Shown here in pieces: positions 1 to 64,000 of a stretch of DNA of 64,000 bases. Origin of the DNA: an uncultured Pseudomonadota bacterium (GTDB taxonomy: Bacteria > Myxococcota_A > UBA796 > GCA-2862545); assembly GCA_913061235.1 (NCBI GenBank), contig CAJXTB010000001.1:496001-560000 (forward strand), written 5' to 3'. The notes under the pieces were generated by a model. It ran no database searches. It had not been told where the DNA came from and saw only the letters and a list, made by a program, of their open reading frames with translations. Both the position numbers and the translations under genes were made by a program. The number at the start of each line of letters is the position of its first letter. Position 1 is the first letter of the stretch.

Positions 1-195
1 GGCATCCCCCAATGCGGCCAAGCAGGCGTATGGGCTAACGACTGTGACAGCTGTACTCTCATCTTGGCTTTGTGCTTCGGTGGAAACATCGCACTGGGCG
101 GCCAGCTCATCCCCTGCGACGTCCTGTGTCCGACCGGCGTGAGCTGCTCGATCGATACGGGTGATGTATCGAATCGCCGGATGTCGTGCCGGTAG
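1..195 (+). CDS. C-terminal fragment of a Cys-rich protein (5' end outside window)
   Basis: The frame is open from the first base and stops at a TAG ending at 195, leaving 64 residues. Eight cysteines are spread through it (residues 5, 15, 18, 25, 39, 43, 49 and 63 of the fragment), which suits a disulfide-bonded, exported domain like those of the lipoproteins around it. No family can be named from this much sequence. It points at the minus-strand gene that ends at 247, so the two are convergent with about 50 bases between them. No clear terminator is seen in that gap. Confidence 0.6.
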   Translation, partial: GIPQCGQAGVWANDCDSCTLILALCFGGNIALGGQLIPCDVLCPTGVSCSIDTGDVSNRRMSCR

Positions 196-246
196 GAGCG
201 CCCTGAACGTGCAGAGACGCGGCAGTGGTCGCGCCTCTGGCGGTGA

Positions 247-2079
247 CTACAGTGCAGTGCCTCGGAAGATGTAGATACGGCGCCCGACAACGTCGGACAC
301 CGCCAAGTCGTTGACTCCGTCATCATCCAGGTCGCCGCAGGCAACATCGAAGGGAGCTACGCCTCGCACGATGACAGTCGTGTCGTTTGGATAGCTACTT
401 CCTTGTTCGGTGAAGAAGCTGACTAGTCGACTGATGGGCTCCATAACTCCATCAACAACTTCCCCGAACAGCTCGCTGACAAACACGTCGCCAAACGGTG
501 ACAGGCCACACTGGTCGACCCCTAGAATTGCCCGCTGACCCGCTTGAAGTTGGCCAACGCCGGTCACGCTCTGAACCGACGGATCTAAGTCTGCCAATCC
601 GAAGGGCTGCCGAGACACCGCCCCCAAGTCCAAGAACGCAGGCGTCAGGCCGCCACCGACGGTGAAATTCAGCTGGGCATCGATACCCAGGAACTGGACA
701 GTCACCGGAGTGTTGTCCCCGCCAGGCAATCGCGACCCCATCAATCGAAAGGCAAACTGAGCGTCATCTCCTCCAATGGATGCGGATGTCATTAGCGGAG
801 CAAACGACCGTAACTCCGTATCTAATGAGTTGAACGGTAGGGACAAGGCATGCACGCCAGCGAGGTCATCGACTTCGCCTACAAAGGTCACATGCTTGAT
901 GAATCCATCAAAGCGAGACGCACCAAAGCTAGTCGCACTTCCACCTTCAAAGCTCGCGAAGGGCGAGTTAGCCTCCAGCGGGGAGCCCGTCCAAGGTCCG
1001 GCGTACAAACGAATTCCGCGTTCGAATGTTCCCCCGCCGACAAGGGGACGCGAACGCTCGCTCGACACGAGAAGGCCACTTCCCCAGCTGGGATTGATGC
1101 CATCCACTACCCTAAGTACTTCGCCAAACTCGACCGGAAAGTCCGTATCTGGAGAAGCAACCAGCGTAGGTAGATCAACGTCCGTACGACGGCCCTCTAG
1201 GTCCGTTGGGTTCCACCAAACGGCGACTCTGTCGCCCGCGTCATCTCCAACAACCCACTCAAGTGTGCCTTGATTGTCGAGATTGGCGAAGTCGACGGCT
1301 GCGCCCTCGTCAGTCCTCGCATGGTCTAGGCGAAGGTCGGCGGACCCTGACGGAATCAGGCCGAGCAGAGGACCGAAGTACGCGCTGGTTCGGTAAGGTT
1401 CATGGACCACAAGGTCATCCACTCCATCCGAGTTCAAATCCAACACACGGATGACTGCCCCTTCGGCGGGGAGAAACGCCAGCGCATCCGCAATCTCCCT
1501 CGGACTCTCCAGACCACATTGGTTTGGCGAACTGTCACAGTTGTCATCGATTCCGTTGTTGCAGATCTCAGGAAGACCTGGGCGAACGTTCGGGTCGTTG
1601 TCATTGCAGTCAGGCCCACCCGCACCAGAGATGCCGTCGCCATCGGCGTCAGTGTCGTTGCCATCGCAGTCTTGATCAACACTGTCGTACCAAATCTCCT
1701 GCGCGTTCGGAGACACACCGGCGTTGCCATCATCACAATCCACACCGCCCACTAGGTCCGGCAGCGCCCCAGCTGGGACAACACATCCAACCTGGGGTGT
1801 GCTCCCGGCAACGCCATCACCATCGGAGTCGACATACCAAGTCGACTCCCCCATTCCGCGGTCATCAACCAAACCATCGCAGTTGTCATCTACACCGTTT
1901 CCGCAGACTTCATCTTGATCAGGATTAACCGCAGGATTGTCATCGTCGCAGTCTGAACCATCCAACTGCCACGCTTCGTGGCCGTCACCATCACGGTCCC
2001 GACCTCGCTGAGCCGCTCGGTCGGTCAGGCATGCAGTTGCCAGTAGGCCGAATGCACTTGCTGCGAGCAGGCGGTTCAT
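247..2079 (-). CDS. MopE-type metal-binding lipoprotein with FG-GAP repeats
   Basis: A predicted surface or periplasmic lipoprotein of 610 residues. The N-terminus is a short signal peptide ending LLATAC, with Cys17 as probable lipid site. Residues 28 to about 190 hold Asp/Cys-rich MopE-type modules (GDGxxxxxDCDD, GVDDNCDG, DSDGDG), a pattern known from putative metal-binding proteins of Myxococcota. The rest is beta-rich with Asp-rich calcium-loop motifs (DLNSDGVDDL near the middle, DLDDDGVNDL near the end) typical of FG-GAP/VCBS propeller blades. The ATG at 2079 was chosen over an upstream in-frame start because it opens the signal peptide and overlaps the preceding stop as ATGA. It is thus translationally coupled to the related lipoprotein upstream. 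Ligand and function are unknown. Confidence 0.8.
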   Translation of the reverse strand: MNRLLAASAFGLLATACLTDRAAQRGRDRDGDGHEAWQLDGSDCDDDNPAVNPDQDEVCGNGVDDNCDGLVDDRGMGESTWYVDSDGDGVAGSTPQVGCVVPAGALPDLVGGVDCDDGNAGVSPNAQEIWYDSVDQDCDGNDTDADGDGISGAGGPDCNDNDPNVRPGLPEICNNGIDDNCDSSPNQCGLESPREIADALAFLPAEGAVIRVLDLNSDGVDDLVVHEPYRTSAYFGPLLGLIPSGSADLRLDHARTDEGAAVDFANLDNQGTLEWVVGDDAGDRVAVWWNPTDLEGRRTDVDLPTLVASPDTDFPVEFGEVLRVVDGINPSWGSGLLVSSERSRPLVGGGTFERGIRLYAGPWTGSPLEANSPFASFEGGSATSFGASRFDGFIKHVTFVGEVDDLAGVHALSLPFNSLDTELRSFAPLMTSASIGGDDAQFAFRLMGSRLPGGDNTPVTVQFLGIDAQLNFTVGGGLTPAFLDLGAVSRQPFGLADLDPSVQSVTGVGQLQAGQRAILGVDQCGLSPFGDVFVSELFGEVVDGVMEPISRLVSFFTEQGSSYPNDTTVIVRGVAPFDVACGDLDDDGVNDLAVSDVVGRRIYIFRGTAL

Positions 2080-3752
2080 GGTGCCACCCCCTGCATGACC
2101 TGGGTGAACCCAACCCACTCGTCGCTGACGACCAATTCCTGGCGGCCATCTTCGTCCAAGTCTACGCACGCAATGGCTTCCGCCCCCGCGCCATTCAGGA
2201 CATAGTCTGCCTGCTCTAGCGGCCGCTCATCTCCGACGACAACGTCCTCAAACACCGCGACTCCGTAGTCCAGCCGCGACCAGGGTCTGATGGCATCCGA
2301 CACAAAAAAGCCAACCATGAACTCGGCTGTGCCATCGTCGTCAAAATCGCAGGTTGTGGCGCTCGTAAACATCAAGCCCGGCGTGGAAGAGTCCACCCTA
2401 AGATGTACGGTGCCAGCTCCCGAAAAGTCAGCATCTACAAATGAAAATACTCTGCTCGATGGCGACTGCGTATCGGTCCATGAAACGCCGACGGCTTGAG
2501 TCGCCAAGTGACCGCCTGCGTCCAACACAGGAACCAGGCTGTCGACCACTCCGTCCCAAGACCAAGCGAGCGGCGTCAGCCCCGGCAGCGACCATTCGGT
2601 AAGGCCCCCATCACGATGCACAATCGCTGCGGTAGCGAGCCCTTCGCGGATGACCAGGCCATCCACAGATCCAGGCGCACCAACAATAGCCCCGCTCGCT
2701 ACTGGCACCGTGGACGTTGCGAATTCGAAGTACCGAAGCTGCGGAACACCCGACCGTGGTGCTTCTAAGACCAACCACCCTCCGTTCTGCTCATCAATCC
2801 CCAGCACAGTCGTCTCGATGGGCGCAGTCAGGCTGATATCGACGAGTTCTGAGAACAACTCACGACCATAGAAGGCCTCGGTCAGCGGGCCGGCGACCCA
2901 CCACGCCTGGGAATACCCAGCAACCATCACGTCCCGTTGCCCGTCGCCGTTCACATCACCCAATGCAACCGGTCCAGACAGGTCGTAGGCCGAGGGAAAA
3001 CTGAGACGCGCTCCGCCCGAACCCGACAGGTAGCTGACGTAGTCGTAGCTACGAATCACGTTGACCTCATCGCGGGAGGCAATGGCGAGTGAAGGTCCCT
3101 CATCCGAGAAATCAGCCCCCAACGACAACATCCCGACCTCACTGATCACATGCGTCTCAAGCTCCCCAGCATCCACATCCCCCACCAACCCACACGGCCC
3201 AGCACCACCATCACAGTCGTCATCAATGCCGTTGTTGCAGACTTCGGGCATCCCTGGATTCACGCCAACCAGCATGTCCTCACAGTCATCCCCACCCGCT
3301 GAGACCGCGTCGAACCCGTCGCCATCTTGGTCGCTGTCGTTCCCGTCGCAGTTCTGGTCAATTCCGTCGTACCAAATCTCGGCGACGCCGGGGGACCGTG
3401 ACGCATCAAGGTCATCGCAGTCAGCGCCAACGGCTAGGGATGGGAAGCTGCCCTCGGGTGCGGTGCACGACGATGATGGGGTTGTGCCTGGGAACCCGTC
3501 GCCGTCTTTGTCTGTGTAGAAGGTGACGTCTCCGGTTCCGGCATCATCTACGACACCAGAGCAGTCGTCATCGAGGTTGTTTCCGCAGATCTCGACGGCG
3601 CCGGGGAACACGGCAGCGTTCTCGTCATCACAGTCCGGGCCACCAAGTTGGTCAGACGGAAACCCATCATTGTCTCGGTCATACGCTTCCGAGATTTGTT
3701 CTTGGTAGCACCCGGACAAAACCAAGCACACAGGTATCAGGCTGATTCGCAT
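2076..3752 (-). CDS. MopE-type metal-binding lipoprotein with FG-GAP repeats
   Basis: A 558-residue paralog-like partner of the gene it overlaps. It starts at an ATG with a CGGAG-type ribosome site and has a clean lipobox (LVLSGC, Cys15). Residues 25 to about 190 carry MopE-type Asp/Cys modules (DRDNDG, GPDCDD, NNLDDDCSG, GIDQNCDG, GIDDDCDG). Later residues hold DVNGDGQRDV, DFDDDGTAEF and DLDEDGRQEL motifs, the calcium-binding loops of FG-GAP/VCBS repeats, so a beta-propeller is likely. Its TGA overlaps the next start by four bases, so both are probably made as a pair at the cell surface. Asp-rich loops suggest Ca2+ or other metal binding; the actual role is unknown. Confidence 0.8.
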   Translation of the reverse strand: MRISLIPVCLVLSGCYQEQISEAYDRDNDGFPSDQLGGPDCDDENAAVFPGAVEICGNNLDDDCSGVVDDAGTGDVTFYTDKDGDGFPGTTPSSSCTAPEGSFPSLAVGADCDDLDASRSPGVAEIWYDGIDQNCDGNDSDQDGDGFDAVSAGGDDCEDMLVGVNPGMPEVCNNGIDDDCDGGAGPCGLVGDVDAGELETHVISEVGMLSLGADFSDEGPSLAIASRDEVNVIRSYDYVSYLSGSGGARLSFPSAYDLSGPVALGDVNGDGQRDVMVAGYSQAWWVAGPLTEAFYGRELFSELVDISLTAPIETTVLGIDEQNGGWLVLEAPRSGVPQLRYFEFATSTVPVASGAIVGAPGSVDGLVIREGLATAAIVHRDGGLTEWSLPGLTPLAWSWDGVVDSLVPVLDAGGHLATQAVGVSWTDTQSPSSRVFSFVDADFSGAGTVHLRVDSSTPGLMFTSATTCDFDDDGTAEFMVGFFVSDAIRPWSRLDYGVAVFEDVVVGDERPLEQADYVLNGAGAEAIACVDLDEDGRQELVVSDEWVGFTQVMQGVAP

Positions 3753-3840
3753 CGACGACTCCGGTCCACAGCAACGAGCCGCCAGTGTACTCGACTTGGT
3801 CTACCGAGATCGGAAATCGAGCTGGCGTAGTGCGCGGTTC
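3753..3840. other. Short intergenic region upstream of the MopE-type pair
   Basis: These 88 bases separate the last gene of the polyamide-type operon from the start of the two MopE-type lipoproteins, all on the minus strand. On that strand a TACACT hexamer (plus-strand 3784-3789) could serve as a -10 element, but no convincing -35 lies at the right distance. No hairpin with a T-run was seen. Whether the lipoprotein pair has its own promoter or is read through from the operon cannot be decided. Confidence 0.3.
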
Positions 3841-6800
3841 CTACTTCCCGCGCTCACTCAGCTGACGCAGCTCGTAGGCGCAGCGTGCGTGAGAAATGCG
3901 GTGGTCGGCTAGGTCGGTGAACAATTGGTCCGCCAGGCGACGCCGCATCACGGCATCTAGGGGGTCCCACAGTGCTCGACCGAGCTTTGCGGGGCGGTCG
4001 TACCACCGTGAGCGAACCCGCTTGGGCCCAGTCTCTAGCAGCGCTTCACGGCGGTCGAGTACAGCCTGAACACTCGCGATGGTGCGGTCAACAAAGGTGT
4101 CTTGTGGCAGGCTGTGAAGTGTCGCCAGGGCCTCTCGGGCCACGGGGACGGACCACTCTCGATGCGACTCCATGGCGTCGAGAATCTGCCGTTGACGAGT
4201 GGCGTCGACTTGCCCGAGCAAGGACGCATCTTCAAGAATCGGTCGGCCGTAGACCCACCGGTAGACAAAATCGAGCCCGGTTCCCTTGATGTTCTGGACG
4301 GACATGGCACGAACCACGGTTCCAGCCGGACAGCTGTGGGCGATTCGGTCAATGACGACGTCTCCGCTCGCGTGGGAGTCGTCGACGGTCACAACTTTCG
4401 TCCAAAAGACCTCACGCACTAGGGCGTGCACCGCAGGCTCAGCGGAGCGGCCATGGGCTTGAAGAGCAACGCCGCCAGAACGCCAAGCCAATGCCACCGC
4501 CACCGTCTGCATCCAGTGGCTGACGGAGTCGGCGAGTCCGCTGATTCGGTCGGCAGGGTCTGGGAAGAGGACGTCGGTACCAGACCGACTCCCGCGCAAC
4601 GGTGGAGGTGCAGAGCCCTCTTTGGCCACAGCCTCGTCCACGAGCTTGCGCATGGTGCCCCGCAGAGGTTCTGCAAGACTGAGAGCGTCTTCCACAGACA
4701 GGAGTCGGTTGGGCATGGACTCCATCAGGGCGTCCACGCTGTCCGCCAGCAGGTGTCCAGAGCGCGCCACATCGAGCCGGGCCGTGAGCGTGCGCAGCAT
4801 CCGGCCAGGGTCCACGATGAGCATGTGGTCGGTCAACGCAGCCCAACGCTTCGCGAGCGAGGCAGCACCACCACCCAGCAGATCGAGCTCCTCCACCCAA
4901 CCGTCAAGCGCCTCAGCCATGTAGCCGCGCAATCCCTCTAGGTTGCTGCCAATGAGAACATGACGGTGGGCACGGGCATCGCGCACCAAAATCTCAGCAA
5001 ACACCTGGGACCGCGCCACACGGTCGAAGCGGTTGTTGACCACTGTGACAAGCTGAGTGCCCACATCTACCAGCGGATGGTCGTCAAACCCACACCGCCG
5101 CCAGTTGTTGAGAAAGCCAGTCCGCTCATTCGCGGAGCTTCCGTTGCTGTACTGGAGCACCCGACCTCGATGACGGACGGGCGGGAAGGTCGCGAGAGAC
5201 CCCAGATCTGGAATGACGTACTCACTCATGAGCACCACAGCTTCTTCGGGGTCCAAGCCCAACTCCTCAGCCATGGCAGAGACCAGCGTGACGTTCGCCG
5301 GATGCTCTTGGTGTGGAAACAGCTCGAGCAGGTCCCGCGGCATGCGGTCGACGGAGTCCGACGAGATCTCGACCAGCTCAGTACCACGCTCCTTCGCCCG
5401 GTCTCGCAACACAGGCGTCATCTCGGTCTCGGTGGTCAGGGCGAGGGCGGAGTCCGGCATGAAGTGACTAATGACCGTCGCGACGTCTTCACCGGTAGGC
5501 CCGTGAACGTCTTCATGGTCCGGGTAGGTGTTGGTAATCGTGGAGATGTCGTCTCGCGTCCAGTGACGCTGCAGAATCTCGACGTAGTGAGGCTTGAGCG
5601 CCATGCACTCCCACAAGAACACCGGGCTCTTCAGGGCCGCAGCCGTGCGCAGTGTGGCCGCGTGCTCCCAGATGCTGGCTCGGTCATACGGACGGTACAG
5701 GAACAGCTCAACCGCAGGACGCCCAGGAGGCGAGTGTACCAACATGGCTTCGCAGCCGGTGGTCTTGCAGGTCACTTCAACGCCAAGCCCTTCAAACAAT
5801 GCTGCTTTAAGTCGCTCAACACCGCTCTTTCCACGGGTTCCCCACCCACCAATGACCAGTGGTACTTGCTCGCGTGCGTGGCGCACCTTGTAGTTACTGT
5901 AGGCCAGGCGGCCGAGGAATATGCCGGTAATACCCAGTGTTACGGCGAACAGCTCACTGGAGTCTGACGACGCATACACCTGGGCCCAGAGCTCGGCGAG
6001 TAGAGGTGTAGGGAGCAATGGCCCAACGAATGCCGCGTTCTCCAGCATCATTGGCGGCGCGACCTCGGGGACGACGTCCAGCAATGCCAACGGGTAGTGC
6101 CCGACGGACTCGAAGGACACTCGGTAGCCAAGTTCGTGTAGGCGGTCGACGTACGCAGAGCGCCCGGCGACGTCTTGGGCAGTCAGCGCCGCTCGGCGCA
6201 GGCGGTCCAGGGTGCGGGGGTTGCCGGTAATGGCAGCCCGAGCCCGCTGGCGAGCGGTACGTTCGGACGGCGGCGTCAGTGTTGTGACCCCTTCCTCGGT
6301 GACCAAGGTCAGCTCGCCTTGCTTGAGCGCGTCGACCAAGTCGTCGAGCATCGGCAGCCACGGGGCCCAGCCATTCCACTGCGGAACGAGCACAGCACGC
6401 CCGGGAACCCCCGTTGGAGAAACCTCAGCCATTCGCCTGGATGGAACACGAATGTTTCCTGCCCAATGCAAGCCAGACAGGTGGTCTCCTCCTTGACGAC
6501 GACCTGGATCCGGGTGCCGCAAGGCGTCCAACAGCCTCCACAACCGCGGCACTCGACGCGTTCCACGTGTCACGCGAACCCGATTGTCGGACAGCGTCTC
6601 AAGCGCGAACCCACGCCCTGTTCGAGCCAGAGGAAGCAGTGCGGTGGCGAGCTGACGAGCCGTCTCTCCCGACCGTAGACGCAGCTCGCGTACTTCGTCT
6701 GGGCCCAGATCACCGACCTCAAGCGCAGCCCCGTCTAGGGCGGGTGTCTCGACGGCCAGCGTGAGCACAGCGCGGACCGAAGCGGCACTGTCGTCCGATG

Positions 6801-7722
6801 CAAGGTCTCGCGCTAGTTGATGTAAGTCTGGGCGGTCCGACGCCAGCAATGCCTGTACAAACCGGCAACGAACGAGCTCGGAGGGGTCCACGGAGACCGC
6901 ATCCACAGCCTCTTCCGCATGCCCCATCTCGACCATTCGGACGCCCACCGCAGCACGCACGAGAAAGTCCTTATGGGCGGACGTTCCACGACGCATGCGC
7001 ATGGCCATGCGCTCCACGCCATCGGGTTGCGCCGCCAACAGCGGCAAGACCCGACGCGACGCAAGGGGCTCGGGACTCGGATGCTCGATGAGACTCAACA
7101 GACGTGCCTCAATGCGCTCGGGTACAGCCGTGTCCACCCCATCAATGTCTTGGCCATGACGCCGAATCGTCGCCATCCACTCGGCAATCGTGGTGATGGC
7201 AAGTCGGCGAGTCGGCCGGTCAACCTCCTCCATGAACTCCACGACAGCCGCGAACGGGGCGCCTCGCAGCGGTAGGCCCTTCATCAGTCGCAGGACCAGC
7301 CGCGCGTCGATAATCACCCGGTCTACAGACGCGTCAATGCGCTCCAACAGGGCGTCTGCGTCTAGCCAACGCCGTAGCGCTCTAAGGTCTCCACGACGGT
7401 CCCGGCCGCTGCGTGTCGCCTCGATCTCTTTTACCAAGACGGTCCGGAGAGCTGCGGCATCCGGCGCGCCATTTGCGGCATCGACGAACACAGCCCTACG
7501 TTCAGCCAGCGCATTGCGCTGCTGGCGAATGCGGGAGAGTTCTTCACCCAATGCCAACGCCAACGCCCGCTCGCCACGAGTCTTCAGGCCCGCATCCAAG
7601 CGCTCCGCAAGGCTGACCAATGCCGCTCGTCGAAGACGAATGACGATGGGCGGAAGTCCAGCAATCAACCACTGATGCGCGGCCGGAATCGACTCTGCGG
7701 ATGCGCGAATTGTCGGGTTCAT
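3841..7722 (-). CDS. PgsB/CapB-like amide ligase with helical-repeat N-terminus
   Basis: Predicted ATP-dependent amide ligase of the Mur-ligase superfamily, closest by eye to the poly-gamma-glutamate synthase subunit PgsB/CapB. The ATP loop GTRGKS is at residues 628-633, followed by KTTG (653), ECMALKP (705), TNTYPDHEDVHGPT (730) and NGSSAN/NNRFDRV segments that line up with PgsB. Family members are usually about 400 residues; this one has 1293. About 600 residues before the ligase look all-helical and HEAT-like, and a hydrophobic stretch (about 590-607) precedes the P-loop, where PgsB has its membrane segment. About 270 extra residues follow. The ATG overlaps the upstream stop (ATGA), and it is the last gene of the operon. 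The substrate could be glutamate or another amino acid; polymer chemistry is inferred only from family and neighbours. Confidence 0.85.
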   Translation of the reverse strand: MNPTIRASAESIPAAHQWLIAGLPPIVIRLRRAALVSLAERLDAGLKTRGERALALALGEELSRIRQQRNALAERRAVFVDAANGAPDAAALRTVLVKEIEATRSGRDRRGDLRALRRWLDADALLERIDASVDRVIIDARLVLRLMKGLPLRGAPFAAVVEFMEEVDRPTRRLAITTIAEWMATIRRHGQDIDGVDTAVPERIEARLLSLIEHPSPEPLASRRVLPLLAAQPDGVERMAMRMRRGTSAHKDFLVRAAVGVRMVEMGHAEEAVDAVSVDPSELVRCRFVQALLASDRPDLHQLARDLASDDSAASVRAVLTLAVETPALDGAALEVGDLGPDEVRELRLRSGETARQLATALLPLARTGRGFALETLSDNRVRVTRGTRRVPRLWRLLDALRHPDPGRRQGGDHLSGLHWAGNIRVPSRRMAEVSPTGVPGRAVLVPQWNGWAPWLPMLDDLVDALKQGELTLVTEEGVTTLTPPSERTARQRARAAITGNPRTLDRLRRAALTAQDVAGRSAYVDRLHELGYRVSFESVGHYPLALLDVVPEVAPPMMLENAAFVGPLLPTPLLAELWAQVYASSDSSELFAVTLGITGIFLGRLAYSNYKVRHAREQVPLVIGGWGTRGKSGVERLKAALFEGLGVEVTCKTTGCEAMLVHSPPGRPAVELFLYRPYDRASIWEHAATLRTAAALKSPVFLWECMALKPHYVEILQRHWTRDDISTITNTYPDHEDVHGPTGEDVATVISHFMPDSALALTTETEMTPVLRDRAKERGTELVEISSDSVDRMPRDLLELFPHQEHPANVTLVSAMAEELGLDPEEAVVLMSEYVIPDLGSLATFPPVRHRGRVLQYSNGSSANERTGFLNNWRRCGFDDHPLVDVGTQLVTVVNNRFDRVARSQVFAEILVRDARAHRHVLIGSNLEGLRGYMAEALDGWVEELDLLGGGAASLAKRWAALTDHMLIVDPGRMLRTLTARLDVARSGHLLADSVDALMESMPNRLLSVEDALSLAEPLRGTMRKLVDEAVAKEGSAPPPLRGSRSGTDVLFPDPADRISGLADSVSHWMQTVAVALAWRSGGVALQAHGRSAEPAVHALVREVFWTKVVTVDDSHASGDVVIDRIAHSCPAGTVVRAMSVQNIKGTGLDFVYRWVYGRPILEDASLLGQVDATRQRQILDAMESHREWSVPVAREALATLHSLPQDTFVDRTIASVQAVLDRREALLETGPKRVRSRWYDRPAKLGRALWDPLDAVMRRRLADQLFTDLADHRISHARCAYELRQLSERGK

Positions 7723-10700
7723 CGACGCTCCTGAGGAAAGTCGCGAAGGTCGCGGAACACGGTCCGGGCGATGGGGTAGTCGAGCATGCCACGACTGCGG
7801 CTAATGTCCCACGTCAGCGAGAGTCCGCCCTCCACAGTCTTGCCCAGCGGCAACCAAGCACCGTTGAGACGAAGCCCCACTCGCTGAGACGCAGATGGCC
7901 ACAGGGCATACTCGGCACTGCCGCGCACAGCAGGACGCCAGTTGGTCCGTGCGCGGTGACGGTCACGGAAGCGCACCCCCAGCTCGGTTGACCCGGTGAG
8001 CAGCAGACGCTCGCGAATGAAGAGGTTGCCCGTCAGCCGCGCTTCCACTCGGTCCACGGTGGCCTCAGAGTTGCTCACTGCAAGCAGACGTCCACGAAGT
8101 CGCGCATCCGACGCCGGACGCCATGTCACCTGACCGCCAGCCGCCAATCCCCAGGGGTGGTCCTTGCCAAAACGAGTCCAAGCACGTGGGTCAACGCGCG
8201 CTGGAGCCGACCGCGACCACAGTCCACCGAAAGCGGCAACAAAGAAATCGGCTCGGGTCTCGACGTTGCCGGCAAGTCGCTGCAGCCACTCACCGTCCAC
8301 TCGCGCATGCGACGCATCACCAGCGGTCCACGCGCGCGCACCAAGCTCGAACCAAGTACGACCACCAGTACGCCACAGTCGGCCACGCACACCCGCAGCA
8401 GGCGTACCGTCCAGTGACGCTCGACCGGTCAGGCCAACCTCGCCGTACACCTTAGGAGCGAGAACACGCATCAGCGCCATATCCAGATGTAAGGCACGAT
8501 AGCTGCGGGCCAAATCTCGCTCACCAATGGCATCATTCTCTAGACGCGTGGTCAGACGTAGGGTGCCGGGCGGGCCAGCGAGACGGCGGTCAATGCGGGT
8601 GCCACGCCGAACCTCACCAATCCAGTCCCGAGACGCCAGCGCGAGTGGGCCCACCGCTTCTGGAGCGACATACGCGACCGGCTCCGGCAGCGGCGGCGGT
8701 GCGAGTTCGGGGGGCAAGACCTCCCAACGAGCGATGTCGACCCAGGACGTGCTGGGGCCGTCGATGGCCAACGGAACCGAGCCATCCTCCAGCGTCGCAA
8801 CGGCAATTTCGTCAACGACCTCGTATTCCTGCTCACCCAAGCGAACCGTGACGGGTCCTCCGCGTTGCACACGCACTCGAATCAGAGCCGGCCCAGCCAC
8901 TGCAGTACGAACCCCTCCACCGATTCGGTGGGCGACGACATCGACCTTGGGCGGAATGACCACGCCATCGCGCTCAACACGCACCACAACAGCGTTTGTC
9001 GCCGTCTCTCGAGGGTCGATAGTGAGCGTGTGCGTGCCGCTATCAAGGGCAAACTTGACCGTCCGAATCCGACCGCGCCTGACCCGAATCATGCGTTCGA
9101 CGTCGTCGACCTGAAGGTCAACCCGGCAGTCAGGACCTCCGACAGTCATCGCTTCGTCTTGGCACAACAGGTGGATAGCCGTGTTGCTCGCTCCAACAAA
9201 CTCCAACCGGTCACGCTTGGTGCCGCGAAGCACCGCGTAGGTGCTGGATGGCCACGGAGCCCCGAGCATCACTTCGCGGGCGATAGCCGCTGGAGAGGCG
9301 TCCACATCGGGCCCCGAGCGGGTCAACGTCTCTCGAATGGCACCGCCATGCTGGTCCACGCGAGACACCCGGCGCCAGCGACCGGTGCGCAGTACCGCCT
9401 TTCCGGTTGCCTCCGCACCGACGCCGCCGCGAGTAGCCGCCGTCCAAGCCTCATAGGCGCGTCCCTGTTCAAGCAGCAGCTCAGCGGCGCGTGCAAACAC
9501 CGGGTAGGCGGTCTCCGGCGGCAGTGACTCAGCCGCACGCAACCAGCCCTCCGCGTCTGCATTTTCTGGAGGAAGCCTGCCTGCGAAGGCGAGCGCCGCC
9601 TCGGCGGTCAAGGGCCCGGATGTCTCGGCGTTGAGTCCAGCGGTCAGCGTTGTGGACGCCAAAACCCGCTGTCCTTCATTAATGTCGGGAAGCGAGGAGA
9701 TGTAGGAGAGCTCACGGCGCGCCGAGCCCGTCAGCCCCATTGCTACCAACGCGGACGCGCGCGTCAGCCGAAGGTAGGCCTCTTCAACCCCGTGAATATC
9801 AGGCTCGAGGACCAACCGCTGGGACGCATAGCGCAGGGCTTCGACCGGTTCTTCACCAATCTGCGGAAGCGAAAGGCCTTGCGGCTCAATGGCCCGCTCC
9901 ATGGCCATTGCGACCGTGACACCGTCGGGACCACGAATGTAGACCTGGCTCGCGAAGGGCCCGACCTCAATGACCGAATAGTGGTCGGTGGTCCGGACCG
10001 TCCACGCGCGACCGTCGTCCGTCCCCACAATGAGTGGTACATCTGCTTGACTGGTTGAAATTGCGATACGGGCTGGAAAACCAGGCTCTGGTAGCGCCCA
10101 CTCTCCCGGAAGCGCAGACACCGGAACCTCACGCAGAGGCGTTCCACCCACTGTGTCGCTGCCATCAATGGCCCACAGCGTTCCCGAGTCCACCAACAGC
10201 TCGTGGGTGCCGGCGATAACCGCTTCATCCAAGCGCCCGAGCCCGTAGCGAGGCTCACCATTCACTCGGTAGCGCGTGGGCTCTTCGGCAAGCAACCGCA
10301 GACGTCCCAGTCCGTTGGCGTCGTCTTCAACGTCGGTGAAGGCCTGGTCACCGGCATCGATGCGGACCCGAACAATGCCACCAAGAGCGGTCTCACTGCG
10401 GACAACACCGGCAATCTCCGCAGGAAAGACCGATGTCCAGCGGGTTGTGGCCCCACCCGGAACCGGCTGCTGAGCCAGGCGACGGGCCCACGCATCTCTT
10501 GGGCGCACTGCAGAAGGCTCCAGCAACTCCAGATTCACCGCAACGTCTTCAACACGGACCGTCCAATCAAGTGGCTCGTTGACCAGTCGTTCAGCGAGCA
10601 AGTCGCGGCGCAGTGCCGAGCGGTGCGACCAGGAGAGACGTCCTAGTGGGGTCAGCTCGTCCAGTGTGTCGATAGCGACCGCTTTTTGGTCGGGATTACC

Positions 10701-11690
10701 AGCCACCCAGCGGTACTGAGCGAGATTGTCAAAGGCGCCGTCGAGAAGCGGTGTTGCCAGACTCCAAGCGTCTGCCTGCAGAGTGAGAGCGGACGACTCC
10801 AGGCTCGCAATCTCGCCCTGCGGCTCGTACAGCGCGTCCAGGGCAGACCGGCGCCACACCGGCAGCCGCATGCGCTCGACATGCGTCTCTAAGAGCGTCG
10901 GACCGTCCAGCACCGTGACCGAGACACGGTGGGTTCCTGGGGGCAGCACCACTTCTGCCGTTCTACGCCATCCGAATCCAGGGCGGTCCGGATTGGGGCC
11001 TGACCGACGGGACAGTCGTTCCACCAGAATACCGTCTACGGTAATGCGAAGCTCAACCGGCCCATAGGCATCTGCATCGCCCAATATCGGCGAGCCGTGT
11101 ACGACCAGAACACCCGGTCCACGCACTTCACCGCGGAACACGCCGTCGGCCTTTACTTCAGCGTCCAAGGTGTCTGCGATGAAGTGGTCCGACAGCCCTC
11201 GGGCACGGACCTGCTCCAGCTCCAGCCAGGCAGCGGCAGTACAAAAGCGAGGGTCATCGTACCCCGTCTCCCGCATGGCACTGCGTCGCGCCAGCCAAAC
11301 TCGGTCCAGGCCTTCGAGCTCACCCGGAGGCTCCGGCAGTAGACGCTCTCCCCTACACCACTCGGCGACATCGGTCGCATAGCGAGACCAGGCGGCTGGC
11401 TCACCCGCGTCGTCTTCTTCCCACTTTTGAACACGGATGCGACGGTCCGCTTCAAGGGTGAGCGTGCGACTACGGTCGGACGCAGGAACCACCCACGTTC
11501 CACGTGGACCCGCAGTGAGCGGCACGCTGACGCCATCTTCCGTCAGCGAGACCACAGCTCGCTCGGGGTGTACGCGAATGAGCGCCGCTTCGCCCAGAGA
11601 GATGTCGAGCGAAATCTCACGAGCCGGTCCTTCGCGCCCGGCGTCGACCCACCCAGCAAGAGCGGCACTGATCAGCAGCAACGCTGTCAT
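7719..11690 (-). CDS. Large exported protein ending in a probable outer-membrane beta-barrel
   Basis: A 1323-residue protein with a short N-terminal signal peptide (about residues 1-12, ending LAG). The first half is beta-rich and unrecognised. Residues about 610-770 are helical and repeat-like, resembling TPRs. The last 270 or so residues alternate polar and aromatic/hydrophobic positions in strand-length blocks (VYGEVGLTGRA, TWFELGARAW, VGLRLNGAWL, VEGGLSLTWD), as in outer-membrane barrels. It overlaps its neighbours on both sides by four bases, between the predicted amidohydrolase and the PgsB-like ligase. By analogy with other export systems it could carry a surface polymer across the outer membrane. 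That role is inferred from context; no export family was recognised. Confidence 0.65.
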   Translation of the reverse strand: MTALLLISAALAGWVDAGREGPAREISLDISLGEAALIRVHPERAVVSLTEDGVSVPLTAGPRGTWVVPASDRSRTLTLEADRRIRVQKWEEDDAGEPAAWSRYATDVAEWCRGERLLPEPPGELEGLDRVWLARRSAMRETGYDDPRFCTAAAWLELEQVRARGLSDHFIADTLDAEVKADGVFRGEVRGPGVLVVHGSPILGDADAYGPVELRITVDGILVERLSRRSGPNPDRPGFGWRRTAEVVLPPGTHRVSVTVLDGPTLLETHVERMRLPVWRRSALDALYEPQGEIASLESSALTLQADAWSLATPLLDGAFDNLAQYRWVAGNPDQKAVAIDTLDELTPLGRLSWSHRSALRRDLLAERLVNEPLDWTVRVEDVAVNLELLEPSAVRPRDAWARRLAQQPVPGGATTRWTSVFPAEIAGVVRSETALGGIVRVRIDAGDQAFTDVEDDANGLGRLRLLAEEPTRYRVNGEPRYGLGRLDEAVIAGTHELLVDSGTLWAIDGSDTVGGTPLREVPVSALPGEWALPEPGFPARIAISTSQADVPLIVGTDDGRAWTVRTTDHYSVIEVGPFASQVYIRGPDGVTVAMAMERAIEPQGLSLPQIGEEPVEALRYASQRLVLEPDIHGVEEAYLRLTRASALVAMGLTGSARRELSYISSLPDINEGQRVLASTTLTAGLNAETSGPLTAEAALAFAGRLPPENADAEGWLRAAESLPPETAYPVFARAAELLLEQGRAYEAWTAATRGGVGAEATGKAVLRTGRWRRVSRVDQHGGAIRETLTRSGPDVDASPAAIAREVMLGAPWPSSTYAVLRGTKRDRLEFVGASNTAIHLLCQDEAMTVGGPDCRVDLQVDDVERMIRVRRGRIRTVKFALDSGTHTLTIDPRETATNAVVVRVERDGVVIPPKVDVVAHRIGGGVRTAVAGPALIRVRVQRGGPVTVRLGEQEYEVVDEIAVATLEDGSVPLAIDGPSTSWVDIARWEVLPPELAPPPLPEPVAYVAPEAVGPLALASRDWIGEVRRGTRIDRRLAGPPGTLRLTTRLENDAIGERDLARSYRALHLDMALMRVLAPKVYGEVGLTGRASLDGTPAAGVRGRLWRTGGRTWFELGARAWTAGDASHARVDGEWLQRLAGNVETRADFFVAAFGGLWSRSAPARVDPRAWTRFGKDHPWGLAAGGQVTWRPASDARLRGRLLAVSNSEATVDRVEARLTGNLFIRERLLLTGSTELGVRFRDRHRARTNWRPAVRGSAEYALWPSASQRVGLRLNGAWLPLGKTVEGGLSLTWDISRSRGMLDYPIARTVFRDLRDFPQERR

Positions 11691-12520
11691 CGGGACTCCG
11701 CCACATCAACGATACGCTCGATAAGCGCGGTAGCTGCAGCGTCATCTTCACGCAGAGTCGCTCGCGAATCACGCGACAACTCCAAGTGAATGAACCGAGA
11801 TTGCCCGGAGACGGCCCGCCCTTGCGCATTGCGGGTCGCGGCGAGCAGCGGCACCTCAGTTCCCTTGCGGACCTCTCCGCCAAGCACCGCAACAACAGCG
11901 GAGGACACGCGGTCAACCATCACATCCGGCTGAAGCGTCTCGCCGTCGCTAATGACGGCAGAGAACTCGCCATGGCGCTTGGAGAACCCATGGACCTCCA
12001 CCACAAGCGCATCGGACATGCCGTCCGTAGCGCCTATAGTCATGGATTGAAAGGCCGTATCGACACGGTGAGCCACATCCGCGTCGCGACGACGCTCACC
12101 TTCGGTTCCGCCAAACCGATGCGCGGTATTGATGATGAGGACGCGCGCATACCCTTGGTCGAACCAGTCGCACACAATGCGTCCGGTGTTCAAGTCGAAC
12201 CAACCATGTGGGGCAACCAAGGCCAGCGGCGGTACATCACGTCCCAACCGCACGGCAACAAGCCCGAGTCCCGAGTTCACCGCACCGTGCAGCGTGACCA
12301 CCCGAACCCCGCGTTGGCAGACAAGCTTCAGCTCGTCGCACCGTTCGTCAAAGTCCGACGGCACACGCCCCGTTCCGGCATAGCCGACGACGCGGGTGAG
12401 AAACGCTTGAAGATGCGCCCGTTCAGTCACAGTGGCACCGACCATCGCGGCGTCATCCCGCAGGGCCTCCACCTGCTCCCACGTCCCCGCGTGTGCGAGC
12501 AGCGCCAGCCAGACAATCAC
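11687..12520 (-). CDS. Predicted Zn-dependent amidohydrolase (poly-gamma-glutamate hydrolase / N-formylglutamate amidohydrolase-like)
   Basis: A 277-residue predicted exported hydrolase. The start was set at the GTG at 12520 because it forms a GTGA overlap with the upstream stop and opens directly on a short signal-like sequence (IVWLALLAHAG). Candidate zinc ligands follow the order seen in N-formylglutamate amidohydrolases and phage-type poly-gamma-glutamate hydrolases: APHGWFD (His105, Asp109), DADVAHR (146-152), EVHGF (His177) and HLELSRDSR (Glu247). Both families cut amide bonds at glutamate, which fits a place inside a PgsB/PgsC-like operon. It might trim, release or recycle the polymer. 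Overall similarity looks distant, so the substrate is uncertain. Confidence 0.6.
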   Translation of the reverse strand: MIVWLALLAHAGTWEQVEALRDDAAMVGATVTERAHLQAFLTRVVGYAGTGRVPSDFDERCDELKLVCQRGVRVVTLHGAVNSGLGLVAVRLGRDVPPLALVAPHGWFDLNTGRIVCDWFDQGYARVLIINTAHRFGGTEGERRRDADVAHRVDTAFQSMTIGATDGMSDALVVEVHGFSKRHGEFSAVISDGETLQPDVMVDRVSSAVVAVLGGEVRKGTEVPLLAATRNAQGRAVSGQSRFIHLELSRDSRATLREDDAAATALIERIVDVAESR

Positions 12521-14814
12521 TCGCCCACCTCCGGCCAGTGCAGCGTACGAAACAGCGTAGGTGTCTCCCATGTCGCGTCAAACCGCACGTAAACGGGCGT
12601 ACCATCTGGTGATGTGGCCCGAACCTCGATGGTGTGCTCCCCTTCCGACAAGTCCTCTCCCATCACCAAGCGCATGCCCGTCCATCGGTCGATCGCGCCG
12701 CCATTGTCCAACAGCCCTCCACCGGTGACCTCGTCTGGCACGTAGTACCGCGCGAACGCCGTGTGCTGTGCCACGGTCTGAGTACTCGCTTGCCGGATAC
12801 CCCCGTCTACCTCGGTAATGATGGTGGGCGCTTGCGAACCACTCGCGGTGTAAGCGCGTAGATAGAGCGTCTGCACACCGTCCAGCTCTGGGATGCGCAG
12901 CGACACCGTACGGTCGTCTACCCGGTACAGCGTTCGGTGAGCCCAACGCTCGCCTCCCCCCGGGTGCTTGGCGAACCACATACCGCTGGGTGCTGTGAAC
13001 ATGCAGGTCTGGCTACCCGCAGGCAATCCGTAGAACCGCAGCATGCCGCGGCTCGAGCGCACGCGCTGTGAAGAGGTCACCCCACCGCAGCGGAGCGACG
13101 CGACCTCGCCGACCTTCGAGCGCGACAGCCTGTGTTCAAGCTTGATGATTCCGTCATCTGGGACCACAAGCTGCTGACGCGACCCCATACGGTTTCGGTG
13201 CCAGCGCTGAAACGGGCCCTCTGATTGAGAGGGTTCGAGCATTGGAAACCGTGGAGGACTAAACGACGGGAACACCGTGTCCGTGTCGATGGGTTGGTTC
13301 GCGAGTAGGGCGTCGCGACCGGCCCCCTTCGGCTCAAACCGCACCGTGGCGATGAGTGTCTTGACCCGCTCAGCCCGAATCGCCGCCGCCAAGTCTTCCG
13401 GAGCCAAGGCCACCCACGGTGCCAGCTCCCACGGCACGTAGCGCGCGCCAAAGTCGTTCTCTAGGCCGTAGACATCCGGTTGGATGCCGTCGACTCCTAG
13501 CGGAACGAGGAACCGTACATCTACGTCTTGCGGGGCGGTCCACTCAATGGTTCGCGTAGCCTGCGGGTGAAGGACAAATCGCGTGGTCGGCTCGCTGGCG
13601 TCGCCATCTTCGGCATCTGTGTACCGCTCGAAGGGGGCCTGTAGCCACGGTACGAGCACCTCGCCTTCGGCCAGCTTGTTGTCGTCACCATCCCGCGCAA
13701 TCCAGTTCATCCGAACCGGCTCCCCAGGGTGTGACGGCCGTGCATCCACGCGCAACAGACCCGTAGGTGTGCCACTGTCCACGGGAATGCGTAGCGGAGG
13801 CTGCTCCTCACCCAGTCGGAACAACCGGATTCTGCGTTCTTCGGGTCGAAGACGGATGTCCGAGGGTAGCGGAGGGTCTCCCCAACGCATTGGCTGCTCT
13901 GTCGGCGTAAGAATAGGATTGACAGGGACTGTGGAGTTGTTGAACACCCGCAGACTCCATGTCTCCCCTTCCGGCACCACAAAGGTATCGCCAACCGTGA
14001 CCGTCTCGGAAGCGTCACTGATGACATCAATGCGCAGTGCATCATTGACCGGTGTACCCAGACTCGCTTGAACGGCACCGGCTTGTAGTTGGGCAGGTCC
14101 AATCACATTAAACGCAGTCGCTTGACCTGGTTCTAGACGGCGCAACGGAACGGTCTCGACCCCCTTCTCTGGCCGCGGACGACGCAAGACCGCCACGGTG
14201 TCGCCAACGAGAAAGTCCGGCGACAAGGACCGTCGACGCCACTTGCTGTACCAAGCAAACTCGTTGGTAGTGAGGGCTGGGTAGGGACGCGGCCATGTCA
14301 GGGCGAGAAGTCCACCGGGCTCTGTTCCACCCGTCACTTCAAAGATACGCAGCAATAGTCGCGTGTTTTCGGGCAGTCCAACAGGGGCGACCTCGAGAAG
14401 CCCACCGCCGTCGCTAAATCCAGAGTCTAGGTCAATCACACGACTATCGGTCACTCGCCGACCGGGCCGAGACGACCGAATCAACGGACGTCCGTCCGGG
14501 TCTACAAGCACGCGGCTGACCACGTTGTGGGTCCAGGCCACCGTCTCGCCGCTGCTGCGTAGCAATGACAAGCCCACCCCGAAGTTCCACTGCCGAAGCG
14601 GGTCGAGCGATTGGTTCTCGGGGACTTCTAAGTGGGCGACAATGCGAATGGCATCATTGCTGTCTACACGTACTCGAAAGCCACCGTCATTGCTCACATC
14701 CAACAGTACCAAGCGCTCCTCGACGAGAGAGCCTTCAGCATCTCTACGAGGCACGAGCAGCAACGACACCGACACAACCAGCGCCCAGCCAACCACCAAT
14801 AGACGACCCCTCAT
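12517..14814 (-). CDS. Large envelope protein with N-terminal signal anchor, polyamide-type operon
   Basis: A 765-residue protein with a single N-terminal hydrophobic segment (LLVVGWALVVSVSLLLV) that is either a signal peptide or an anchor. The rest is beta-rich and probably periplasmic. No catalytic motif or named domain was recognised. The ATG at 14814 was preferred to an in-frame start 30 bases upstream because it gives an ATGA overlap with the PgsC-like gene and puts the hydrophobic segment at the extreme N-terminus. In Gram-positive poly-gamma-glutamate operons the third subunit (PgsA/CapA) is also a single-pass extracytoplasmic protein. This one shows none of the metallophosphoesterase motifs of CapA, so it could be a functional replacement, but only position supports that. 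Confidence 0.6.
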   Translation of the reverse strand: MRGRLLVVGWALVVSVSLLLVPRRDAEGSLVEERLVLLDVSNDGGFRVRVDSNDAIRIVAHLEVPENQSLDPLRQWNFGVGLSLLRSSGETVAWTHNVVSRVLVDPDGRPLIRSSRPGRRVTDSRVIDLDSGFSDGGGLLEVAPVGLPENTRLLLRIFEVTGGTEPGGLLALTWPRPYPALTTNEFAWYSKWRRRSLSPDFLVGDTVAVLRRPRPEKGVETVPLRRLEPGQATAFNVIGPAQLQAGAVQASLGTPVNDALRIDVISDASETVTVGDTFVVPEGETWSLRVFNNSTVPVNPILTPTEQPMRWGDPPLPSDIRLRPEERRIRLFRLGEEQPPLRIPVDSGTPTGLLRVDARPSHPGEPVRMNWIARDGDDNKLAEGEVLVPWLQAPFERYTDAEDGDASEPTTRFVLHPQATRTIEWTAPQDVDVRFLVPLGVDGIQPDVYGLENDFGARYVPWELAPWVALAPEDLAAAIRAERVKTLIATVRFEPKGAGRDALLANQPIDTDTVFPSFSPPRFPMLEPSQSEGPFQRWHRNRMGSRQQLVVPDDGIIKLEHRLSRSKVGEVASLRCGGVTSSQRVRSSRGMLRFYGLPAGSQTCMFTAPSGMWFAKHPGGGERWAHRTLYRVDDRTVSLRIPELDGVQTLYLRAYTASGSQAPTIITEVDGGIRQASTQTVAQHTAFARYYVPDEVTGGGLLDNGGAIDRWTGMRLVMGEDLSEGEHTIEVRATSPDGTPVYVRFDATWETPTLFRTLHWPEVGE

Positions 14815-17465
14815 TGGGCCCGCCAAACGGCTGGAAGCGTCCACTCACCCAAGTTTACCGACTGCCCCGAGTATCCGAGGGGAGCCACACCAACACGCCC
14901 GTTGTGCTGCACCACAATCAGCGCACGACCAGTAATGGGGTCGCTCGTCGCGCTGACGGTTGCCGAAGGCCCGAGGTCGGCGACCATGCGTGCCAAAGCC
15001 CCTGGATGGCCGGTTGTGGCGTAGCGAGCAAGGGTCTGCCAGGTGTCGTCTAGGCCACCATCCGTAAGTGGCTGGCCTCGAATCAGGCCGCGAACATCCA
15101 ACTCTTCGACCTGAATATCGGAAGCGGCGAGAGCGAGCGCAAAGGGAGAGCCAGGCTCCAATCCCGAGTAGGTCTGACGGAGACGCTGACTGACCCAGAC
15201 TGTGGCTAGCGCACCGTCAAACGGCTCCACAGAGGCGCGACGTCGGTCGCCACCATCATGAAAGCGGGCTCGGACGGATGACGCATCACCGTACACAACG
15301 GAGAACCCAGCATCTTCCACTAAAGATGTCGCCAAGCGCCCCACTTTCCGGGGCTCATGGACCGGAGAGACCGCGCGACCGTCGTACACAACGGCATCTC
15401 CGCCGGCCAAGTCGTCGTACCGCAATCGCGCAATCGACACGCCTTGTAGCCCGGACTGCTCCATGGCCAACACCCGCCACCACACACGAGCAATGTCGGT
15501 AGCTTCGAAGTCTTGGACCACCATTAGCGCACGAGCATCCGACGTCTCCGCCCACGATGCACCGACAGCAACCAGGTCTTCAAAAGGCTCGCGGACCTCA
15601 ACAACCACCGGTGCTTCGCCATCCAACAGCATGATTCCTACGGCGTAAGGCCCCTCTTCCGGTGGCACGACACGCACGCCGTCCTCGGTCCACTGAAGCT
15701 GCACACCAACACGAAACGCCCAGGCGCCAGCAATAGCGCGCCAGCGAATGTCGTCATGTGCTCGCAGGGCCGGCCATGCGACACCCCGCTCATAGGCCGA
15801 CAACCACGTTGCTGTGTCGACAACAGACCGACGAGGCGGCTGTAGACCGACCATGAGCTCAGACGCCGCAAACGCAATGCCATTGTCGTCCAAGACCAGC
15901 TCGGCGTAGTCTCCTTGTGACACCCGCTCGACCAAGTCCATCACCGCCGGTGTGAGACCCGCTGGACCCGTCCATGACGACTGTTCGCCCACAGACACGC
16001 GAATGCGCGTGGATTGGCGGCGATGCACACCTTGAACGTAGGTCGGGTCCCCAAGAACTACGCGAGACGCACCCACGCGCTCCGCAATGGAGAGTGCCGC
16101 CTCAGCCACGCCAGGACGCCACGCCTCTTCCGCCCAGACCTCAACGCCATCACGTCCATCTTTACGCCAAAGAACACTCGCAATGCCGGTGCCACTACCG
16201 TCGAGAACGAAGCCATCCGCATACTCGTCAACCCGCAGCGAACGGCCTCTGTACGGACGTCCTGAGTTGGCCAATGCGATTGCAATCGCGGCTTCATCCC
16301 GCACATCACGGCGAACTACCTGCATGGGCTGGACCACCGCTTCCATCGCCACCATCCAGGCCGGACCCGGACGGTCGCCGGACTCGTCGAGCATGGCCTC
16401 GCCTACGTCTGGAGAGATGAACGAGAGCAGCGCTCCAAGGGTGGTTCCGAGCAAAAACCCAGACAGAGACACCAATATTGTAGGCACCAAGATGCGGAGA
16501 ACCTGGCCCTGACGCCACACACGCGTAGCCAGCAGTGCCGGAAGCAAGTAGCCGAATCCAAACAGGTCAGACGTCGTAAACGACGGCCATATGCCCTGGC
16601 CAACGGAGGCTATGAGCAGCTTGACGGCATAGCTGACGGTAAATGCCAGCACAATCGGTCTCATCCCGGACAAGTTCACCGTCTTCAGTGGCCGTACGGA
16701 AACGAGACCGCGAACAATCGCGACGACAACCAGCACTTCAGCGAAGGTCGCCATGACCGTAATCGGGTCCAACCAGGCGATAGCCAGCAGACCACAGACA
16801 ATGATGCCACCGAAGTCCCATCCGAATCGGACCGTTGCATGGGACGCGAGGAAGGCGCCGACGACCAGCAGCAGATAGACCCGGGGCGCCCCTAAGAAGC
16901 TCCACTCCAAGTCGGCATAGGTCAGCTCTAACGTGACCAACGATAGATTGGTAAACGGAAGCAAGACGAAGCGCAGCAGTAGGAACACGGCAAGAACCGG
17001 TAGCGCTACAATCGGCACACCTGCTGCAATTCCAGGCTTCCAAAGAGCGTTCGCGGTGAGCGGCACCAAGACCAACCCAATCGAGTGCCACCCATCTGCA
17101 CGGTCGAATCCGGCCGCAAATAACAGGTCCGGACCGGGCCAGACCTCTGCTGCTAAGCGCACAAAGATGCTTGCCAAGATGATGAGGAAGAAGCGGTCTC
17201 GGCCGAAAGCGATGTCGAGCGGCAACCACTTCTGAAGCCGCCGGCCCACAAAGTCCGCGACCAAGTACGTAGCGATTGCCTCGACTGCGACAACCAAGGC
17301 CGCATCTGGGCGAATCGCAAGAATGGCCCCCAAATAGCCAGGGACAACCAAGCCTGTCGTCGGCCAGCCGAAGCGTTCCGTGAGCCACCACAGCAACAGC
17401 ACTCCCACAAAGACTGCGGTGAGCAGACTGTCGTCGATGTAGGCGCTGGGGAAGACCGGAAGCAT
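14811..17465 (-). CDS. Tandem PgsC/CapC-like membrane protein with large C-terminal domain
   Basis: Predicted inner-membrane subunit of a polyamide synthase, 884 residues. PgsC/CapC is normally about 150 residues. Here residues about 12-165 contain a full copy, with the hallmark TERFGWPTTGLVVPGYL at 29-45 and a later LVPLTANALWKPG. Residues about 190-345 contain a degenerate second copy (RFGWDFGGIIVCGLLAI at 213-229, LLPALLATRVWRQGQ near 307-321). Together they give eight or more membrane segments. The remaining 530 or so residues are soluble and unrecognised. The ATG at 17465 was chosen because the longer frame runs antisense into thrA and is basic and low in hydrophobic residues. It heads the five-gene operon and diverges from thrA across 75 bases. 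Confidence 0.85.
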   Translation of the reverse strand: MLPVFPSAYIDDSLLTAVFVGVLLLWWLTERFGWPTTGLVVPGYLGAILAIRPDAALVVAVEAIATYLVADFVGRRLQKWLPLDIAFGRDRFFLIILASIFVRLAAEVWPGPDLLFAAGFDRADGWHSIGLVLVPLTANALWKPGIAAGVPIVALPVLAVFLLLRFVLLPFTNLSLVTLELTYADLEWSFLGAPRVYLLLVVGAFLASHATVRFGWDFGGIIVCGLLAIAWLDPITVMATFAEVLVVVAIVRGLVSVRPLKTVNLSGMRPIVLAFTVSYAVKLLIASVGQGIWPSFTTSDLFGFGYLLPALLATRVWRQGQVLRILVPTILVSLSGFLLGTTLGALLSFISPDVGEAMLDESGDRPGPAWMVAMEAVVQPMQVVRRDVRDEAAIAIALANSGRPYRGRSLRVDEYADGFVLDGSGTGIASVLWRKDGRDGVEVWAEEAWRPGVAEAALSIAERVGASRVVLGDPTYVQGVHRRQSTRIRVSVGEQSSWTGPAGLTPAVMDLVERVSQGDYAELVLDDNGIAFAASELMVGLQPPRRSVVDTATWLSAYERGVAWPALRAHDDIRWRAIAGAWAFRVGVQLQWTEDGVRVVPPEEGPYAVGIMLLDGEAPVVVEVREPFEDLVAVGASWAETSDARALMVVQDFEATDIARVWWRVLAMEQSGLQGVSIARLRYDDLAGGDAVVYDGRAVSPVHEPRKVGRLATSLVEDAGFSVVYGDASSVRARFHDGGDRRRASVEPFDGALATVWVSQRLRQTYSGLEPGSPFALALAASDIQVEELDVRGLIRGQPLTDGGLDDTWQTLARYATTGHPGALARMVADLGPSATVSATSDPITGRALIVVQHNGRVGVAPLGYSGQSVNLGEWTLPAVWRAQ

Positions 17466-17540
17466 CAGGCGCCGGAGTCTATCGTTCCAACGCCACAGCG
17501 CGAGGATGCAGCCGCGCTCTGGTTCGGGTAGACCGCTGGC
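17466..17540. promoter_or_regulatory. Divergent promoter region between polyamide-type operon and thr operon
   Basis: This 75-base gap must supply promoters for both the leftward five-gene operon and rightward thrABC, unless they start inside the neighbouring genes. A TAGACT hexamer on the minus strand could be a -10 but sits only about 12 bases before the start codon and lacks a -35 match. No Thr/Ile-rich leader peptide or attenuator hairpin like that of enterobacterial thr operons is visible. Confidence 0.4.
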
Positions 17541-20057
17541 ATGCGTACTGAAGTCCACAAGTTTGGCGGAACTAGCGTTGGCACAGCCGACCGGATCCGC
17601 AATGCCGCCACCCTCGTCCAGACCACTGCAAAGGACACGCGCCTTGTCGTGGTCGCGTCTGCCATGTCCACGATTACGGACACTCTTCTGGCTACCGCTG
17701 ACGCTGCGAAACGAGGAGATACGCCGACTGTCACGGTCAACGTGGCGTTCATTCGAGACAAGCACCTCACTGCCTTAGACGCGCTGGACCCCGATGCCAC
17801 CGCTGTTCGGCAGGAACTCAACGCGCTGTGTGACGAGCTGCTCCAGCTGTACAACGCGGTCTTGTACAGCGGCGAAATCACGCCGCGCCTGCACGACCGC
17901 ATGGTGTCGATGGGCGAAAAACTCTCGATCCGATTGCTCGCCGCAGCCCTATTGGCTGTGGGGCAGGACAGCATCGCTCTGGACGCCGACCAGTTTCTCG
18001 AGACGGACGGAAACCACTGTGCCGCAAATCCACTCGGCGGCGTGGCTGACCGAAGCATCCAAGGCGCCCTCGGACACCATCTAGACGCCGGTCGCGTGTG
18101 CGTGGTCACCGGCTTCTGCGGGCGCGGACCCGATGGCGCCACAACCACCCTGGGACGAGGGGGTTCAGACTTGTCAGCCACCGTCCTGGCCGGCGCTCTC
18201 AACGCCGACAAAGTGATCATCTGGACGGACGTGCCCGGTGTCTTCAGCACCGACCCGCGCCTGGTTCCAGATGCCCGCGTCATCCCGCAGCTGAACTACC
18301 GAGAAGCCGCCGAGCTGTCGTTCTATGGCGCTAAGGTTCTGCACCAACGGACCATGATTCCGGTCGCGGACAAGCGCATTCCAGTGTGGACGCGAAGCTC
18401 GCTGGAGCCGAGCCTTCCTGGGACCGTGGTCAACGGCAGCTTTACGCCTGGAAGCCACCCTGTGAAGGGCATCAGCGCCATTCGCGGTCAAGCGCTGGTG
18501 TCGCTGGAAGGCAAGGGCATGGTGGGTGTGCCCGGTGTGGCGGCACGGCTGTTCTCAGCCCTCGCCGCCCGGGACGTCTCAGTGACCATGATCAGCCAGT
18601 CCAGCTCCGAGTCATCGGTGTGTCTGGCCATCCCTGAGGAGTCCGCCAATGTTGCCGAGATGGCCCTCAAGCGCGCATTCCGCGACGAGATGACCCGCGG
18701 AGATGTTGAAGAGATTCGCGTACGCACAGATGTCTGCTTGGTAGCCGCCGTCGGCCTGGGCATGGCACACCACCCTGGGGTTGCAGCCCGGGTCTTCCAG
18801 GCCATCTCAGCCGAAGGCGTCAACGTCCTAGCCATCGCCCAAGGAAGCAGTGAGCTCAACATCTCACTGGCGGTCACGAGCCAAGACGTAGGGGCCGCTC
18901 TGCGCTCCGTACACCGCGAGTTCGGCCTGCACCGTCAGGACACCGGTGATGACGACGCAGACCGCATGGACATCATCCTGCTCGGCTGCGGACGCGTCGG
19001 ACGCGCGTTTGTCGCACAGCTCCGAGCGCGCAACGCGCACATCATCGAGCGCTTTGGCATCAGCCCTCGAGTCGTCGGACTCGCAGACCGTTCGGGCTTC
19101 CTCTTGGACGCAAAGGGCCTATCTGACGACGCTATCGACCAAGCCCTAGGGCACAAAGCAAGCGGTGGCGCCCTTGCAAACTTGGACGACGGAATCGCCG
19201 CCGACTCCGCCGTCGCGCTCATTGATGCGGCCGCCGACTGGCGCATGGTTCGACCGGTCTTGGTAGACGTCAGCAACGCGGATTCCCACGATGCCTTTGC
19301 CGCAGCCCTGACCGCCGGATTCGACGTGGTGACCGCCAACAAGGTCCCCGTCGCCGACACCCTGGCCCGCTGGACCTCACTGACCACCTTGGCTGAGCGG
19401 ACCGGACGCATTCTCAAGGCCGAGGCCACCGTTGGCGCCGGACTGCCTGTTGTAGACACCCTAGAGACGCTGATTGCCACCGGCGACCGCGTAACCCGCG
19501 CCCAAGGGTGCTTCTCGGGCACGCTGGGCTTCTTGATGACCGCTGTCGAAGACGGAACGCCGCTCTCTGTGGCCGTAGAGCAGGCCATCGCTGCCGGGTT
19601 CACCGAGCCAGACCCGGTGGTCGACCTGTCTGGCATTGACGTGGCTCGAAAGGCTCTCATCCTCGCGCGCTACGCCAACATGGTGAGCGGAGACGTTGAG
19701 GTACAGCTGACCGGTTTGGTCCCAGCCGACTGGGCCGGCCTGCCACAGTCCGAGCTCATCACACGTATCCAGAGTCTAGACGCGGACATTGCCGCCCAGA
19801 CCGCCGACGCCAAGGCACGTGGCGAAGTCCTGCGCTTTGTCGCCAAGGTCGAGCCCGACAACATTGTCGTCGGCTTGCAGTCCGTCGCAGCCGACAGCCC
19901 CGTGGGGCGCCTGCGCGGCTCAGACAACTTGGTGGTCTTCGAGTCCGACCGCTACTCCGACCGTCCACTTGTCGTCAGCGGCCCAGGCGCCGGAATTGAG
20001 GTGACAGCCATGGGTGTGCTCGGAGACCTGCTACGAATCGTGGGAGAACGCCGATGA
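17541..20057 (+). CDS. thrA: Bifunctional aspartokinase / homoserine dehydrogenase
   Basis: Phosphorylates aspartate and reduces aspartate semialdehyde to homoserine, the first and third steps of threonine synthesis, in the cytoplasm. It has 838 residues, close to the usual length of about 820. The aspartokinase domain carries KFGGTSVG (7-14), GRGGSDLSAT (205-214) and TDVPGVFSTDPR (229-240). Two ACT regulatory domains follow (about 325-385 and 400-460, each with a GVPGVAAR- or HPGVAAR-like start). The homoserine dehydrogenase half begins with the NAD(P) fold GCGRVG (482-487) and later has TANKVPVA. The ACT pair suggests feedback inhibition by threonine. It is first in the thr operon and overlaps thrB by four bases (ATGA). 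Confidence 0.95.
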   Translation: MRTEVHKFGGTSVGTADRIRNAATLVQTTAKDTRLVVVASAMSTITDTLLATADAAKRGDTPTVTVNVAFIRDKHLTALDALDPDATAVRQELNALCDELLQLYNAVLYSGEITPRLHDRMVSMGEKLSIRLLAAALLAVGQDSIALDADQFLETDGNHCAANPLGGVADRSIQGALGHHLDAGRVCVVTGFCGRGPDGATTTLGRGGSDLSATVLAGALNADKVIIWTDVPGVFSTDPRLVPDARVIPQLNYREAAELSFYGAKVLHQRTMIPVADKRIPVWTRSSLEPSLPGTVVNGSFTPGSHPVKGISAIRGQALVSLEGKGMVGVPGVAARLFSALAARDVSVTMISQSSSESSVCLAIPEESANVAEMALKRAFRDEMTRGDVEEIRVRTDVCLVAAVGLGMAHHPGVAARVFQAISAEGVNVLAIAQGSSELNISLAVTSQDVGAALRSVHREFGLHRQDTGDDDADRMDIILLGCGRVGRAFVAQLRARNAHIIERFGISPRVVGLADRSGFLLDAKGLSDDAIDQALGHKASGGALANLDDGIAADSAVALIDAAADWRMVRPVLVDVSNADSHDAFAAALTAGFDVVTANKVPVADTLARWTSLTTLAERTGRILKAEATVGAGLPVVDTLETLIATGDRVTRAQGCFSGTLGFLMTAVEDGTPLSVAVEQAIAAGFTEPDPVVDLSGIDVARKALILARYANMVSGDVEVQLTGLVPADWAGLPQSELITRIQSLDADIAAQTADAKARGEVLRFVAKVEPDNIVVGLQSVAADSPVGRLRGSDNLVVFESDRYSDRPLVVSGPGAGIEVTAMGVLGDLLRIVGERR

Positions 20058-20983
20058 CCACCTCTGTGACCGTCTTTGCTCCGGCGACCGTCGCCAATCT
20101 CGCCACCGGCTACGACGTGCTGGGTCTCGCTGTTCAGGCGCCGGGAGACACCGTCACCGCCACCCTTGGGGGCCCCGGAGGCATCGTCATTGACCGCATC
20201 ACCGGCGACGACGGACGCTTGCCATTGGCCGCGTCCGACAACTGCGCCGGCATTGCAGCCATTGAGACCTGTAAGCACGCGGGTGTCTCCCCCGACATCA
20301 CGCTCACCGTGCACAAGGGTCTTCCGATTGGCTCGGGACTTGGAAGCAGCGCTGCCAGTGCTGCTGCTGCTGCTGTCGCCGTAAACACGTTGCTGGGAAA
20401 TCCACTTCGTAAGCGCGAGCTCATCGGCCCCTGCATGGAGGCCGAGGCGGTGGTGTCGGGTCGTCATGCAGACAACGTGGCGCCGTCCCTGCTGGGCGGA
20501 CTCGTCCTGGTCCGCTCCATTGATCCGCTCGATGTTGTGCGCCTGCCGATTGCCGAGTTCCTCCGCATTGTCGTGGTCACTCCAAAGTTCGAGCTGGCCA
20601 CACGCGACGCACGCAATGCCCTGCCCCAGTCCGTCGCTCTGGAGCACATGGTCACCTTTGGCGCCAACCTCGCAGGACTCGTGTCTGCCTGCTTCTCGGG
20701 TGACCTCGACTTGCTGGGCCGCTGCCTGGTGGACCCCATCGTCACCCCTGCGCGCGCCGCCCTCATCCCAGGCGCCACCCAGGTGATGCAGGCCGCCCTA
20801 GATGCGGGTGCTGTTGGCAGCTCCATCAGCGGCGCCGGTCCGTCCATGTTTGCCCTGTGTCGCTCAGACGCTTCGGCCCAGCGAGTGGGCCAAGCAATGG
20901 TGACCGCATTTGAACACGCTGGCCTGTCGACTACAGTGCTCATCAGCCCGGTAGACTGTCCGGGAGCTCGGGTCGTACACTGA
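20054..20983 (+). CDS. thrB: Homoserine kinase
   Basis: Phosphorylates homoserine with ATP to give O-phosphohomoserine, the substrate of the next gene product. This is a GHMP-family kinase of 309 residues, the usual size. The N-terminal APATVANLATGYD (9-21) matches the family's substrate-side motif. The phosphate-binding loop GLPIGSGLGSSAAS is at 89-102, and the C-terminal GSSISGAGPSMFAL is the third GHMP motif. The start overlaps the thrA stop as ATGA, so translation is coupled. thrC follows 18 bases downstream. Confidence 0.95.
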   Translation: MTTSVTVFAPATVANLATGYDVLGLAVQAPGDTVTATLGGPGGIVIDRITGDDGRLPLAASDNCAGIAAIETCKHAGVSPDITLTVHKGLPIGSGLGSSAASAAAAAVAVNTLLGNPLRKRELIGPCMEAEAVVSGRHADNVAPSLLGGLVLVRSIDPLDVVRLPIAEFLRIVVVTPKFELATRDARNALPQSVALEHMVTFGANLAGLVSACFSGDLDLLGRCLVDPIVTPARAALIPGATQVMQAALDAGAVGSSISGAGPSMFALCRSDASAQRVGQAMVTAFEHAGLSTTVLISPVDCPGARVVH

Positions 20984-21001
20984 CCGCTGGAGAGAGTCCC
21001 C

Positions 21002-22273
21002 ATGAAAGGCATTCACCTACGCTGTGACCGTGACGGTTCGACCTATGACGCCTCGGAAGTGCGCTACCGGAGCACTCTTGGCGAGCCGCTGGACGTGGTG
21101 CACGATCTGACAAAGCTCGCGGGGCTCACCACCGAGACCTTTGATGCCCGCTTGCGCTCACGCAATCCCCTCGACCGCTCCGGCGTGTGGCGCTTTCGTG
21201 AGCTGATTGCGCCAATTCCGGACAAGGACGTCGTCACCCGACGGGAGGGCAATACCAACCTGTATGACACACCACGTGTGGCCAGCTGGGTGGGTCTCGA
21301 CGCACTGCAGCTCAAACACGAAGGCGAGAACCCCACAGGCTCGTTCAAGGACCGCGGCATGACCGCTGCCATCAGCCTGGCCAAGTCGTTGGGTATGTCT
21401 CGCGTGGCGTGTGCATCGACCGGCAACACCTCCGCCTCCATGGCCGCCTACGCCGCTCAGGCCGGTATGCAGGGCATTGTGTTCATTCCAGACGGCAAGA
21501 TTGCCTACGGAAAGCTGTCCCAGGCCTTGGCCTACGGCGCGCGTACGCTTCAGATTGAGGGCGATTTTGATGACGCCATGACTCTGGTCCAAGAGGTGTG
21601 CGACGCCGAAGGCATCTACCTGGTCAACTCCATCAATCCGTTCCGCATCGAAGGCCAGAAGGCGATTGGCTTCGAGATTCTGCAGGACTTGGGCTGGAAG
21701 GTTCCCGACTGGATTGTGTTGCCCGGCGGAAACCTCGGCAACAACAGCGCCCTCGCAAAAGGCATGCAGGAGCTGTACGCCCTAGGCCTCATCGACCGAC
21801 TGCCGCGCATCGCCGTCATCCAAGCGGCAGGGGCAAACCCGCTGTTCACAGCATGGACAGCCGGAAACGACGTTGTACCCGTCAAGGCCGACACCCTGGC
21901 CTCGGCCATCAAGATTGGCGCACCCGTCTCCTGGCGCAAGTCCCTGCGAGGAATCGCGGCATGCAACGGCGTTGTCGCCCAAGCCACGGACCAGGAAATC
22001 CTAGACGCCAAGGCCCAGGTTGATGCTGCGGGAATTGGTGCCGAACCGGCAAGCTGCGCCACCGTGGCCGGGATCAAGATGCTCGTGAAGCAAGGGGTGA
22101 TTGCCCACGATGCGCATGTGGTAGGCATACTTACGGGACATCTGCTAAAAGACCCCGACCTGGTTGTTGGGTACCATCAGGGCACACTCAAAGACTTCGA
22201 CTTGACCTACGCCAATCCCCCTACCCGCATCTCGTCTACCCTAGCCGCGGTGCAGGCAGCCTTGGAAGACTAG
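21002..22273 (+). CDS. thrC: Threonine synthase
   Basis: PLP enzyme that converts O-phosphohomoserine to threonine. It has 423 residues. The PLP-lysine motif ENPTGSFKDRGM places the Schiff-base lysine at Lys116, and STGNTSASMAAYAA is the phosphate/substrate loop. The glycine-rich PGGNLGN loop lies further along. The N-terminus has the short extension common in the branch of threonine synthases that resemble cysteate/threonine synthases. A GGAGAGA ribosome site precedes the ATG. With thrA and thrB it completes the aspartate-semialdehyde-to-threonine branch in one transcript. Confidence 0.95.
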   Translation: MKGIHLRCDRDGSTYDASEVRYRSTLGEPLDVVHDLTKLAGLTTETFDARLRSRNPLDRSGVWRFRELIAPIPDKDVVTRREGNTNLYDTPRVASWVGLDALQLKHEGENPTGSFKDRGMTAAISLAKSLGMSRVACASTGNTSASMAAYAAQAGMQGIVFIPDGKIAYGKLSQALAYGARTLQIEGDFDDAMTLVQEVCDAEGIYLVNSINPFRIEGQKAIGFEILQDLGWKVPDWIVLPGGNLGNNSALAKGMQELYALGLIDRLPRIAVIQAAGANPLFTAWTAGNDVVPVKADTLASAIKIGAPVSWRKSLRGIAACNGVVAQATDQEILDAKAQVDAAGIGAEPASCATVAGIKMLVKQGVIAHDAHVVGILTGHLLKDPDLVVGYHQGTLKDFDLTYANPPTRISSTLAAVQAALED

Positions 22274-22275
22274 AC

Positions 22276-22515
22276 ATGCGTCTATTGCTGCTACTCCTGC
22301 CCCTCATGGCCTGCCGTGACCGCACACCCCCACCGCCAGCCTGTGACGGTGTGAACGAAGCAATCACCACCGCCTGTCGTGTTCCGCCGCCGCTAGATTG
22401 TGAGACGGCAAGCGACGAGTTCATTCGCTGCATCGACAAAGTGGCGAGCGAAGCAACAGCCTGCGCACCCATGCGTCAGGCGATTTCTCGGTGTATAATC
22501 AAGCACAGCAACTGA
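22276..22515 (+). CDS. Small Cys-rich lipoprotein
   Basis: A 79-residue predicted lipoprotein starting two bases after the thrC stop, with its GGAAG ribosome site inside the thrC end. The signal peptide ends LPLMAC (Cys13). The mature part is short, Pro-rich at first, and has five further cysteines (about residues 23, 34, 42, 52 and 62, plus one near the end), some in a CxxxxxxxxxC spacing suggesting a helical hairpin. No family recognised. Co-transcription with thrABC is likely from spacing, but a link to threonine metabolism is not implied. It ends ten bases from a convergent gene. Confidence 0.7.
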   Translation: MRLLLLLLPLMACRDRTPPPPACDGVNEAITTACRVPPPLDCETASDEFIRCIDKVASEATACAPMRQAISRCIIKHSN

Positions 22516-22525
22516 CGGTTGGGCG

Positions 22526-25500
22526 CTACTTCGTCACACCCACGTTCTTCAGCGTAATCGCGCCGACGGTTCCCTCAATTGCGGTGCCCTCTTCGGCCGT
22601 CTTATCAATACTGACCTGGCCTGCCTCAATCGCAGCGCCGTCTGCCTGCACAGACGAGCCGCCAGCGCCTAGGCGAAGCGAGCTGGTGAGGAAGCGGGTG
22701 AAGGTCATCACCAGGTCTTCCTGGCCGGCCTTGTTGACGCTAACCACATTGTCGGTCTGGTTCTCGCCTGCCAGTGTGACCGAGTTGCCGTCACCGAGGC
22801 CTACGTTGCCGTTGCGCATGCGGACGTCCGCAGAGAGGTTGGCGTTTGCCATGTCGAAACTGTCTGCGACGGAGCCAGGCTTGGGCCCTGTCGACGGCCC
22901 CGCGGCCGCTCTGTCTGCCGCAACGTTCGCGTGGTTGGCCACGCTCGTGTCGATGGTCTTGCCGAGGCCCATGGACTTGCCCAGGTTGATGTTGGGTGCG
23001 CCTGCCAGGTTCGCCTTGAGCCTGCTGTCTTGGTCTACGTAAGCACCACGCACGCCGACCCATGCCGGCCCGCCCAAGTTGCGGCTGAAGTCCGCTCGGG
23101 CTGCGCCGGGAACAATGTGGCCATCGCGGACAGCAACGTTGGCGTCCATCTGGGTGCCATCTTTGACGTTCAGTCGCCCGAGGCCCTCACCGTACTTGCC
23201 AGAATTCATGGGTATCGACGCGCGGATATCGGCGTCTTGTACCGCACCGCCAAGGGCACGAATCATGTCTGGATTGGGGCCACTGGACTCCCCAGAAGTA
23301 ATGGCCCGACCGCTGATACCGCGTGCGGTAACGTCGCTGGCCCCGCCGGTGAAGCCGTCCGGCCCCATGTTGGCCGCTGCACCACGTACACCCAAGGCGT
23401 CCACGTTTGCAGACATGCCATCCCCGCGATGGGCAATCTGGGTCGCATCCAGGGAGGACAGGCCCACGTGCGTAGACGCGCCGTCATGGACTCCACTCAT
23501 GCCAGAGGCATTGACCTCGCCAACCGTGGTTCCACCCGTGCGAAGCTTCTGGGCGCGCAGGGCGTCCACACCACCGCTCATGGCATTGCCATCACGCTCG
23601 CCCCTCACGCCGCTGACCCAGACAGCACCAGCTCCGTGCTGACCCATATCGATGCCCGCAGCGCTCGCCGCATTCACAGAGACGCTGCTCTTGTCCGGTC
23701 CGTGCGACCCGCTCGCTCCCACAATCGACGCGGTCCGGACTGTGCCATTGGCCGTCGAGATGCCCGACGCATCCAAACCATCAAGACCACCGCTGATGAC
23801 CTCACCGTTCTTGCCGACCGTCAGGCCCTTTGCATGGATGGCCTCGACCGCGTTGTCGCCTGAGCGCACACCCGACACATTCAGTTGGTCGACACTGCCC
23901 GAGCTCGCTGTCGGGCCGTGCGTTCCTTGTACGCCGGACACCGACGCCCCGGCCACGGTGGTGCCGTCGTAGCTGGCCCCCCCCACAGATAGTGAGTTTA
24001 GGGAGCCCGTCATGGTCTCGCCTTTCCGGTCAAAGGCCGCTTGGTCAATGGCGACGTCGTTCACGCCGAGCGCCTTTCCGCCAATGCTGCTGCGCAAGCC
24101 GCTGACTGACCCTGACTCTAGCGAGCCACTCATCGCATCCTTGCTGGACGCGAACGAGCCTCCTGTCAACTCCACACCGCCAACCGAGTGCTCACCCGAC
24201 TGAATGTCGTTCACCGACAGACTGTTCATGCCGGCAGCGACGCTACCATTGCCAGACTCCACCTTGACGCCGCGTCCGTCCATGGAGCCAATCGTTGTTC
24301 CCGCGGCGTTAATGCCTTGGGCCCGTACCCGACCGGTTGAGTACGTCGCGTCATTCCGTCCACGCTGGGTCGTACTGAAGTGGTCCACTCCAATCGACTC
24401 AACCGACGTGTCCTTGACCTGGAGCTGGTTGACGTCTGCCCGGGTGGCATTGATGCCGACATGCGCGGTGCCATCTTCCGTTCGGCTCAAGTCAAAGCCG
24501 CCGTCGCGGACGTAGGCGGAGCCCATGCTGAGGTTGTTGGCATTGAGACCAGTCGCCTGTGCATTTCCCACGCTTCCAGACGCGGTCACGCCGGCCGATG
24601 TGTTCTGTGCAGACATGTTCAGGTTGGACGCAGACGCACTACCAAGCCTCAAATTGCCTGCTTGCAGGCCATTAAGCGACGCACCACCCATGCCTACATT
24701 CGTGTTCCACGACTCCCCATTCAAGCCGGAGCCAGAGACGGACAGGTCGGAGACGCTGGCACTGTCGAGCGATGTCTTTCCAGACACGCCGTTCACGTTC
24801 ATGCTCTTCGCGGCAAGGGCTAGGTCGCCGTTGCCGTAGTCGGCAGACAAGTCGGACATGGATGCGCCGGCAATCTTGTCACCCGAGGCCGTTGAGACAT
24901 TCCCAACCGAGGCGCTGCTGACAGCGACCGTGTGTTCTGTTCCGTTCTCACCCTGCCGCATGTCCACGCGGGCGCCAGAAATCGAGGTCTCACCAATGGT
25001 GTTTCCCTTGCTAGAAGCACCACTGGCGGCAATCGAGCCCGCCTCAACAAATCCCGTGCCTTCTTGCTGGTTGATTCCACCATTGAGCGCGTCCACGCGC
25101 ACCTGTTCGGCACCACCGTCCGCACTCTTGAACCCGTCAATCACTGCACTGGACACATAGAACCGAGCTGCAGAGTCCTGCCCGGTAGGCATGTCGCTGC
25201 CCTCACCACTCACGTTCATGTTCGTGCGGCCCAACTGCACGCTCGTGGCGGAGATGTCGCCGTTCTTGGTGTGCGCCGTGATGCTGTCTGCAATGGCCGA
25301 GCTGAACTGAATGTCCACGCCGGTCTTGGTGGCATTGCCAACGAGCGGCAGGCCACCTTCGCCCTTGATGCTGATGCGCAGGTCGCGAATCGTGGCGCCT
25401 TTTGTGGTCAACGTGGGAGTGTTGACGCCCATAATGCGAACTTCTTTCGACACAATCGTCATGGTGTCGTTCTTGTAGTCCAGCTCCATCATGACTTCGT

Positions 25501-25864
25501 TGGCACCTTCTGCCGAGCGGTCGAGCTGAATCTGATTGCGCACGTCTTCCGGCATCAGGTCCAAGACCTCATCCATGTCTGTAGACACGGACACCTTGCG
25601 GTCCTTCCAGTCCACGTCCATGTCCGACGACGCCAACACATCCCAGGCATCACCCACGGTCTCTTTGGCGCTGTCGACTGTCTCACCCACCGCCGTGGAG
25701 ACGTCATCGTAGGTGTCTGCGATCCAGGAACCAGCGCGCTTCCACCAGGGAGGCGCCTCGGCTGGGCCATTCGGGGAACGGGCCGGGGCATCGGTACCGT
25801 TTTGGGCGCTAGTTGCAGAGCGCGTGGCCTGATTGCCCCGCTGCTGCCGACGTTGTTTAGACAT
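22526..25864 (-). CDS. Giant repeat protein, probable beta-solenoid, function unknown
   Basis: A 1112-residue protein without signal peptide. The N-terminus is Gln/Arg/Asn-rich, then a Trp-containing amphipathic stretch (about 38-75), then a compact acidic segment (about 80-200). From roughly residue 210 to 880 a unit of about 38 residues repeats many times, with the loose pattern Leu-x3-Gly-Ile/Val-x2-Gly-x3-Val-x3-x-x-Gly-Val-x-Gly, rich in Ser, Gly, Ala and Val. Such spacing with alternating small and hydrophobic residues fits a beta-solenoid. The C-terminal 230 residues are less regular. The start ATG has a GGGAG ribosome site. It stands alone in its transcription unit. No enzyme motif and no export signal was seen; a structural or adhesin-like role is one guess among several. 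Confidence 0.7.
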   Translation of the reverse strand: MSKQRRQQRGNQATRSATSAQNGTDAPARSPNGPAEAPPWWKRAGSWIADTYDDVSTAVGETVDSAKETVGDAWDVLASSDMDVDWKDRKVSVSTDMDEVLDLMPEDVRNQIQLDRSAEGANEVMMELDYKNDTMTIVSKEVRIMGVNTPTLTTKGATIRDLRISIKGEGGLPLVGNATKTGVDIQFSSAIADSITAHTKNGDISATSVQLGRTNMNVSGEGSDMPTGQDSAARFYVSSAVIDGFKSADGGAEQVRVDALNGGINQQEGTGFVEAGSIAASGASSKGNTIGETSISGARVDMRQGENGTEHTVAVSSASVGNVSTASGDKIAGASMSDLSADYGNGDLALAAKSMNVNGVSGKTSLDSASVSDLSVSGSGLNGESWNTNVGMGGASLNGLQAGNLRLGSASASNLNMSAQNTSAGVTASGSVGNAQATGLNANNLSMGSAYVRDGGFDLSRTEDGTAHVGINATRADVNQLQVKDTSVESIGVDHFSTTQRGRNDATYSTGRVRAQGINAAGTTIGSMDGRGVKVESGNGSVAAGMNSLSVNDIQSGEHSVGGVELTGGSFASSKDAMSGSLESGSVSGLRSSIGGKALGVNDVAIDQAAFDRKGETMTGSLNSLSVGGASYDGTTVAGASVSGVQGTHGPTASSGSVDQLNVSGVRSGDNAVEAIHAKGLTVGKNGEVISGGLDGLDASGISTANGTVRTASIVGASGSHGPDKSSVSVNAASAAGIDMGQHGAGAVWVSGVRGERDGNAMSGGVDALRAQKLRTGGTTVGEVNASGMSGVHDGASTHVGLSSLDATQIAHRGDGMSANVDALGVRGAAANMGPDGFTGGASDVTARGISGRAITSGESSGPNPDMIRALGGAVQDADIRASIPMNSGKYGEGLGRLNVKDGTQMDANVAVRDGHIVPGAARADFSRNLGGPAWVGVRGAYVDQDSRLKANLAGAPNINLGKSMGLGKTIDTSVANHANVAADRAAAGPSTGPKPGSVADSFDMANANLSADVRMRNGNVGLGDGNSVTLAGENQTDNVVSVNKAGQEDLVMTFTRFLTSSLRLGAGGSSVQADGAAIEAGQVSIDKTAEEGTAIEGTVGAITLKNVGVTK

Positions 25865-25892
25865 GATGTCTCCCGAGGAGTGAGAGACCCTG

Positions 25893-25926
25893 AGTATAGC
25901 GGCTCATTCTCAATGAACGGTGTCAA
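25893..25926 (-). promoter_or_regulatory. Possible sigma-70-type promoter for the 1112-residue repeat protein
   Basis: On the minus strand a perfect TTGACA (plus-strand 25921-25926) is followed by TATACT (plus-strand 25893-25898), about 30 bases before the ATG at 25864. The gap of 22 bases between hexamers is longer than the usual 16-18, so the two may not work together. The gap starts right after the stop of the upstream lipoprotein gene. Confidence 0.35.
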
Positions 25927-25938
25927 ATCCTCTGTGAA

Positions 25939-28269
25939 CTACGGTTCGACCACCGTTGGTACGCCATCGCGCACATGAGTTCCCAAGAAATGTGCGGCCT
26001 GTCGTTGGGCAGTTGCGCTGTCGAAGAGCACAAAGTGTGCGTCCGCGTTGCCGACCGCTGCGTACAGCGCGACAACCCCGGTAATCTCACCGCCGAAACG
26101 GTTATCCACCACAGGGGCCGACAGCTCGGTGATTCCCGCGAGGGGTGGGCTCTGCCCCGCGACCTGCTGAACTCGAAGCGCCCGCGCCAATGCCGTCTGT
26201 GACGCATCGACGGCATAGGTATCGCCCACTCCGTACACCTGGAACACGTGACGAGGCTCCCTGTCCAGAACGGACCCGCCGAACTGGTAGGCCGCAAGGT
26301 TGACCGCATCGACGGTATCCAGGTTCGCTTGCCACAGATTGAGGACGGGATGCTCCCGATTCAAGGAGGCATCCGCCAGGGAGACACGCTGGTGAGGCAG
26401 CGGCGAGCGTGGAGAGGTCTGCCCCAGCACCCGTGCCAGCTGAAGTCCTGAGCCCTGAGCAAAGACCGCGGCCTTCACACCGGGTTCCACCGCCAGCGCA
26501 GCCACTCCGACCGAGGCTCCCATGCCGTGACCAACAAAGAAGAGGTTGCTGGTATCAAAACGAACCTCCGCCCCAACCGGCGACACCGCCGAGCTCCAGT
26601 TCCACTCCGAGGCCGCACGAATGACGGCGAGCACATCGGATGCTGCCTGAAGTCGATTTCCGCGCTGTGCGCTGGGGTTGAGCGGGTTGTCGAACAGCAC
26701 CTGAGCGGCGTAGGCATGGGCGTCGAGCTCCAGCCAGGTGGTGTCCCAGACATCAGCATTGTTGCGAGGCCCGTGAAGGGGCGCGTCCCAGGTCAACGTA
26801 GCGATAGGAGTGCGCGTGCCGTCGTCCAACTGTAGCGTCGCCAGCGAGTCGGAGACGCCGTCAACCACGGCACTTTGGTAACTTCCGCCAATGTCATGCG
26901 CGTAGATTGCCAGAGGCCACCCATCCACAGGCATCGGCCCCTCTGGAAGGGTCAGGCTGAACACCACGGTCGCGCTCTGGTTGGGCTCAATCGTGTCCCC
27001 GGAGACATCGATGCCACCGCCGTCGCTCACCGTCTTGTACGGAGCCAATCCCGCCTGAAAAGACGGCAAATCGAGAGTTCCCTGCACCTCGACAACGCCG
27101 TCGCGCACTGTGCATCCGCGACCGTCTGCCGTGCCAAAGGGGCCGGGAGAATCGCCACACACATGTACGTCGAGGGGAACACCAAGGGCAGCGGAGTGCA
27201 CCGCGTCGCGCAGACGCTGCATGTCGCGCACAGGGTCTTGAACGGTGAAGACGGTCGCTGCGACAATCTCGCTGTGGGCAACACCAGTGTCGTCGAGCCA
27301 CTGTCTGAACGGCTGTAGGCTTGTATGTGCGTTCCCAAGAGCATCATCCGACGGTGCATCCGCCGAGAACGCGTCCACAAAGTCAGCGTCCGGCTCAATG
27401 ACGTCTCCGCCCTCTGCGCGTGCGGATGCTCCCACGAATGCCGCATACGTGTGCCCTGGCAGGTATGGACGGCCATCTACCGGGGTTATCGCGATTCGGT
27501 TGTGACAGATATACTGGGACGCGGCTGTAGACGACGCCAAGCCGGTCAGGTGCAGCTCGCCGTACGTCGCGCCCTGCGTCAGATCGATGACGCCGACACT
27601 GCCTTCGCCTGGCAGGCCGCGCTCCAAGGTCTCAAAAGACACGCGGTCCGAAAAGCGGAAGAACACCGCTTGGTTGTTGCCAAAGCCCGACTGCTGACCC
27701 AGCGACGTCATCAGGTCCGCCACGGGGTCGCCAATACGCGGAACCAGCTCACCGGGGGTTGGGTGACGCTGTAGGTTGGGCCTGCCGTCGACAAGGTACG
27801 TGTTGTTCGGAAAAGGCAGCCGGTAGAACTCGGAACGTTGCTCATCCACCTCGTAGAACACACGGAAGGCCCTGTTGTCCGCCGCTGGCTGCTCACACGC
27901 GACACCCGGCCACAGAGGAACCTCAAGACCCGAGCAGATACCCTCACAGAACAACCCCAGCGAGCAGTCATCGACGTCATTGCAGGCGTCACCCCGCGCT
28001 CCCGTGCCGGGGTCGCCGCTGGTAGTGCACACGCCTGTTGACGCGCACACCAAGCCCGTCTCGCAGTAGGAAGTGGACACACATTCGTCGTTCATCTGGG
28101 CGGTTCCTGGCTCACCAAACGACAAACAGGTGCCATTGCCCGCGCACAACAATCCCTGTGAACACTCCGCACTCGCGTCGCAGGCATCCCCGTAGGCCAC
28201 GGTGCCATCTGACGGGTCGCCGTCATTGTTACAGCCGGCGAGCAAGAGCAAGAGGGACAGACTGCGCAT
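25939..28269 (-). CDS. Lipase-like lipoprotein with three Cys-rich modules; nucleophile Ser replaced by Gly
   Basis: A 776-residue lipoprotein (lipobox LLAGC, Cys13) with a strong GGAGGTTG ribosome site. Residues 26-115 hold three short modules with the pattern Cys-x5-Cys-x2-Gly-Leu-x-Cys. A segment with LPFPNNTYL (about 151-159) recalls the N-terminal domain of bacterial extracellular lipases. The C-terminal part has an alpha/beta-hydrolase shape: GHGMG at 580-584, an Asp near 683 and DAHFVLF near 744. In active members the centre of the first motif is Ser (GHSxG); here it is Gly582, encoded by GGC, one base from AGC. It is probably catalytically dead or uses another residue. Divergent from glpK. 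Confidence 0.75.
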   Translation of the reverse strand: MRSLSLLLLLAGCNNDGDPSDGTVAYGDACDASAECSQGLLCAGNGTCLSFGEPGTAQMNDECVSTSYCETGLVCASTGVCTTSGDPGTGARGDACNDVDDCSLGLFCEGICSGLEVPLWPGVACEQPAADNRAFRVFYEVDEQRSEFYRLPFPNNTYLVDGRPNLQRHPTPGELVPRIGDPVADLMTSLGQQSGFGNNQAVFFRFSDRVSFETLERGLPGEGSVGVIDLTQGATYGELHLTGLASSTAASQYICHNRIAITPVDGRPYLPGHTYAAFVGASARAEGGDVIEPDADFVDAFSADAPSDDALGNAHTSLQPFRQWLDDTGVAHSEIVAATVFTVQDPVRDMQRLRDAVHSAALGVPLDVHVCGDSPGPFGTADGRGCTVRDGVVEVQGTLDLPSFQAGLAPYKTVSDGGGIDVSGDTIEPNQSATVVFSLTLPEGPMPVDGWPLAIYAHDIGGSYQSAVVDGVSDSLATLQLDDGTRTPIATLTWDAPLHGPRNNADVWDTTWLELDAHAYAAQVLFDNPLNPSAQRGNRLQAASDVLAVIRAASEWNWSSAVSPVGAEVRFDTSNLFFVGHGMGASVGVAALAVEPGVKAAVFAQGSGLQLARVLGQTSPRSPLPHQRVSLADASLNREHPVLNLWQANLDTVDAVNLAAYQFGGSVLDREPRHVFQVYGVGDTYAVDASQTALARALRVQQVAGQSPPLAGITELSAPVVDNRFGGEITGVVALYAAVGNADAHFVLFDSATAQRQAAHFLGTHVRDGVPTVVEP

Positions 28270-28290
28270 GCAACCTCCGTGTGGACCGCG

Positions 28291-28319
28291 TTGACAGGGG
28301 GCAATGCGCGTCGTAGCAC
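28291..28319 (+). promoter_or_regulatory. Probable sigma-70-type promoter of glpK
   Basis: A perfect TTGACA (28291-28296), a 17-base spacer, and TAGCAC (28314-28319; three of six matches to TATAAT) lie in the 69-base divergent gap. They are followed 20 bases later by the glpK ATG with its GGAGG site at 28329-28333. The -35 is strong and spacing ideal; the -10 is weak, as is common in GC-rich genomes. Confidence 0.5.
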
Positions 28320-28338
28320 ACCCGACCGGAGGACTTGT

Positions 28339-29814
28339 ATGGCGCGCGAATTGGTTCTGGCAATTGACCAAGGTACAACCGGCAGCACAGCGCTGCTCAT
28401 CGACAAAGACATTCGTGTTGTAGCGTCGAAGAACCTTGAGTTTCCCAACCACTACCCTGCTCCCGGTCGGGTGGAACATGACGTCAACGAGATCTGGTCG
28501 TCCATTGGTGCGGCCGTCGGCGGGGCGTTGGCGATGGCCGGTGCGCGCGGCGAAGACATTGTGGCGATTGGCATCACCAACCAGCGCGAGACCTCGCTGT
28601 TTTGGGACCGAAAGACCGGTGAGCCGATTCATCGGGCGCTCGTTTGGCAAGACCGGCGCACGGCAAATCGCTGCGCACAGCTCAAGAATGATGGCTTCGA
28701 GGACAGCGTACGCAAGCAGACCGGACTGGTCCTCGACCCGTACTTCTCAGGCACCAAAGCCGAGTGGTTGCTCGACAATGTAGACGGCGCACGGGCCAAA
28801 GCAGAACGCGGCGAGCTGGCCTTCGGAACCATTGATAGCTGGCTTGCCCACCGCTTGACCGGCGCTCATGTCACAGACGCCTCCAATGCGTCCCGCACCC
28901 TGCTGTACGACCTGAACAAGCGGGCCTGGAGTGACGAACTGTGCGCCCTCCTGCGGGTTCCAAAGGCCACGCTGCCAGAGGTCGTGGACAGCAGCGGCGT
29001 GATCGGCGTGACCAAGAACGTGGGCTTCCTGCCCGACGGTATTCCCGTCGCTGGACTCATTGGCGACCAGCAAGGCGCGCTCTTCGGCCAGGCCTGTTTC
29101 GACATTGGCATGGCCAAGTGCACCTACGGAACCGGTGCCTTCATCCTTCTGAACACCGGTGACACCCCCACTCCCTCGCAGCACGGAATGCTCACGACCG
29201 TGGCCTGGCAGCTGAACGGCAAGACCACCTACGCCCTCGAAGGCAGCGCGTTCATTGCAGGAGCCGCCGTTCAGTGGCTACGCGATGGCCTGGGCATCAT
29301 CCGAAACGCCTCAGACATTGAAGCCCTTGCCGCCAGCGTTCCCGATTCCGGAGGCGTGACCTTCGTTCCTGCACTCGCTGGACTCGGCGCGCCACACTGG
29401 CGCCCAGATGCACGTGGAATCATTCGGGGCATCACGGGTGGGACCACAAAAGCCCACTTGGCGCGCGCCACTCTTGAGGGCATCGCTCTACAGATCGACG
29501 ACATCTTGCACGCCATGACAAGCGACCTCGGTACCTCCTTGACCGAGATGCGCGTAGATGGCGGTGCTGCAAAGAATGACCTGCTGATGTCGCTCCAAGC
29601 AGACCTACTTGGCGTCCCGTGCGTTCGCCCCACTGTGCTGGAGACGACTGGCCTCGGAAGCGCGCTGCTCGCGGGTCTAGCCACCGGCATGTGGTCGAAC
29701 CAGAGCCAAGTCACGGACGCCTGGAGAGAGGAAAAGTCCTTCCGGCCCACCGGAGCTACGACCACCTTGTCCAACTTGCGGCGTCAGTGGCGTGCAGCGG
29801 TGGATAGAGCCTAG
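28339..29814 (+). CDS. glpK: Glycerol kinase
   Basis: Phosphorylates glycerol with ATP to glycerol 3-phosphate in the cytoplasm. It has 491 residues, near the family's usual 500. FGGY-kinase features are clear: DQGTTGSTALL at the N-terminus for phosphate binding, TNQRETSLFWDRKTG, the substrate region WQDRRTA, GDQQGALFGQ, and MAKCTYGTGAF near the middle, then DGGAAKND and TGLGSALLAG in the C-terminal ATP domain. The ATG at 28339 was chosen over an upstream start because the GGAGG site lies seven bases before it and the protein then begins at the conserved strand. No glpF or glpD is adjacent. A small membrane protein follows after five bases. Confidence 0.95.
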   Translation: MARELVLAIDQGTTGSTALLIDKDIRVVASKNLEFPNHYPAPGRVEHDVNEIWSSIGAAVGGALAMAGARGEDIVAIGITNQRETSLFWDRKTGEPIHRALVWQDRRTANRCAQLKNDGFEDSVRKQTGLVLDPYFSGTKAEWLLDNVDGARAKAERGELAFGTIDSWLAHRLTGAHVTDASNASRTLLYDLNKRAWSDELCALLRVPKATLPEVVDSSGVIGVTKNVGFLPDGIPVAGLIGDQQGALFGQACFDIGMAKCTYGTGAFILLNTGDTPTPSQHGMLTTVAWQLNGKTTYALEGSAFIAGAAVQWLRDGLGIIRNASDIEALAASVPDSGGVTFVPALAGLGAPHWRPDARGIIRGITGGTTKAHLARATLEGIALQIDDILHAMTSDLGTSLTEMRVDGGAAKNDLLMSLQADLLGVPCVRPTVLETTGLGSALLAGLATGMWSNQSQVTDAWREEKSFRPTGATTTLSNLRRQWRAAVDRA

Positions 29815-29819
29815 AAACA

Positions 29820-30581
29820 ATGCCCGTTTACCTTGTCGACCTGTTCATGTTCGTCACCCTCTCCGGTGGCTTTCTCTGGCTCACCAACCAGAAGAAGCTC
29901 TCGGGAGGTCTTGCCATGGCAGGGGCCTCAAGCTGGCTCATTGGCGCCTTCTTCGCCCTGGCAGTCATCCGCCTCAACAACGTCTCCGCACAAGACGCTG
30001 GCGGCATCATGGTCTTGGGCCGTGTCTTGCCAACTCTCACAGCCTTCTTCTTCTTATGGTCGCGCCCAGACTGGCTTCCAACGCGCACCATCCGCGGCAT
30101 TAAGTCGCAGTGTGTGTACCGTGAGCCCGGCCCCGTGAGCTCGGAACGCGTGAGTGCCTACTTGGTCGAGCACAAGCTACGCGCCAGCCACGAAGCGCTC
30201 AGCGTGTGGGTCGCGGCCGCAGATGTGTCTCGTGCACGTAAGGTACTGCCGAGCTTCATTGCCTGGACCCGCGTCTTCAACGGGCGAGAAGCCACCCAAG
30301 CGCGATTCGTTGCGGACTGGCTCAAGCGCAATGAGGTCGACGCCCAAGTTCGCGGCGAGATGAAGACCGGAATCATGGGTGGCATTCCGGTCGAAGAGAG
30401 CTTCCCTGATGTCTGGGTTCGCGGCGCGGACAAGACACGCGCCCAGGAACTCATTGCCGAGATGGACGAGAGCATCGAAGGCGAGGCCTGGACATGCCCA
30501 TGGTGCAAAGAGGAGAATGGGTCAGCGTTCGCCGCTTGCTGGAACTGCGAGAAGGCTGGACCGCAAAAACTTTCCAACTAG
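29820..30581 (+). CDS. Membrane protein with DUF2007-like domain and C-terminal zinc ribbon
   Basis: A 253-residue protein with three hydrophobic segments in the first 85 residues (about 4-22, 32-50 and 63-80), then a soluble region. Residues about 115-205 contain two short alpha/beta halves (RARKVLPSFIAW; FPDVWVRGADKTRAQELI) like the DUF2007 putative signal-transducing fold. The tail has a zinc-ribbon pair: Cys226-x2-Cys229 and Cys240-x2-Cys243. It starts five bases after the glpK stop, so co-transcription is likely. Its partner and signal are unknown. A weak hairpin follows it. Confidence 0.6.
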   Translation: MPVYLVDLFMFVTLSGGFLWLTNQKKLSGGLAMAGASSWLIGAFFALAVIRLNNVSAQDAGGIMVLGRVLPTLTAFFFLWSRPDWLPTRTIRGIKSQCVYREPGPVSSERVSAYLVEHKLRASHEALSVWVAAADVSRARKVLPSFIAWTRVFNGREATQARFVADWLKRNEVDAQVRGEMKTGIMGGIPVEESFPDVWVRGADKTRAQELIAEMDESIEGEAWTCPWCKEENGSAFAACWNCEKAGPQKLSN

Positions 30582-30593
30582 GTGTCGTTCAGA

Positions 30594-30608
30594 ACGGGAC
30601 TGACCCGT
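30594..30608 (+). terminator. Weak hairpin between zinc-ribbon protein and DGPF gene
   Basis: ACGGG and CCCGT form a 5-bp stem with a 5-base loop just after the stop of the DUF2007-like gene. No T-run follows. It may be a weak terminator or a chance repeat. Confidence 0.2.
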
Positions 30609-30636
30609 CCTTGGAATGAACCCAACAGGAGAGACC

Positions 30637-30978
30637 ATGCAGTACCTCGTTCTCATTTACTCGGAAGACAGCCCCAACCCCACTCCACCGACCCCCGAAC
30701 AGATGCAGGGGTGGTTCGACTACACCCAGGCACTAAAAGATGCCGGCGTCTACGTTGCCGGTGAAGCGCTTCAGCCAGTCGTTACCGCAACAACAATCCG
30801 CGGCATGGGCAAGGATGCTGTGATGACCGACGGGCCGTTTGCCGAGACGAAAGAGACCCTGGGTGGCTTTTACATGATTGAGTGCGCAGACGCAGACGAA
30901 GCATTGAAGTGGGCCGGCCTGTGTCCAGGGGCTCAGTACGGCTCCATTGAGCTGCGCCCAGTCGTGCGCTTCTCCTAG
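30637..30978 (+). CDS. DGPF/YCII-type protein, partner of ECF sigma factor
   Basis: A 113-residue small alpha/beta protein with the signature TDGPFAETKETLGGFYMIE near its centre, placing it in the YCII-related DGPF group (ferredoxin-like fold). The start at 30637 was taken because AGGAGAG lies directly before it. In many genomes DGPF proteins sit next to, and are targets of, ECF42 sigma factors. Here the sigma gene starts two bases after the stop. The biochemical role of the family is not settled; a stress or detoxification function is often proposed. Confidence 0.85.
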   Translation: MQYLVLIYSEDSPNPTPPTPEQMQGWFDYTQALKDAGVYVAGEALQPVVTATTIRGMGKDAVMTDGPFAETKETLGGFYMIECADADEALKWAGLCPGAQYGSIELRPVVRFS

Positions 30979-30980
30979 CA

Positions 30981-32207
30981 GTGCAGGCTCTCGATGCCGT
31001 CTTTCGCCACTCCCACTCTCGGGTCATGGCGTCGCTGATTCGTGTGTTCGGAGACTGGCAAGTCGCTGAAGACGCGCTGATGGACGCCACCGAGAAGGCA
31101 TTGGTGCGCTGGCCGAAAGATGGCACGCCAGACGACCCCATCGCTTGGCTGCTCACAACCGCACGACGAGCCGGCATTGACCGCATTCGACGTGCCAACA
31201 CCCGCGTGCGAACGGCAGACGCTGTTGGCCTCGACCTCACCTTGCGCGCGGAGGAACGACAGGACGCCCCCGTGCAGCAAGACGACGACACACTGCGCTT
31301 GGTGTTCACCTGCTGCCACCCGGCCCTGTCCCGTGACGCCCAAGTGGCACTCACCTTGCGCACCATTGGCGGACTCACCGCCGAAGAAATCGCCCGCGCC
31401 TTCTTGGTCCCGACAGCAACCATGGCCCAGCGCCTCGTTCGCGCCCGACGGAAAATCCACGGCGCCGGCATCCCCTTTCGCATTCCAGAGGGGGACGAGC
31501 GGGCTGGCCGAATGAACGCGGTTCTGCGCGTCATCTACCTCATCTTCAACGAAGGCTACGCCAGCACTCAGGGCGATTCCTACGTACGCCACGAGCTGTG
31601 CGACGAGGCGCTTCGTCTGTGTGAAGTCCTGTGCACCCTGGTCCCGGACAGTGAATCCCACGGCCTGTGGTCGCTCATGCAGTTTCATCACGCACGTTCC
31701 TCCTCTCGAACCGGTGCGGACGGCGAGCCCATTCTCCTGGCTGACCAAGACCGTTCGCTCTGGGATGCCACTGCCATCGCCCAGGCCCACACCCGATTGA
31801 TGACCGTCCTTCCTCTCGGCCCCGCAGGCCCGTACGTCCTACAGGCGTGCATCGCCGGATGTCACTGCGACGCAGCCAGCTTCCAACACACCGATTGGCG
31901 CCAGATCAGCGGTCTATACCTGGCTCTGCTGCGCCTTCAGCCCACACCGGTCATCCGCATGAACTACGCCGTGGCCGTCGCATTCGACCAAGGCTGGCAG
32001 AGCGGCCTGAGCATCCTCGACGGTCTACACGCAGAGCTGGCGACCTCGCACACCTTCCACACCGCACGCAGTCAGCTACTGGAGCGCTTGGGACGCACGA
32101 ACGACGCGATTACGGCCGTTCAGACCGCGCTGGAGTGTGTAGGCGAATCGGCCGAACAGCGGTGGCTGCACAAGCGCTTGTTGACGCTGACGTCCGCTAC
32201 TGCATGA
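30981..32207 (+). CDS. ECF sigma factor, ECF42 type with C-terminal TPR-like extension
   Basis: Alternative RNA polymerase sigma factor, 408 residues, about double a plain ECF factor. Region 2 is at about residues 1-75 (WQVAEDALMDATEKAL, WLLTTARRAGIDRIRR) and region 4 at about 105-165 (LTAEEIARAFLVPTATMAQRL). Then comes a 230-residue helical extension with FNEGYAST and LCDEALRLCEVL, the TPR-like domain that marks ECF42. No anti-sigma gene is adjacent; in ECF42 the extension itself is reported to control activity. The start is the GTG two bases after the DGPF stop. It probably regulates the DGPF gene and its own transcript. The 3' end overlaps the convergent lipoprotein gene by 11 bases. Confidence 0.9.
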   Translation: MQALDAVFRHSHSRVMASLIRVFGDWQVAEDALMDATEKALVRWPKDGTPDDPIAWLLTTARRAGIDRIRRANTRVRTADAVGLDLTLRAEERQDAPVQQDDDTLRLVFTCCHPALSRDAQVALTLRTIGGLTAEEIARAFLVPTATMAQRLVRARRKIHGAGIPFRIPEGDERAGRMNAVLRVIYLIFNEGYASTQGDSYVRHELCDEALRLCEVLCTLVPDSESHGLWSLMQFHHARSSSRTGADGEPILLADQDRSLWDATAIAQAHTRLMTVLPLGPAGPYVLQACIAGCHCDAASFQHTDWRQISGLYLALLRLQPTPVIRMNYAVAVAFDQGWQSGLSILDGLHAELATSHTFHTARSQLLERLGRTNDAITAVQTALECVGESAEQRWLHKRLLTLTSATA

Positions 32208-34041
32208 ACCAGCGCACGAGCATCGACCGGTTCTGCGTGGCATCTCCAGCGATGAGTCCACTGCAGGTTTCAGGACGCCATGCGACGTCTGAGAAACCCT
32301 GAGAGCCCTGTGCAGACCACGGAGGCTCGCCCCAGTTTGCAATGGGTGCCAGGGCAAAGCGTGAGGAATCGATGGGCGACCAGGGACTGTCGGAGAACGC
32401 GACCATGCCGCGCCCGCCGACGAACATCTTCCACGCACCATCTGGGCTTGTGGTGAAGCGCCGCGGGTGGTTGTACGTGATGTTGCCGAAGTCGTGCTGG
32501 TTGCCGCTGCCCATGTTGAGGCCCTGCCAAGCATAGACATTGCCAGAGCCGTTGATCATCCAAGCCACTTGGTGCTCGTCGGGGTCGAAAATCATCTGAC
32601 CGTGATTACCGAGGCCACCGCGGCTGCTCATGGACCACCGTCCGTTCGCCAGATTGGCGTCATACAGGAGGGTCTGGGTCTGCCGGTTTGCGGTGACCGC
32701 GACGGGCTCACCGAGGTTGAGCCCCCACGAGATGCTCACCGGGCTCCACGCATAGCTCGAGCCATGGGCAATCGCCCCGCCGTAGGACCACGTCCCGTCC
32801 CCAGTGGGTCCGATTTCGAGCTCGTTCATGTACACAATGCCATTGAATGGCGCGTGATTGTCTGCCAAGACCGCCCACACGCCGTCCCACCGCCGGTCCA
32901 TCGCAATGATGCGGGTGGTGGAGACCATGCCCCCCTGAGCAAGCCCGGGGATGGTGATTTCAGTGAGCCCATCGCCGTCTACGTAGCGGTACAGACGCGG
33001 GCTGGGATTGTCTTCATCCGTTCCGCCACCAATCAGAGCGAATCCAGCTGGGTCAAACCGAACCTCAAGCCAGTCTTCTTCTGTGGTCGTGGCGATTTGA
33101 GTCAGCAACGACGTGGCTTCTTCGAACTTCCACAGAGTGTCGTAGTCTTCCAAGATGAGCGCATAGGTGCCATCGGGGGCGTAGACGATTCGATTGAAGT
33201 TGCCGGTGGTGCTCATGGGTAGAACCCGCTCGTATACGCCGATTCCTCCACAGTTCACGCCATAATCAAAGCCACCACCAGGTGTTGTGTCCGGGTCAGG
33301 GTCCTCCGTGTCTGGGTCGGGGTCCACTGTGTCCGAGTCGGGGTCTTCCGTGTCCGGGTCGCTCGTGTCCGGGTCAGACGTGTCCGGGTCCACGCCATCT
33401 TCGGTGACGTTGACGATGACGCTATCCGTCCCACTGTTTTGGTCGCCATCAATGGCGGTCAGTGTCACCAGGTGCTGACCAGCGGACAAGCTGGTTGCAC
33501 CGGAGATACGACCCGCGGAATCCGGCAACCCAAGCGACAAGGTTCCGTCGAGAGAGCTGGTCCACGACACAGACAGTTCGGTTGCCAAGGTCTCGGCATC
33601 CGTCGCCGTCCCCTCAAACAAGATGAGCTCACCCTCTGTAAACGAGGACTGTGCTGTGGGCTCGGTAATCACCACCTCAGGAGGTGAGACCCCAGCTTCG
33701 ACCAATAGGTCAATGGACGTAGACGCCTCATCACCAGAGGTCCGAGCGTCGAGTCGCAGCGTGACCTCACCGGCACCCAGAGCCGTGGTGCACTGAACCA
33801 ATGAATCACTGTCTGGGGTGTCCAGACAGACCGCTTCGTCATTGGCAAACCAGGCAACGTCAATGGCGGACGGTAGGCTCTCGGTGGCGCCCGCAACTCC
33901 ACGAAAGGTGACTGGAACACCGGCAGAAACGGTATCGCCATCTCGGTGCGACAGAATGGCCAGCGTAATCTCGTCGAGGGAGGCCGTGACCGACCGGTCT
34001 GCACAGCCGACGAGAGCAATGACGAGTAGTGAATAGCGCAT
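32197..34041 (-). CDS. Lipoprotein with Ig-like domains, Asp/Thr/Pro linker and propeller-like C-terminus
   Basis: A 614-residue surface lipoprotein. The ATG at 34041 opens a signal peptide ending VIALVGC (Cys13); the upstream in-frame extension is Arg-rich and unlike a signal. Residues about 25-120 and 125-225 look like two Ig-like or cadherin-like beta domains (EPTAQSSFTEGE; LVTLTAIDGDQNSGTDSV). Then comes a low-complexity linker of repeated Asp-Pro-Asp-Thr units (about 228-265), followed by about 340 residues with Trp-, Tyr- and Gly-rich strands that could form a propeller. Function unknown; cell-surface display by the linker is plausible. It ends 11 bases inside the convergent sigma gene. 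Confidence 0.7.
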   Translation of the reverse strand: MRYSLLVIALVGCADRSVTASLDEITLAILSHRDGDTVSAGVPVTFRGVAGATESLPSAIDVAWFANDEAVCLDTPDSDSLVQCTTALGAGEVTLRLDARTSGDEASTSIDLLVEAGVSPPEVVITEPTAQSSFTEGELILFEGTATDAETLATELSVSWTSSLDGTLSLGLPDSAGRISGATSLSAGQHLVTLTAIDGDQNSGTDSVIVNVTEDGVDPDTSDPDTSDPDTEDPDSDTVDPDPDTEDPDPDTTPGGGFDYGVNCGGIGVYERVLPMSTTGNFNRIVYAPDGTYALILEDYDTLWKFEEATSLLTQIATTTEEDWLEVRFDPAGFALIGGGTDEDNPSPRLYRYVDGDGLTEITIPGLAQGGMVSTTRIIAMDRRWDGVWAVLADNHAPFNGIVYMNELEIGPTGDGTWSYGGAIAHGSSYAWSPVSISWGLNLGEPVAVTANRQTQTLLYDANLANGRWSMSSRGGLGNHGQMIFDPDEHQVAWMINGSGNVYAWQGLNMGSGNQHDFGNITYNHPRRFTTSPDGAWKMFVGGRGMVAFSDSPWSPIDSSRFALAPIANWGEPPWSAQGSQGFSDVAWRPETCSGLIAGDATQNRSMLVRWFMQ

Positions 34042-34215
34042 CTGAATCCCCAGGCAGCCCGCTCGATAACACGGGAGTGACGGTGTTCGCAGGCTTAGAC
34101 GTGGTGAACACCCACAGCGGTTCGGCTGACCACGTGTTCCACGGCCAGACGTACGCTCGCTCCTTCGGCTCTGCGACACGACCGAGTCTCGTCTGCGTGT
34201 CATCTGCGAAGGGCC
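34042..34215. other. Intergenic region with three GTGTTC/GAACAC hexamers
   Basis: These 174 bases lie between two minus-strand genes and should hold the promoter of the Ig/propeller lipoprotein. GTGTTC occurs at 34083-34088 and 34133-34138, with its complement GAACAC at 34106-34111, so neighbouring copies are inverted. GGTGTTC and GAACACC form 7-base arms. This may be an operator or chance. No clear -35/-10 pair or terminator was seen. Confidence 0.25.
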
Positions 34216-35562
34216 CTAGTCGCGCGAGTAGACCTCTACATCCGTGAACGAATTGGTGGTTGCGGTGTTCGCCCCACAGAAGTCCTGCGCGCAGGTATTC
34301 GAACCGCGCGTGCCAACGCGGCATGCGTAGCTGTAGCCAGGATGGCAGTAAAATTGGCTGTTTCCACTCTGGAAAATCACCAGGTCATGCCCGCCACCGA
34401 AGGTGGGTCCATAGACGGCTCCGAGGTACAAGTCGCGCACTGAGTACGTGTCGCCCGATATCTGCGGATGCTTGTAGGAGTTCGTGAGAGAGAAGATAAA
34501 GGCCGATGGTTGGTCACTATAGGCGTTCACCGTAGTCCAAGCCACCGGCGCGTAGCCTCCGAACTTCTTCCCGTTCGCAGACACAACCGTCACCGTTGGC
34601 GAAAGACCGGCACAGCCGGCACGAAACTGCGACGACCCAATACCATCAACAGAAGCCTTGTAGCAGAGCGTCCAGTTGGCATTGGGGTCGCCTACCCAGG
34701 TGTTGATCTGGTCCATCTCGGTCGCATTCAGCAGCGTTCCACCGGCAAAGTCGCCAACGGATGGGTCGTCATACGTCTCACCGCGAGCAATCGTGATGCC
34801 GTCGGGCACCAATGTTGTGGCGGTGACGGTGGCTCCAGCGCCAATCCGTGCATTCGCACCGATGGTCACGCCGTCTCCAATGTTCGCGTCCCGGGCGACG
34901 CGGGCGCCTCCGAGCACAGTCACATCGTTACCGAGGGTCGCGTTCTTACGAATGCGAGAGGTGCTGGCCAGGCTGACGTTGCCGCCAATGTCCACGTTCG
35001 GTCCCACGACACCCGACACACTGGCAGAGCTTGCAGAGTCCGCGATGGTCACCCCACGTGCAAGGACGGCATTCGTATCGACGGTAGTGTTGGTGCCAAT
35101 ACCGACCAAGGCTCCAATCGTGGAGCCAGAGTTGAGGGTCACGTCATCACCAAGAGTTGCTCCGTACCCAATTGTGACGTTCGCACCTGTGGTCAGCCGC
35201 TCCCCGACATCGACAGTACGGGCGATGCTGTTGTCCGCGCCAATGGTGTGGTCAGCGTCGATGTACACCCGCCGGCCAATGACGGTGCCGGTGCCAACCA
35301 CACGAGCTCCGGAAGCTCCGACGCGTCCTACGAGCGTGGACGCAGCGCCAACATACGTGTCCGCGTCAAGCTGGGTATCCGTGCCAATAGACGCGTCCGA
35401 CCCGACGACTGCATTCGCGCCGACCGATGCCCCGCTGCCAACGACAGCACTCGCGGCAACGCACGCACTGTTGGCATCGAAGTAGCTGTCTTCGCAACCG
35501 TCTCCGTCCGAATCAGCGGCAGAGGCCATGGAAACAATGAGCGACAAGAGTGCAAGCGACAT
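34216..35562 (-). CDS. Secreted left-handed beta-helix protein with C-terminal TLDc domain
   Basis: A 448-residue exported protein with a signal peptide (about 1-15, ending ASA). A short Asp/Cys loop (DSDGDGCEDSYFDA, 17-30) follows. Residues about 35-260 are hexapeptide repeats of the form [IV]-G-x-x-[AT]-x (for example IGADNSIA, IGYGATLG), which fold as a left-handed beta-helix. Residues about 275-448 match a TLDc domain: FRAGCAGLSPTVTVV (313-327), FGGY (334-337), AFIFSL (354-359), YGPTFGGGHDLVI (384-396) and a final FTDVEVYS. TLDc is known mainly from eukaryotic proteins such as OXR1, TLDC1 and TBC1D24. Four extra cysteines in the last 45 residues suit an extracytoplasmic setting. It is transcribed alone from a good promoter; role unknown. 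Confidence 0.85.
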   Translation of the reverse strand: MSLALLSLIVSMASAADSDGDGCEDSYFDANSACVAASAVVGSGASVGANAVVGSDASIGTDTQLDADTYVGAASTLVGRVGASGARVVGTGTVIGRRVYIDADHTIGADNSIARTVDVGERLTTGANVTIGYGATLGDDVTLNSGSTIGALVGIGTNTTVDTNAVLARGVTIADSASSASVSGVVGPNVDIGGNVSLASTSRIRKNATLGNDVTVLGGARVARDANIGDGVTIGANARIGAGATVTATTLVPDGITIARGETYDDPSVGDFAGGTLLNATEMDQINTWVGDPNANWTLCYKASVDGIGSSQFRAGCAGLSPTVTVVSANGKKFGGYAPVAWTTVNAYSDQPSAFIFSLTNSYKHPQISGDTYSVRDLYLGAVYGPTFGGGHDLVIFQSGNSQFYCHPGYSYACRVGTRGSNTCAQDFCGANTATTNSFTDVEVYSRD

Positions 35563-35887
35563 GGTGTTCTCCCCAATTTTGGACGTTCATTTTAGAGAGG
35601 CTTACGGCGAGACTCAAGGAAAAAACTACCGTTGCGATGCCCCAAGCAAGCCGGTTGTACGTACCAACCCAGACAAGAGGCGGACTCGCACACGAAGAAA
35701 GCAGTGGCTTCAAGCTCGGTGATCCGTTCATCGAGCCCCCCGGATTGGTGCGATTGCACAAACCCCGAGACCATACGCACCCGTCACAGAGCAGGCGCGA
35801 GGTACCCAACACTTCCTCTGCGCAGGGGACACGAACGGCGCAGCGCGGGTCAACCTGGAGCGGGACCGCCGTAGCACTTCCACAGCC
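35563..35887. other. Intergenic region of 325 bases with near-palindrome
   Basis: No reading frame here has a ribosome site or convincing composition. Besides the promoter of the TLDc gene, a near-palindrome GGTTG-TACGTAC-CAACC (35653-35669) lies about 36 bases upstream of its -35 and could be an operator. No T-tailed hairpin was found for the OmpA-family gene ending upstream on the same strand. Confidence 0.4.
35589..35617 (-). promoter_or_regulatory. Sigma-70-type promoter of the beta-helix/TLDc gene
   Basis: On the minus strand TTGAGT (plus-strand 35612-35617) and TAAAAT (plus-strand 35589-35594) are separated by exactly 17 bases. They match the -35 consensus at four of six positions and the -10 at five of six. 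The -10 lies about 26 bases before the ATG, which has a GGGGAG ribosome site. This is the clearest housekeeping-type promoter in the window. Confidence 0.65.
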
Positions 35888-38800
35888 TCAGCGAGCGCTG
35901 GTCGCTTTCACCACGAACTGGACGCGACGATTTCGTGCCCTGCCCTGATCTGTCGCATTGCTACTCAGCGGCTGACTCGGCCCAAACCCAGCCGATGACA
36001 GCCGTTCTGGCGGCACACCACGAGCGACGAGCGCCTCGACGACCCGCTCGGCACGAGACGTCGACAGGGCGTAGTTGGTTGCCAAGCCGCCGGTGCTATC
36101 GGTGTGACCTTGTACTTGGACCTCCAGCAGCGTGGGGTCCGCGAGCAGGTACGTCGCGATTTCTTCGAGCACGCCGTCCGCGTCAGAGCGCAGCACGGCC
36201 TGACCAACGTCGAACAGGACGGCATCTCCAATGACGAGGCCGGTGTCGGTGAGCTCTACCCGGGCAGGCTCGAGCACCAAGTCGACGTCGTAGAAGGCCG
36301 CACCTGGCGGGATGTCCACACTCGCGCTGGCCACAGCGAATCCCTCGGCAGCAGCGAGAATTCGCCACGCGCCAGGGGGTAGGTCCACCTGCACCGCACC
36401 TTCTTCGAACGGAACCGGCTCAATCTCCTCGGGCCCCAAGAACCGAAGTTCTCCGCTAACGGGCACACCTTGGGCATCTGCAACCGTCGCGCGAACCGTC
36501 CCAGGGACGGGAGTGAGCACAATCACGCGCTCTTGGCTGCCTGGCCGCAGGTCGACTTCGGCAAGCTCGCGTGGGTAGTGCACGTCAGCGTTCAACAAGA
36601 TGGTCACCGGGCCAGCCACTAGGTCGCGAATCAACACCGCCCCACCCTCTCCGGTGAACCGTGGGGCCCCGTCGCCAATCTCGACACCTGCCCCCGCAAG
36701 CGGGCGACCGCGTGGGTCGACAACACGAACGAGTAGCTCAGCTGCGCCACGGGCGAGCGGCTCGAAGCCGAACCGCACTGTGCGCAGCCCACGCGCTTCT
36801 TCGCCGATCTGTACATCGACTTGTGCCAGGCCAAAGCTCGGCGAGCTGGCAATGCCCTGCCAACGACCGGGGCTCAGTGCCACGAGACGCTCGCCGGTAG
36901 GCCCCAGGGTCAGGGGGGTCAGGGGTTCAGGGCCGATGAAGCGAACAACCGCGTCTTCTGCGACGCCTTCTGGCCCTTCGGCCACGACACGAACCGCACC
37001 GGGTGCCCACGACAGCGGAATGTTTGCGGCGTTGTCGCCGGCAACCAGACTCACGTCACGCGCGCCGTCCATCAACAAAGGTGCGCTCACACTGACGATT
37101 CGCGAGCCTTCGGCAATGTTGGTCGTTGCGAACACACCAGTCGCGTCGGTAGTGCCAGCCAAGCTACCGTCGAATCGCACGCTCGCTCCGGCGACTGGCC
37201 GCCCCTCCGGATTCTGCACAGTCACACTGAGGTTGGCGGCACCTGTATCCAACGGACGAAAGACAACATCGGCAACCGTCAGGACGCCAGTCGCCTCTGG
37301 GACGGCCAACGGACGCTGAGTGAACCCATACTGTGGAGAGGTAACAACAACAGCCCATTGCCCGGCAGAGAGCTGGGTAAATCCGTCTCCCGTCTCGTCC
37401 AGGGTCAGCGCATCTACCGGACGGCGCCCGGAAAACCGTGCCACGCCATCCGCTACGGCGGCCTGCGGTGTTCGCGCCATGACTTTCACAGCACCGTCCA
37501 CCCACGGCACCACGATGTCATGCTCCTGCGGTCCGTCTACCAGAATGATTCGCTCGCTGACCTCGTTGTACAGCGGCCCCTCAATCTTCAGGCGACGCTC
37601 ACCGGTAAACAATGTTGGAACCGTGATTTTCCCACCGGAGGCGGTCTCACCAATCATCACACCATCGAGTGAGACCAGCGCACCAGCCAGCGGTCGTCCG
37701 TCTCGGTCCACAGCCAGAACGGTCAAGTCCGCAGTTCCCATTTCAGGTTCCTGCATGAACACATCAACGTCCGCTATTCCGCGGGTCTCGGGGTCGATCA
37801 GCACCTGGGTGGTCTGCAGGCCGTAGCGCACACTGGTGATGATCAAGCTCCATGGACCCGGACGAAGCTGGAACATACGCGCGCCGTTGTCGCCCAGAGG
37901 GTAGGCGGGAAGCCGCGAAGGCCCCACAAGGCGAACCACCGCGTCGCTGACAGGTCCATCAGGGCCACGGACTCGCAGACGTAGGCCGCCAGGCACGTGG
38001 ACCAAGTCGACCGCCACATCATTTACACCGTCCGAGAGCTCAACAGCTTCCATGACAACCGGCTGGTAGCGCTCACCTCGCGCCTCGATGCGGTGCGGCC
38101 CAGAAGCCAAGCCACTCAGAGCAATCACACCGCCCGAGCCGGTCGTTCCAAACGCCACGCCGTCCACGCGAACTTCAACGCCTTCCACTGGACGCCCAGC
38201 GCTGTCGCGGACCACCATGGCGATGGTCGCGTTGCCGCCGTTCTCGTCAGACGCAAGGAGGACGCGCGACAAGATGGGCAGCGAGCGGCCAGGAGCGGCA
38301 ATCAAGACACGGGACTGCGACGAGTAGCCATCGGCGGTCACATCGACCGTCCAATCGCCGGGAGCGAGTGTAAATCGCGCCTTGCCGTCGGCCGCTGGAA
38401 CGGCGAACGTCTCATCGTCTCCGGTCACCCGGACCGTCGCTACGACCGCCTGGCCAAGCTGGTCTACAACATCGAGAACCGCGGGAACTGGCGCGTAAGC
38501 CAGGGTCACGCTGATGTCGCTGCGACCGCTGATCGGCGCATCCGCCGAGACAAAGCCCGGCAACGACACAGAAGCAATGTCCACACGTCGGAGGTCGCGT
38601 AGGGGAATGCGCCCCAGAGCATCTGTACGTCCAACCTCTGATGCGCCATCGGTGATGGCTGCGCCCGCGAGAGGCCGTCCGAGGGCATCCACCACCACCA
38701 ACGACGGGACCGTCTCTGGCTGTTCATCTGGGTCCATCTGCACTTGTGTCAGGGTGCCGTCAGACTGCTCTTTCGCGAAGCTGTAGGAGAGCCCGGCAAA

Positions 38801-39598
38801 GACCCGAAGTGCTGGGCTGCCCGGTCCTTGACGGACACCCCGACCCACGCGGGCTTGCAGCGAGAGTGCAGGGGTGAGTGCTGCGTCTGTGTACACCCCG
38901 ACCTCGACCGGCTGTTCACCGCCAAACCCTCGTGTTCGCGCGTCCACACCCACATGAACCTGTTCAGCGACGGTCGCATCTACGCCGAGCCCCGCTCGAA
39001 TGCCAAAGCCAGGCTCCAGGTTCTCCCCGACCGTTTGCACATCTCGGTACTCCGGTCCAGCCGAGGCAGACACGCCAATACGGCCGAGCTGAACACCCCC
39101 ATCCATCAACAATGCCGCCGACGGAGCATGGTCACGCAACCAACGACCGGACTTACCAACTGGAATGCCAAACACCGGGGTCACACCGAGCCACGGGCCA
39201 GTCGCGCTCGGTGAGAGCAGGGCCACGCGCCCACTGATCTGCGCGGTCCCGATGGCCGGTCCACCCGCACCGGGATCACCGCCGCTGATACCTACAACCG
39301 GAAGCTGAAGTCCAATCGCAAGGCGGGATATCGGGGACCACTGTCCAGATAGCCTGACAAGCCCCACATTCGTGAGCAAGCTCTCTGTGACCTCTTCCGT
39401 GGGACTGACCTGGACAACGCGCACAATGGGTCCGTTCAGGTACTCAAGCCCCGCCCCAACGGCGAGTAAGGGCGATTCGCCGGCCCACAGCTGTCCATCA
39501 CGCGTTGCCGGACCGATCCCATCGCCACCAGCAAGAGCAGGGGACACGCCAACAATCGCCGCCAGTATCGTGGCGACGGATGGGAAATGAAACCGCAT
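35888..39598 (-). CDS. OmpA-family outer-membrane protein with barrel, alternating repeats and peptidoglycan-binding end
   Basis: A 1236-residue protein with signal peptide (about 1-23, ending ALA). Residues about 25-300 look like an outer-membrane barrel or transporter-like beta domain (LAIGLQLPVVGI, VHVGVDARTRGFGG). Residues about 320-1110 are mostly two alternating units: a carboxypeptidase-regulatory-like fold (DxxGRPLAGAxVxxDG) and a second unit with the theme R-x-x-GP-x4-DAVVRFxGP and LSPGRWxxxxSSxxYG. The pair repeats about five times. The last 115 residues are an OmpA domain (LFDVGQAVLRSD, GHTDSTG, NYALSTSRAERV, GRARNRRVQF) that should hold peptidoglycan. It starts directly after the stop of the beta-helix gene. 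It probably links outer membrane and wall, or presents long periplasmic spacers. Confidence 0.85.
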   Translation of the reverse strand: MRFHFPSVATILAAIVGVSPALAGGDGIGPATRDGQLWAGESPLLAVGAGLEYLNGPIVRVVQVSPTEEVTESLLTNVGLVRLSGQWSPISRLAIGLQLPVVGISGGDPGAGGPAIGTAQISGRVALLSPSATGPWLGVTPVFGIPVGKSGRWLRDHAPSAALLMDGGVQLGRIGVSASAGPEYRDVQTVGENLEPGFGIRAGLGVDATVAEQVHVGVDARTRGFGGEQPVEVGVYTDAALTPALSLQARVGRGVRQGPGSPALRVFAGLSYSFAKEQSDGTLTQVQMDPDEQPETVPSLVVVDALGRPLAGAAITDGASEVGRTDALGRIPLRDLRRVDIASVSLPGFVSADAPISGRSDISVTLAYAPVPAVLDVVDQLGQAVVATVRVTGDDETFAVPAADGKARFTLAPGDWTVDVTADGYSSQSRVLIAAPGRSLPILSRVLLASDENGGNATIAMVVRDSAGRPVEGVEVRVDGVAFGTTGSGGVIALSGLASGPHRIEARGERYQPVVMEAVELSDGVNDVAVDLVHVPGGLRLRVRGPDGPVSDAVVRLVGPSRLPAYPLGDNGARMFQLRPGPWSLIITSVRYGLQTTQVLIDPETRGIADVDVFMQEPEMGTADLTVLAVDRDGRPLAGALVSLDGVMIGETASGGKITVPTLFTGERRLKIEGPLYNEVSERIILVDGPQEHDIVVPWVDGAVKVMARTPQAAVADGVARFSGRRPVDALTLDETGDGFTQLSAGQWAVVVTSPQYGFTQRPLAVPEATGVLTVADVVFRPLDTGAANLSVTVQNPEGRPVAGASVRFDGSLAGTTDATGVFATTNIAEGSRIVSVSAPLLMDGARDVSLVAGDNAANIPLSWAPGAVRVVAEGPEGVAEDAVVRFIGPEPLTPLTLGPTGERLVALSPGRWQGIASSPSFGLAQVDVQIGEEARGLRTVRFGFEPLARGAAELLVRVVDPRGRPLAGAGVEIGDGAPRFTGEGGAVLIRDLVAGPVTILLNADVHYPRELAEVDLRPGSQERVIVLTPVPGTVRATVADAQGVPVSGELRFLGPEEIEPVPFEEGAVQVDLPPGAWRILAAAEGFAVASASVDIPPGAAFYDVDLVLEPARVELTDTGLVIGDAVLFDVGQAVLRSDADGVLEEIATYLLADPTLLEVQVQGHTDSTGGLATNYALSTSRAERVVEALVARGVPPERLSSAGFGPSQPLSSNATDQGRARNRRVQFVVKATSAR

Positions 39599-42061
39599 TT
39601 AAGCGTGTCGCCGCCTCCGTAGAGCGAAGAGCCCAACCATCAAGAGCAGTGGGCCTATTGGCGATTCTCCCACGTGCGAACATCCGCCGCCACCCACCAA
39701 GAAGGTGGAGCGGTCGGAACCGTCACAATCCTGATCGATGCCGTCGTTAGGCACATCGTCCCCTTGGGGATTTATGTTAGCGTTGCCGTCGTCGCAGTCC
39801 GCGCCGCCGGCGGCAATCGCTGCCCAGCCGTCCGCGTCTGCGTCGACCAAGTCCAGCCCGTCACAGTCTTGGTCTACGCCATCATACGGACTGTCAGGGG
39901 CATTGGGACTCACATCAGAATCGGTATCGTCGCAGTCGGTCCCACCGCACAACACGCTCGGAACACCGTCGCCATCCACGTCGCAGGCATCTGACCCATC
40001 ACAGTCCTGATCGATCCCGTCATAAGGAATGTCGACGGCACCCGGAAAGACGGTGGCATCGGCGTCGTCGCAGTCCACATCGATGGCGCTTCCGTCGGCA
40101 TCCACGTCTGGAATTCGTGACTCCGGGCCGCCGTACGCACCAATGTCGCTCCGCGAGCCGTCGGGGTCAAAAAGCTCGGGGTCGCCGGCATCGCGTAGGA
40201 CGGAGGTAGGGCTCAGTGTCAGCAGGGCACCGCAGGCCTGTTCCGGCTCCCCCGAAAAGCCGGGATCTGCCAACACATCCGTTGTTGAGTACCAGCCGGA
40301 GCGCTGACCACTTGCGTGCCATGCGTTGAATCCGCCCGTACCGGTCGAGCGCGACAAGTGGACCGCCTGGGTACTTCCGGCCACAATGTTGTTGGCAAGA
40401 TGCACGGACAATCCGTCAATATGCACGGCTCCGGCACCGGATGCGTCCGCTACCACCGTGTTGTTGGTGACGGACAAGGTGGCATTGGCGTTTGCCCGCG
40501 GCGGTAGGACGACGGTCATAGGCCCGCCAGACACCGCACTATTACCGGTGAAGACGTTGTTCCGGATGGCCACATTTCCAGCGGAGAACCCATCAAAGAA
40601 CAGCCCACTACCTGCCCCATCACTCGAATGGCCGCACATGCGCATGCGCTGCACCACCCCTGAAGTGGGCCCGGTCAGCCACAGCCCGGCCCCGGAGACG
40701 CTCGCATCACTGCCCCGCCACACGCCGTCCTGAACGAGCAACGTGTCAATCGCCGCCAACGCAGCCACGCTCCCGGATGCGGCCAACGTGTCGGTGGTGT
40801 TGAGCTGGTCCAGCGTCACCGACCCCTCTCGCCAGTCAATGACCCCACCAATGGTGGCCGAGATGTTGCGAACCGCACTCTGGACGACGGTGAGGTCTCC
40901 AGCCCCCGAAACCACGCCGCCTCTGCCAGACACCGAGACGTCCGACACCCGTACATTGCGAAGCTCAGCGGTGCCGCCTGACGCAAAGACAACGCCGCCG
41001 TTCGTCGCTGATGGCTGGTTGCCACCGACCACTTGCACGTCCAAGACCGCCACATCGCTGGCTAGCGCATGCACCACTCCGCCGTTCAGGTCAGCTCCCA
41101 CTCGGGCGACGGTGCCGTTGGCCAGGGTGATGTCGCCCCCCACCGCATAGGCAAGCCCACCGTTGACAGCGTGCACATCTTGGACGTCGAACTCCGCGAG
41201 CCCAACCTGGACACCCGAGGACCAGACAACTCCACCGTCTACGACACTCAAGTCTTGCGCTACGAGCCCGTCGACGACCAGGACAGTCGGAGCCAGTGAG
41301 GTCGCCACGATTGCGGCCCCATAAAAGGCATTGTACCCGCGGAAGACCACGTCATGCAGTGAGGCACGACTGGAGACCAGGGCGACTGAGCTATTGGCCC
41401 CACCTAAAAAGTCAGCCCCAAACACATCCAGAGAGCCATGCGAAAGTGAAATATCAACGCCAGCATCTGTGCCGGTTCCACCCGTGAAGATGCCGTCGTA
41501 CAGCACGACCGATGTAGACTGCGCGGAGATGGCCTGCCGGCTGTGGTCCGAAAACGTCGCTCGTGTGAGCGTGACCCAGGCGTCTGTTCCGACGACTCCG
41601 GTCGAGCCGCCGTCAAAGACAGCGTCATCCAACAACACCGTGCCATCCGAGATCGACAAGCCCACGCCGTCGAAGCGCACGTCATTACCGGTGACCGAGC
41701 CGCCATCAATGCACAACCCCTGGCAACCAACGCGGGCTGACGTGTCCGCACCTGAGGAGAACCGCACCGAGAACAAGGCGACCGAGACCAACTCCCCCAC
41801 GTTCAGCGTTGGCACATCCGCACCCAGCGCGCCGCCGCGAATCGTGATGCTCACCGGAACAGTGAGTGGCAGTTCTCCGGGAACGTACTCAGGCGACAAC
41901 GTGACGGTGTCACCGGAAATAGCCAACGCTAGCGCCGTCTCCAGATCCGGCGTGAGCGGCGATGGAACACTGTGTTCCACAGCGGCGGCCGGCTGCAAAC
42001 TACCGATTAAAGCCGCGACGACGACCGTCGCTATGGACCACTGGGGGTGCATGGCGACCAT
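39599..42061 (-). CDS. Secreted beta-helix protein with MopE-type modules and MYXO-CTERM-like tail
   Basis: An 820-residue exported protein: signal peptide about 1-27 (ending AAA), then residues about 40-620 built of short strands with recurring Val-Asn/Ser-Gly turns and many Gly-Gly-Val-Val segments, as in right-handed parallel beta-helices. Residues about 660-785 carry MopE-type Asp/Cys modules ([40 protein letters not shown]). The end is a sorting-type tail: [11 protein letters not shown], a hydrophobic helix, and RRRRHA. Such tails are thought to anchor or sort surface proteins in Myxococcota. The ATG at 42061 has a GGGGTGAG ribosome site; another in-frame ATG follows three codons later. 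It abuts the OmpA-family gene with no gap. Confidence 0.8.
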
Positions 42062-42120
42062 CGTAGCTCACCCCGACGGGACTCGCGCGCTAGATTGGCG
42101 GCACGACAGACAGGTGGGAG

Positions 42121-44166
42121 ATGAGTTCGGTGCTAAAACCCGGTGAGGACATCGACATCTGGGTCGTAGAGGCCGCGCTCGGTTCGGGCGGCATGGGCTC
42201 TGTGTACCGGTGCCACAACCGCTCGGCAAAACGCATCTTGGCAGCCGTCAAGGTGCTCGACGCCGCGGTTCGCTCGTCAGCCGGTGCCCAAGAACGGTTC
42301 GTCCGCGAAGCTGAGATCCTCTACCAGCTCGACCACCCGAACATCGTCAAGGTGCGCAACGTCCGCATTGACAGCGACCCCGCGTATATCGAGATGGAGT
42401 TCGTTGAAGGGGAGAGCCTGGAGAAGCGACTGCGTCGGGGCGGGTTGCCGTTTGAGCAAGCCGTTGGCGTCATGACCGAGCTTGCGGATGCCGTTGCGTA
42501 CCTGCACAAGCAAGGCGTGTGCCACCGCGACCTCAAGCCGGCGAACATCCTCATTGACAGCAAAGGCCACACGCGAATTGTGGACTTCGGCCTGGCGCTA
42601 GAATCGGACAGGAGTCGATTAACCCAGGCCGGTATGACGTTTGGCACCGTCAGCTACGCCCCACCGGAGTGGATTACGCCGGAGGAAATGCTCCCGACAA
42701 TGTGGGATCTATATGGGTTGGGAGTCATCTTCTGGGAGATCCTCACTGGGCGAGTCGCCTTCGCCGTCTCCGGTCAGGGAAGCATGCGTCAACAGGCCAT
42801 GCAGGTCATCATGGCCAAGCAGGACCACCCTCCCCTCGACCCGGGCAACCGCTACCATCCAGCGGTCCGAGGGCTCATTGGCGCCATGACCCACAGCGAT
42901 GTGGAAGAACGCTTTCAGACCATGGACGAGGTCGCCGCCGCCATTCGCGCGCTCACTCCGGACATGGTTCAAGCCACCAACCTTACGCTCACCCCGGCAT
43001 TAGCGCAGCGGGAGCTTGGGCCAGAGACATGGGGAAGCGACAGTCTTCCCCCCGCCTCACTACAAGACCCAGCAACCTTGGTTCATAGCGGTCGAGGCAA
43101 GTGGATTGTGCTCGGTCTTGCGGCGTTGCTTATCGGCCTGATCGCTCTGGGAAGCGGCGCGTACTTCGCAACTCTGCTCGGCGGGCCAGTCGCTCCCACA
43201 ACCCGAGACGTGACGTTGTCTATCGGCAACGACCATGCCCTACCCGTCCGACTGATGGTCGGAGGCGTGAGTCTGCCGCTCAGTGAGGGCGTCGCCACGC
43301 TCGCAGGCCAGTCACTCGGAGACTTGCCAGTGACCTGGATTGCGGGCGAAGGCTGCATGGCCAGCACCTGCCCCGGAGACAGTTGTCCGAGCTGGTGTTC
43401 AACCGGCGTCGAAGTCCTCACCGTGCCACAAGGTGAAGGTCTCGCCGCCGTCTCCATTTCAGTGCCCCAAGCTCCGGCACGCCCGGTGACCATCACTCTG
43501 CCGGAACGTCCAGCCCGCGTACAGGCACGAGTACTCTTCGATACCCAGCCCATTTTGGTAGGAGAGGACGGCGCATTCGTGGCCGCCGACATTCTGCCCG
43601 GAACGCACATCGTCTTGGCTGCCCTAGGCGACTGCCCGGAAGACCTCAGCGTATGTCCAGACGACTGTCCGACCACCTGCACAGTGTCGAGCCAGTCGGT
43701 TGTGGTGTCGTGGGATGCGCAAGCAACATCCGTCGACGTGGACATGCCACTACCTGTCCTGCCCGTCGCCCAGCCTGCTCCTGCGGCTCCATCCGGTCGC
43801 TTTGTCACGCACACAGCATTTTCGGGCTGGCTCGCGAGACACCCCGAGTTTGAGCGCGATGCGGCCATGGCAGCAGGCCAAGGAGACGCCAACTACCTGA
43901 GTGGATGGAGCGGAACGACACCACCGGCTGGCTTGGGCGGAACCCCCATCATCAACGTCAGCTGGGCCGCTGCCAATGCCTACTGTTCCGGACGCGGCGG
44001 ACTGCCAGACGTGAACACGGAGCTTCCGGCGCGGGGCAGCTCCACACCAATGGAATACCGCGTCAGCGAGAGCACACCCCTGGTCTTGGAAGATGGCGGC
44101 CGTCACATTCCTGTACAGCGCCGCTCCGACAGCAACATGCTCACTAGCTTCCGCTGCGCCCGCTAG
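42121..44166 (+). CDS. Membrane Ser/Thr protein kinase with Cys-rich and SUMF1-like extracytoplasmic domain
   Basis: A 681-residue Hanks-type kinase. The catalytic domain (about 12-280) has the Gly loop GSGGMGSVYR (21-30), Lys44, HRDLKPAN (135-142), DFG (155-157) and YAPPE (179-183), so it looks active. One membrane helix is at 328-352. Outside the membrane, two related Cys-rich segments (about 400-420 and 500-525, each with four close cysteines) lie between beta-rich stretches. Residues about 560-681 resemble the formylglycine-generating/SUMF1 sulfatase-modifying fold (INVSWAAANAYCSGRGGLPD and final SFRCAR). That part is shorter than a full SUMF1 domain and may only sense or bind. The FHA gene downstream is a likely partner. 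Confidence 0.85.
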   Translation: MSSVLKPGEDIDIWVVEAALGSGGMGSVYRCHNRSAKRILAAVKVLDAAVRSSAGAQERFVREAEILYQLDHPNIVKVRNVRIDSDPAYIEMEFVEGESLEKRLRRGGLPFEQAVGVMTELADAVAYLHKQGVCHRDLKPANILIDSKGHTRIVDFGLALESDRSRLTQAGMTFGTVSYAPPEWITPEEMLPTMWDLYGLGVIFWEILTGRVAFAVSGQGSMRQQAMQVIMAKQDHPPLDPGNRYHPAVRGLIGAMTHSDVEERFQTMDEVAAAIRALTPDMVQATNLTLTPALAQRELGPETWGSDSLPPASLQDPATLVHSGRGKWIVLGLAALLIGLIALGSGAYFATLLGGPVAPTTRDVTLSIGNDHALPVRLMVGGVSLPLSEGVATLAGQSLGDLPVTWIAGEGCMASTCPGDSCPSWCSTGVEVLTVPQGEGLAAVSISVPQAPARPVTITLPERPARVQARVLFDTQPILVGEDGAFVAADILPGTHIVLAALGDCPEDLSVCPDDCPTTCTVSSQSVVVSWDAQATSVDVDMPLPVLPVAQPAPAAPSGRFVTHTAFSGWLARHPEFERDAAMAAGQGDANYLSGWSGTTPPAGLGGTPIINVSWAAANAYCSGRGGLPDVNTELPARGSSTPMEYRVSESTPLVLEDGGRHIPVQRRSDSNMLTSFRCAR

Positions 44167-44178
44167 CCGCCGCACAGT

Positions 44179-44207
44179 AGGCCACACATGGGATATCCTG
44201 TGGGCCT
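44179..44207 (+). other. Inverted repeat between kinase and FHA gene
   Basis: AGGCCACA and TGTGGGCCT can pair with one bulged base around a loop containing the palindrome GGATATCC. It fills most of the 51-base gap and ends 10 bases before the FHA start. No T-run follows, so it may be an operator or an intercistronic hairpin rather than a terminator. Confidence 0.35.
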
Positions 44208-44217
44208 CGGAGATTGA

Positions 44218-45042
44218 ATGACCGACGCCGAACTGCTTGGAACGCTCAACAGCCTAGGGCTCGACGAGTCCTCCTACCGGGCCCTGATCTTGCTGCCGGT
44301 CGTTCAGGTCGCCTGGACAGATGACGCTGTCACGCCCAAAGAACACAAGCGCATCCTTCAGGCCGTGGACGACGAGTTCGCGCTGAAGCCAGAAGCACGT
44401 CAGGCCCTCAATAGTTGGCTTGCCTACCGCCCGTCGGACGCTTTCTTCGCCACTGGCATTCAAGCGTTGGCGGTACTCGCTCTCCGCATCAAGGGCATGT
44501 CGCTCATTAACGACGACATCAACCGCTGGAAGACGCTCTCCCGCGAAGTCGCCAAGGCCGATGGCGGGATCATGGGAATGTTCAGCGTAAGCGCAGAAGA
44601 AAAGATGGCCATCGGCCGTTTGGAGGAGACGCTTGCGAGCTACTTTGCCCCGGTAGACGCCTCCCTCGCCAATACCCTGAGCGACGTCCTTGCCACGCAG
44701 CTTAGTGCCTCACATGACGCAGGCCATGCTCGCTTGGCCTACACCAACCACGAAGGCAAACTCGTCCACCACACCGTCGACACCCACGGCCTGACCATTG
44801 GCCGCCACGGTGACAACCACTTGGCCATCCGAATTGACCCCTCTGTCAGCCGATGCCACTGCCGGGTCTTCGAGAAGTACGGTAAGTACTGGTTGGAAGA
44901 CGCCGACAGTCACCACGGCACGAAGGTCAACGGCGAAGTCGTGAACGAGAGGCGCCTGTTCGGTGGCGAGACCATCACGGTCAGTGGCGTGGACATGACG
45001 TTCGAGGTTCAGCTACCCGACCCGGAAGCCGACGACGCCTAG
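44218..45042 (+). CDS. TerB-like / FHA-domain protein
   Basis: A 274-residue cytoplasmic protein. Residues about 15-150 are helical with LPVVQVAWTDDAVTPKEH and an acidic pattern like TerB-type domains, which bind metal in some families. Residues about 175-270 form an FHA domain: IGRHGDNHLAI, SVSRCHCRV (the conserved Ser-x-x-His class of the phosphothreonine pocket), and DSHHGTKVNG. FHA domains read phosphothreonine, so the kinase encoded 51 bases upstream is a natural partner. The ATG is preceded by CGGAG. An inverted repeat separates the two genes. Confidence 0.8.
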   Translation: MTDAELLGTLNSLGLDESSYRALILLPVVQVAWTDDAVTPKEHKRILQAVDDEFALKPEARQALNSWLAYRPSDAFFATGIQALAVLALRIKGMSLINDDINRWKTLSREVAKADGGIMGMFSVSAEEKMAIGRLEETLASYFAPVDASLANTLSDVLATQLSASHDAGHARLAYTNHEGKLVHHTVDTHGLTIGRHGDNHLAIRIDPSVSRCHCRVFEKYGKYWLEDADSHHGTKVNGEVVNERRLFGGETITVSGVDMTFEVQLPDPEADDA

Positions 45043-45096
45043 GCAGTCTGTCATGTTCAACGAGCGATGTCCCACTACACAGGGCAAGGTTGTCCC

Positions 45097-46095
45097 ATGA
45101 AAACTGTGTGGTGCATCGTCAGCGTACTCGCCTTTGCTTGCTCGGCACCCGTCCAGGACACCGATGTCGACTCAGGTACCAACACCATCGTGTCCGTCTG
45201 TACGGACGCTGACCCAAGCGACCGCTTTCCCAGTACATCCGTCGACAACGCCACCTTCGTGTGCTCGGATTCCGGCTGCACCGTGACCCTGCCCGACTCC
45301 GTTCCCGGCCGGCAAAACGACCGCCTCACCGCGCACTCGGACGTTGTCATTACGCCCGGCAATGAGCCCTTCGAGTACATCATTTCCAGCTCACAAGGCG
45401 TACATGCCGTCAATCTCGGCATCTATACAGCCCTGCACATTGGCGACGACGGCCTCATCTGGTGGTCACTCGACGGTACCCTTGGAGGCATGGACCCCAC
45501 CGGTCAGGTCCTCCAGCGCTGCGACGCTCCCCAATCTCTCGACAGGGTGGCCGCCGTCACACGCATCGCGCAGGTCTTGTGGGTGTCCGGCGTGAACGAA
45601 GACAACCGGGGCGAGCTGTGGAAGCTGACCGAGAGCGAGTGGCAAGAGCAGCCAACCAGCGTGGCCGTAGAGGGATTTGAGCCCTACCGAGAGCGACAGG
45701 TCATTGCGCTTGCGTACGGCTACGCAGAAGTCCACGACCCAGCTGTAGACGAGGGCGTTCAGATAGGCGGCTCCGACGACGACTTCAGCGCTGCCGCTAT
45801 CTGCCCAGACAACAGCTACTGGGTTGGCGGACAGACTGGCATGTACATGTACTGCACGTCCGACCACCAATGTGAGCGGACGACCGAGGGCGACTACCCG
45901 TTTCAGTCGACCTCGTACGGCTGTGACAGCGACAACCGCCTGTGGTGGTTTGACCCTGGGACACAGTTCGACTCACCGATAACTATCGGGACGGTGACCC
46001 GAGAGGGAGTGCGTGGAGAGACCTCGTTGGACGACGGCATTCGGCATCGCCGGTCACAGGCAGGCCGCACATGGGAAGTGCTGAACGGCGACTAG
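45097..46095 (+). CDS. Predicted lipoprotein, function unknown
   Basis: A 332-residue lipoprotein. The ATG at 45097 opens a signal peptide ending VLAFAC (Cys15); an upstream in-frame ATG would put polar residues first. The mature N-terminus is Asp/Thr/Ser-rich, a short linker like those in other lipoproteins here. The remainder is beta-rich with several cysteines and Trp-Trp pairs (LIWWSLDGT, RLWWFDPG), which suggests propeller-type blades; no family is recognised. It follows the FHA gene by 54 bases and ends nine bases from convergent mfd. Confidence 0.65.
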   Translation: MKTVWCIVSVLAFACSAPVQDTDVDSGTNTIVSVCTDADPSDRFPSTSVDNATFVCSDSGCTVTLPDSVPGRQNDRLTAHSDVVITPGNEPFEYIISSSQGVHAVNLGIYTALHIGDDGLIWWSLDGTLGGMDPTGQVLQRCDAPQSLDRVAAVTRIAQVLWVSGVNEDNRGELWKLTESEWQEQPTSVAVEGFEPYRERQVIALAYGYAEVHDPAVDEGVQIGGSDDDFSAAAICPDNSYWVGGQTGMYMYCTSDHQCERTTEGDYPFQSTSYGCDSDNRLWWFDPGTQFDSPITIGTVTREGVRGETSLDDGIRHRRSQAGRTWEVLNGD

Positions 46096-46104
46096 CTGTG
46101 GTGG

Positions 46105-49100
46105 CTAGGAAGTGCGAGTCAGGTCCGCAAAGAGCCAGCGCAGGAACTGGAAGGGCCGCTGGGCTTCGGCTTGCAGAAAGCGCACAGAGAGCTGCGTTGG
46201 CGAACCCTCGACGCGCTTGAGCGTGACCCGCTTGGGGTGCTTTCGCTGGAACGCGTCCATCTGCTCTTCGGTCAGGCTCGTGGAGGCGTGCATCTGCAGT
46301 ATGACGCGAACCTTTAACCATGAGCACCGCTGAATACCGAGCTCTCGGCACAAGATGCGAACCTGGGCCAGGCCGGCAACATTGCGCACCTCGGGTGGCG
46401 GCTCGCCAAACCACCCCTCGAAGTCGTCGAGCAAGGAATCGATGCCATTCGCGGACGTGGCTTGGGCAAACTTACTGTACCAGCCCATGCGCTCGTCTAC
46501 ATCCTTGACCAGGTCTTCAGGAATGAAGGCGGCAACAGGGATGTCGACGTCTGGGTCGATATGCGCGCGGTCCAAGTCTCCGCGAGCCACGCGAACGGCG
46601 TCAGCCAGCAGCTCCACCCACATGTCGTAGCCGACGGCATCAATATTTCCGGACTGACTATCGCCGAGTAGGTTGCCGCCACCCCGCAGCTCCAGGTCTT
46701 CCGAAGCAATGCGGAAGCCAGCACCCAGGCCGCTGTTCTCGACCAAGATGCGCAGGCGCTTCCGGGCTTCGGGGGTCATCAGCTCTGGCGTGAGCAGCAA
46801 GCAGTGCCCACGCGATGAGGCCCGTCCAACGCGACCGCGAAGCTGGTGCAGCTGGGCCAAGCCGAATCGGTCCGCACGGTCCACAATCATGGTGTTGACG
46901 TTCGGCAGGTCGACGCCGCTCTCAACGATAGCTGTACAGACTAGAACATCGACGTCGTGATTGATGAAGCGAACCAGGGCATTCTCGAGCTCGTCCGACG
47001 TCATCTGCCCGTGGGCAAAGTCCACACGAGCTTCGGGCACCCAGCGACGGATGCGCTCGGTCACGCGCTCGATGGTCTCTACGCGATTGTGTAGGAAGTA
47101 CACCTGTCCCTTGCGCTCAAGCTCGGTCTGGATGGCGTCTCGAATCCGAGTCTCGGTAGACCGGGCGACGGACGTTCGAACAGCGAGACGGTCGGTCGGC
47201 GGCGTTGCAATCAGGCTCATCTCCCGCAGTCCCGACAGCGCCATCTCCAGCGTTCGCGGAATCGGGGTCGCGCTCATGGAGAGCACATCAATGCCGGCGC
47301 GCATCTTCTTCAGCTTGTCTTTCTGCTTCACGCCAAAGCGGTGCTCTTCATCAATGACCAACAGTCCGAGGTCATCAAAACGAACCTCACGGCCCAACAG
47401 GCGCATGGTCCCAACGATAATGTTGATCTTCCCGGACTTTAAGTCCGCCTTGATCTGCTTATCTTGGGCAGTCGTGCGAAAGCGCGACAACATCTCCACG
47501 TGAACGGGCAGTCCTTCAAACCGCTCACAGAAGCGCTGCCAGTGCTGGTGGGCCAAGACCGTTGTTGGGCACAGAATCGCAACCTGGCGTCCGCTCTCCA
47601 CAACCCGCATGGCCGCACGCATCGCGACCTCGGTCTTGCCGAATCCAACGTCTCCGCAGATGAGCCGGTCCATGGGGCTGTCATCGGACAAGTCTTCGTG
47701 TACCGCCACAATGGCGTCTGCCTGGTCCGGGGTCTCGTCATGGGGAAAGCGTGCGACGAAGGTCTGATACAGGTCGCCTGCTTTCGGATACGGTTCGCGG
47801 GCGGCCAGCTCGCGCTTCGCGTAGACACTCAACAGCTCGGTCGCCATCTTGAGCACCGAGTCCTTCACCCGCTGTTGGCGACGTGAGAACGTCGTTCCGC
47901 CAAGCTTATCGAGCTGGACCTTCGCACCCGCCTTGCTTGGCGAGTAGCGAGACAGGTCCGACAGCACGGTCACTGGCAGGTACAGCACATCTCCGCCGCG
48001 GTACTCTAGGCGCACGAAGTCCTGGTCCACACCACCCACATCAAGCCGGGCCAAGCCGTGGTATTGCCCAATACCATGAAGCTTGTGGACCACGTGGTCA
48101 CCGGCGCGCAGCTGGCTGACATTCTGGACCGCAGCATCGAAGAACTGGTGGATGTGGTTTCGGGCTTGTGCTGCACGCCGTCCCCCGCCGAACAGCGTGG
48201 CCGAGGTGATGTAGGCAACACGGCTGTCTCGGGCGACGAAGCCCTTGCGCAGTGGCCCAATGAGCAGGCTTGCTTTACCGTTCGGCAGCGACATGGGGTC
48301 GGACGTATAGTTGACGTGCAGACCGTGGTTGCCGAGCATCTCTTGCAGCCGCTCAGCCCGTGTGGCGGTGTCCGCAACAATTCCAACAGCAATGTCGTCG
48401 TACACGAGCTGCTTGATACGCTCGACGACCGGCCCGAGCTCAGCGCCCTTCACCGCAAAAGCATCCGCCGAGCGGGTTCCAAGGTCTACGGCGTCTTTGG
48501 CGCCGGCAAACTCGTGAACGTGCTGGGCTGTGCTGAGCTGCTCAATGACGACATCTGCGCGAACCATGCGGTCAGTCGGCAGAACCAAGGGACGCTCATC
48601 TTCCGAGAGTCCAGCGAACCGCCCCGCAGCACCGCGCTCGGTCTCGCGCAGAGCTGCAGCAACCTCGGCGGGGTGCACAATCACGCGCTGCAAGCCGTCC
48701 AGCGCATCTAGCGGTGCATCCGTGTCCACAAGTGCCGGGAGCCAGTCTTCAATCGCAGAGAAGCGTAGCCCAGCTTCCAGGTCTTCCAAGACCCGCCGCC
48801 GCAGCGCCACTCCCCGTCCCTGCTCAGCGAGCTGGGTGTTGAGCCAGAGCTTGGCGTGACTAAGGGCGTCAGAGTCGATGCGCTCTTCTCGGGCCGGCAG
48901 CAGCACCGCCCGTTGAACACGCTTGGTGGCCCGGTGCGTTGCAGGGTCGAAGCGCTGAATTAGCTCAATCTCGTCGTCCCAGAAGTCAAGGCGAACGGGG
49001 TGCGACAGGCCGGCGCCCCACACATCGACCACGTCTCCGCGAACCGCAAAGGAGCCGGGTCCGGCAACGCGTCCTGAGGTCAGGTAGCCGGTGCTGACCA

Positions 49101-49527
49101 GCTCACGAACGAGGTCGTCGCGATCTAGGGTGTCTCCGATGTTGACGACTCGGGTGCCAGCGCGGCGAACAGCCCGTGTGGGGACACGCCGGACAAGTGC
49201 GGCCGCCTCAGCGACCACAACCACGTCCTTGCCACTGTCTACGCGGTGAAGCGTTCGCAGCCGCCGCTGAACCACATCTGGGTCTGGCGAGTAGCCGTCG
49301 TACGCCCGACCATCGTCTGCTGGCAGGCGAATAATTCGCCGTGGGTGCGGGTGGAAGAAGGACAGGCCGCTGACCAATCGCTCTGCCTGGTCGGGTTCAT
49401 CCACAACAATGAGCCAGCGGCCCTGTTCGGCAACACTGGCCAGGACGTACGCCAAAGCGTCGCCAGACAAGCCCGCCCACGCCGTTCCCGACCGCATCAG
49501 GTCGGCTGCACGCCCCGTAAAACTCAC
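46105..49527 (-). CDS. mfd: Transcription-repair coupling factor
   Basis: DNA translocase that removes RNA polymerase stalled at DNA damage and recruits UvrA. With the GTG at 49527 it has 1140 residues, the usual size. This start gives a GTGA overlap with the upstream gene and drops a 56-residue extension rich in Cys and His. The N-terminal UvrB-like part is followed by the CarD-like polymerase-binding domain (about 473-535, GDHVVHKLHGIGQY), Walker A GDVGFGKT (625-632), DEEHRFGVKQKD (726 on), SATPIPRTLEM and the TRG-type C-terminus. The usual GTHKLL motif reads GTMRLL here. It is last in a run of minus-strand genes. Confidence 0.95.
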   Translation of the reverse strand: MSFTGRAADLMRSGTAWAGLSGDALAYVLASVAEQGRWLIVVDEPDQAERLVSGLSFFHPHPRRIIRLPADDGRAYDGYSPDPDVVQRRLRTLHRVDSGKDVVVVAEAAALVRRVPTRAVRRAGTRVVNIGDTLDRDDLVRELVSTGYLTSGRVAGPGSFAVRGDVVDVWGAGLSHPVRLDFWDDEIELIQRFDPATHRATKRVQRAVLLPAREERIDSDALSHAKLWLNTQLAEQGRGVALRRRVLEDLEAGLRFSAIEDWLPALVDTDAPLDALDGLQRVIVHPAEVAAALRETERGAAGRFAGLSEDERPLVLPTDRMVRADVVIEQLSTAQHVHEFAGAKDAVDLGTRSADAFAVKGAELGPVVERIKQLVYDDIAVGIVADTATRAERLQEMLGNHGLHVNYTSDPMSLPNGKASLLIGPLRKGFVARDSRVAYITSATLFGGGRRAAQARNHIHQFFDAAVQNVSQLRAGDHVVHKLHGIGQYHGLARLDVGGVDQDFVRLEYRGGDVLYLPVTVLSDLSRYSPSKAGAKVQLDKLGGTTFSRRQQRVKDSVLKMATELLSVYAKRELAAREPYPKAGDLYQTFVARFPHDETPDQADAIVAVHEDLSDDSPMDRLICGDVGFGKTEVAMRAAMRVVESGRQVAILCPTTVLAHQHWQRFCERFEGLPVHVEMLSRFRTTAQDKQIKADLKSGKINIIVGTMRLLGREVRFDDLGLLVIDEEHRFGVKQKDKLKKMRAGIDVLSMSATPIPRTLEMALSGLREMSLIATPPTDRLAVRTSVARSTETRIRDAIQTELERKGQVYFLHNRVETIERVTERIRRWVPEARVDFAHGQMTSDELENALVRFINHDVDVLVCTAIVESGVDLPNVNTMIVDRADRFGLAQLHQLRGRVGRASSRGHCLLLTPELMTPEARKRLRILVENSGLGAGFRIASEDLELRGGGNLLGDSQSGNIDAVGYDMWVELLADAVRVARGDLDRAHIDPDVDIPVAAFIPEDLVKDVDERMGWYSKFAQATSANGIDSLLDDFEGWFGEPPPEVRNVAGLAQVRILCRELGIQRCSWLKVRVILQMHASTSLTEEQMDAFQRKHPKRVTLKRVEGSPTQLSVRFLQAEAQRPFQFLRWLFADLTRTS

Positions 49528-50831
49528 GCTGCGTCTGCCTCCACCGGGGCTGAGGTCCAATTGCTCCGGATGAGCCAGGTATTGGCAATCCCAATGCGTG
49601 CGGCACCCCAAAAGATGACGGACAGACCAATGATGACCATGGCAGTGGTGGGCTGAACACCCACTGAGGACGCTGGGAACTGACGGATGACCCAACCAAA
49701 GCCAAGACCGACCGACGTCAACAGCTCCGCTCCAGCAATGCTCGCGAAGACGGCCAGAGTCACCAGAGCAAAGGCGGTGTCCGTGAGGAAGCTGAAGAAC
49801 AGCATCTTGAACAGGCGACGGCGCACTGGACGGGAGTCTTCGCTGCTGTCGCGCAAGGACTGCCCGTCAGGATTGGCGACGGTGACGGTAGCGACAAAGG
49901 CGTATTGAAGCGCGTAGATGATGCCTGGGACCAAGATCAACATGCCCACGGTAATCAGCAGTGACGCTGCACCATTGGCCACGGCGACTCCGAGCCAGTT
50001 CTTGCGCAGTCGCTCGCCTACAGAGGCCGCCGGAACCAAGCCGAGCACCCGCTCGCGGTCCTTCATGGCCAAGGCGACCCACAGGGTGCTGAGCACTCCA
50101 GACACGAAGAAACCGAACATCATGGCCAGCCCCATTGAGCCCATCATGTACGGCAAGATGGGGTCGCCGCTCGCGCCAATTCCAACGATTTGCTCGGCGG
50201 AAATTCCGCTACTGCCGCCATTTATCGCTGCAATTCCGAGTGCGAGGGTCGCCGGCATCAGTACGGTTGGCCACCACGACTCGCGGCTAGCGGTCTTGCG
50301 CTTGGCCAACTGGAGAAACAGGTAGATGGCCTGAAAGATGAACAGAATGAACAGGCCCTGGCCAATCAGAACGGATGTCTCAAGATTTTGAGCCAGCCAA
50401 GACAGCAAGCCGTCGACTGCGAGGGTCTCAACAAAACCGCCCGCAATGCCCACCACCACAACCGCAAGGGTGACCGGGACAAGGTTGCGGGACATGATGC
50501 CCAGGCCGTGCACAAATGCCTGTACCGCAGTGGGCTCATTCTCCCACTTGGCTCGATTCTTCAACCACCGCGCCTCATTCGGTGTGGGCTTGGTCAACTG
50601 AAGCCAAAGTCCAGTCTTTACCAACGGCAGCAGAACAAAGAAGCTGTCGTCCCAGGCACGGCCAAGGTCGTTCAGTCGCGGAATCGCATTGAGCATCTTG
50701 AGCAGCTGAGCGGCCACCAGCACGCCGGCTGTCATGGTGGCTTCCCACACACCCGTTTGGGACAGGGCATAGACTTGTGCCCCAGTTAGAAGCAACCAAA
50801 TCAGTAGGTAGGGACCTCGGGATAGGCGCAC
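49524..50831 (-). CDS. Multi-pass membrane protein of unknown function
   Basis: A 435-residue integral membrane protein with about eight hydrophobic segments (for example YLLIWLLLTGAQVYAL, VTLAVVVVGIAGGFV, FILFIFQAIYLFL, LAMMFGFFVSGVL, ASLLITVGMLILV, AMVIIGLSVIFWGAA). No family recognised. The GTG at 50831 was taken as start because AGGAGAG (plus-strand 50835-50841) lies three bases before it; the upstream frame extension is a Pro/Ser-rich antisense-like stretch overlapping the previous gene. It overlaps mfd by four bases, so the two may be translated together, though no functional link is known. Confidence 0.7.
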   Translation of the reverse strand: MRLSRGPYLLIWLLLTGAQVYALSQTGVWEATMTAGVLVAAQLLKMLNAIPRLNDLGRAWDDSFFVLLPLVKTGLWLQLTKPTPNEARWLKNRAKWENEPTAVQAFVHGLGIMSRNLVPVTLAVVVVGIAGGFVETLAVDGLLSWLAQNLETSVLIGQGLFILFIFQAIYLFLQLAKRKTASRESWWPTVLMPATLALGIAAINGGSSGISAEQIVGIGASGDPILPYMMGSMGLAMMFGFFVSGVLSTLWVALAMKDRERVLGLVPAASVGERLRKNWLGVAVANGAASLLITVGMLILVPGIIYALQYAFVATVTVANPDGQSLRDSSEDSRPVRRRLFKMLFFSFLTDTAFALVTLAVFASIAGAELLTSVGLGFGWVIRQFPASSVGVQPTTAMVIIGLSVIFWGAARIGIANTWLIRSNWTSAPVEADAA

Positions 50832-50834
50832 GTT

Positions 50835-50841
50835 CTCTCCT
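50835..50841 (-). promoter_or_regulatory. Ribosome binding site deciding the GTG start at 50831
   Basis: AGGAGAG on the minus strand, three bases before the GTG. It is one of the best Shine-Dalgarno matches in the window and removes 64 codons from the longest possible frame. Confidence 0.6.
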
Positions 50842-50859
50842 AACGGGGCCGGCCCCGTA

Positions 50860-52011
50860 TCACTCCGAAGGTTCGGAGGACTTGTTCTCAGCAGGCTCGG
50901 AGGGCTTGTTTTCAGAAGGCTCGGAGCGCTTCTTGCGCTGCCATGAGCCGCGCAGCAGGCGCTCTTCGACCGTACGCCACTGCCGCGCCTTGTAAAGGTG
51001 GTGGGCGTTGTCGCCCTCTTCATTGGTTGCCGCGGTCACCGCATCCATGACTTGGAACTCGACCATCACGAAGACCACTCGGCCGTAGCGCAGGCGGTCC
51101 GCATTGTCCGGCTGGACCGGTACCAGCATGGGGTAGTCCACAATGAAGTTTACAGCGCGATAACTGGCTGCACTGAACTCGTTCTTACCCCGGTCGGTCG
51201 TCAGCGCGTCTTCGTCCGCAAAGACCTGCGCGTGCTTACGCTGATCCTTCGCGACCCAACTCAGCAGGTCTCCCGGCGGAATCAGGTTGTTGTGACTCTC
51301 CCCCGGAATGACGTAGGGGAACGGGAAAAGGTTGCGACTCATCCAGGCGAGCACCGGGACCAGTTCATCGTGTTCGTGAACCACAACGCGGAAGCGGAGC
51401 TTGTCGAAGATAGTGGCTGCAATGTTGTCGCTCTTGGCCACGAGCTTGGCAATCGTGCTCGTGCGGGACTTTCGTGAGCCGTAGAACGAGCGCACTCCAA
51501 GACCGCCGTCACGTAGCGTGCGCGCATCTCGCAGAATGGCCGTCTCTGCGCGGTCCATCAGCTCCGCCTCACTCACCGGAAGCTTGCTCTTCAGATCAGC
51601 CGCCTGCATGTGATGGATGACGTGCATCAGCTTGAGAGTGACGCAGGCGAGCATCTGCCGGCGACGAAACTTCGCAACCTGGCCGGCCCACAAGAAGACC
51701 TCGCGCACGTCCTCTGGGCGCCCCAGGTGTTCACGCAGACGCAGGTGAGGCAGATTCTCTTCGGCGTAGGACACAGCCTCATTGAAGACGTAGCGGAGCC
51801 GCGCCTGGTCACCCGCATCCGAGGTGTCGATTCGCAGCAAGCCCAGAAAGGCATCTACATCCGCAATATTCTCAAAGGCCACAACGGCCCAGTCGACAAC
51901 GGATTGACCAGAAAGAATGAGCCGAATGGCCTCTACATCAAGCAACCCTAGCTGAGTAGCTTGGGGTAGATTGGACCCCGGTGCGTCCGACTCGAGAGGG
52001 TCCCGGCGCAT
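50860..52011 (-). CDS. Conserved protein resembling the TIGR04552 family of Myxococcota
   Basis: A 383-residue soluble protein. Landmarks are a helical first half (AEENLPHLRLREHLG, KLMHVIHHMQAADL), then KLRFRVVVHEHDELVPVL and PYVIPGESHNNLI. The part around KLRFRVVV weakly recalls nucleotidyltransferase/RelA-like folds. From memory this pattern matches TIGR04552, a myxobacterial family without known function; that assignment needs a profile search. The last 25 residues repeat a Ser-Glu-Pro-(Ser/Ala)-Glu-Asn-Lys unit three times. Its ATG shares one base with the upstream stop (TGATG), so it is coupled to the anchored acidic protein. Confidence 0.5.
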   Translation of the reverse strand: MRRDPLESDAPGSNLPQATQLGLLDVEAIRLILSGQSVVDWAVVAFENIADVDAFLGLLRIDTSDAGDQARLRYVFNEAVSYAEENLPHLRLREHLGRPEDVREVFLWAGQVAKFRRRQMLACVTLKLMHVIHHMQAADLKSKLPVSEAELMDRAETAILRDARTLRDGGLGVRSFYGSRKSRTSTIAKLVAKSDNIAATIFDKLRFRVVVHEHDELVPVLAWMSRNLFPFPYVIPGESHNNLIPPGDLLSWVAKDQRKHAQVFADEDALTTDRGKNEFSAASYRAVNFIVDYPMLVPVQPDNADRLRYGRVVFVMVEFQVMDAVTAATNEEGDNAHHLYKARQWRTVEERLLRGSWQRKKRSEPSENKPSEPAENKSSEPSE

Positions 52012-52508
52012 CAGTTGCGCTCTTCACGACGTAGCCGCCGAAGCTCGCGTGGGGTCAGTTCCTCATCAATGATCTCAATCGCCGTTCGTTCCAGGTCGAG
52101 GTCACCCAGGTCCTCTTCTTCAGGAATAGGCTCGTCTGGCGCGGAGAACGGCCGTGGCGCTGGAGCGGTGGATGCCCTGGAGGTGGAGCGTGGACGCGGC
52201 GATGGCGCAGTCACCGCGGCCTCTGCCTGGTCTTCGGTGTCAGCCTCGGTGTCCACATCCGTGTCGAGTTCGGTGCCCTCGGTGTCCATGTCGACGTCAG
52301 CGGGGGTCACAGGAGCGACCGCAGGCTCTACGGTCAACGCAGGCCCAGAGTGGTCCCCAAACTCGCTGTACACGCGCTCGTCGTACGAGTCGGCCTGTGG
52401 ACTCAGGACGAACCACGCCCCGACCCCACCCAACGTTGTCAGTCCCAAACAGCCGATGCCCAAGAGGACAACAAGACCGCCACCAATGATGATTCCACGC
52501 TTTGACAT
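52011..52508 (-). CDS. Single-pass membrane protein with acidic Asp/Thr linker
   Basis: A 165-residue protein. The ATG at 52508 puts a glycine-rich membrane helix near the N-terminus (about 5-38, IIIGGGLVVLLGIGCLGL); a longer frame starts at a TTG further up. Past the membrane are a stretch of repeated Asp-Thr/Glu units (DTEGTELDTDVDTEADTED), a basic Ser/Pro/Arg part and an acidic end (ELTPRELRRLRREERN). No fold is predicted by eye; it may be a linker or scaffold. It is divergent from rsgA across 67 bases. Confidence 0.55.
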   Translation of the reverse strand: MSKRGIIIGGGLVVLLGIGCLGLTTLGGVGAWFVLSPQADSYDERVYSEFGDHSGPALTVEPAVAPVTPADVDMDTEGTELDTDVDTEADTEDQAEAAVTAPSPRPRSTSRASTAPAPRPFSAPDEPIPEEEDLGDLDLERTAIEIIDEELTPRELRRLRREERN

Positions 52509-52575
52509 AGGCGGTCGATACTTCGTTTGGCTGGATTGAGCACGCAAGGGCGATACACACGCCGCAGGAGACCCT

Positions 52576-53490
52576 GTGGCACGCCGACAAACACCCCCTC
52601 AAGGAAAACCTGGAGTCGTCATCGAGACGGTTGGACGCCGGGTATTGGTACGCGACGCCAAGGGCGAGCGCACGTGCTTCCTCGCCGGCAAGCGCGCAGT
52701 CATTGGAGATCGGGTCCAATGGGTTGAGGCCCGCGGCGAAGGCGGGAAACTGGTCGCTGTCGAAGAACGCGACACCGCTCTCGTCCGTATGGACATGCGC
52801 GGAAAACGTCAGATTCTCGCCGCAAATCTCGGCGGACTGCTCATCTGTATCTCCGTCCGCGCGCCTGACTTTCGTCGGGCACTTCTCGACCGCTACCTGG
52901 TGGCTGCAAGTGTGCAAGGACTACAAGCCACACTGGTGCTGACAAAAACGGACCTCGGAATTCCAGACGCCGTGACCGCCCAGTTTGAAGAGATCACAGA
53001 TGTTGGCGTAGACATCCTCAAGGTCAGCAACACAGACGGCACCGGTGTCCAGGAAATCTCCGACTACTTGGCAAAAGTAGCCAAGAAGCGTCCGTGGGCG
53101 TTGGTCGGTGGCTCGGGCGTTGGCAAGACCTCGCTTGTGGGGCGTCTGCTCCCAGGACAAGAAGTCGGTCCTGTTGGCGAAATCAGCGAGTTTTGGGGCA
53201 CCGGACGCCACACCACCACGACCTCACGCCTCTTCGATCTACCCGGAGGCGGCATCATTGCCGACTCCCCCGGCATCCGAAACCTCACCCCAGCCATTGA
53301 CGACGTAGGGCTGGTCCGCGAGAATTTCCCCATTGTAAGCCGAGTGCGCTGCAAGTTCCGCGACTGCCTGCACCGCGAAGGCGAAGAAGGGTGCAATGCC
53401 CCCGACGAAGTATCCGCAACCCTTCTCGCGTCATACCGTCACCTGTTGACCGAGGTGACGGACGTGATCGATTGGCAGAAGCCAGGGTGA
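52576..53490 (+). CDS. rsgA: Ribosome small-subunit-dependent GTPase A
   Basis: Circularly permuted GTPase that helps 30S subunit maturation. It has 304 residues, the usual size. An N-terminal OB-fold region (about 12-85) is followed by motif order G4-G1-G3: TKTD (123-126), GGSGVGKTS (178-186) and DSPGIRN (230-236). The C-terminal zinc site is Cys259, Cys264, His266 and Cys273. The start is a GTG with CAGGAG five bases before it. The following membrane protein starts four bases after the stop. Confidence 0.95.
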   Translation: MARRQTPPQGKPGVVIETVGRRVLVRDAKGERTCFLAGKRAVIGDRVQWVEARGEGGKLVAVEERDTALVRMDMRGKRQILAANLGGLLICISVRAPDFRRALLDRYLVAASVQGLQATLVLTKTDLGIPDAVTAQFEEITDVGVDILKVSNTDGTGVQEISDYLAKVAKKRPWALVGGSGVGKTSLVGRLLPGQEVGPVGEISEFWGTGRHTTTTSRLFDLPGGGIIADSPGIRNLTPAIDDVGLVRENFPIVSRVRCKFRDCLHREGEEGCNAPDEVSATLLASYRHLLTEVTDVIDWQKPG

Positions 53491-53494
53491 TGCC

Positions 53495-54418
53495 ATGATG
53501 TGGGAAGTCCACTTTGGTGGGAAGGTACGGCGCTGGACGGAGGAAGACCTCCGGAACAAGCTCCGTAAGAACAAGGTCTCCGGAGTTGAACTCGCCAGAC
53601 GCGTGGGTGACGACGAGTGGACGCCCTTGTACGCGACGGACCTGTACCGCGAGACTGTTCCGCACACCGGAGACCCCAAGAGTGGGGTGTTGAGGCGTAT
53701 CTGGAGCCCGTTCATCGGCCACTCGACGGCGTTTGTGACAGTTCTCGGTGCGTTGTGGTTGGTAAGCGGAGAACCGCCACTCTGGGGAGCGTGGTGGGGC
53801 ATTGGCCTCGCGTTCCACGCTGTCGCGGCGATTACTGCCACGGGTAAAATCCACTTCCCGCAAACAACCGAAATTGCTGCCGCCATGGAAGCTGTCTTTG
53901 CCAAAAAGCCAGCGGTCCCCAAGCAAACGCGGTCTCCTGCCCTACTCCCAGACAACGAAGTCCTTCGTGCCCTTGAGGAGCTCGAACAAGCCGGATGGTC
54001 CGGCGACATCCAAGCACTTCGAGAGACGGCACTCTTGCTGGTTCAGCGCCGCACCCTTGTGACCGACGCAACCGACGCCAACGCCAAAGAGGCCCTAGAA
54101 CACGAGCGCGTCACCGTTGTCGCAGACCGTGAACAAGCGAGTCCGTCCACCCAAGCACTGCTCGACGACCAGCTCGGCGCCATCGACGCGCGCCTCAGCT
54201 TTCTGCGCGACATCGACCAGCTGGCCATTCGACTGCGCGCCCAAGAACGCACGCTTCTGCATCAAGTCGAGAGCCTAAGACTGGGTCAAATACGGTCTAC
54301 CGAGGACACTTCCGGTCCAGACGTGATGGAAGCGGTCATCCGGCTCCGACGAGAGCTCGATGCCGAGTCAGAAGTCACCAACGCACTTGCACGCGCACGC
54401 CAAACGGCCCGCCAGTGA
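53495..54418 (+). CDS. Membrane protein with 2TM-type segment and coiled coil
   Basis: A 307-residue protein. The first 55 residues form a small domain (MWEVHFGGKVRRWTEEDL, ARRVGDDEWTPLY) that resembles the GYF_2-type N-terminal modules of bacterial membrane proteins. Two membrane helices follow (about 76-92 and 97-113), like the 2TM domain. Residues about 130-300 are helical and charged, with heptad-like spacing suggesting a coiled coil. Two ATGs lie in tandem at the start, and either could be used. It is four bases downstream of rsgA, so probably co-transcribed. Function unknown. Confidence 0.6.
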   Translation: MMWEVHFGGKVRRWTEEDLRNKLRKNKVSGVELARRVGDDEWTPLYATDLYRETVPHTGDPKSGVLRRIWSPFIGHSTAFVTVLGALWLVSGEPPLWGAWWGIGLAFHAVAAITATGKIHFPQTTEIAAAMEAVFAKKPAVPKQTRSPALLPDNEVLRALEELEQAGWSGDIQALRETALLLVQRRTLVTDATDANAKEALEHERVTVVADREQASPSTQALLDDQLGAIDARLSFLRDIDQLAIRLRAQERTLLHQVESLRLGQIRSTEDTSGPDVMEAVIRLRRELDAESEVTNALARARQTARQ

Positions 54419-54477
54419 ACAAATCCTTCCGAGCCGTCACTCCTATTCGAGAGCAGCAATGCTCACCGGGGGCAACC

Positions 54478-55101
54478 ATGATTCGCGCCATCGCACTCGC
54501 ACTGGCACTCACCGCAGCGTCCACCGCTTCTGCGGCATCGCCTGGCTACCTCACGCTGGCCGGAGCGGCCGGGTACGACGACCAGAACCGCGCAGTATGG
54601 GGTGGTATCGACATTGCGCTGCGCCCCGATAACAAAAAGGGATTCGGTGTTATCGCCGGATTCACTCCGGGCTATGGCGGTTTCCAAGACGAGCGTCCCC
54701 TCGCCTTTGCAGAGCTGGGTCTGGTTCGCTACATCCAGGCAGAACAGGCCACTGTTCGACTCGGCGCCGTGTTCCGCACCGGCATCATGTCCTTGCCCTA
54801 CCAGACGGCTGTGACCCTTATGGAGACCGAGGCCGGTGAGTTCGGACTGACCCCGGCCATCATGCTGCACGTCGAGTTTGAGTACGGCGAAGACACACCG
54901 TTCGTCTTCGGTATCCGCGCAGGTATGGGCACCGGCGTGTCCAACTTCCGCTGCGTCGACCCCGATAATCTGACCAACTGCGCACTGTGGACCGAGACCT
55001 TCGTGGCCAACGCCTTCGGCAATGTCCGCCTAAAGAACGGCCTGTTCGGCGAGCTGATGTTCGGACACACCAGCAAGCTGTCTATTGGCTACGCATTCTG
55101 A
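54478..55101 (+). CDS. Predicted small outer-membrane beta-barrel protein
   Basis: A 207-residue exported protein. The ATG at 54478 opens a typical signal peptide (about 1-19, ending ASA-A); an alternative GTG at 54415 overlaps the upstream stop but gives a polar start. The mature part alternates strand-like stretches (FGVIAGFTPGYGGF, ATVRLGAVFRTGI, IMLHVEFEYGED, GELMFGHTSKLSIGYAF) and ends in Phe, as outer-membrane barrels do for BAM recognition. Two cysteines near residue 160 could form a loop disulfide. Its 3' end overlaps the convergent repeat-protein gene by 13 bases. Confidence 0.7.
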   Translation: MIRAIALALALTAASTASAASPGYLTLAGAAGYDDQNRAVWGGIDIALRPDNKKGFGVIAGFTPGYGGFQDERPLAFAELGLVRYIQAEQATVRLGAVFRTGIMSLPYQTAVTLMETEAGEFGLTPAIMLHVEFEYGEDTPFVFGIRAGMGTGVSNFRCVDPDNLTNCALWTETFVANAFGNVRLKNGLFGELMFGHTSKLSIGYAF

Positions 55102-58100
55102 GCGGAACGGCGCCGCACAAACAGCGCGCCTAGCGACAGGACCAACCAACCGGACAGCGGCGTGACGGGCACACCCGAGCAGCCGCAGTTTCTCTCAACG
55201 ATTGTTGGGTCGTCTTGGTCATCCGGCTGGTCCAGACCTGTATCGGTGGCCTCATCGTCCGTATTGGTGAGCTGAACGTTGTCGCCCACCTCTAGACCGT
55301 CGTAGTCCACGTCCTCTGAGGCCACGTCTGCGACGAAGACCTCGTAGTCCACGTCGCCATCGTCTAGGTCGTCGTCTACACCCAGCACAGTCACCGTTTG
55401 ACGCTCGGTCCAGTTGTCTGCGGTGAACACGAACTCTGCGACCTCAAGCTCCCCTTCTGCGACGGTGTCCGACTCGAAGGTGACAGTCACATCTGCGTTG
55501 GGTTGCGACAACAGCCACACCTCAAAGGTCGCGCTGTCTCCCGACTCGCTGGTCAGCAAGTCCACCACCGGGTCTAGGCCAACGCCAGGCGTGTCGTCGT
55601 CGGCGTTGGTTCCTTGAACGACAGTGGCCGGCGCGGTGCCGTAGCCAGGGTCGTCGCTCGTGGGCGTCAACAGCACCTGGTAGTCAATGGGGCCGTCCGT
55701 CAGCGTGTCGTCGACACCTTCGACAGTGATGTCCTGTGGGTTGAGCCAGTTCGTCGTGTCAAAGACCAAAGTCGCCGGAGAGACGGTCGCTTCGCTCGTG
55801 TCCGACGATGACACGGTGAAGGTGACTGGCGCGCTGGGCTCCGAGGTGAGCGCGAAGGAGATGCTGTCGGTGGTTCCCGTCTCAGAGGTGGCGACACCCC
55901 CAATCGGTAGACCGGCCAGTTCGCTGACGTCGTCATCGACGGTTGTGACGGACACGAAGTCTGCTGCGAGGTCGCTGTACGCAGAGTCGGTGCTGGTCAC
56001 ACGGTGGCTGACAGTCCAGGCGATGTCACCGTCATCCAGCAAGTCGTCTACGCCTGTGACGCTCCCCGACTGTGGGGTCTGCCAGGAATCGGTGGTGAAG
56101 ACCATAGGGTTGCCGGCCCGTCCCTCGCTGTCATCGCTTCCTTCGGGTGTGACGACGACGGTTGCACTCGGCTCGGCGGTCAGCGACACCGTGTAGGTGG
56201 CCTCGGTGCCAGACTCAAAGACCGACAGGACTGTGGGGGTGACGAGCACGCTGGCAACGTCGTCATCGAGGGTGCGCATGGCAAGCTGTGTCGCTGGCAG
56301 TCCAGCAAAGTCGGCGTCGGCGCTCACCGGGGAGCCTAAGGTGAGCGTCCAGTCGATGTCGCCATCTTGTAGGTCGTCATCTTCACCAGAAATGGTGATG
56401 ATCTGAGGACCGAACGACTCCGGTGTGAACACCAACTCGGTGACGTTGACCGAGCCTTCGGTGTCGTCGCTGACGATGACCGGAAGGGTGACCGTGTCCG
56501 TGGGAGGCGTGGTGAGTCCAATGGACAGCGGCTGAGCAGGACCGACCTCGGCGAACTCGCGCACGCCATCGACTCCGCCGTCAATGGCCAGTCCAGCGGC
56601 TGCAGACGTAGAGATGACGACGGTACAGGAGCCACTCTGCCCGGTCTCATCGGTCACCATCACAGCGAACTCGCGCTGTCCTGCACTGTCTGGCGTCCAG
56701 CGGAAGGTCGTGTCCGCGCTGCCCTGACCCGCGTTGGCGTCTAGCTGAGCGGTGGTTCCTTCCGGGGTAAAAGCGAGGCTCCAGCTGTCGTCATCTGCAT
56801 CTGTGACGGAGACATCCACGGCGACCGACTGGCCCAGTCGAACCTGCGCTGAGCCGCCTGTACACGTTGGGGCAGCGAAGGCCCGACACGACACGGTGTA
56901 GTCCGTGCCATCGAGAGCAACGGTGGTCGGAACGGGTTCACCGGAAGCGCTCAACCCTACAGAGACAGTCTGCGGAGCGCCTCCAGGAAGGGTCACGGTC
57001 AACGGGTATCCCTGGGCGTATCCACCAAGAGAGGCACTGCCGTATCCGGAGTCGGTGCTTGGCAGGCGCCCATCGCCGGCGAGGCCTTCGGGCAATGCGG
57101 TGTTGGCTGCATCGACCGGACCGTCTGGACCGACAAGAGAGAAGGCGCAGGTGTGCTGAGGCCACGGGATGCTGATTCGAGTGGTGTCTTGGGAAACGAT
57201 GCGTGGTGCAGAGTCCGACGCTTCGCTTCCATCATGCTGGAACAAACTCGCATTCGCAGCCTGACCGTGCAGTCCACCACTCTGGGGCAGCCCAAGGTAC
57301 GACGGCTGCATCATCATGTCGTAGCCACCGCGCGCTTGGGACCAGCCGCCTTCCGCCCATGCGTAGGTGTTGACTGGGAAGCGGATGAACTGAGGAAGTT
57401 CCTGGCGCAGCAACCCCATGGATGCATCTGCTGGAGTCGCCGTGCCACTGCCCGTGAGGGTCAGCAGGCTGCCCGCTACGGGGGCGTCATCTTGGTCAAC
57501 GGCTTCGAGCTGGACTTGGGCCATGTCCCAGCCAAAGCTCACATCTCCGCTGGCGACCTCTTCCGCTCCCACACGAACGCCAGGAGACCCGTCAATGGCG
57601 TCATTTCCGTCTTGTCGGAAGAGGAGTGTGTCGGACCCTTGGCCCGCGAGATTACCGACTTGCTGGGCACCGTTGATGCCTGGAACAACGGCGAAATCAT
57701 AGCCGCCGCGGGACATAGACCAACCACCCAGCGCGGTTGCAGCGTCATTACGAGGCAGCCGGATGACCCCACCGGGAACAACCGCTCGGTCCAGACCATG
57801 CGTGGTGATGATGCGGCTGGTGCCGCCGCCAAGCTGACGTACAACAGACCCACGCACATCCACGCTGTCTTGGTCGCGCACATGCAGCGTCACGTCGGCC
57901 ACCTGCCAGGTCATGTCGAAGGTGGCGTCGGCGAGCACGGTGGCATCGATAATGACCGGAGCCGAACCTTCGGTACCCATGCCGTCCAAGCGGTAGAGCA
58001 CCTCACCATCACCGTTTCCGTGAAGCTGACCCCCTTGGCGCGTGTCATTGATTCCCGGAGAGAGGGCCAGGTTGTAGCCACCGAACGAGGCGGACCAGCC

Positions 58101-59432
58101 ACCAAGAGCGCCAGAGACATCGTTCGCAGGAAGGTCGACGGTTGCCGGCAGATCGAGGTCGCGCAACGACAATGGCGCCGCGACAGCCCACGGCCCTGTG
58201 TCGATAGCATTGAGAAACGACCCGGGAATATCCACACCTTCTTGGTCGCGAAGGTGCAGGGATACCGGCCCCACTGGCCAGGTGAAGGTCAGTTCATCCG
58301 TCTCAGCCGACACAGCAGCGGACGCAGACGTCTCGCGCAGATGCGAGCCCTCCGTCCGATACAGCGATTGACCGGAGCCGTTTCCAGAGATGACGCCACG
58401 CTGTGCGTCGCCACCGATACCTGGGAAGACGTGTAGGTCGTAGCCAAGAAAGTCCGTGGTCCAGTGGCCCTCGGCTCCTTCGCGGTCCGTTGTGGGCAAC
58501 GTCACCACGGAACCAGTCGGCAAACGGAGAACCTCCATCTCGGGCCGCCCGGCACGTCCACTTAGGCTCAGAATACTTCCTTCAAGCACGTCACCGTCTT
58601 CATCTGTGACCCGGAGCGTGACCTCGCGCGTCTGCCAGGAGCCGCCGACCTCATCGCCTTGTTCGGGTGACCAGGTAGAGTCGGCAAACAGTCCTTCGAA
58701 CCGCAACCCAGGAACCTGCGCGCCTCCGTTAATGCCTGGGAGCAACGCGATGTCGTAGCTACAGTCGCTCTGCACGGGAATCGGTTCGTCGTTCGCGTAC
58801 CACTCCAGCGAGCCGTCACCGGTGGTGTCGATTCCGACCTGAGAGCCGTCAATCAACTCGCCGTCAAGGTCGCGAATGCCGGCGGTCTGCACCGAATCCG
58901 GCGCGAGTGAGATGTCTACGCCCAGGCCCTGATCGATGTTGTCGCCGTAGCTGTTGTCGGCCGCGCTCACGAATAGATGGGTGGCACCCGGCGGAATGAC
59001 AACCTCGACCGAGTACTTTTCGGAGGGGGGCCGGTTGAGTGTCGTGCGAAAGATGACGCGCGAGATGTTGAAGTCATCCGGTACGTCTGGGAGCGTGAGC
59101 GAGCCGGTGTCGTAGGTCGCGCACACGGCCACGCTGTCGACAACCCGCTGGGTCTCGCCACCGTTCGCTAGAAGGGTGTCGCTTGAGGAGAACACGCCAA
59201 ACAGGAAGCCTTCGTTGTGTGGCAAGCCGGACGAGAACCGCATGCCACCGACTTGAGTCAGGCGCACGCGCTGGCCCGGACTAAAGCCCAGGGACGCTAG
59301 ATCGACGATGGCGGGGTCACTGGTACCGGTCTTGTTCCAGTGCGAAGCAAAGGCGCCAACGGGGACTTCTACAGCAGACGCAGGCGTGGACGTGGCACAC
59401 AGCGCCAGCGCCAAAAGAATCGATCGACTCAC
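55089..59432 (-). CDS. Giant secreted modular repeat protein with MYXO-CTERM-like tail
   Basis: A 1447-residue exported protein. The GTG at 59432 is preferred to a TTG four codons earlier because GGGGG lies five bases before it and the signal peptide (ending PASA) then starts at once. After about 200 residues come five copies of a unit of about 130 residues with the markers RDQxxVDVxGS, GGWSxxxGGYD, PGIN and a Gly/Gln-rich turn. An Ig-like domain follows (about 850-950, TFRWTPDSAGQREF). Then four Calx-beta-like units (SDDTEGSVNVTELVFT, DDLLDDGDIAW and similar). The end is Asp-rich, then ERNCGCSGVPVTP, a hydrophobic helix and RRRSAQNA. The Asp-rich loops suggest calcium. It is probably a surface or matrix protein. 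Confidence 0.8.
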   Translation of the reverse strand: MSRSILLALALCATSTPASAVEVPVGAFASHWNKTGTSDPAIVDLASLGFSPGQRVRLTQVGGMRFSSGLPHNEGFLFGVFSSSDTLLANGGETQRVVDSVAVCATYDTGSLTLPDVPDDFNISRVIFRTTLNRPPSEKYSVEVVIPPGATHLFVSAADNSYGDNIDQGLGVDISLAPDSVQTAGIRDLDGELIDGSQVGIDTTGDGSLEWYANDEPIPVQSDCSYDIALLPGINGGAQVPGLRFEGLFADSTWSPEQGDEVGGSWQTREVTLRVTDEDGDVLEGSILSLSGRAGRPEMEVLRLPTGSVVTLPTTDREGAEGHWTTDFLGYDLHVFPGIGGDAQRGVISGNGSGQSLYRTEGSHLRETSASAAVSAETDELTFTWPVGPVSLHLRDQEGVDIPGSFLNAIDTGPWAVAAPLSLRDLDLPATVDLPANDVSGALGGWSASFGGYNLALSPGINDTRQGGQLHGNGDGEVLYRLDGMGTEGSAPVIIDATVLADATFDMTWQVADVTLHVRDQDSVDVRGSVVRQLGGGTSRIITTHGLDRAVVPGGVIRLPRNDAATALGGWSMSRGGYDFAVVPGINGAQQVGNLAGQGSDTLLFRQDGNDAIDGSPGVRVGAEEVASGDVSFGWDMAQVQLEAVDQDDAPVAGSLLTLTGSGTATPADASMGLLRQELPQFIRFPVNTYAWAEGGWSQARGGYDMMMQPSYLGLPQSGGLHGQAANASLFQHDGSEASDSAPRIVSQDTTRISIPWPQHTCAFSLVGPDGPVDAANTALPEGLAGDGRLPSTDSGYGSASLGGYAQGYPLTVTLPGGAPQTVSVGLSASGEPVPTTVALDGTDYTVSCRAFAAPTCTGGSAQVRLGQSVAVDVSVTDADDDSWSLAFTPEGTTAQLDANAGQGSADTTFRWTPDSAGQREFAVMVTDETGQSGSCTVVISTSAAAGLAIDGGVDGVREFAEVGPAQPLSIGLTTPPTDTVTLPVIVSDDTEGSVNVTELVFTPESFGPQIITISGEDDDLQDGDIDWTLTLGSPVSADADFAGLPATQLAMRTLDDDVASVLVTPTVLSVFESGTEATYTVSLTAEPSATVVVTPEGSDDSEGRAGNPMVFTTDSWQTPQSGSVTGVDDLLDDGDIAWTVSHRVTSTDSAYSDLAADFVSVTTVDDDVSELAGLPIGGVATSETGTTDSISFALTSEPSAPVTFTVSSSDTSEATVSPATLVFDTTNWLNPQDITVEGVDDTLTDGPIDYQVLLTPTSDDPGYGTAPATVVQGTNADDDTPGVGLDPVVDLLTSESGDSATFEVWLLSQPNADVTVTFESDTVAEGELEVAEFVFTADNWTERQTVTVLGVDDDLDDGDVDYEVFVADVASEDVDYDGLEVGDNVQLTNTDDEATDTGLDQPDDQDDPTIVERNCGCSGVPVTPLSGWLVLSLGALFVRRRSAQNA

Positions 59433-59488
59433 AACAACCCCCAACTCGAAGCGACCGTATCAGAGCAAGGGGTTAGCGTTGATAGATA

Positions 59489-59737
59489 ATGAATGACGAC
59501 CCCTTTGCAGCCCCCGGCACGGATGACGACGAGAGCACAGCGACCAGCTGGACCCGCTGGACGTACGGACGAACTGCTCGCCTACTGATAGCAACGGCGT
59601 TCCTCCTCGCGGGCGTCCTGCTTCAGAATGGGTGGATTGCCATGCCCGGAATGCTGATCCTCGCAGGCCACCGCGCCGTCCAGCTGTGGCATCGGTACGC
59701 AGCGGATGCAGTCGGTGACAGCTTCTGGGACGACTAG
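59489..59737 (+). CDS. Small membrane protein with DPFAAP N-terminal motif
   Basis: An 82-residue protein: an acidic N-terminus with DPFAAP (residues 4-9), then two hydrophobic segments (about 32-46 and 50-62) and an acidic end. NPF/NPY-x-AP motifs before membrane helices are common in small membrane proteins of Myxococcota and Planctomycetota, with unknown meaning. The next gene encodes a protein of the same plan, so they look like a paralog pair. Divergent from the 1447-residue repeat protein across 56 bases. Confidence 0.55.
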   Translation: MNDDPFAAPGTDDDESTATSWTRWTYGRTARLLIATAFLLAGVLLQNGWIAMPGMLILAGHRAVQLWHRYAADAVGDSFWDD

Positions 59738-59779
59738 ACGCCGGAACTCACCGCACTCTTGAACTCCACCAAGGCCGTC

Positions 59780-60004
59780 ATGTCCAGCAATCCCTTCGAA
59801 GCGCCACACCTTGTCGAGCCACCAACGGCACCCAGCCGAGAACGCTGGCGTCCAGAGGCCCGCGACGCTGTGTACGTGGCGGGCATGCTCTTGAGCGGCG
59901 TGGGAGTGTTCCGCAGCTCACCAGAGGTCGTGATTGCCGGAATGACGCTGGGCTCGGCAGCCACGTGGGTAAAGCGCAAGACGAAGAGCGAAGAGGCAGC
60001 GTGA
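59780..60004 (+). CDS. Small membrane protein with NPFEAP N-terminal motif
   Basis: A 74-residue protein with NPFEAP at residues 4-9, a Pro/Arg-rich spacer, two short hydrophobic segments (about 33-44 and 48-62) and a Lys-rich end. The ATG at 59780 is taken by analogy with the neighbouring gene; an in-frame start at 59759 would add seven residues. It follows its paralog by 42 bases and converges on a lipoprotein gene. Confidence 0.5.
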   Translation: MSSNPFEAPHLVEPPTAPSRERWRPEARDAVYVAGMLLSGVGVFRSSPEVVIAGMTLGSAATWVKRKTKSEEAA

Positions 60005-60026
60005 AGAACGCGCCAGTAGGCCATGG

Positions 60027-60536
60027 CTAGCGCGGCAGGGTCTCTTCCGGCAAGACGGCTAGAACGACGATGTCCGAGGCAAAGTTCCCGACCTCAACGG
60101 CCTGCGTATCTGCTGCGTTGCCCTCGGTCAGGTCGTCGTAGACCGGGTCTGGCGTGAGCACGGCATCCGTCGCCTCAAACCGAACGCCCGTGTCTGTCGC
60201 AATCAGATCCACCGAGCCAGACGTCATTGTGTAGGCAAAGTCGGTGACCTGGAAGGTGTTCCCCAGGGTGATCTGGTCATCACACAGGTTGCTGTCAGAC
60301 TCGTTGATAAGGTCGACACCCGTGAACACGACCCACACGGTAGGGTCGTCACTAAACGGCGAGTAGAACACCTGCGCGCGAACCGTTGCCGACGCATTGG
60401 TCAGCGTGATGGAGTCCTCACCACACGCAAAGCCGCGGTCCAAGTCGTCCAAATCATCCAACGTCAGATGGATGGGACGTTGGGGGCCGCAGGCACCGAC
60501 CATGACTAAGCCACAAAGCATCAGAATTCGAGACAT
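60027..60536 (-). CDS. Predicted lipoprotein, function unknown
   Basis: A 169-residue lipoprotein with signal peptide ending VMVGAC (Cys16). The ATG at 60536 has a GGAGGG ribosome site; an upstream in-frame ATG right after the pdxH stop gives an Arg-rich start and is less likely. The mature protein is beta-rich and acidic, with cysteines at about 37 and 82. No family is recognised. It lies 63 bases downstream of pdxH on the same strand, with an inverted repeat between them. Confidence 0.65.
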   Translation of the reverse strand: MSRILMLCGLVMVGACGPQRPIHLTLDDLDDLDRGFACGEDSITLTNASATVRAQVFYSPFSDDPTVWVVFTGVDLINESDSNLCDDQITLGNTFQVTDFAYTMTSGSVDLIATDTGVRFEATDAVLTPDPVYDDLTEGNAADTQAVEVGNFASDIVVLAVLPEETLPR

Positions 60537-60546
60537 AGGCCCTCCA

Positions 60547-60567
60547 CTCCCACGGGAGTAGTGGGAG
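60547..60567 (-). other. Inverted repeat between pdxH and downstream lipoprotein
   Basis: CTCCCAC (60547-60553) and GTGGGAG (60561-60567) form a perfect 7-bp stem with a 7-base loop, just before the ribosome site of the lipoprotein gene. No T-run follows on the minus strand. It could affect translation or mRNA decay at this junction. Confidence 0.35.
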
Positions 60568-60599
60568 CGCTCCGTTCCGTCAACCTGCCTGCGGGTCAT

Positions 60600-61187
60600 T
60601 CACGGGTACAGCGTCTTGTCGTCCCATGTGTCCTGCGCCGTCCGCTCAAAAACCGTGCGAACATGGAGACGGTCCGGCATTCCTTGCCAGAACTCCATGC
60701 GGTCTGGAATCAGCTTGAACCCACCCCAGTGTGGTGGACGCGTCACTGTCTTGCCCTCAAAGCGCGCTGTGACAGCGGCCAAGCGCTCCTCAAGCGTGCT
60801 GCGGTCGTCTAGTTCTTCGCTCTGAAGAGAGGCCCACGCGCCGAGCTGACTGCCACGGTCACGACTCGCAAAGTACAGGTTGGAGTTCGACTCTCCCATG
60901 GGCTCAACTCGCCCCTCTGCAATCAGCTGCCGCGCGCTGCTCTTCCAGTGCAACAACACAGACGCGTATGGCGTGTGCGACAGCTGCTGGCCCTTACGCG
61001 AGCGGTAGTTCGTGTAGAACACAAGACCGCTGTCGCCCCAGCTCTTGAGCAAGACCGTACGCAAGGAGGGACGCCCGTCTTCGTCTACCGTCGCCAACTG
61101 CATGGCGTCCGGCACGTCAGGCTCGGACTCAATCGCCTCTTCCATCCAGGTATTGAGCTTGTCGGTCATGGCATCTGTGAGAAACAT
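60600..61187 (-). CDS. pdxH: Pyridoxamine 5'-phosphate oxidase
   Basis: FMN enzyme that oxidises pyridoxamine/pyridoxine phosphate to pyridoxal 5'-phosphate, in the cytoplasm. It has 195 residues, near the short end of the family. Motifs include RPSLRTVLLK (about 40-49) and FYTNYRSRKGQQL at the FMN site, ASRDRGSQLGAWAS, and RPPHWGGF-x3-PDRMEFWQG-x4-RLH near the C-terminus; the common RLHDR reads RLHVR here. A GGAGGG ribosome site lies three bases before the ATG. It would supply PLP to enzymes such as threonine synthase, but the two are far apart and no link is implied. Confidence 0.92.
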   Translation of the reverse strand: MFLTDAMTDKLNTWMEEAIESEPDVPDAMQLATVDEDGRPSLRTVLLKSWGDSGLVFYTNYRSRKGQQLSHTPYASVLLHWKSSARQLIAEGRVEPMGESNSNLYFASRDRGSQLGAWASLQSEELDDRSTLEERLAAVTARFEGKTVTRPPHWGGFKLIPDRMEFWQGMPDRLHVRTVFERTAQDTWDDKTLYP

Positions 61188-61406
61188 GCACCCTCCATGG
61201 CCGCCATCTAGCCCGTTCTCAGCGCGGACTACACGCGAAGGCCAGCGCCCGCATCAAAGCGCTCGCGTACGCGGCGAAAATAGACGTGCCATCTCGTTTG
61301 TGGCGTAGCGACCGACCAGCGGGCTGTCGCAAACATCACGGGACAATGGGCACCTCGCGGAGTGTCGCCTATCGCAACAGGTAGACTACCCACGAGGACC
61401 GCCCAG
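61188..61406. other. Intergenic region between pdxH and zinc-ribbon gene
   Basis: About 220 bases separate the divergent starts and should hold both promoters. No convincing -35/-10 pair was found in either direction. A TAGACT (61382-61387) could be a -10 for the plus-strand gene. No palindrome or other repeat stands out. A GTG at 61362 is a possible alternative start for the zinc-ribbon gene. Confidence 0.3.
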
Positions 61407-63062
61407 TTGGCACGAAAACGCATCATTGAAGGAACGTGGGCCTGTACGTCCTGCGACACACAAGGCATCAAGGGACGCCACAAGACCTGCCCCACTTGTG
61501 GAAATCCACGCGAGAACGCCGAGAGTGACTTCGACTTCGGTCCCAGGACCGCGTCTGGGGCCTCCACAGCGGCGAGCATCACCAATGCTGCACTCGTTGA
61601 GATAGCCAACGCTGGCGAAGACTGGATGTGCGTCAACTGCGACGCGAGCAACCCCGGTAATCGAGACGTGTGCCGGACCTGCGCCGCAAGTCGTGAAGAC
61701 CCGTTTGGTGAGCCCGTCTTTGAGGCGGTTGAGCGGCCCGTTGGAAAGAAGCGTGGCCTCAAGGCACTGATTGCCGCAGGAGCCGCCGCTGTGACCGGAG
61801 CCATCGGGGTGGTCGGCAGCTGTTGCGGTATTGGATGGTACGCCGCCGACACCACGGTAGACGCCGAGATTACTGGCCAGCAGTGGGTCCGTCAGAGCGA
61901 TGTCCAGCGCCTCACCCCGAGTGACGTTCAACAGTGGCGAGATGCCCTACCTGCCGCAGCCGGGTTGCCCGGAAGCGGGACACTGGCCGCCGGTCTTGGC
62001 GAGCTGGGCGACTGTGAAACGCTGGCCTGTTGGCCCCGTCCACCCGCTGACGGTGGCGTGGTTCGTGTGACGGGACGCCAGTGGGAGCGTACGATTGTCA
62101 CCCAAATCATGGACTCGTCGGCCGAGACCGGCTGGCGCAGTGCTGCCCCAAGTACCCGCGGCGAGATGCCTCGAAGCGGCGTTGGTGGACGCCCTGGCTA
62201 CGACAATCTCTCCTGCTCAGAGCGGGTCAAGACCCCGGAGGAATGCCGAGACGAAGACTACCAAGAAGCCTGCGGCACGCATGAGGAGTGCACGGTTCAA
62301 GACCTCGGCAATGGCTTTGCCGAAGAGACCTGCGTGGATGTTCAAGACTACTGCACGCAATCGCGTGAGGTGTGTACGGCAGCAGTCATGGGTGAGTGGT
62401 GCAGCTGGAACGACCTGTCATGGAAGGACGGGCGAACGCGCAGCACCAGTGGCCGAGATGCAAACCCGACATGGCCGCTAATGTCCCTTCAGAGCAATGA
62501 AGTCGAAGAGCGCAGTGAGCAGTACTTCTTAGAGGTGTCTGTCTTGGCAGGCCGCGCAGAGCAACGTCCCTTGGTGCCAAGTGCGGTGTACATGGCGGCA
62601 AGCATCGGCCAGCTCATGTACGCATCATCCAGCGGATTTCAGCCAGTGCCAGGCAACCTACAGACCTCCGATACCAACCGGCATGACTGCGGCGACGGCA
62701 TTGCCTTCGACGTCCTCACTACGCGCGACCGCTGCCAAGCACAGGTCTACACATGGGTGGAAGAGGAGGCGCTACAGACCCAATCCTCCAACGGCGCACC
62801 CGACTGGCCCAACGGGCAGCTCGGCAACGACGGGCGTGAGACGCGCACCGAGTGGATGCTCGTCGAGCTGACCTGGGAGCGCGGAAACAAGGTCGGACAC
62901 GCTGTCTTCAAGGACCCCGTTGAGCAGTGGCAAGCCTGGGAATCGGTACAGAGCGTGCCAGTCGTCGTCGACTTCGATGCCACCTATGTCTCGCTGGATG
63001 AGTCGTACCAAGGCCCCGTTCCATCCGAAGTCCGTCCTGGAACATTGTCGCGCGACCGCTGA
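61407..63062 (+). CDS. Membrane protein with two N-terminal zinc ribbons and Cys-rich extracytoplasmic part
   Basis: A 551-residue protein with the TTG at 61407 (GAGGA eight bases upstream) taken as start, or 566 with the GTG at 61362. Two ribbons of RanBP2/TFIIB type open it: GTWACTSC-x12-CPTC (about 9-35) and DWMCVNC-x10-CRTC (about 72-98). A membrane segment follows at about 115-140. The outer part has QQWVR/RQWER paired motifs, and a Cys-rich stretch (about 275-350, with 11 cysteines). Tandem ribbons on the inner face and disulfides outside suggest a sensor or adaptor. No family assigned. Confidence 0.6.
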   Translation: MARKRIIEGTWACTSCDTQGIKGRHKTCPTCGNPRENAESDFDFGPRTASGASTAASITNAALVEIANAGEDWMCVNCDASNPGNRDVCRTCAASREDPFGEPVFEAVERPVGKKRGLKALIAAGAAAVTGAIGVVGSCCGIGWYAADTTVDAEITGQQWVRQSDVQRLTPSDVQQWRDALPAAAGLPGSGTLAAGLGELGDCETLACWPRPPADGGVVRVTGRQWERTIVTQIMDSSAETGWRSAAPSTRGEMPRSGVGGRPGYDNLSCSERVKTPEECRDEDYQEACGTHEECTVQDLGNGFAEETCVDVQDYCTQSREVCTAAVMGEWCSWNDLSWKDGRTRSTSGRDANPTWPLMSLQSNEVEERSEQYFLEVSVLAGRAEQRPLVPSAVYMAASIGQLMYASSSGFQPVPGNLQTSDTNRHDCGDGIAFDVLTTRDRCQAQVYTWVEEEALQTQSSNGAPDWPNGQLGNDGRETRTEWMLVELTWERGNKVGHAVFKDPVEQWQAWESVQSVPVVVDFDATYVSLDESYQGPVPSEVRPGTLSRDR

Positions 63063-63076
63063 TGTTCCCCTCTTCC

Positions 63077-63107
63077 CGCTTCGTTCCTCATCAACGACGA
63101 AAGCGGC
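63077..63107. terminator. Possible hairpin between convergent genes
   Basis: CCGCTT and AAGCGG (63077-63082 and 63102-63107) with inner CGTT/AACG and a four-base bulge form an imperfect stem 16 bases after the zinc-ribbon gene stop. No T-run is attached in either direction, so a bidirectional terminator is only possible. Confidence 0.25.
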
Positions 63108-63149
63108 CCATGCCAACCCGCATGGACCGCCCAACACAATCGCTCCGGC

Positions 63150-64000
63150 CTACTTGCGACGGCGCATGAAGCCCATCGCAAGCACGCCGAATCCAAACAT
63201 CAGGCCCACAGGCGCTGTCGGACTGACTGCCGAGCAGCCACTGCAGCCACCGTCGTCTTCGGTGTCCAAATCCGTGTCCGGCTCGGTGTCTGGGTCCACG
63301 GTTGTGTCGATGTCCGTGTCGACCTCAGAGTCCGAATCCGTGTCGATGTCCGTGTCCGGCTCTACGTCGATGGTAGTCATCTCCGCGAACAGTGCGTCCG
63401 TGTGTCCGTCGGTCACTGAGAACCAGGTGCCGTACACAACGTCGCCGTTTGGCACCATCTGAAGCTGTGACTCACCGTTCTGCGAGCCAGCAGGTCCGGC
63501 CAGAACTGCGGCCGGCTCGTAAGTCAGGCCGCGGTCGGTGCTGCGGAAGACGAAGAGTTCTTGGTCTTCATTGCCGCCCAACATCTCGTACACATTGGTC
63601 TCGCTGCCGAAGGCGACCACGAAGGTAGCTGCCTTGCTACAGTCCGTCGGACGGGTTGTGTCGTCTGCACCGGCGTCTCCTGACGGACATCCCGGACCGT
63701 GCCCTGGCGTCTTAATGACGCGCGGCTCCTTGATGTTGATGCCTTCCGGCGCCAGTCCCAGGTCCGCGGCCATCTCGTCGAGCGCCTCGGAGCTGACATC
63801 GACCGGGTCCGTCCAGTTCTGTCCACCGTCCGTCGAGGTACGTACCCAGAAAGCGTAGTTCTCTTGGTCCGTGTACCGAGCAACAGCCCAGTCTGGCGTG
63901 TAGCTGTAGCCAAGCACCATGAAGTCGCCCTTGATGAAGCCGCGGTGTGCGCGTGCATCTTCGTAAGGGTTGTCTCCGGTCCACAGGTCGAGGTCTCCGC
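63150..64000 (-). CDS. Choice-of-anchor-type exoprotein, C-terminal part (5' end outside window)
   Basis: The frame runs in from the right edge (GDLDLWTGDNPYED...) and stops at 63150, leaving about 280 residues. Early in the fragment come GDFMVLGYSYTPDWAVARYTD and FWVRTSTDGGQNWTDP, with BNR/Asp-box-like SxDxGxxW and later RSTDRGLTYEP, a pattern seen in the choice-of-anchor proteins of Myxococcota. A linker of repeated Asp-Thr units follows. The end is GCSGCSAVSP, a hydrophobic helix and MRRRK, a MYXO-CTERM-like tail. This should sort the protein to the surface. An alternative internal ATG (63920) is not the real start, since the domain continues upstream. Confidence 0.75.
   Translation of the reverse strand, partial: GDLDLWTGDNPYEDARAHRGFIKGDFMVLGYSYTPDWAVARYTDQENYAFWVRTSTDGGQNWTDPVDVSSEALDEMAADLGLAPEGINIKEPRVIKTPGHGPGCPSGDAGADDTTRPTDCSKAATFVVAFGSETNVYEMLGGNEDQELFVFRSTDRGLTYEPAAVLAGPAGSQNGESQLQMVPNGDVVYGTWFSVTDGHTDALFAEMTTIDVEPDTDIDTDSDSEVDTDIDTTVDPDTEPDTDLDTEDDGGCSGCSAVSPTAPVGLMFGFGVLAMGFMRRRK

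Follow-up and report, generated by a model that had tools for sequence, protein, structure and literature searches.

What is made, and sent where, by five closely coupled genes in which a relative of a poly-gamma-glutamate (PGA) ligase is combined with a predicted outer-membrane barrel? This question is raised by a locus in the stretch of DNA analysed here (64,000 nucleotides, called the window), for which the first-pass annotation had described five minus-strand genes joined by 4-base overlaps. The open reading frames, their coordinates and all four junctions were verified, with start sites set from the junctions and from homologues, and the genes, named C, S, H, O and B in order of transcription, span positions 17465 to 3841 as follows.

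14811..17465, minus strand: gene C, a membrane protein of 884 amino acids with tandem PgsC/CapC-type units and, at its C-terminus, a degenerate hydrolase-like domain (PF14102 matched twice)
12517..14814, minus strand: gene S, a signal-anchored extracytoplasmic protein, 765 amino acids from the ATG at 14814 (one N-terminal hydrophobic segment)
11687..12520, minus strand: gene H, a predicted periplasmic hydrolase of the M14-like / N-formylglutamate amidohydrolase-like kind, 277 amino acids from the GTG at 12520 (AF2 fold)
7719..11690, minus strand: gene O, a signal peptide, TPR-like helices and a C-terminal 14-strand outer-membrane barrel, 1323 amino acids (AF2 model of residues 560-1323)
3841..7722, minus strand: gene B, a large PgsB-type amide ligase, 1293 amino acids (TIGR04012 match and P-loop motifs)
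247-2169 and 2076-3752, minus strand: surface-type proteins of the MopE/FG-GAP kind, downstream of B (sequence motifs)

The overlap is ATGA at three junctions (C-S, H-O and O-B) and GTGA at the fourth (S-H), with O and B starting at 11690 and 7722, respectively. A longer reading frame for C, reaching 17765, was rejected as an artefact, since the frame stays open across a divergent aspartokinase/homoserine dehydrogenase gene that starts at 17541; the true start is the ATG at 17465. Chance overlap of reading frames was likewise ruled out by the conservation of the set over phyla. At the other end, B is followed by an 88-base gap and then by the two tandem surface-type proteins, which carry MopE metal-binding motifs and FG-GAP-like repeats; a similar protein also follows the operon at one other locus (L036). 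Scans for promoters and terminators yielded no more than chance, the Rfam and PHROGs searches returned no match, and no sequence match to solved structures (PDB) was obtained for any of the five proteins. We consider it likely that this operon makes, trims and exports an amide-linked amino-acid polymer in a diderm cell, for which PGA or a close relative would be the best candidate, and the evidence is set out below.

B had been annotated as a PgsB-like ligase, and profile searches, with canonical PgsB as control, indeed placed it nearest to PgsB and not to MurC/D/E or FolC. Its core matched TIGR04012 (PgsB) with 179.2 bits (E 1e-52) over 322 of the 380 model positions, a score that is below the equivalog cut-off of 222.7 bits.

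4915..5922, minus strand: PgsB/Mur-ligase core of B, residues 601-936 (TIGR04012 match)

Among enzyme families, B matched PgsB only, and no Mur or FolC model of NCBIfam was found at E 0.1, whereas canonical PgsB matches several of them weakly; a MurC/D/E or FolC identity was therefore rejected. The P-loop of B, GGWGTRGKS, aligns with that of canonical PgsB, and the two proteins further share the motifs GTRGKS, KTTG, ECMAL and PDHxD and a tail of the form NIKGxG or NIGGxG, such that core homology, P-loop and conserved motifs together assign B to the PgsB-like Mur ligase superfamily. The alignment also revealed a long N-terminal region and a large insert before the tail, and B is roughly three times the size of the canonical PgsB of related genomes (423-439 amino acids). 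In a tree of the ligases, 88 large members fell on one side of two canonical PgsB sequences, on a long branch, a result that documents separation and not a root, because just two canonical sequences and no outgroup were included.

The membrane protein C, previously described as PgsC-like, was found to contain two PF14102 (CapC) domains, totalling 131.5 bits and thus passing the curated cut-off of 27, while against the PgsC equivalog TIGR04011 it scored 69.3 bits, under the cut-off of 96.45.

17022..17408, minus strand: CapC domain 1 of C (PF14102, 79 bits)
16500..16862, minus strand: CapC domain 2 of C (PF14102, 71 bits)

About 10 hydrophobic segments are located in residues 7-340, and the whole protein is some six times as large as the canonical PgsC of related genomes (150 amino acids), so that the annotated several-fold excess in size of both ligase and PgsC subunit was borne out. 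The tandem arrangement is not an isolated case; a phylum-wide survey revealed two separate classes of CapC protein, a one-domain class with frames mostly of 150-700 amino acids and mostly more than 100 bits, and a tandem class with frames of about 750-1,900 amino acids and 50-92 bits per domain. Considering that B and C both score below the equivalog cut-offs, they are to be regarded as relatives of PgsB and PgsC rather than certified members, and glutamate specificity cannot be assumed.

For H, which had been proposed to be a glutamyl-amide hydrolase, neither Pfam nor NCBIfam gave a match, and Pfam at E 1 was empty for all eight H proteins searched, including for the PGA hydrolase and N-formylglutamate amidohydrolase families. 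Five weak matches of the H profile to solved structures were discarded as meaningless, as they amounted to a single 17-residue motif in repeat proteins. The fold was more informative. The AF2 model of H (8 sequences; pLDDT 86, pTM 0.88) was best matched by the N-formylglutamate amidohydrolase 2q7s (VIA-align Z 14.2 over 177 residues, 2.6 A), followed by 2odf (Z 14.0) and by the poly-gamma-glutamate hydrolases 21dc, 5onj and 3a9l (Z 12.8-12.9), against a carboxypeptidase background of about 11. Residues H105, D109, H177 and E247 are kept in 28 of 28 H sequences, with E in place of D once, and this pattern, read from the sequences, would fit a His-Asp/Glu-His metal site in which a Glu acts as the base. 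Fold and putative metal-site residues thus agree in pointing to an M14-like / N-formylglutamate amidohydrolase enzyme, with a glutamyl amide as the presumed substrate, and the hydrophobic N-terminus would be consistent with a signal peptide.

These scores bear directly on the nature of the monomer. PgsB, PghP, YndL and N-formylglutamate amidohydrolase act on glutamyl substrates, and the kinship of B and H to such enzymes argues for glutamate. Nonetheless, B lies under the PgsB cut-off (179 vs 222.7 bits) and on a long branch, and the fold of H resembles N-formylglutamate amidohydrolase (Z 14.2) at least as closely as it does the PGA hydrolases (Z about 12.8), so that another polyamide, for example of aspartate, of a diamino acid or of mixed composition, made by an enzyme that is PgsB-like in mechanism only, is a real if lesser possibility; it would be compatible with a make-trim-export operon and would differ in the product.

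A second hydrolase-like domain was encountered at the C-terminus of C. A single-family H profile gave no significant match to the tail of the window's own C, the link being seen in some relatives only, and a family-to-family comparison was therefore required. In hhalign, the C tail family matched the H family with a probability of 99.3 (E 3e-20 for the single comparison) over 242 columns, and the His/Glu positions of H are lost in it.

15156..15839, minus strand: degenerate hydrolase-like domain of C, residues ~543-770 (hhalign against the H family)

By this comparison, the hydrolase domain is present in C as well, in degenerate form, and since the H-type His/Glu residues are missing, this tail probably serves for binding and not for cutting.

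The annotated outer-membrane barrel of O was recovered by AF2 as a confident C-terminal barrel of 14 strands. The model of residues 560-1323 (19 sequences, pLDDT 80) consists of helical hairpins, a beta domain and then the 14 long strands, although the relative placement of these domains is unreliable at a pTM of 0.45.

9390..9848, minus strand: TPR-like helical region of O, residues ~615-767 (AF2 helices)
7800..8564, minus strand: outer-membrane barrel of O, residues ~1043-1297 (14 strands, pLDDT mostly >85)

Weak TPR matches were present in the helical part of a few of the 19 O relatives. PgaA, PelB and BcsC carry polysaccharides across the outer membrane, and O has their layout, i.e., a barrel behind TPR-like helices; the fold scores, which cover the barrel only, were VIA-align Z 15.3 for PelB, 15.2 for BcsC and 15.1 for PgaA, and were higher for OmpG (19.0) and CymA (18.9). 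As these nearest matches are general porins, polymer transport by O is proposed from context. Neither the O profile nor its members matched the PgaA/PelB/BcsC families by sequence in PDB or Pfam. In Methylovulum and Crenothrix, O is split into a protein of 1058-1119 amino acids and a separate barrel protein of 716-736 amino acids, which marks a natural domain boundary. Three alphaproteobacterial loci (L103, L113, L122) have C, H and B with no barrel protein between them, and there export may use another channel. Protein S, lastly, showed the single N-terminal hydrophobic segment implied by its description as signal-anchored; it is conserved within the operon and gave no Pfam, NCBIfam or PDB sequence match above cut-off.

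The first-pass annotation also implied that the five-gene order would be kept in related genomes, and the five genes were indeed found together, in Myxococcota and in other phyla. Relatives of B occur in 15 of 58 near genomes, and the C-S-H-O-B arrangement was seen within the taxonomic order, in part truncated where contigs end or with one of the genes not recognised. When two peptide motifs were run against 84,980 species genomes, 361 relatives were retrieved, of which 80 were kept. As the loci were picked by B, the following counts describe B-bearing genomes only: CapC matches over cut-off were found in 28 of 29 named genomes; C precedes B on the same strand by 12.6-15.5 kb in 19 of 28 genomes and, in two alphaproteobacteria, by 5.4 kb; and profiles identified the complete order at 14 of the 29 loci inspected (Methylovulum and Crenothrix with their split O included), while six further loci have a right-sized unrecognised reading frame in place of S or O. 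Rearranged or split sets, or sets at contig ends, were found in Sorangium, at the second locus of Sulfidibacter, in Planctomycetota and Blastocatellia MAGs, in Silicimonas and in Thiomargarita. The Sorangium set is divided into the C-S part and the ligase, which share a strand but are separated by 76-103 kb. The full order recurs in Myxococcota, Gamma- and Betaproteobacteria, Nitrospirota and Acidobacteriota, and relatives were also found in Alphaproteobacteria, Thermodesulfobacteriota and Planctomycetota. The gene set is widespread rather than peculiar to the window genome, and its carriers include the cultured genera Corallococcus, Myxococcus, Sorangium, Halomonas, Marinobacter, Methylovulum and Ramlibacter.

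No sixth downstream gene is common to all loci, except that a PgsA/CapA-like protein is found in some. Pfam did not detect PF09587 (PgsA/CapA) in the five operon genes, and by this measure the operon is not of the pgsBCA type. By coordinates, however, a PF09587 protein of about 730-880 amino acids adjoins the locus in eight genomes. This large protein combines PF09587 with a carboxypeptidase-regulatory-like domain (an operon-adjacent copy is L044:12781-14967), and the window genome encodes a full-length ortholog on another contig (G000:C9:104858-106933, E 1.3e-130) as well as a second, more distant PF09587 gene. Leaving out weak short matches to other PF09587 proteins, it is present in 11 of the 15 near genomes with B and in 1 of the 43 without (Fisher p 6.6e-8, a value that ignores kinship and incomplete assemblies). 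It is probably a sixth component, acting in trans in the window genome.

This co-occurrence, together with the homology of B and C to PgsB and PgsC, would also fit an ordinary PGA capsule, i.e., a divergent pgsBCA/cap operon with extra domains that makes plain PGA as in Bacillus by a mechanism that is not new. CapB and CapC profile searches have reported PGA-type capsules in most bacterial phyla, under a CapsuleFinder definition that requires both CapB and CapC and treats CapA and CapE as accessory (PMC5542703); part of the present set may therefore already count as a PGA capsule. Homologues of both are in the operon by Pfam and NCBIfam models, the CapsuleFinder definition being based on profiles of its own (PMC5542703). 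The genomes themselves make this account unlikely. Two of them combine the large system with a canonical small PgsB of full score in a separate operon (447-449 bits against TIGR04012); in one the canonical PgsB lies beside a canonical PgsC of 125 bits (L155, 7238-9029, coding-strand coordinates), and in the other it is close to a TIGR04332 protein and to a CapC domain scoring 115 bits (L156, 8055-10926, coding-strand coordinates). Two polyamide synthases thus coexist in one genome. In addition, the tree separates the large ligases as a single clade from both canonical sequences, and three components of the operon, the barrel exporter, S and the hydrolase, are extra and go unmatched by any Pfam model. 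Quite improbable is a short oligo-amino-acid tag on a surface lipid, sugar or protein acceptor instead of a free long polymer, with H trimming it and O placing or exporting the acceptor, since the long N-terminal region and Mur-core insert of B, absent from PgsB, and an acceptor-binding role of S and the C tail would suit it, but the conserved five include no acceptor-handling gene and the sole recurrent neighbours seen are response-regulator-like genes and the PgsA-like protein.

A polymer made, trimmed and exported by the operon is the best explanation because the homologies of B and C, the coupling at four junctions, the order kept over phyla, the fold and conserved residues of H, the barrel of O with its TPR-like helices and the co-occurring PgsA/CapA-like protein all converge on it. 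Counted against it are the scores of B and C under the cut-offs, the closeness of the barrel to OmpG and CymA, the absence of a family match for S, the three alphaproteobacterial loci without O beside C, H and B, and the split locus of Sorangium. In mechanistic terms, B would be a membrane-associated, ATP-dependent Mur-type ligase that adds amino acids singly, an activity suggested by the observed homology and motifs, and the two fused PgsC units of C, by analogy with PgsC, would form the inner-membrane partner where the chain is made or passed on. S may combine with the inactive hydrolase-like tail of C into a periplasmic scaffold that grips the chain, and H, as a metal-dependent amidohydrolase with the chain as its presumed substrate, could cut or edit it in the periplasm, setting its length or releasing it; this role is based on the predicted fold and the conserved residues of H. 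The chain would then cross the outer membrane through the barrel of O, the TPR part facing the periplasm as in PgaA, PelB and BcsC, probably with assistance from the PgsA/CapA-like protein encoded elsewhere in the window genome. The identity of the polymer, its export and its location on the surface are what we infer from these parts taken together.

To our knowledge, and as far as we searched, the movement of a long amino-acid polymer across the outer membrane of a diderm has no description, and for such a machine the operon supplies a complete set of candidates, in which channel, synthase and trimming enzyme can each be named. The open-access literature, subscription journals being outside the scope, contained no description of the operon, the tandem PgsC, the pseudo-hydrolase or the barrel. 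On balance, we lean towards a class of polyamide secretion in diderms that is widespread and so far undescribed, in which a giant PgsB/tandem-PgsC synthase, a PgaA/BcsC-like channel and a periplasmic trimming amidase are encoded in one operon. It would do for polyamides what synthase-dependent secretion does for exopolysaccharides, possibly with a polymer other than PGA. Since the gene set is present in many Gram-negative phyla, amino-acid polymer coats of this origin are probably found on many bacteria; if true, Gram-negative bacteria would bear polyamide coats far more often than is known, and polyamide biomaterials could be drawn from a new source. Its presence in cultured genera makes the proposal testable by gene deletion and polymer analysis.

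Comparison with known systems confirmed that gene order and domain content differ from the known operons, as originally noted. With the PgsBC(A)/CapBC(A) of Bacillus, the operon shares a Mur-type ligase with the P-loop GTRGKS and a PgsC-type membrane protein in one operon, along with a co-occurring PgsA/CapA-like protein; it differs in its ligase (about threefold larger) and PgsC (about sixfold), its tandem PgsC units with a pseudo-hydrolase tail, its reversed order, the added S, H and O, and its scores under the equivalog cut-offs. Gram-negative PGA operons with PgsB, PgsC and TIGR04332, such as that of L156, likewise combine PgsB and PgsC in a diderm, but theirs are small and above cut-off, and the TIGR04332 protein is additional. 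H resembles PghP/YndL and N-formylglutamate amidohydrolase in fold and in its likely His-Asp/Glu-His metal site and Glu base, and differs in being only 11-16% identical in structural alignment, in having no Pfam or NCBIfam match, and in being a predicted secreted protein whose gene lies inside a synthesis operon. As in the PgaA/PelB/BcsC exporters, TPR-like helices precede a barrel that is encoded with an inner-membrane synthase and a periplasmic hydrolase or modifying enzyme; in contrast to them, O has no sequence match, its 14-strand barrel is nearest to OmpG and CymA, and the synthase is an amide ligase where theirs is a glycosyltransferase. Overall, the PgsB/PgsC polyamide synthase is of a known kind, and its coupling to a predicted diderm export line is new.
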